Positions 1-20,425 of a DNA stretch of 20,425 nt are shown one piece after another. This DNA is from a virus. A program made the position numbers and the translations under genes. Within the stretch, counting starts at the first letter, position 1. Each line of letters begins with the position of its first letter. The notes beneath the pieces were generated by a model. The model ran no database searches. It was not told where the DNA came from and saw only the letters and a program-made list of their open reading frames with translations. The DNA lies in IMG/VR virus record IMGVR_UViG_3300024520_000602, positions 1 through 20,425 of that record; one strand, 5' to 3'.

Positions 1-2
1 AG

Positions 3-164
3 GTTGTGTTACTTAACCACGTTGCTGATCTTGAGAACAAGATTCGACAGATCAGTTTTAACCTCGATCAAGCTCATGGTGGTAGAAATCACTTCATGGG
101 ATTGCTCGCGGCCAGCTTTGATGAGAAGGCTGAACCAATGGTTGAGGAAAAAGCCGGTGGGTAA
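3..164 (+). CDS. 3' end of an unidentified small phage protein
   Basis: An open frame enters from the left edge and ends at TAA 162-164, giving 53 C-terminal residues. The visible part is a charged, probably helical segment (VADLENKIRQISFNLDQ) followed by an acidic and lysine-containing tail (DEKAEPMVEEKAGG). I do not recognise a family. It sits directly before the membrane proteins of the lysis cassette, with 9 bases between its stop and the next ATG, so it is probably co-transcribed with them. The start and true length lie outside the window. Confidence 0.6.
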   Translation, partial: VVLLNHVADLENKIRQISFNLDQAHGGRNHFMGLLAASFDEKAEPMVEEKAGG

Positions 165-173
165 GAGGACACC

Positions 174-338
174 ATGATCGGATTTTTTGATTGGGACACC
201 GGCAAGGTGGCAGTCGCAACATTCACTGGTTTATCTAACTGGATGGTGAGTATGGATTTAATTTTGAAGGTGGCGATCTCGGCTGCGAGCTTGATTTACA
301 TTGTGTTGAAGATTAGAGAACTGTTAAAAAAAGGATAA
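174..338 (+). CDS. Small single-TM protein, holin- or antiholin-like
   Basis: 54 residues starting at ATG 174 after an SD-like AAGAGGA at 163-169. Residues about 24-46 (from WMVSMDLILKVAISAASLIY onward) form one hydrophobic membrane helix, followed by a basic tail ending KIRELLKKG. Small phage proteins with one transmembrane segment and a lysine-rich C-terminus next to another holin-like gene are often holins, antiholins or lysis accessories; this assignment rests on context and topology only. The next gene starts 5 bases after the stop, so the two are probably one translation unit. It could instead be a small virion-associated membrane protein. Confidence 0.6.
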   Translation: MIGFFDWDTGKVAVATFTGLSNWMVSMDLILKVAISAASLIYIVLKIRELLKKG

Positions 339-343
339 ATAAT

Positions 344-571
344 ATGTTAAAAAGTAAGACATTGTGGGCCAGCGTTACGGCTATTGTCGGTGCGTTGGGC
401 GCGTGGTTTATGGGCGACATCGAGCTTGGTGAAATGTTGCAACTTGTTGTAACGGCTGGGCTGGCGGTATTCCTACGTCACGGCATTAAGAAAAGTGAGG
501 ATGCAGCGGAAGCCGCAGTAGAGGCCGCAAGCACAGTCCTTCCGGTTAAGAAGAAGAAAGCAACCGGCTAA
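344..571 (+). CDS. Putative holin (two TM segments)
   Basis: 75 residues with an SD-like AAGGA at 331-335. Two hydrophobic segments are visible, about residues 8-24 (WASVTAIVGALGAWFMG) and 31-48 (MLQLVVTAGLAVFLRHGI), joined by a short acidic turn (DIEL) and followed by a charged tail rich in Ala, Glu and Lys (KKSEDAAEAAVEAA, ending VKKKKATG). A short protein with two membrane helices, a tight loop and a lysine-rich cytoplasmic tail is the usual layout of class II holins, which make holes in the inner membrane and set lysis timing. Its stop TAA overlaps the ATG of the next gene (TAATG at 569-573), and the following genes look like spanins, which supports a lysis role. Confidence 0.7.
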   Translation: MLKSKTLWASVTAIVGALGAWFMGDIELGEMLQLVVTAGLAVFLRHGIKKSEDAAEAAVEAASTVLPVKKKKATG

Positions 572-783
572 TGGGGTTTGCCAGCGCAATTGTTGCACTG
601 CTCCGAGCCGTTCCGAGTCTGGAGCGGCTTTTTTTAAAAATCGCAGACGGGATAAAAGAGGCGAATGCGAAGAACAGATATGATGCGAAAGTTGACCGCA
701 TCGACGCTCTTATTGATGGGGTGCGGGTGCAGCACACCACGATTAGAGAACGTGGAGAGGCTGACGGCGATGGAGGGGTTTAG
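571..783 (+). CDS. Putative Rz-like inner-membrane spanin subunit
   Basis: 70 residues, translationally coupled to the holin-like gene through TAATG. The N-terminus (FASAIVALLRAVPSLERLFLKI) is moderately hydrophobic and amphipathic; the rest is charged and helical (IKEANAKNRYDAKVDRIDAL), as expected of a periplasmic coiled-coil i-spanin. The main support is that a lipoprotein reading frame overlaps it in another frame (from 665 or 680), the classic Rz/Rz1 arrangement. The membrane segment is weak because it contains Arg and Glu, so this could be a different small helical lysis protein. A terminator-like hairpin lies inside the coding sequence at 606-635. Confidence 0.5.
   Translation: MGFASAIVALLRAVPSLERLFLKIADGIKEANAKNRYDAKVDRIDALIDGVRVQHTTIRERGEADGDGGV
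606..635 (+). terminator. Terminator-like hairpin with U7, inside the Rz-like gene
   Basis: AGCCGTTCC (606-614) can pair with GGAGCGGCT (621-629) as a 9-bp stem with one G-U pair and a 6-base loop GAGTCT. It is followed at once by a run of seven T (629-635) and then five A. This is the form of an intrinsic terminator reading rightward, but it lies within codons for PSLERLFLK of the Rz-like gene, about 40 bases after the holin-like stop. It may act as a partial attenuator; function is inferred from shape only. Confidence 0.5.
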
Positions 784-868
784 GAAAGCGGCCTATGCGA
801 GTCCAGAGTGGACGCGGGAGGCTTTACGAACCGTTGCTGAACTGGAGTATGAGATAGAGAAAAACTGA
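665..868 (+). CDS. Putative Rz1-like outer-membrane lipoprotein spanin
   Basis: Up to 67 residues, out of frame with and overlapping the Rz-like gene. It has a basic N-region (RRTDMMRK), a hydrophobic stretch (LTASTLLLMG) and a lipobox-like LMGC with the lipidated Cys at residue 20. That leaves a mature peptide of about 48 residues beginning CGCSTPRLENVERL and ending in an acidic helix. Signal peptidase II lipoproteins nested in an Rz-like gene are o-spanins, which join the inner-membrane spanin to fuse the membranes at the end of lysis. Possible starts are ATG 665, 680 and 683; the last two give a standard-length signal peptide, and the first has AAAGAGG 655-661 just upstream. The stop overlaps the next ATG (TGATG at 866-870). 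Confidence 0.6.
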   Translation: MRRTDMMRKLTASTLLLMGCGCSTPRLENVERLTAMEGFRKAAYASPEWTREALRTVAELEYEIEKN

Positions 869-3147
869 TGCCAATACCCGACCCATTGATAGACGGCGAC
901 TCTGGATTTTCCGGGGTTAATGCGCGTCTGGACGCGGGGCAACTACCCACCGGGGTTGTGTCTTCGGCTAAAAATATACGCTTCAGAAATGGGGTTGTTT
1001 CTCCGCGAGGCGGTATCAAGAAGGTATATTGGGCGAACGACACTCTTACAAATGTTGGAGCCAGCGACACCAGTAATGGGAACCATGAGAGTGATGCGTT
1101 GTTTTCCTTGGGTAGCGCGGCGAGAACGCTTAAAAGCAAACCCTTAACTGCCTTCTCAAACATCCGTGGAGTTGGCCGGTTCGACAATCCCACCAACGGA
1201 ATTAGTTGGTTGTTGGTCGCAACAAGCACAACAGTTTATGGCATTCGGGGAAATAACGAGATTCTTAAACTTCAAGTTGGTCTAACAATTCCAGAGAACG
1301 TGGAGTTTGTTCAGTGCTTTAATGTGGTTGTGATGTTCCGTGGAAAAGATAGCACTCCTTTAGTAATGGAAAACCGGGGAGATGGTTTCCACGAAGTCAC
1401 AAACCCAATCACTCAATTTGCGTTTAGCGCAGCCGCCGTGGTCGATAGCACCATCACGTTAATCTCGACAAACGAGACATCTAAAACTTACATTGCGAAA
1501 GCCAGTGGAACTACCGGGGCATTAAGTGGATCAGACATAATATTTTTACACGGCGGTAGCGCAACTGCTTCTGCCACAAACCTCAAGACGGCAATTGAAA
1601 GTGCAAATGGCCACGACGGGCAGCTTTTGGTGACGGCCAATAGTGCAAGAGTTGTAATTGCCCAGTTTCAAGCCGGGGATGCTGGAAAGACGGACATTAC
1701 CACGGCCAGCAATTTTACAAACAGCACAAACCCAAACCCCGATTCCGCATTTAGCGGCGGACAATTTAATTCTGACGTAACCCTTGATGAAAACGACACA
1801 GATGGAACAGAATCAATCCCAAATGCGGACACTGGGATATACTTCCAGAATCGACTTTTAATTCCACACAGCCGGGACTTGGTTGCCGTGTCAGATTACT
1901 TGAACTACACACGCTATCAACCCGTGTTGTCAAACTTCCGAATCAATCAAGGAAGCGAAGACAAACTTGTTGCCTTGGTCAAGTACGACCAATCCACCGT
2001 AATTTGCTTCAAGGAACACAGCGTCTACGCGGTTCGCAATATTTATGGGAATCTGGTGGACACCTACTTGGATGAATTGACGAGAACCAGCGGGTTGATT
2101 GGAAAGAAAGCCGTGACAACGGTGGGTAAGGATGTTTGGTATTTGAGCGACCAGCGGGGTGTTGTGAGTTTGTCTGTGTCCGAGTCTGGCAAGTTGCAGG
2201 GCTTGGATGTGCCTATTAGTGAGCCAATCCAGCCACTTATTGACCGGATCAACTGGAAAGCTGCTACTAATGCAGTCGCGGCATACCATCAATCGAGATA
2301 TTATTTGGCCGTCCCTATTGATGGTGCGGCAAAAAACAATGCCGTGTTTGTGTACGATTTCAAAAACCAAGCGTGGAGCGGGTACGACCAGAGCGATCAG
2401 ATTGGAAAAGCCGGGACTTGTACAAATGCCACCTATAAAAACGAGAGAACTTGCGTGTTGGGGGGCGGCACTTGGACTGCTGAAACCGGCATATTGGATA
2501 TGTTCACCTTCAGTTACTTGGGGGCAGAGCGGCTGTTCTTTCTAACGACAGACGGGTTTGTGAGTTTGTACGATGATGGTATGTATAGTGGCGACACAGA
2601 TGAGGGCGTGGATATTACAAACACAAGCAACCGGAACATTACGCAAACAAACATTTCTACGGAAGTCGTGACCCGTGGTTACTCATTTAATAATATAGAT
2701 TTTAAGCAGTTTTCACAGGCTGATTTCCAGCTTGCCACAAACGGGGTGGTTGGAGCCACGGGAATCACCTTAACCGCACAGTTTGACGGGGTATCTGAAA
2801 ATTCTTCCATCTTAACTAACGAAGACGGCACGACCAAGTATATCAATTACAGTCGGACAAAGTACGACAAGCCCTTCGATAAGGCAGATTTTGTGGAATC
2901 AAATGTTGGCGACGATTACATGACGAAATTTCGGCAGGATTACAGCACAGTTCTGTCCACCGCGCTAGACCCAAACACAACTGGGTTCGATCCAGATGCC
3001 AAACAGGAGTCTACGCACAAGATGCGATTTAACGGGCAAGGAAGATTTGTTCAGTTTAAGGTCACGAACGATTTGGGAGTTTGTGAAGTAAGAGGAATCA
3101 AGACCACGGCGTTGCCGGGTAAAACTATGATAACTAAAAGGATTTAA
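868..3147 (+). CDS. Tail nozzle / tail tubular-like virion protein (beta-propeller type)
   Basis: 759 residues. The N-terminus (residues 15-50, with SGVNARLDAGQLPTGVVSSA then NIRFRNGVVSPRGGI) resembles the opening of many podovirus tail-tube or nozzle proteins, where a list of loci is followed by 'xNxRFxxGxxxxRxG'. Residues 325-510 have the strand-rich pattern of these propellers (IYFQNRLLIPHSRDL, STVICFKEHSVYAV, VWYLSDQRGVVSL, RYYLAVPI, VFVYDFKNQAWSGY). A separate Thr/Ser/Ala-rich module at about 191-299 looks inserted, and a small two-Cys motif lies at 517-537. The gene comes right after lysis and before appendage genes, consistent with a T7 gp12 or P22 gp10-like nozzle. The family role is to close the tail tube and seat fibres. 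The assignment rests on pattern and position, not a database match. Confidence 0.6.
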   Translation: MPIPDPLIDGDSGFSGVNARLDAGQLPTGVVSSAKNIRFRNGVVSPRGGIKKVYWANDTLTNVGASDTSNGNHESDALFSLGSAARTLKSKPLTAFSNIRGVGRFDNPTNGISWLLVATSTTVYGIRGNNEILKLQVGLTIPENVEFVQCFNVVVMFRGKDSTPLVMENRGDGFHEVTNPITQFAFSAAAVVDSTITLISTNETSKTYIAKASGTTGALSGSDIIFLHGGSATASATNLKTAIESANGHDGQLLVTANSARVVIAQFQAGDAGKTDITTASNFTNSTNPNPDSAFSGGQFNSDVTLDENDTDGTESIPNADTGIYFQNRLLIPHSRDLVAVSDYLNYTRYQPVLSNFRINQGSEDKLVALVKYDQSTVICFKEHSVYAVRNIYGNLVDTYLDELTRTSGLIGKKAVTTVGKDVWYLSDQRGVVSLSVSESGKLQGLDVPISEPIQPLIDRINWKAATNAVAAYHQSRYYLAVPIDGAAKNNAVFVYDFKNQAWSGYDQSDQIGKAGTCTNATYKNERTCVLGGGTWTAETGILDMFTFSYLGAERLFFLTTDGFVSLYDDGMYSGDTDEGVDITNTSNRNITQTNISTEVVTRGYSFNNIDFKQFSQADFQLATNGVVGATGITLTAQFDGVSENSSILTNEDGTTKYINYSRTKYDKPFDKADFVESNVGDDYMTKFRQDYSTVLSTALDPNTTGFDPDAKQESTHKMRFNGQGRFVQFKVTNDLGVCEVRGIKTTALPGKTMITKRI

Positions 3148-3149
3148 TT

Positions 3150-3923
3150 ATGGCAATCACAGCAGTAGTAACACCGGGTGAGACGTACCCCGATTCGACA
3201 AACGTAACGAGAGCAATGCTGCGTAATGGTTCGGCTCCAACCGTGGCTATTTCGGGCGACATCGAAAATGCAGATGTGGCCGCAGCCGCAGCAATTGAGT
3301 TTAGCAAACTAGAGCCACTGGCCAACGGGTCTGTCATTGTTGGAAACGCCAGCAGCGTAGCGACAGAATGCACGGTTACGAATGGGTCAATGGCCGTTTC
3401 TGGAACTAATGTCACAATCACACCCTCCGACGCGACCATTACTCATGCCAAACTGGCCTCTGGTTCATCCAATGTAGTGAAGGGAGCCACGCTAATTACA
3501 AGCGCAGCCAGTGGGGATTTACTTTTAATGGCCGACGCCTCCGATTCGGACAACTTAAAATCCATAACCCTTGGAAACATATCGAATTCTGGAACATTTG
3601 AACAAATCACTCCCGCGAGTTCGGTTAATATGGACGTAAGTAAGCCAATACACACGCTCGCCATAAACGTCAATACAACTCTCACGCCAACGGCGCATCC
3701 CTCATCCTCTAGCGAGTTCAAATCCAGCGTGTTGTATGTCACAAACGGCACGGGCGGGAATCTTGATCTCACCTTGGCGGCGGGGGCTGGAAGTAAGGCA
3801 TGGTCAGTGTTGAAATACAGCACGGCGACCCCAACTTTCACGATCCCCGCAAGCGGAAGTGCAGTATTATCAGTAATGGCGTTCAGCGGAAATCAAGTGG
3901 GGGCGTTCGCGGCTACGGCTTAA
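3150..3923 (+). CDS. Tail fibre / appendage-like virion protein
   Basis: 257 residues with an AAAAGGA SD-like sequence at 3135-3141. The protein is rich in Ala, Ser, Thr and Val, with little charge. It carries the motif ENADVAAAAAIEFSKL (about residues 38-53), then GSVIVGNASSVATECTV and DATITHAKLA, a pattern I associate with repeats in phage tail-fibre and decoration proteins. The C-terminal 80 residues alternate hydrophobic and polar residues (SSVLYVTNGTGGNLDLTL, then TFTIPASGSAVLSV), suggesting a beta-structured tip. It lies directly after the nozzle-like gene and before two similar genes. Probably a structural appendage; receptor binding is possible but not shown. Confidence 0.55.
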   Translation: MAITAVVTPGETYPDSTNVTRAMLRNGSAPTVAISGDIENADVAAAAAIEFSKLEPLANGSVIVGNASSVATECTVTNGSMAVSGTNVTITPSDATITHAKLASGSSNVVKGATLITSAASGDLLLMADASDSDNLKSITLGNISNSGTFEQITPASSVNMDVSKPIHTLAINVNTTLTPTAHPSSSSEFKSSVLYVTNGTGGNLDLTLAAGAGSKAWSVLKYSTATPTFTIPASGSAVLSVMAFSGNQVGAFAATA

Positions 3924-3929
3924 TATAAA

Positions 3930-4922
3930 ATGTCTGATAGAGAGTTAGTCATTGGGAATATGGTTCACACCATGCGTGATCCAGCGTTCATCTCTGGACT
4001 AACTAACACGTTCGATGGAACCAAATCCCCCTTGGTAATTATTAAAAATCTTCCAAAAGTTCGGATAGTGTGGAAGGGGGAATCCACAACTCTCGACATC
4101 AATTGTAACAAATCTGCTGACCTGACTTTTACTTGGCAAGCCAGTAATGTGGCTAACTTCCCCAGCACGGACACAACGGACATTGCCTCGGCGTCCCATT
4201 TAAACGGGCTTGATCTTGCGACAATCACCAACACGGTTGCCGATGGGGAATCCAGCTTTGTGTTGTCTCGAATTGGAGACAGGTTTTTGGGACAGTATGT
4301 TCGGTGTAAAGTTGACTATGCCTATGGTGGAGAGGAACCATTTACGGACGCAACTTGTGACACCACAAACACTTCAGTAACAATTGCTTGCGACGTTAGT
4401 GCGACAATAGCTATTGGACAATACGTTTCGGGAACCGGGATTCCTGTGGGTAGTAAGGTTGAAACGGTTAGTTTTGCAATAACTGCCATTTCAGATACAA
4501 CGCCAACTCCAAGTGCAGCATGGCAAGCAAGTCAGTCCCATTCCGCTTTTGCTCAAACCAGCACCAGCGGTTCCGGTACTGGTGCAACTTTTTCAGTAGC
4601 CACAGATGGTTCTGGAAACCCAACCTTTACTTTAGTTGGTGCGGGAATCGTTGGATACCAAATAGGAGACACGCTTGTATTCACAGACCCCGGCTCAACA
4701 TCGAGTACGGCAACTGTTACCGTGAGTACCGTGACGGCAACCGTCAAGTCGTTCACCATCACAACAGCGGCCACCGCAACAAACGCAAACACCACGCTAA
4801 CTTTTTACGGTGAAACCGCGACCACTAATTCCTGTTTGATTCGACTTTCCGAAACCGGCGATCCGAGTATTAACGACATTGTTGTTCCAGTACATCCGAA
4901 ACTCCCTCGGCATGGGAATTAA
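3930..4922 (+). CDS. Appendage-like virion protein with Ig-like region
   Basis: 330 residues. Residues about 35-135 look like an Ig-like fold: a strand with core Trp (LTFTWQASN) and a later strand with FLGQYVRCKVDYAYGGEE, the usual C-strand Trp and F-strand Y-x-C pattern. The segment after it (TIAIGQYVSGTGIPVGSKVE) resembles a short motif frequent in phage surface proteins. Residues about 200-300 are Ser/Thr/Gly-rich and low in complexity. Ig-like domains on phage particles usually decorate the surface and bind weakly to carbohydrates. The gene stands between two fibre-like genes, supporting a particle-surface role. There is no obvious SD before ATG 3930, so reinitiation after the upstream stop (3923) is possible. 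Confidence 0.55.
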   Translation: MSDRELVIGNMVHTMRDPAFISGLTNTFDGTKSPLVIIKNLPKVRIVWKGESTTLDINCNKSADLTFTWQASNVANFPSTDTTDIASASHLNGLDLATITNTVADGESSFVLSRIGDRFLGQYVRCKVDYAYGGEEPFTDATCDTTNTSVTIACDVSATIAIGQYVSGTGIPVGSKVETVSFAITAISDTTPTPSAAWQASQSHSAFAQTSTSGSGTGATFSVATDGSGNPTFTLVGAGIVGYQIGDTLVFTDPGSTSSTATVTVSTVTATVKSFTITTAATATNANTTLTFYGETATTNSCLIRLSETGDPSINDIVVPVHPKLPRHGN

Positions 4923-4930
4923 CACGCACA

Positions 4931-5596
4931 ATGGTTGAAAACCAAGACATAGTTCAAGGCGCAATCACCAAGACCAAGTTAAGTAAAAACTTGCGATTGG
5001 ACTTGACTAACTTGCCTCAAGGAACGGTGGGTCAAATTCCCATTGTTCAGTCTGATGGAAACTGGGGGCTTGTAGGGTTGAGCGGAGATATTTCAATTAC
5101 TGCTGATGGAACAACCACGGTCATCAATAATGCAGAAATCACGGCGGCAGACATTGACACGGCTTTTAATTTCATCCACGACCAAAACGGCTACATCGTT
5201 CGCGCCCCACAACAGGATGGGCAAACAACTATTTATGAAGTGGATAACAGCACCTATGTAACGGAAGTGGTTGCTGCCGCTCATGCCGACCATGCCGTGA
5301 CTTCCAAGGGAACTGGGAAGTACACTAGGACAATTATATGGGGAACTGACGATTCAGACCATGTTTCGTTCAGTGGAGACGTAGCAACGGTTACTCATGG
5401 GCGCAACACGGAATTTATCACAGTCTCAATTATTGATGTGGATGGGGCGGTTTCCGAACCCGCCGCGAATGGGTTTGTCGATTTGGATGCTATGCTAACG
5501 ATAGTCAGTCACGACGCTAACACGATTAAAATAGGCATTGCTTCTGGAGCAAGCGTATCGGCTGGGGATGAATTTAAACTAACTGTAATTGGATGA
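4931..5596 (+). CDS. Appendage / receptor-binding-like virion protein
   Basis: 221 residues. The N-terminal part (DIVQGAITKTKLSKNLRLDL, then GQIPIVQSDGNWGLVGLSGD and EITAADIDTAF) matches the style of phage fibre shafts that list 'xxITxxKL' segments. Residues about 85-221 form a strand-rich C-terminal region with many His and Asp (AAAHADHAVTSKGTGKYTRT, VTHGRNTEFITVSI), which could be a metal-stabilised or receptor-contacting tip. It is the third consecutive gene of this kind. Its stop overlaps the next start (ATGA at 5593-5596). The structural role is inferred from composition and position; the receptor is unknown. Confidence 0.5.
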   Translation: MVENQDIVQGAITKTKLSKNLRLDLTNLPQGTVGQIPIVQSDGNWGLVGLSGDISITADGTTTVINNAEITAADIDTAFNFIHDQNGYIVRAPQQDGQTTIYEVDNSTYVTEVVAAAHADHAVTSKGTGKYTRTIIWGTDDSDHVSFSGDVATVTHGRNTEFITVSIIDVDGAVSEPAANGFVDLDAMLTIVSHDANTIKIGIASGASVSAGDEFKLTVIG

Positions 5597-5958
5597 CCCC
5601 AATCCAACAAGCAAAGGCAACCTATGATAACGACTCCGAAAACACATTTGAAGGTGATCTGGTCTGGCACTTACACAACGCCTACGTCTGGAGCGGCGAC
5701 GATGCGTTCATCATGGGCCGCCCTATGCCAAAGGCGAAGGTTGCAGAGGAATGCACTCACAAAACCACCTATCCAGTTGAGGATTGTAATACTTGGTTCG
5801 TGTGGCTTGGGTCAGGAAAAGCCGCCCTCAAACGATTCTTGGAGGTCGCCCCGTTCAGAATGGAATACGTCGCGTGGCACAGGCACGGGTCGCAATTGAA
5901 AATTTATAAGTGGAGAGATTATGAGAGAAAGGTAAACAAGTATGGGAACGACAATTAA
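5593..5958 (+). CDS. Small phage protein in the gp13-like slot, function unknown
   Basis: 121 residues, coupled to the upstream gene by ATGA. It is rich in aromatics and His (FEGDLVWHLHNAYVW, WFVWLGSGKAALKRFLEVAP, YVAWHRHG, IYKWRDYERKV). It has four Cys-poor halves rather than a clear metal site (only C54 and C65). I do not recognise a family with certainty. Its place directly before three ejection-type proteins is the same as that of T7 gene 13, whose small product helps assemble the internal core, so it is a positional candidate for that role. No membrane segment or signal is visible. The gene overlaps the next by 17 bases. Confidence 0.5.
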   Translation: MTPIQQAKATYDNDSENTFEGDLVWHLHNAYVWSGDDAFIMGRPMPKAKVAEECTHKTTYPVEDCNTWFVWLGSGKAALKRFLEVAPFRMEYVAWHRHGSQLKIYKWRDYERKVNKYGNDN

Positions 5959-6754
5959 AGCCCCGAAAGCTCGCGATTACGAGGACGAGATATTTAAAAC
6001 GACCCGCGCACAGGTTAAACTAGCCCCGGAATTATACGCCGCTGAAGAAATGTTTAGGGGCAAATACGCCCAACTGGACATGGACATTGCCAAGCAGATG
6101 TCTCCGCAACTGCTGGATTTGTACGAAACTTCACAGGCGCGACTTGGCGAGATGGATCGTGAACAACTCGATCTCCAGCGTGGGGGCGACATCGCGGCGA
6201 TTGAAAAATATGGAGGCCGTGCGCGAGCCGCAATGGATGCAGCGAATCCAGAACAGGCAGCGTTGTTGGCCGAGTTAAACCAACAAGCCCAAGCTGGTTT
6301 GGAAGCCGGTGGCAATTTAAGTGCGTGGGAGCGAAGGGAAATCCAGCAATCCAGCCGGGCAGGGGGCGCAGCGCGGGGAATGGGTTATGGAAGTCAGGAT
6401 GCGGCGATTGAATCGTTAGCCCAACTCCAAGGCGCAAATGCGAGGAGACAGCAAAGGCAGGGATTCGCGCAGTCAATGGTTGGTGTGAACAAGGCAACTG
6501 CCGCTGATCCATTCATGGCAATTCTAGGCCGACCAAGTTCCATGAACCCGATGATGTCTGGAGGCATGGTTGGTCAGGCGCAAGGCTTCAACCCCGGCGC
6601 GATGTTCAGTCCAGAATCCCAGTATGCTGGAGATATTTATAACCAGAATTACCAAGGAGTATTGGCGGCTAGAACTGCCACTGCTAAAAATCGTGCATCA
6701 ATGATTGGTGCGGGGCTTGGGGCAGTGGGATCAATTTGGGGAGGGGGAGGATAA
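5942..6754 (+). CDS. Internal virion / DNA-ejection protein (gp14-like position)
   Basis: 270 residues; ATG 5942 follows a GAGAAAGG SD and overlaps the previous gene. The N-terminal 100 residues are helical and charged. The middle has the motif LSAWERREIQQSSRAGGAAR followed by GMGYGSQDAAIESL, which I associate with small ejection or internal virion proteins of aquatic podoviruses. The C-terminal part is Met-, Gly- and Ala-rich and ends in a weakly hydrophobic Gly-rich segment (ASMIGAGLGAVGSIWGGGG), as expected for a protein that inserts in a membrane during DNA delivery. The next two genes continue the ejection set. T7 gp14 forms the outer-membrane part of the ejection tunnel; the parallel is by order and composition. 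Confidence 0.6.
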   Translation: MGTTIKAPKARDYEDEIFKTTRAQVKLAPELYAAEEMFRGKYAQLDMDIAKQMSPQLLDLYETSQARLGEMDREQLDLQRGGDIAAIEKYGGRARAAMDAANPEQAALLAELNQQAQAGLEAGGNLSAWERREIQQSSRAGGAARGMGYGSQDAAIESLAQLQGANARRQQRQGFAQSMVGVNKATAADPFMAILGRPSSMNPMMSGGMVGQAQGFNPGAMFSPESQYAGDIYNQNYQGVLAARTATAKNRASMIGAGLGAVGSIWGGGG

Positions 6755-6755
6755 A

Positions 6756-7958
6756 ATGGCTAATTATTTCAGCAAATATCAAGGGCGCGGTGGCCCGGCA
6801 ATCGCACCCGGCATCGTGCAGATGATGGGTAGTATCGGGGATGAGTATGCGAAGGGCATTGAGGGGCTTACGGCGGGTATTGAGAAATACCGGCAGAACA
6901 AGGAAACCCGCGACATACTGGAGGAAACGGCACTCAACGAATATGCGCGGCAACTTCCAGCCGAGGGCGAGGAAGCCGACCCAATGAAATCAGAATACCT
7001 ATCTCAATATGGGGAGAAAGTGCGCGATGCTTCGGATATGTCAATGGGTGAGTTGAAGGGACTTGTGTCCTCGATGCAGACGGATCGGAATGAGATGCAG
7101 AAGCAACGAGATCACGAACTGCAAGAAAAAATTTATGACTTGAAGGAACGCGACACTGCAAGATTGGAAGCAGCAACAATCGCAGACATCGCTGGTGAAA
7201 AAGAACAACGTGTCTTGACCGGCGAAAAACAAATCGCGGACATCCTATACCAGCAAGGAATGTTGGGCGTTGCCGAAGCCAAGAATGTTATCCTTCAAGA
7301 CAAGTTGACTTCCGAGAAGCTAGAAGCCTTGGACAAAAAAACTCAAGCCGGTAAAACTCTTGAACAAAACCAAACCGCCTTGAGGAAAATGTGGGCAACC
7401 GACAACACTTCGCTTGGTAAAGAAGTGCAAGAGGCGTTGAAGGAAGACTTCGATCCAGAAACAATTCGCCCGTGGATTGATACGAAGATAAAGGCGGCTT
7501 CGGATGCGGCAGTGACAGAACTAGACATGAAGCCAGTGGTTCACGATCTAGGTAAGGGACAACGAATTGTTACTTTCGGTAAAACTAGCCATATGTTAGA
7601 AAACATAGATGGCAAATTGCGGATGCAGCCTAAAGACTTGGAACAGTTGAAAGTCAGGATGGGCGATCAGATTGCCGAGATAATGTCTGGTATGTCCTAT
7701 GCGTCAGAACTTTCAAGGTCTGATCCAAATTCAGATTTGTATAACCCCGATGCTAAAACGCCAATCCAAACTCAAATAGAAAAGTTGCTTGGAAACATTG
7801 ACGAAATGGATAAGAAGTATGGGGCAGATTCCACCACTTCAGCTACAACTCCAGCAACCGAACCACGGATTGAACTCATTGGCCCAAATGGAATGCGGGT
7901 AACTGTTCCAGAAAGTCAAAAACAGAAAGCCCTTGACGCGGGCTACACACTGCCTTAA
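6756..7958 (+). CDS. Internal virion / DNA-ejection protein (gp15-like position), coiled-coil rich
   Basis: 400 residues from ATG 6756, chosen over the in-frame ATG at 6705 because GGGGGAGG (6743-6750) is correctly spaced before it and because the longer form would overlap the upstream gene by 50 bases. Residues about 100-215 are strongly helical and charged (QKQRDHELQEKIYDLKERDT, EKLEALDKKTQAGKTLEQNQ), indicating coiled coil. The C-terminus has a Thr/Ala-rich linker and the short motif GPNGMRVTVPESQKQKALDA, a tail pattern I associate with phage internal proteins. It lies between the small ejection-type gene and the 1296-residue protein, matching the T7 gp15 slot. Function is inferred from position and structure. 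Confidence 0.55.
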   Translation: MANYFSKYQGRGGPAIAPGIVQMMGSIGDEYAKGIEGLTAGIEKYRQNKETRDILEETALNEYARQLPAEGEEADPMKSEYLSQYGEKVRDASDMSMGELKGLVSSMQTDRNEMQKQRDHELQEKIYDLKERDTARLEAATIADIAGEKEQRVLTGEKQIADILYQQGMLGVAEAKNVILQDKLTSEKLEALDKKTQAGKTLEQNQTALRKMWATDNTSLGKEVQEALKEDFDPETIRPWIDTKIKAASDAAVTELDMKPVVHDLGKGQRIVTFGKTSHMLENIDGKLRMQPKDLEQLKVRMGDQIAEIMSGMSYASELSRSDPNSDLYNPDAKTPIQTQIEKLLGNIDEMDKKYGADSTTSATTPATEPRIELIGPNGMRVTVPESQKQKALDAGYTLP

Positions 7959-7966
7959 TAAACAAC

Positions 7967-10900
7967 ATGGCAGAAAAATTAGATGTTCAACCAGTTGAAG
8001 AACTGGACATTCAGCCAGTTGAAGAACTGGACATTCAGCCCGTAGAAGCCGACCCCCCGCCAGACTTCAACTCCATGACAATGGAGGAAAAGGTGCAGCG
8101 ATACGGGGCGTATAATGCCGCGCCCCCAATCTCCAAGTGGGACGAGTTCAGCTATTGGTTTAGGAAACAAGTGACTCCGTTCATTGGGCCGTCAGAGCGG
8201 CAGATTGCGGAGGAAGGTGTTATGTGGACTGATCCCGTCACCGAGCAGCGCGGGGTAATGTACAAGCCGCTTGCCGACAAGTTTACCAAGCAGGGACTTT
8301 TTAACACCCCCCTCATAGGCGACCTCAAAAAGAAAGTCGGTATCGACGCCAAAGATTTAGAGGAATTTGGAGTGTCAGAGGAATGGGCCAAGGGAATTGC
8401 CGGAACCCAACACGGCATACTTGGTGCGACGGAACAGATCACAAATCCGCTAGTCGGGATGGCGATGGTAGCATCTGGCGGCGCACCATTGCTGGGTCGT
8501 ATATTTTCAGCCGGGTTTAGCGCACACATGGCTTCTGGGATACCGGATGTTGTAAAAACTTATAACGAAGCCATTGAGGCTGGCGACACGCAAGCCGCAG
8601 CGGAAGCCTTGACGGGCGGGGTGTTGCAAACATTTTTTGCAGTCAAAGCCGGGCAACACGCGCTAGGTAAAGGAGTTGCTTTAGAAGGCCCAAAACTCAA
8701 AAAACTTTTAACACACCAGATCAAAACCGAATACACTGGCCCACAGCTTCGCGTCATATACAACCGGGTGAACAAGGGCCAAGGCACTCCAGCGGAAGTG
8801 GAGATGGTTAAGGCTGTAAACGGTGAGATGCAACCGGGAGTGTTACTTAAAAAAGGAACCAAAACCACTTTTACCTCCACCGAGGCAAAGATAAAAAGCA
8901 AGTTCTGGAAAAACTATCTTGGCCTCGAAGACGTTAAGGTTCCAGTGGCAACCCGGCTCATCTCGGAAAAAGCTGGGATGAAAGCCCCGGTGGAAGCCCC
9001 GCCATCTGTCGGAAAATATCTCAAGCTGGAGGAAGCGCGGGTTCCAGTGATGCTTGCCGAATCCAAGATGGGAATTCCAGCGGGAACCAAGACTTCATCC
9101 ATGCCGCCGAAGGTGGAAGAACCCGATTGGTTTGGTAAGTCAATTGGCCCGGTTAAGAATGTCTACAAGAAATGGCTCACCTCCAAGGGGCGGCTTAAAT
9201 TCACCGACCCAACCAGCGGCCTCACCGTGGATGTTTATACCCGCAAGGGCGAAATGGGCGGCAACATTTTATCCGAACTAAAGCATCTGGATAACGTCAG
9301 CGCAAAACTTCATCGCGCCGAGAAAAAAGCCTATGGCAAAGACAACCCCAAGCCAGAAGACTTGATGGAGCGCATGAACTCCTTCTTGGCGCACGAGAAG
9401 GTGGACTTGCCGAAACCAATCAAGAAGGTCTTGACTGAAATGCGGACACACAAAAAAGGGTTGTCCAAACAAATCCAAAAATTAGTCACAGGAGAACTCA
9501 AATCTACTATCGGCGATAACATGGAGGTTTATCTTCATAGGTCGTATGAGATTTTTGATAACCCGAAATTTAAGGAGAAAATTCTAAAGGGTAAGAAGTT
9601 TGAGGGTTCGAGGTACGAAGTTGCAAAGGAATTCCTAGCCAACGAACGACAAGCCGATCTCATTGCCGAGGCCCAAAAGAAAGTGGAAGCTGGTGAACTA
9701 GCCAAACACCAGATAGATGGTTATGTGGATCGTCGCCTGTCTGGTGAGATGGAAGCCATGTTGAATGTGGCGGGGCGCGACATATTTGAAGCCATCCCGT
9801 CTTCGGGGCGGGTGCTGGATGTGGTCAAGAAACGGAAGAACATTCCAGTTGAAATTCGCGAACTATGGGGCGAATACAAAGACCCTTATGTAAACTATGC
9901 CCGCACCGTTACCAAGATGTCGCAATTCCTTGAGACAACCAAGTTCTATCAAGAACTACGCGAGGCCGGGCTGAATAGATTTTTATGGGAAAAACCTTTT
10001 GAGGGATTTTCAGAACAGATTGGTGGTGGCGAAAAATTTGCCGTCAAGAAGGATGGAAGTTTAGGCAAGAAACTGGCCAGTAATCCACGGCTCGCCCCAA
10101 TCGACGGACTTTACACAACCAAGGAACTGGCCAAAGCCTTCACTTCGCTGGACGAACTACAAGCCCCCTCTGGCCCGATAAGACTTTTAATGGCCCCGGC
10201 AGCGGCAGCAAACGTCAGTGCCACAGTCTTGAGCCATGTTACACAGGCTAGAAACTTTACTGGTGGCGTGATGATGGGGATGGCGAACAACCGGCTTTCC
10301 CCAAAACAAACCTATGAAGCCCTAAAAACAATCGGGGCAGACATAGTCAAACTAGATAACAAAGCGCAGCTTGAGAAAATTCAAGAATACGCGAAGCTGG
10401 ATTTCTTCGACCAAGCCGCCGTGCCAAGTGAAATGTTGGCCAGTATCAAGGATGTGCTTGGTAAGGATAAAAGCGCATGGCTAGAAGATGTTTCCAAGGG
10501 TCGCATTAGATTGGGGGCGGATGATCTGCCTACGGTGGCGCGAGGCTTGGTGAAAGCCGGTAAGTTGCCGTTTGAAGTTTATCAAGGGGTGGATTCTGCG
10601 TTTCGGATTGCCAACTTTGAAGTTGAACTTGCCCGGTATTCCAAGGCTCTCAAGATTGACCCCAAGAATCCACAACTTCGCCAAGAGGTTGCCAACATCA
10701 TCAAGGACACCTACCCGACCTATTCCAGAGTGCCGATGGCCATTAAGTCTTTGCGCCGGTTTCCACTCATGGGGGCGTTCGTTAGCTTCCCGGCAGAAGT
10801 GATCCGCACCAACTTAAACACTTTGAAGTTGGCGCATAAAGAAATGCGAACCCCCGGCTTGCGGGAAATAGGGGCAAAGCGGTTTGCGGCTTTAGCTGGA

Positions 10901-11857
10901 ACCACATTGCTTCCAGTAGTCACAAGCCAAGTTCTCAACAATCTGTCTGGAATTAGTTCAGAAGAAGAAAAAGCCATGCGCCGGTTTGTCCCGCCGTGGT
11001 CGAGGAACGGCAACCTACAAATCACAAAGGAAAAAAACGGCCACTACAATTACTTCGATCTAAAATACAGCGACCCCTACTCCTACCTCAAGGAGCCTTT
11101 AGTCGCAGCGATGCGAGCCGGGGGCGAGCCAGACGTACACTACTGGCAAGCCTTCGGCACACTTATCCAGCCATTCACGGATGAGAAGATATTTGCGGCC
11201 AAGCTGTTTGACATGGCTCGGAACACCACAGAATCGGGGCGAACAGTGTGGGATGAGAATGATTCACTGGACGAGCGCACAACCAAAATACTCACTCACC
11301 TTGGAGAATCAATCGTGCCGGGGAGCGCAAAGTCCATCAACCGTTTGTATAAAGCGGCCACCGATACGAAAGGCGACTTCGGGCGCGAGTACGATTTGGA
11401 ACACGAAGCCTTCGCGCAATTCGGGTTCCGCACATCCAAGCTGGATGTTGGGAAAAGCCTCGCCATTCACAAGTTGCCGCAATCGAAGCGCAAAATAAAC
11501 AGCTACTCTGGAGACTTCACAAGGGAGATGCGCCGAACGCAACTGAATGACGCACAACAACTGGAACTTTACACCAAGGTAAACGAAGACCGATTCAAGG
11601 AATGGCAAACCGTCCACCGCGACATTCAAGCGGCCCAAACCCTTGGAGTGGGGTTGGTAACGGTGGAACTTGCCTTGCAGAAAAGCGGCTTTAACAAAGA
11701 CGAACGAGAAGCCCTACGCAACGGAACCTTTATCCCTTACTTCCCAACCCCCGAAAAGGTGCTGGAAATCCAAACAGAAGGAAGAACCATTAACCCAGTT
11801 AATCTACTTGGCCGCTACACAGAACTACTAGCATCCCCACTCCTAAATGAAAACTAA
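7967..11857 (+). CDS. Large internal virion / DNA-ejection protein (gp16-like position)
   Basis: 1296 residues, the largest gene here. The N-terminus carries three 8-residue acidic repeats (DVQPVEEL, DIQPVEEL, DIQPVEAD) at residues 6-29. An N-terminal region (about 140-230) has Gly/Ala-rich hydrophobic stretches (NPLVGMAMVASGGAPLLGRI) typical of membrane-active ejection proteins. The rest is long, helical and charged. Residues 735-775 (GPIRLLMAPAAAANVSATVL) are another hydrophobic patch. I see no lytic transglycosylase E-S-x-x-N-P-type site such as that of T7 gp16. By size, order and composition it is the large component of the ejection tunnel. Alternative: a polyvalent or other giant virion protein. 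The next gene begins 5 bases downstream. Confidence 0.6.
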   Translation: MAEKLDVQPVEELDIQPVEELDIQPVEADPPPDFNSMTMEEKVQRYGAYNAAPPISKWDEFSYWFRKQVTPFIGPSERQIAEEGVMWTDPVTEQRGVMYKPLADKFTKQGLFNTPLIGDLKKKVGIDAKDLEEFGVSEEWAKGIAGTQHGILGATEQITNPLVGMAMVASGGAPLLGRIFSAGFSAHMASGIPDVVKTYNEAIEAGDTQAAAEALTGGVLQTFFAVKAGQHALGKGVALEGPKLKKLLTHQIKTEYTGPQLRVIYNRVNKGQGTPAEVEMVKAVNGEMQPGVLLKKGTKTTFTSTEAKIKSKFWKNYLGLEDVKVPVATRLISEKAGMKAPVEAPPSVGKYLKLEEARVPVMLAESKMGIPAGTKTSSMPPKVEEPDWFGKSIGPVKNVYKKWLTSKGRLKFTDPTSGLTVDVYTRKGEMGGNILSELKHLDNVSAKLHRAEKKAYGKDNPKPEDLMERMNSFLAHEKVDLPKPIKKVLTEMRTHKKGLSKQIQKLVTGELKSTIGDNMEVYLHRSYEIFDNPKFKEKILKGKKFEGSRYEVAKEFLANERQADLIAEAQKKVEAGELAKHQIDGYVDRRLSGEMEAMLNVAGRDIFEAIPSSGRVLDVVKKRKNIPVEIRELWGEYKDPYVNYARTVTKMSQFLETTKFYQELREAGLNRFLWEKPFEGFSEQIGGGEKFAVKKDGSLGKKLASNPRLAPIDGLYTTKELAKAFTSLDELQAPSGPIRLLMAPAAAANVSATVLSHVTQARNFTGGVMMGMANNRLSPKQTYEALKTIGADIVKLDNKAQLEKIQEYAKLDFFDQAAVPSEMLASIKDVLGKDKSAWLEDVSKGRIRLGADDLPTVARGLVKAGKLPFEVYQGVDSAFRIANFEVELARYSKALKIDPKNPQLRQEVANIIKDTYPTYSRVPMAIKSLRRFPLMGAFVSFPAEVIRTNLNTLKLAHKEMRTPGLREIGAKRFAALAGTTLLPVVTSQVLNNLSGISSEEEKAMRRFVPPWSRNGNLQITKEKNGHYNYFDLKYSDPYSYLKEPLVAAMRAGGEPDVHYWQAFGTLIQPFTDEKIFAAKLFDMARNTTESGRTVWDENDSLDERTTKILTHLGESIVPGSAKSINRLYKAATDTKGDFGREYDLEHEAFAQFGFRTSKLDVGKSLAIHKLPQSKRKINSYSGDFTREMRRTQLNDAQQLELYTKVNEDRFKEWQTVHRDIQAAQTLGVGLVTVELALQKSGFNKDEREALRNGTFIPYFPTPEKVLEIQTEGRTINPVNLLGRYTELLASPLLNEN
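7982..8053 (+). repeat. Three tandem 24-bp units in the large ejection-protein gene
   Basis: Units at 7982-8005, 8006-8029 and 8030-8053. The first two share CAGTTGAAGAACTG and differ at a few bases; the third diverges after CAGCC. They encode DVQPVEEL, DIQPVEEL and DIQPVEAD, so the repeat is both a DNA and a protein repeat at the extreme N-terminus. Copy-number change by slippage is plausible. Confidence 0.85.
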
Positions 11858-11862
11858 CTCCA

Positions 11863-12282
11863 GTGAACACAACAACACTAGGCACAATCGGGGAGCGACT
11901 CGTCGAGGCCGAGTTATTAAAACTAGGTTTTTGTGTCGCTCGCCCGGCGGTGGATGTTGACGGGTACGATTTACTGGCGGGAACTAACGCCCGCGAATAT
12001 CACAGACTCCAGATCAAGACTTGTCGGATTCCAGCGGAATGCAAAGGGAGCTACGGCTACCGCTACACCGCGCTCAAGAATAAAAAATCCGACTACTTCA
12101 TTTTTGTGTGCCTCATGCACAACACATTTTACATCGTCCCAACCGACCAAACAGCCGCCTCCATCCGACTCTCTGGCGACGGCAGTGGACAGTCCGAACT
12201 AGAAAAGTTTTTCGGCGCATGGCACATATTGAAACCAGCATCCGATGATAATGCGCCCACGGAAGTTGTTGATGCGGAGTAG
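11863..12282 (+). CDS. PD-(D/E)XK nuclease-like protein
   Basis: 139 residues from GTG 11863, 5 bases after the large virion gene. Residues 7-53 carry the fold signature: GTIGERLVEAELLKLGF with E11, then DVDGYDLL with D36, then LQIKT with Q50 and K52 as the (D/E/Q)xK pair. This is the pattern of the small PD-(D/E)XK families that include group I intron-type and Holliday-junction-like nucleases (PDDEXK_5 type). Residues 78-95 (DYFIFVCLMHNTFYIVP) add core strands. The C-terminal 20 residues are probably disordered. It could cut phage or host DNA, act in recombination, or be a free-standing homing-type nuclease beside the integrase. The start has no visible SD, so the true start might differ slightly. 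Confidence 0.65.
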   Translation: MNTTTLGTIGERLVEAELLKLGFCVARPAVDVDGYDLLAGTNAREYHRLQIKTCRIPAECKGSYGYRYTALKNKKSDYFIFVCLMHNTFYIVPTDQTAASIRLSGDGSGQSELEKFFGAWHILKPASDDNAPTEVVDAE

Positions 12283-12358
12283 GATGCGTTGACCCCCAAC
12301 CATTTGCTCTTTTTTTTGCTTGTTTTCTAAAAGCCGATTTTGTAGTTTCCATTTTGCG

Positions 12359-12380
12359 CCGAGTGCTATCCCCCGCTCGG
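12359..12380 (+). promoter_or_regulatory. Hairpin overlapping the integrase ribosome-binding region
   Basis: CCGAGTG (12359-12365) can pair with CGCTCGG (12374-12380), 7 bp with one G-U pair and an 8-base loop. The last two bases of the stem begin the SD-like GGAGG (12379-12383), 12 bases before the integrase ATG at 12396. If formed in RNA it could reduce integrase translation. An 8-base T-run at 12310-12317 lies further upstream and could belong to a weak terminator or a promoter; neither is clear. Confidence 0.4.
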
Positions 12381-12389
12381 AGGCTGGAA
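12376..12389 (+). repeat. 14-bp direct repeat, copy 1 (just before int)
   Basis: CTCGGAGGCTGGAA occurs here and again at 13496-13509 inside the 3' part of int (codons for His367 to Ile372). The two copies are 1120 bases apart and bracket nearly the whole integrase gene. This copy contains the integrase SD-like GGAGG. A 14-base match between two sites in 20 kb could be chance. Confidence 0.8.
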
Positions 12390-12395
12390 ACCAAA

Positions 12396-13568
12396 ATGAA
12401 CACCTATGACCCCGAAACCATTCCAATCCATTACATTGAAAACGGCAAGGTGCGCTTCATGTATAAGGGGCGGCATTACACCCTGTTCAAGCCGCAGTTA
12501 GGCGGCTCCTTCTACATTAAAATTCAGAAACAGGGGTATCGCAAAACCACCTCCCTCCACACCGACGATCCAGACTGGGCGGTGGCAATGGCTTTGGGGG
12601 TGATTGATTATATGCTGACGGGCGTTGAACCAGAAGCGTTGAAGGAACCGTCTCATGCGAGTGCGGATTTAGTCACGCGCTCCTATCGAGTTCTCGCGAT
12701 GCGGCATGGACTGAAGGAGCGCACGATTGAGGGAAACATTGGTGCGCTCAAGAAAATTATAGGTCGCCGCACTTCACTGAAAAATTTCCCCATGTCCCGG
12801 CTCACTGGAAAACTCGTCCGCGAATTTATTGACTCTGAACTAGACTCGGTGCGTGGACAAGGTGAGGCCGCAAGGCAACGCAAACTTCGCAGCATCCAGT
12901 CCTTATTGAAACAGGCAAAATCCATATTCAAAAAGTCGTTCCATTCTCGCTACGAAGATGCAGAAATTTACCTCGGCAACCTCGATGACTTCATGCTGGA
13001 ACAAACCGAGACTCCAGCCACGGTGGATAAAGAACCTCTGGAGGATGAAGTGGTGGAGGTGTTGGATGCGAAGGTGGAGGCGTTGAGTGAGGTGCGGCCC
13101 GACTTTCACGCTGCGTATCTGCTGGCCAAGTCCACGCTACGCCGGGGAGAAATCCAGCGGGCCAAGTGGGATTGGGTGCAGATGAAAAAAGGCCACCCGC
13201 ATATTGTCATGTCGGCGGATCAGAAGGGGAAGAAGCCCACGGCCATACCGCTCGACCCCAAAATATACGCCGCCCTCCAGCAATGGTATACATTAACTGA
13301 TGACAAGGAATACATCCTCCCCGAAAATGGTTGGACAGGCGAACGCTGCGGCTATTTTATGAAGGAACTGGATAAGTGGTTGAGGAACGAGGGTGGACTC
13401 AAAACCGACAAAACATTCCACGAACTCCGCGCCCACACACTCCACACGATTCGGGAGAAGTATGGGCTGGAAGTTGCGGCTACCGTGGGGCGTCACTCGG
13501 AGGCTGGAATCACCGCAAAACACTACACAGGCAAGAAGCAAATCCCTGCTGATTTCAGCTTTCAATAA
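12396..13568 (+). CDS. int: Tyrosine-family site-specific integrase
   Basis: 390 residues from ATG 12396 behind GGAGG; an in-frame TTG at 12354 would add 14 residues across the hairpin and is less likely. Residues about 90-185 form the core-binding helical (SAM-like) domain. The C-terminal catalytic domain shows Arg in TLRRGEI (R249), a Lys in QKGKKPTAIPL (K279 or K280), HELR (H342, R345), the second His in GRHSEAGI (H367) and the nucleophile Tyr in KHYTGK (Y377). Residues 1-55 contain an AP2-like or arm-binding-type N-terminus (VRFMYKGRHYTLFKP, GGSFYIKIQKQGYRKTTSL). This enzyme integrates the phage at an attachment site, so the phage is probably temperate. The attachment site itself was not identified. 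Confidence 0.92.
   Translation: MNTYDPETIPIHYIENGKVRFMYKGRHYTLFKPQLGGSFYIKIQKQGYRKTTSLHTDDPDWAVAMALGVIDYMLTGVEPEALKEPSHASADLVTRSYRVLAMRHGLKERTIEGNIGALKKIIGRRTSLKNFPMSRLTGKLVREFIDSELDSVRGQGEAARQRKLRSIQSLLKQAKSIFKKSFHSRYEDAEIYLGNLDDFMLEQTETPATVDKEPLEDEVVEVLDAKVEALSEVRPDFHAAYLLAKSTLRRGEIQRAKWDWVQMKKGHPHIVMSADQKGKKPTAIPLDPKIYAALQQWYTLTDDKEYILPENGWTGERCGYFMKELDKWLRNEGGLKTDKTFHELRAHTLHTIREKYGLEVAATVGRHSEAGITAKHYTGKKQIPADFSFQ
13496..13509 (+). repeat. 14-bp direct repeat, copy 2 (inside int)
   Basis: Second exact copy of CTCGGAGGCTGGAA, within the integrase motif GRHSEAGI. The flanking bases differ from copy 1, so the match is limited to 14 bases. Confidence 0.8.
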
Positions 13569-13643
13569 AATGATGGAAAAAATCGAAAATAAAACTTGTA
13601 AAATAATCGGTAGGAAGTCACCCTCTCGACGGCGTTGAAAACA

Positions 13644-13826
13644 ATGAACGACAAGGAATACACAATACTGGTGAAAATTAGCGCGGAACTCCGTGACGCC
13701 GCAAAGGCGCAATCGCGGGTTCTCGGCATTCGATTGAGTGAACTCTATCGCCAAGCCCTTACTTCCGGGCTGAACGAATTCCAGAACACTGACGCACTAG
13801 AGCGCATTAAAAACATTCCAGCATGA
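13644..13826 (+). CDS. Ribbon-helix-helix (Arc/CopG-like) DNA-binding protein
   Basis: 60 residues from ATG 13644 (TTG 13635 would add three). The layout is one short strand YTILVKIS (residues 6-13), helix A in ELRDAAKAQSRVLG and helix B in RLSELYRQALTSGLNEF, the full ribbon-helix-helix pattern; such proteins bind operators as dimers. It comes just after the integrase and a 75-base AT-rich gap and has no good SD, so it may be read by a separate promoter or at low level. As the only regulator-like gene next to int, it is a candidate for lysogeny or int control. It could also be an antitoxin-type regulator of the next gene. Confidence 0.65.
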   Translation: MNDKEYTILVKISAELRDAAKAQSRVLGIRLSELYRQALTSGLNEFQNTDALERIKNIPA

Positions 13827-13849
13827 AAAACGCCCCCCTCCAAAACAAC

Positions 13850-13889
13850 GGGTTGAGTCAGCGGGCGTGTGTCCGCGTTGGATCAACCC
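13850..13889 (+). promoter_or_regulatory. Two-tier hairpin between the RHH and nuclease genes
   Basis: GGGTTGA (13850-13856) pairs exactly with TCAACCC (13883-13889). Inside it GCGGG (13861-13865) can pair with TCCGC (13872-13876) around a CGTGTG loop. The element fills most of the gap between the RHH stop and the nuclease ATG at 13900. It has no U-run after it, so it is less like a terminator and more like an operator or a 5' leader structure. Confidence 0.5.
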
Positions 13890-13899
13890 CACTAATTTT

Positions 13900-14268
13900 A
13901 TGGGGGCAAAAAAGAAACAGCCGAAGCGGTCGGTTCTGGAGATTCGTTTCGCATATTTTTGGGGGATTATGGACGGGCCGAAACTCGTCGAGGAACTCGC
14001 CTTTCACCCGAAACGAAAATGGAGGTTCGATTTCGCACATCCAGCGACCAAAACCGCCATCGAGATTGAGGGCGGCGTCTGGAGCGGCGGGCGGCATACG
14101 AAACCGGCAGGGTTTACGAAGGATTGTGAAAAGTACAATGCCGCCGCTGCCGCTGGCTGGACTGTCTTTAGGCTCACCGGCTATCACATCAATAAGGAGC
14201 ATATTGCCCCGATAAAGGAGTTCATCCTATGCCAGAAGAACACGCGAAACATTCCCCCTCCCAACTGA
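13900..14268 (+). CDS. Small nuclease-like protein (Vsr/DUF559-type fold)
   Basis: 122 residues from ATG 13900; GTG 13867 would add 11 residues but lies inside the hairpin. Motifs in order: WRFDFAHP (D44), AIEIEGGVWSGGRH (E55, E57, R65, H66), KDCEKYN (D75, near residue 78) and AAGWTVFRLTGYHI. This is the pattern of DUF559/Vsr-like PD-(D/E)XK endonucleases, with D44 and the E-x-E pair as likely metal ligands. Phages carry such proteins next to replication genes; roles include repair, recombination or cutting of unmodified DNA. The basic N-terminus (GAKKKQPKRS) suits nucleic-acid binding. Its end overlaps the next gene by 40 bases. The family call is from motif reading. Confidence 0.7.
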   Translation: MGAKKKQPKRSVLEIRFAYFWGIMDGPKLVEELAFHPKRKWRFDFAHPATKTAIEIEGGVWSGGRHTKPAGFTKDCEKYNAAAAAGWTVFRLTGYHINKEHIAPIKEFILCQKNTRNIPPPN

Positions 14269-14399
14269 AGCACAAAAAAATCTGCCCGCAATGGACGAAC
14301 GACTCCAGCGGCGACACAACCGCCGCCGACGAAGGCACGATGCTGCATGATGTCATGGAGAAATGGGCCATTGCCATTAAGGAAGGGGATTTCAAGTGA
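14229..14399 (+). CDS. N-terminal part of a split RecB/Cas4-like (DUF2800) nuclease
   Basis: 56 residues from ATG 14229, with an AAAGGAG SD at 14214-14220 and good 8-base spacing. The sequence holds SPSQLKHKKICPQW (C19) and ADEGTMLHDVMEKW, which is how DUF2800 or Cas4-type exonucleases begin: a 'SxSxLxxxxxCPxxW' opening with the first Fe-S Cys, then the helix with EGTxxHxxxE. The reading frame stops at TGA 14397-14399, and the rest of the protein continues in the next gene in another frame, whose GTG overlaps the stop (GTGA 14396-14399). The two pieces may work as separate, coupled subunits, or the break may be a frameshift. Confidence 0.7.
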   Translation: MPEEHAKHSPSQLKHKKICPQWTNDSSGDTTAADEGTMLHDVMEKWAIAIKEGDFK

Positions 14400-15322
14400 C
14401 ATACGAATTGCCAACCCTCACAGACGAACACGCCACGCTGATTGGATGGTGCATGAAAAAGGTTGAGCCTCGACTGCGGCAAGCCAGCCAAATCCACGTT
14501 GAGTGTCGGCTGGAAATCCCCGACATAACGTGGGGAACCAGTGACGTTGTGCTGCTCACCGGCACACATATCACACTCATTGATTACAAATTCGGCAAGT
14601 GGGTTGTCGATGATCCGATAAACAATATGCAAGCCAAGGCGTACACGCTTGGCGCGTTCCACAAATTTCCAGAAGCCAAAACCGCCGAGTTTATTTTCCT
14701 AACGCCCCGGCATGAACTGGAACAATCGTCGAGGTTCGAGCGCGAGGAAGCGATGGGCTGGACGGACGAGTTTAAGATTATTGTTGAGCGAGCCGATGAC
14801 CCCTCCAGCCCGTACCGGCCCGACTCCGAAAACTGCCTATTTTGCGGGAGCAAATCCCGCTGCCCCGAATTACAAAAACGCGCTATGGACATTGCAGAAG
14901 ATTACGACGGGCTACTCCTACCAGAGTCAGCAAAAACGGCGGCACTCACCAACCCGGCCCAACTCCAGCGGGCCTTGGATGTGGCGTCTATCATGGAACG
15001 ATGGGCGAAGAACGTCCGCAGCACCGCACTCGAACTGCGCCTCGAAGGCGTGGAGATACCGGGCTATGAACTCAAACAAACTGCCGGGAACCGCAAGATC
15101 AAAGATGTGGCCAGCACATGGGGCGCACTCAAGGAGATCGTTCCACAGGAGGAGTTTCTGGAGGCGTGTTCCCTCACCATTGGGACGCTGGAAAAAAAGC
15201 TCAAGGAGCAAGCCCCGCGTGGGCAAAAACAAGAATTTGCCAAGTCCACCCTCGAAGTTCTGGACGATCTAGGACTCATCGAGCGTGGGAGGGACAAAAC
15301 ATACCTAACGAAACAACGATGA
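14396..15322 (+). CDS. C-terminal part of the split RecB/Cas4-like (DUF2800) nuclease
   Basis: 308 residues from GTG 14396, with GGAAGGGG (14381-14388) placed as an SD. The nuclease core is present: WGTSDVVLL (D50), then LIDYKFGKW (D63, K65), and QAKAYTLGA (Q79, Y83), the D-(D/E)xK-QxxxY set of RecB-type nucleases. The Fe-S cysteines follow as C147, C150 and C156 in CLFCGSKSRCPE; the fourth (C19) is in the preceding small ORF. The C-terminus (about 190-308) is a helical region including EIPGYELKQTAGNRKI. The full protein probably resects DNA ends during replication or recombination. The next gene begins inside the stop (ATGA at 15319-15322). Confidence 0.75.
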   Translation: MTYELPTLTDEHATLIGWCMKKVEPRLRQASQIHVECRLEIPDITWGTSDVVLLTGTHITLIDYKFGKWVVDDPINNMQAKAYTLGAFHKFPEAKTAEFIFLTPRHELEQSSRFEREEAMGWTDEFKIIVERADDPSSPYRPDSENCLFCGSKSRCPELQKRAMDIAEDYDGLLLPESAKTAALTNPAQLQRALDVASIMERWAKNVRSTALELRLEGVEIPGYELKQTAGNRKIKDVASTWGALKEIVPQEEFLEACSLTIGTLEKKLKEQAPRGQKQEFAKSTLEVLDDLGLIERGRDKTYLTKQR

Positions 15323-16035
15323 GTGAGAAAAAAAAGAAAAACGATAGCAGCGACAACGCTGAAAACACCACGGCAGTAGCCCTCCCCCAACCGGCGGCGG
15401 GTTCTGTCAGTGGAGAAATAGAAACAAGCGACTTGGTTGTGCCATCCCTCAAGATGGCTGCGAAAACTGGCGAGTTGGGCGAACTATTCATGCCCGGTTC
15501 ACTGGTGCTAAACGCCGAGTACGCGCTGTACGGGGCGCGAGCCGATGAGCCAGAGAAGAAAAAGGAAGACCCGGTTTGGCTCACGGTTCTCCACGCGAAA
15601 AAATCCTACTACGAACACACCGAGTATGGGTCTGGTGCGATGCCCAAAACCGCCGACACGCTGGACGAAGTGCTGGCTCAAGGTGGCTCACTCGAATGGG
15701 GGAAGGACGGCGCGAAGCCAACATGGAACCCGCAAGTGTGTTGCACCGTGCTGGTACGAGGGGACGATGAAGCCTACTTCCCGTGGGAGTTCGGCGACCA
15801 CCGCTACGCTATGGCCCGCTGGATTCTCTCCAGCTTCAGCGCATACACAAACGCCGCCAAACCCATCCTCACCGCTGCGGCCCTAAACCTCCGCGCCGGT
15901 CTGGAATACGGAAGTTGGGGACTAACCTCGGCCCTCAAGAAAAAGGGGGCTAATAGCTGGTACATCCCAGTGCTAACCACTGGAGAGAAAAACGACGAAA
16001 AATTCGCCACTTGGGCGCGAGAACTTACCCGCTGA
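15319..16035 (+). CDS. Phage replication-module protein, possibly ssDNA-binding
   Basis: 238 residues from ATG 15319, which overlaps the nuclease stop; the in-frame upstream extension to 15118 was dropped because it runs through the nuclease frame. The N-terminal 35 residues are low-complexity (SEKKKKNDSSDNAENTTAVA). The body (DLVVPSLKMAAKTGELGELF, VLNAEYALYG, VWLTVLHAKKSYYEH, CCTVLVRGDDEAYFPWEFGD) is compact and strand-rich. A helix-rich part with KPILTAAALNLRAGLEYGSW follows. It sits between a recombination-type nuclease and the DNA polymerase, where phages often encode their single-strand-binding protein (DUF2815 in DUF2800 phages). That role is inferred from position; no diagnostic motif is visible. 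A hairpin and G-rich gap follow the stop. Confidence 0.55.
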   Translation: MSEKKKKNDSSDNAENTTAVALPQPAAGSVSGEIETSDLVVPSLKMAAKTGELGELFMPGSLVLNAEYALYGARADEPEKKKEDPVWLTVLHAKKSYYEHTEYGSGAMPKTADTLDEVLAQGGSLEWGKDGAKPTWNPQVCCTVLVRGDDEAYFPWEFGDHRYAMARWILSSFSAYTNAAKPILTAAALNLRAGLEYGSWGLTSALKKKGANSWYIPVLTTGEKNDEKFATWARELTR

Positions 16036-16039
16036 CGGA

Positions 16040-16071
16040 GGGGTTGAGTGGGTGACGGGGTGGCGGCGGGG
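16040..16071 (+). promoter_or_regulatory. G-quadruplex motif in the gap before the polymerase
   Basis: Four G-runs on the + strand (16040-16043, 16050-16052, 16057-16060, 16068-16071) are separated by loops of 6, 4 and 7 bases, matching the G3+N1-7 rule. The third and fourth runs also lie in the 5' arm of the adjacent hairpin, so the two structures exclude each other. The element lies just after the preceding stop (16033-16035). Regulatory meaning is inferred. Confidence 0.55.
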
Positions 16072-16103
16072 TTTATTGGTTTGCCCGTCGCTGCCCCCAT
16101 TTT
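16057..16103 (+). terminator. GC-rich stem-loop with short U-run before the polymerase gene
   Basis: GGGGTGGCGGCGGG (16057-16070) can pair with CCCGTCGCTGCCCC (16084-16097), a 14-bp stem with 3 G-U pairs and a 13-base loop, followed by CATTTT (16098-16103). The shape fits an intrinsic terminator with a modest U-run or a strong leader structure. It ends directly next to AAGGAG and the polymerase ATG. Confidence 0.55.
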
Positions 16104-16109
16104 AAGGAG

Positions 16110-17834
16110 ATGATCGCAATAGACTTCGAGACATATTACGACGCCGAATGCACCGTTAAGGGACTCGGCCCCGATGCTTATTGTCGCCATCCGAAATTCG
16201 ATCCCTACATGGTGTCACTCTACGGGGATGGGATTGATTATGTTGGGCCGACCCAAGATGCGCCTTGGTGCAATATCCCAGCCGACGCACCGTTCGTGGC
16301 CCATAATGCAGCGTTCGATTCCACGGTGTTCGAGGCGGCACAGCGCATGGGGTATATCCCCGGCGACTTAATTCCAACATGGGACTGCTCCGCAAATCTC
16401 GCCGTGTACATCCAATGCCCGCGCAATCTCAAAGGCTTCGCGGAACAAATGTTGGGGGTTAAACCTGACAAATCGGTGCGGGACAACATGAAGGGCAAGC
16501 TCCCCGCCGACCTAGACGAACCCGAACTCAAAGCCCTCATCGAATATGCCCGGTACGACTCCGTTTACTGTCACGAACTTTGGCGGCTTTATGAAAAGTA
16601 TTGGCCTTACCACGAAAGAATTTTAGCCCGCCACACCATGACCAGTGGGCAACGCGGCATTCAAATTGATAAACCGAAACTAGATGCCGGGGTCGAGGTA
16701 CTTTATGAGATCAAGGAAGCGGCGGGGAAGAAAGTCCCGTGGGCCGAGGACGAGGAACCCATCAACTCTCTCAAACAACTCAAGATTTTTTGCGCCAAGG
16801 AAGACATACCGGCTCCAGTTAGCACCAACCAGAACGAACCAGAGTGTGTGGAATGGGAGGCCGAGTATGGTGACAAGTACCCGGTAGTGGCTGCGCTGCG
16901 CGATTGGCGAAAATCCAACCGGCTACTCCGGTTATTCCAGACCGTGAATACTCGACTGCGCGACGATGGAACGATGCCGTTTGGCCTCAAATACTTTGGC
17001 GCAACCCTCACGGGGCGTTGGTCAGGCGACACCGGCCTAAATATGCAGAATCTCCCACGGGGCGAGAGCTTCGGGATCGACACTCGCAGCTTGTTCATTC
17101 CACGGCCCGGCAAGAAATTTATCATTTGTGATCTGGCGCAGATCGAACCCCGCGTCATGGCGTGGCTCACCGACAACACCGAGATGATGGACTACGTTCG
17201 CAAAGGCGAGGACATCTACACCGCTCATGCGCTCTCTACGATGGGGCTGGACAAGGTGGACAAGGAAGCCCGGCAACTCGCCAAGATTCGGGTGCTGGGC
17301 TTGGGCTATGGATGTGGGGCCGCTCGATTCAAACAGATCGCCGATAATTGGGGCGTGACGCTATCCAGTGACGAGGCTGAACACACCGTCAAGGAGTACC
17401 GGCGCACGAATCCAGAAATCCTCAAGTTTTGGAGGCAACGGGAACGAGAATTTAAGAACGACGTAAACGAGAATCACTATTACGAACTCCCAAGCGGGCG
17501 GCACATTTGCTACTTCAATGTGCGCTACAAAAGCGACCAGTGGTTTGCCTCCATCACGCGGGGCGCAACTCCACGCCACTGGTATGGTGGGAAGCTGGCC
17601 GAGAATGTTGTGCAAGCCACCGCCCGCGACATATTTGCAGAACATTATTATGCGATTGTGCGAGCCGGGTTCGAGGTTATGTGGACAGTCCACGATGAGA
17701 TTATTGTGGAGGTTGACGAGGACGATACACAAGCCCGCGCCGAGATTCAGAATTTAATGTGCCGCACTCCAGAGTGGATCAAGGGATGCCCCGTTGCGGC
17801 AGAGGCATACGAGACGAAAGCATACACGAAATGA
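16110..17834 (+). CDS. polA: Family A DNA polymerase with 3'-5' exonuclease
   Basis: 574 residues from ATG 16110, the only standard start after the in-frame stop at 16053; AAGGAG (16104-16109) touches the ATG with no spacer, which is unusual. The exonuclease domain has D5/E7 in IDFETYY, AHNAAFD (D70) and YARYD (Y146, D150). The polymerase domain has TGRWSGDTGLNMQNLPR, motif A CDLAQIEPR (D341, E346), motif B RQLAKIRVLGLGYG (R388, K392) and motif C VHDE (H528-E530). The position equal to E. coli Phe762 is Leu396. There is no 5'-3' exonuclease domain, as in T7-like enzymes, and the protein is shorter than T7 gp5. It replicates the phage genome; its stop overlaps the next ATG (ATGA). Confidence 0.96.
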   Translation: MIAIDFETYYDAECTVKGLGPDAYCRHPKFDPYMVSLYGDGIDYVGPTQDAPWCNIPADAPFVAHNAAFDSTVFEAAQRMGYIPGDLIPTWDCSANLAVYIQCPRNLKGFAEQMLGVKPDKSVRDNMKGKLPADLDEPELKALIEYARYDSVYCHELWRLYEKYWPYHERILARHTMTSGQRGIQIDKPKLDAGVEVLYEIKEAAGKKVPWAEDEEPINSLKQLKIFCAKEDIPAPVSTNQNEPECVEWEAEYGDKYPVVAALRDWRKSNRLLRLFQTVNTRLRDDGTMPFGLKYFGATLTGRWSGDTGLNMQNLPRGESFGIDTRSLFIPRPGKKFIICDLAQIEPRVMAWLTDNTEMMDYVRKGEDIYTAHALSTMGLDKVDKEARQLAKIRVLGLGYGCGAARFKQIADNWGVTLSSDEAEHTVKEYRRTNPEILKFWRQREREFKNDVNENHYYELPSGRHICYFNVRYKSDQWFASITRGATPRHWYGGKLAENVVQATARDIFAEHYYAIVRAGFEVMWTVHDEIIVEVDEDDTQARAEIQNLMCRTPEWIKGCPVAAEAYETKAYTK

Positions 17835-18112
17835 AAACAGCACCACTAGACGATATATGCCGAAACAGACACAGCGGCAATGCGAACAGCATACGAGTAA
17901 ACCCGTCAGCGGCATTTAAAAAACGAGACAGGTCGAAAGTTTATGAAACCATTAAGCGTTGCGGGACGGGCATCACCTCCAAGGAAATCGCCAAGCTAAT
18001 GGATCGCCGGTTGAACTGTATAAGTGGTCGGATTTCCGAACTAAAACAGGCGGGGTTAGTAAAAGTTGACGGTAGACGCGGTGATTGCGGAATCCTCTAT
18101 GTTGAACGATGA
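17831..18112 (+). CDS. Winged helix-turn-helix protein
   Basis: 93 residues from ATG 17831, which overlaps the polymerase stop as ATGA; an in-frame upstream start at 17759 would lie inside the polymerase and is not needed. Residues 34-80 (RSKVYETIKRCGTGITSKEI, AKLMDRRLNCISGRISELKQ, AGLVKVDG) follow the winged helix-turn-helix plan: a helix, the 'TSKEIAKLM' recognition part, a second helix and then the wing. Small proteins of this kind in phage replication modules bind DNA and may act as regulators or origin-binding factors. The N-terminal 30 residues are basic and probably flexible. Coupling to the polymerase suggests a replication-linked job, not proven. Confidence 0.6.
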   Translation: MKTAPLDDICRNRHSGNANSIRVNPSAAFKKRDRSKVYETIKRCGTGITSKEIAKLMDRRLNCISGRISELKQAGLVKVDGRRGDCGILYVER

Positions 18113-18113
18113 C

Positions 18114-18257
18114 ATGGAATACGACTGTATAGACGAGGAACGAGAGGAGACTTGCCAGTATTGCAAAGGGCGCGGCTACATGACCGTGGACTCTGGCGGG
18201 GCAGGGCCAGCCTATGCGTGTCCAGATTGTTCCAGTGGGGAGGATGAGGATGAATGA
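18114..18257 (+). CDS. Small DnaJ-type zinc ribbon protein
   Basis: 47 residues from ATG 18114, one base after the stop of the winged-helix gene; ATG 18099 (five residues longer) is an alternative. The protein has CQYCKGRGY (C14, C17) and CPDC (C37, C40), a CxxCxGxG plus CxxC pair like one zinc module of DnaJ. Both ends are acidic (DCIDEEREE and SSGEDEDE). Such small zinc ribbons occur alone in many phages; in HMO-2011-type phages a DnaJ-like piece is found within the polymerase, so a free copy beside the polymerase is worth noting. Function is unknown. Its end overlaps the start of the next gene. Confidence 0.6.
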   Translation: MEYDCIDEEREETCQYCKGRGYMTVDSGGAGPAYACPDCSSGEDEDE

Positions 18258-18447
18258 CTTCGAGCATATCTGGCAAATTTATTGCGGCGTGCGCGGCCCA
18301 TACACCAAATATCAAGAGGAATACAGAGTTCTCGGCAACCCAATCAGAACAGAAACAGCCGCGCATTTGTTTTTCACAGTTCGAGACAAAAGCTATGAGG
18401 AAAACGCGGGCGCAGTTAGCCGAGTGATACTTGGTTTATGTATATGA
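18250..18447 (+). CDS. Small hypothetical protein
   Basis: 65 residues from ATG 18250, preceded by GGGGAGG (18237-18243) with about 6 bases of spacing; ATG 18244 lies too close to that SD. The sequence is MNDFEHIWQIYCGVRGPYTK to the end in AGAVSRVILGLCI. No membrane helix, metal site or known motif is visible. It overlaps the zinc-ribbon stop (18255-18257), and its own stop overlaps the next small ORF (ATGA at 18444-18447), so it is part of a coupled run of small genes behind the polymerase. I do not recognise it. Confidence 0.5.
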   Translation: MNDFEHIWQIYCGVRGPYTKYQEEYRVLGNPIRTETAAHLFFTVRDKSYEENAGAVSRVILGLCI

Positions 18448-18536
18448 TGAATAATTTTGCGGTGGCAGAACAACAACAAAACTCGCCAGTAAGAAAGGCT
18501 GGCTATACTTACGGTTTTGGGGTTTGGGCTAGGTAA
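18444..18536 (+). CDS. Very small ORF coupled to the previous gene, unknown
   Basis: 30 residues from ATG 18444 (or 18447) to TAA 18534-18536: starts MMNNFAVAEQQQNS and ends GYTYGFGVWAR. Its start overlaps the preceding stop as ATGATGA, the same coupling used by neighbouring genes, which is the main reason to list it. Composition is not obviously random (Gln run, aromatic C-terminus). It may be a real micropeptide or untranslated spacer. Confidence 0.35.
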   Translation: MMNNFAVAEQQQNSPVRKAGYTYGFGVWAR

Positions 18537-18550
18537 CAACCACCGCATAC

Positions 18551-18578
18551 CCCCGGCTCGCGTGTGCGATGACCGGGG
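18551..18578 (+). promoter_or_regulatory. Hairpin covering the SD of the coiled-coil gene
   Basis: CCCCGG (18551-18556) pairs exactly with CCGGGG (18573-18578). Inside, TCGC (18558-18561) pairs with GCGA (18566-18569) around a GTGT loop. The 3' strand contains most of GGGGAG (18575-18580), the SD of ATG 18590, and the loop side contains the alternative ATG 18569. Folding would hide the ribosome site. There is no U-run, so it is not a terminator. Confidence 0.5.
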
Positions 18579-18589
18579 AGACTTTAGAC

Positions 18590-18835
18590 ATGACTGAAAA
18601 CGAACAACACGAAATCGAAGTGCTGGAGGAACGAGTGCGCGACCTTGAACGCCAACTGGCGCAGGAGGAAGCATCACACTTAACTGAAGTGGAAACATTG
18701 AAGCACAACCACCAGACCGAGGTGGAAATATTGAAGCATGATCTCATGCGGGCCAACCTAAAGGGGCGGCTCCAACTCCAAGACGAGATCGCTGAACGCA
18801 GAACAGCCCGGCGGGCAGCACAATTCGCGGACTAA
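18590..18835 (+). CDS. Small coiled-coil protein
   Basis: 81 residues from ATG 18590, chosen over ATG 18569 because GGGGAG (18575-18580) is correctly spaced for it and because 18569 lies in the hairpin. Residues 3-60 have heptad-like Leu/Val/Glu spacing (HEIEVLEERVRDLERQLAQE) and contain two copies of an 11-residue unit, TEVETLKHNHQ and TEVEILKHDLM. The C-terminus is basic (RRTARRAAQFAD). Coiled-coil dimerisation with a basic tail suggests a DNA- or protein-bridging accessory of the replisome, but this is inference. The next gene starts directly after its stop. Confidence 0.6.
   Translation: MTENEQHEIEVLEERVRDLERQLAQEEASHLTEVETLKHNHQTEVEILKHDLMRANLKGRLQLQDEIAERRTARRAAQFAD
18683..18748 (+). 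repeat. Imperfect 33-bp tandem duplication in the coiled-coil gene
   Basis: Units 18683-18715 and 18716-18748 encode TEVETLKHNHQ and TEVEILKHDLM. They match at most bases through the first two thirds and then diverge, so this is an old internal duplication adding 11 residues (one hendecad) to the coil. Confidence 0.7.
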
Positions 18836-19666
18836 ATGCCAACCACTCTCCCTCCACGAATCAAAGACTGCCCATCTAGCGGCACGGGTGTTCATAAATG
18901 GATATTCCACGCCGCGTGTGTGTTGGACAAGGCGGGCTACGCCGATGCCGATATTGAGGAGTGGGTTGGGAAGCACTCTAGTCGCCGCCTCCAGACGGGC
19001 GAAGTCCAGAATGCCCTCAAAACAATCCGCAATTCCGTTGTCAAGGTGCGCCCCCGCTGGCCCTTCCCCAACCCCATTGACACTAAACGAATCGCCAACC
19101 TCGGCGGCGGCATGGATGCACTGGTGAACTCGTCGATGGTCGAGTGCGCGAATGCCGGGGAAGCACTCCAGCAATTATTCGAGGGCGACCCGCTGCTCTG
19201 CATTGGGTTGAGTTCCAGAGAATTTGCCACCAAGCCCCGCACCCTCTGGAACCCCTCTCGATACCAATTCATAGTCCCATCTCCCATGTCGGATAAGTGG
19301 GGCGAAACTCAAGCGGGCAAACGATCCCAACACACCCTCTCCAACACCGGCCCGCGCCACTACCTCGTTGTGGAATTTGACGAAGGCTCTCACGACTCCC
19401 ATGCCTCAATCATCCAACACCTAGCCCTCCACGCCCCCCTCTGCATGGCCGTGGACTCTGGAGGGAAGTCGATTCATGCTTGGTTCGATGTGCGAGAGCG
19501 GAGCGAGGCGGCTACGCGGAAATTCTTCCAGCTTGCCTGTCAACTCGGTGCAGACCCCGCCACTTGGACAAAATCTCAATTTGTAAGAATGCCCCAAGGT
19601 CGCCGGGCAAATGGCAACCTCCAAAAAATAATCCACTTCAACCCCCCAAAATATGCTCCCTTTTGA
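18836..19666 (+). CDS. AEP-like primase with PriCT-like N-terminus
   Basis: 276 residues, starting directly after the coiled-coil stop. Residues 1-70 (SSGTGVHKWIFHAACVLDKA then DADIEEWVGKHS) resemble a PriCT-type domain, here at the N-terminus. The C-terminal half has catalytic-type motifs of the archaeo-eukaryotic primase superfamily: LVVEFDEG (E180, D182), DSGGKSIHAWF (S208 to H214) and the closing FVRMPQGRRANGNLQKIIHF. The domain order and small size are unusual. The protein overlaps the next gene, a helicase-like ORF, by 14 bases, as expected for a primase-helicase pair. It would make RNA or DNA primers for the family A polymerase. Motif reading only; no structural check. Confidence 0.65.
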   Translation: MPTTLPPRIKDCPSSGTGVHKWIFHAACVLDKAGYADADIEEWVGKHSSRRLQTGEVQNALKTIRNSVVKVRPRWPFPNPIDTKRIANLGGGMDALVNSSMVECANAGEALQQLFEGDPLLCIGLSSREFATKPRTLWNPSRYQFIVPSPMSDKWGETQAGKRSQHTLSNTGPRHYLVVEFDEGSHDSHASIIQHLALHAPLCMAVDSGGKSIHAWFDVRERSEAATRKFFQLACQLGADPATWTKSQFVRMPQGRRANGNLQKIIHFNPPKYAPF

Positions 19667-20425
19667 AATATTCCACCATCCCTTATCGGGCCGATTCTTC
19701 ATGCGCGACAACCGCGAACGCTTCCTCTCCCTCAACGGCGATGCTGTTAAGAGGCAGTTAAAGCTGCGCGGGGTTCGAGGCGCGAAGTTGCAGGGCGAGA
19801 ATATGAGCGACGTTGATCGTGTGCTGGCTGAATGCACGCACGAATATTCCTGCGAATATGCCGGGCCACTCGCGGGCCACAAGGCTGGCGTGCTGATGTT
19901 TAAGGGTAATCGGGTGCTGGTTACGGACGATCCAGTTGTCATTAAGGGTGAGCCGCGCCCGTTTCCGATGGTTGAGAAAATCATCACTGAACTATTCCAC
20001 GCGGTTGATCCAGACCAACCCCAGCACGTTTTCGGGTGGCTCCACATGGCGCGGCTGATGATGAAAGCAGGGAAGCCCATGCCGGGGCAAGCACTCGTTA
20101 TGGCTGGCCCAAGAAATTGTGGCAAAAATCTATTCCAAGACCTGATCACTGAAATGCTGGGTGGCCGCGTTGCGAGGCCATATCGGTATATGACGGGGAA
20201 AAGCGAATTCAACGCTGATCTATTCCAAGCGGAACATCTGATGATAGCCGATGAAGCCCCCTATCAAGACATTGCATCGAGGCGGCTGTTTGGGACTCGA
20301 ATTAAGGATTTTGCAGTGAATCAATTCCAGAGTTGTCATGGCAAACACAAAGATGCCCTCACTCTCGCCCCATGTTGGCGACTCACGGTTTCCACGAATG
20401 ATGAATCCGAGAATTTGATAATGCT
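19653..20425 (+). CDS. SF3-like / DUF5906-type helicase, 3' end missing
   Basis: 257 residues visible from ATG 19653 to the window edge. The N-terminal 100 residues are a leader domain (FEIFHHPLSGRFFMRDNRER). The ATPase core begins near residue 145: Walker A is GPRNCGKN (G152, K158, N159), Walker B is LMIADE (D200, E201), and a sensor-type strand WRLTVSTNDE (N249) follows. These fit SF3-type phage and plasmid helicases paired with AEP-like primases. The Walker A Ser/Thr is replaced by Asn159. Just after Walker A comes LITEMLGGR, then YMTGKSEFNADLFQAEHL, a stretch I associate with marine phage members. The enzyme would unwind DNA at the fork; its C-terminus lies outside the window. Confidence 0.75.
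   Translation, partial: MLPFEIFHHPLSGRFFMRDNRERFLSLNGDAVKRQLKLRGVRGAKLQGENMSDVDRVLAECTHEYSCEYAGPLAGHKAGVLMFKGNRVLVTDDPVVIKGEPRPFPMVEKIITELFHAVDPDQPQHVFGWLHMARLMMKAGKPMPGQALVMAGPRNCGKNLFQDLITEMLGGRVARPYRYMTGKSEFNADLFQAEHLMIADEAPYQDIASRRLFGTRIKDFAVNQFQSCHGKHKDALTLAPCWRLTVSTNDESENLIM

Follow-up and report, generated by a model that had tools for sequence, protein, structure and literature searches.

A conserved two-hairpin RNA element at the junction of an SSB-like gene and a DNA polymerase gene in a virus record and its relatives

Introduction

In phage T4, the gp32 operator is described as a pair of helices stacked coaxially, after which UUAA(A)-rich RNA covers the ribosome site, and the gp43 operator as a hairpin (PMC3014915). 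The same source places an RNase E site near the stop codon of gene 32 of T4, itself an ssb gene. Structured RNA located directly after a stop codon has been termed highly unusual in bacteria (PMC2864571).

Here we analyse a virus record of 20,425 bases, hereafter the window, in which an SSB-like gene (ssb) is followed by a gene for a family A DNA polymerase (pol). The initial annotation of the gap between these genes described a G-quadruplex overlapping a 14-bp hairpin, and proposed that the two structures switch between read-through and termination, set the polymerase level, or mark a replication-linked site. We find that the ssb-pol junction carries a cis-acting RNA element composed of two adjacent hairpins, H1 and H2, which are probably stacked. 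This covariation-supported element replaces the speculative G-quadruplex at a junction where phages need one replication protein in far larger amounts than the other.

Results

Genes around the junction

The features of the junction are listed in Table 1. The start of the SSB-like gene was placed according to its ATGA overlap with the DUF2800 gene, and its product gave no match to Pfam or PHROG. In Foldseek, the AF2 (AlphaFold) model of the protein (pLDDT 79) gave weak PDB matches only, RPA and SSB folds among them, and the better matches were to phage proteins, most of them unnamed. Because some of the weak matches are to RPA and SSB folds, the putative function is expressed here by the name SSB-like. 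A tyrosine-recombinase-type integrase gene (PF00589, positions 12354-13568) directly precedes the replication genes, and is adjoined by a gene for a PD-(D/E)XK protein (PF11645, 11863-12282).

Table 1. Features at the ssb-pol junction of the window.
Feature	Position	Strand	Remarks
DUF2800/PD-(D/E)XK-type exonuclease gene	14396-15322		Upstream of the SSB-like gene, which it overlaps
SSB-like gene	15319-16035	+	239 codons including stop; ORF call; OB-fold-like model
Hairpin H1	16025-16055	+	16025-16036 pairs with 16043-16045 and 16047-16055; folding
Four G-runs fitting G3+N1-7	16040-16071	+	Not conserved beyond closest clade
Hairpin H2	16057-16097	+	14 bp, 16057-16070 with 16084-16097; folding, covariation
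A/U-rich spacer, H2 to pol ATG	16098-16109	+
Family A DNA polymerase (pol)	16110-17834	+	PF00476; phrog_17

Megablast of positions 10000-20425 against the records of named phages (50,697) gave no match, and neither near nor distant DNA matches were found among named phages; host genomes searched with the pol and ssb alignments gave no match either. A scan of positions 10426-20425 identified no terminator-like site on the plus strand, and the last promoter-like match on this strand lies at 13300-13328, for which reason pol is probably expressed by upstream read-through.

Structure and stability of the element

The 14-bp stem of H2 pairs as annotated and shares two of the G-runs. It includes three G-U pairs, closes a U-rich loop of 13 nt (16071-16083) and ends 12 nt ahead of the pol ATG. 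The stem had been said to end in UUUU; the four U's are present (16100-16103), but they are separated from the stem by CA, so that the T-run does not abut it. H1, a second hairpin that the initial annotation missed, was revealed by folding the relatives. It contains the last codons of ssb and the stop codon, the latter (16033-16035) within its 5' arm, and its loop is GGAGGG (16037-16042). Inspection by eye gave no consistent partner for a pseudoknot that would link the H1 loop to H2.

With a folding energy of -44.5, the element ranks first in stability among 8138 stretches of 83 nt on both strands, the best value elsewhere being -38.6, and H2 alone has a z-score of -5.0 relative to shuffled sequences. 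Reading the pol frame upstream by eye, we considered a coding function for the element: the frame is open through it in L004 and L005 (numbers with the prefix L denote loci of relatives), but a TGA closes it in the window and a TAA in L002, and the element is therefore not coding. A search against Rfam 15 with the window and 14 relative loci gave no match above the gathering threshold, and an E-value scan returned chance-level hits only.

Conservation in relatives

Relatives were gathered by polymerase searches. Their polymerases are 91-94% (L002-L005), 71-72% (L019, L020), 66-67% (L021-L023), 61% (L028) and 54-55% (L024-L027 and L096) identical to that of the window. H2 is kept in seven relatives with 61-94% polymerase identity, and covariation was measured over these and the window (L002-L005, L019, L020 and L028; eight loci in total). 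Each of the five closest records, the window included, has one copy of the element.

Across the eight sequences, 97.3% of the cells in H2 are paired, as compared to 87.3% after shuffling. Two-sided changes occur at 6 of the 14 pairs, and the covariation is 0.551 as compared to 0.334 in the shuffled alignments. Each of the five measures was reached by 0-2 of 500 shuffles, and all slid controls were far lower. With a covariation that exceeds both types of control, the element behaves as a conserved cis-acting structured RNA, although the independent changes are few since the polymerases of five of the eight loci are 91-100% identical. For individual loci, the z-scores of H2 range from -4.7 to -6.5, and none of 300 shuffles was as stable. 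H1 folds in all eight loci with z-scores from -1.6 to -3.8, the weakest being L002, and its pairing (partly assigned by hand) persists where the C-terminal codons of ssb differ. Only 64% of H1 is paired on a plain MAFFT alignment, because the 3' arm is misaligned.

A covariance model built from seven sequences recovered L028, which was absent from the build, with an E-value of 1.9e-4, and found no other new locus below E 0.4 in 96 sources. The junction in L021-L023 folds into a different arrangement and was missed by this model, for which the hit in L022 (E 0.45) is located elsewhere. Another alignment, A6, includes three chance-level hits (E 0.45-0.79), and counts derived from it were not relied on. 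In L002, L003, L004, L019 and L020, no other 83-nt stretch of the locus exceeds the element in stability, while 3 of 1248 other stretches in L005 and 1 of 1528 in L028 are more stable.

Position relative to the ssb stop codon

The distance from the ssb stop codon to the start of H2 is 19-22 nt in seven loci and 33 nt in L028, and the gap between H1 and H2 is 0-2 nt in seven loci. The next start codon is located about 10-30 nt beyond the element in most loci and more than 100 nt beyond it in L003. The ORF that follows is pol in the window, L002, L004 and L005, a 17-codon ORF in L019 and L020, and another gene in L028. The near-fixed spacing to the ssb stop codon, combined with the variable next gene and its spacing, indicates that the element belongs to the 3' end of ssb.

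We also surveyed the ssb 3' end in the loci that have an ssb homologue, 63 in number and reduced to 27 representatives at 80% identity. In 12 of the 27, the 123 nt across the stop codon were within the top 5% of locus stability, where about 1.4 would be expected; they were not exceptionally stable in the other 15, L025 and L096 among them. A conserved ORF of 17-20 codons (MQLELFTEIDGEYVYWQ / MQLQLFTIDTNGDYVYWHRD) overlaps the polymerase start in L019 (2951-3004), L020, L021 (1242-1304), L022 and L023, and is missing from the clade of the window.

A second structured RNA near ssb

A second RNA, which folds into a three-way junction, follows ssb in L003 (2907-2982), L024 (2334-2421), L025 (2275-2353), L026 (2795-2873), L027 (2500-2578) and L096 (2868-2950), and is also found in most of L165-L211. 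It consists of GGUACA, a GC-closed hairpin with the loop UAYUAAGAY, a variable arm and UUGANCGCC, which closes the outer stem (GGUACA ... GCUAYUAAGAYGC ... UUGANCGCC); its segments can also be given as GGUACA, the GCUAUUAAGAUGC hairpin and UUGAUCGCC. In L003, H1 and H2 come first, and the second RNA is contained within an insertion of about 100 nt relative to the window (2894-3000), between H2 and pol, which has its own Shine-Dalgarno-like GAGG ahead of the pol ATG. In loci other than L003, it is mostly located behind another hairpin.

A pattern scan for this RNA identified 48 viral stretches, one of which (L179) is without the rest of the motif. Over 28 non-redundant sequences, 92.6% of the cells are paired and the covariation is 0.544 as compared to 0.157 after shuffling, a value reached by none of 500 shuffles. 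The corresponding model gave 66 matches in 73 sources, of which 19 contain two copies, with matches in 6 of 31 sources derived from polymerase searches and in 41 of 42 derived from the pattern; there was no match in the window. The first neighbour belongs to one protein family in 20 of 25 distinct loci, many of them near-identical, and two tested members of this family match the PHROG SSB family (E 7e-6 and 8e-5). The RNA frequently lies ahead of a polymerase gene. Where the SSB-type gene lies just before the RNA, the next gene tested is a polymerase (L170), and where it lies just after, the preceding gene tested is Sak4-like (L168). The RNA gave no match to Rfam 15, and no description of it was found in literature searches on structured RNA near ssb. 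The three-way-junction RNA shows that the ssb-pol junction attracts structured RNAs.

Proposed function and alternative explanations

The element probably tunes both replication genes through their common mRNA. In the reading that we prefer, with a probability of roughly 0.4, it delimits the ssb message or protects it, and restricts the polymerase. On a polycistronic message, it would mark the 3' end of the ssb cistron and shield it against exonucleases or processing, and would lower the passage of expression into pol, giving much SSB and little polymerase. Ribosomes that finish the translation of ssb would open H1, so that H1 and H2 would stack fully only in the absence of ssb translation. 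The RNase E site near the stop codon of T4 gene 32 is in keeping with this reading. The number of T's in the 8 nt after the stem ranges from 1 to 5 across the eight loci, with no abutting T-run, and it is this poor U-tract, together with the probable reliance of pol on read-through, that makes us favour a boundary or stability element benefiting ssb over pol. The earlier suggestion that an RNA structure ahead of pol could set the polymerase level gains support from the conserved hairpins.

The main rival to the boundary or stability reading is an autogenous operator of the T4 type. By analogy with gp32 and gp43, which act on their own mRNAs, SSB or polymerase would bind to the stacked hairpins, with their U-rich loop and A/U-rich spacer, and block the initiation of pol. 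The gp32 operator and the gp43 hairpin, as presented in PMC3014915, offer a precedent, a TTTAA or TTAAA stretch follows H2 in seven of the eight loci, and the 13-nt loop of H2 (GUUUAUUGGUUUG) is the same in the window and L028, whose stems differ and whose polymerases are only 61% identical. However, the element is located after the ssb stop codon rather than before the ssb start codon, and the next ORF varies among the loci. We consider an operator unlikely overall; the version directed at pol is conceivable because the downstream gene is often pol.

Less likely again is a partial hairpin-dependent terminator or pause that would reduce the transcription of pol. The G+C stem is very stable, some T's are present downstream in several loci, and Bacteroides phage BT638P2, with a polymerase 27% identical to that of the window, has a terminator-like hairpin with a UUUUU tail in the gap before its polymerase gene (L213:1432-1470). 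In the set studied here, however, the stem is not directly followed by a T-run, the first 8 nt contain a single T in L005, L019 and L020, and H2 is absent from the list of the consensus scan, which with its loop limit of 8 would pass over a loop of 13 nt. A G+C hairpin followed directly by a U-tract, as in an intrinsic terminator, was thus not recovered, and the termination half of the proposed read-through switch has weak support at most.

The stacked H1 and H2 could also form a candidate RNase III processing site, judged by the geometry of a duplex of about 25 bp. The short gap between the hairpins in seven loci fits with such a site, but the stems do not form an uninterrupted duplex and L028 has 33 nt from the stop codon to H2, so that we regard processing by this enzyme as improbable.

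A split ribosome-binding site, in which H2 draws the distant GGAGG of the H1 loop toward the pol ATG, is very improbable. L002 and L004 have no Shine-Dalgarno sequence before pol, AAGGAG in the window directly abuts the ATG (spacing 0), and T4 genes 25 and 38 provide a precedent in PMC3014915. Yet about 25-27 nt remain between GGAGG and ATG after the removal of H2, as compared to 5 and 11 nt in T4 according to that source, and GGAG is lost in L019, L020 and L028; no Shine-Dalgarno sequence at a working distance was thus found.

A replication or recombination site at the DNA level, such as a cruciform or a hairpin in single-stranded DNA on a G-rich strand, would suit the location at the entry to the replication genes. 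However, 24 of the 109 standard-paired cells in H2 are G-U, which are mismatches in DNA, and the antisense strand folds less stably for both hairpins in all eight loci, by 4.7-16.9 kcal/mol for H2. These observations fit with selection on the sense RNA, and the hairpin fits sense RNA only. The GC skew is about 0.02 across 15-17.5 kb. The replication-linked site of the initial annotation is accordingly disfavoured, and the chance that the element acts as DNA is very slim.

The four annotated G-runs are present (16040-43, 16050-52, 16057-60 and 16068-71, with loops of 6, 4 and 7 nt). For this composition, the expectation is 0.6 G-quadruplex regions per window over the two strands, and at least one occurred in 44.6% of the 500 windows simulated, so that the match alone is ordinary. 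Runs 1 and 2 lie in H1, which means that all four are paired or looped in the hairpins. Of 16 loci, four satisfy the strict four-run rule, namely the window, L003, L004 and L005, all within the clade with 91-100% polymerase identity. The rule fails in L002, the fifth member of this clade, and in all 11 more distant loci; allowing loops of up to 12 nt adds L019, L020 and L028, for 7 of 16. In L002, the fourth run is interrupted by an A that pairs with U (G-C to A-U), whereby the stem is kept and the quadruplex is lost. C-to-U changes opposite the G arm leave its pairs intact, whereas most changes within the G arm would break them; judging by the pair table, wobble pairing would thus account for the conserved runs, with no need for a quadruplex. 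Although the G-rich segment in isolation favours the quadruplex (-18.5 versus -2.0 without it), G4-aware folding retained both hairpins in 7 of 7 sequences. A literature search on G-quadruplexes in phages listed nothing of use. What the relatives have kept is the hairpins and not four runs of G3 or more, and a quadruplex/hairpin switch is the least credible explanation of all.

Discussion

The G-runs at this junction provide an example of how wobble pairing can preserve such runs without any quadruplex. A broader proposal is that the ssb-pol junction in many uncultivated phages serves as a dedicated site for structured cis-RNAs, which would detect SSB or polymerase and keep the replication proteins in balance, and that the three-way-junction RNA, often in tandem near the SSB genes of unrelated phages, would represent a new family of autogenous-control RNAs. 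We hold this to be doubtful, if somewhat less so than the operator considered above. With a second widespread RNA next to phage ssb genes, post-transcriptional control of replication proteins would become testable beyond T4.

Several known systems resemble the element in part. Like the split ribosome-binding sites of T4 genes 25 and 38, it places a hairpin between a Shine-Dalgarno-like sequence and an AUG at an intercistronic junction, but the residual spacing of about 25-27 nt differs from the 5-11 nt given in PMC3014915, and GGAG is not conserved. The STAXI motif, as described in PMC2864571, is likewise a structured RNA-like element near ssb genes; it is a repeated pseudoknot, unlike the element described here, which has no Rfam hit. 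The L17 downstream element, a 3' UTR RNA, shares the location of structured RNA right after a stop codon, but it has another sequence and another host, and our element is without an Rfam match.

The remaining comparison is with the operators of T4 genes 32 and 43. In the present case, the structure extends across the ssb stop codon and lies before pol, and no pseudoknot such as that of gene 32 was found. T4 gp43 is a family B polymerase, whereas the polymerase of the window belongs to family A. What the systems have in common is structured mRNA next to phage ssb and polymerase genes, with stacked helices followed by A/U-rich RNA.
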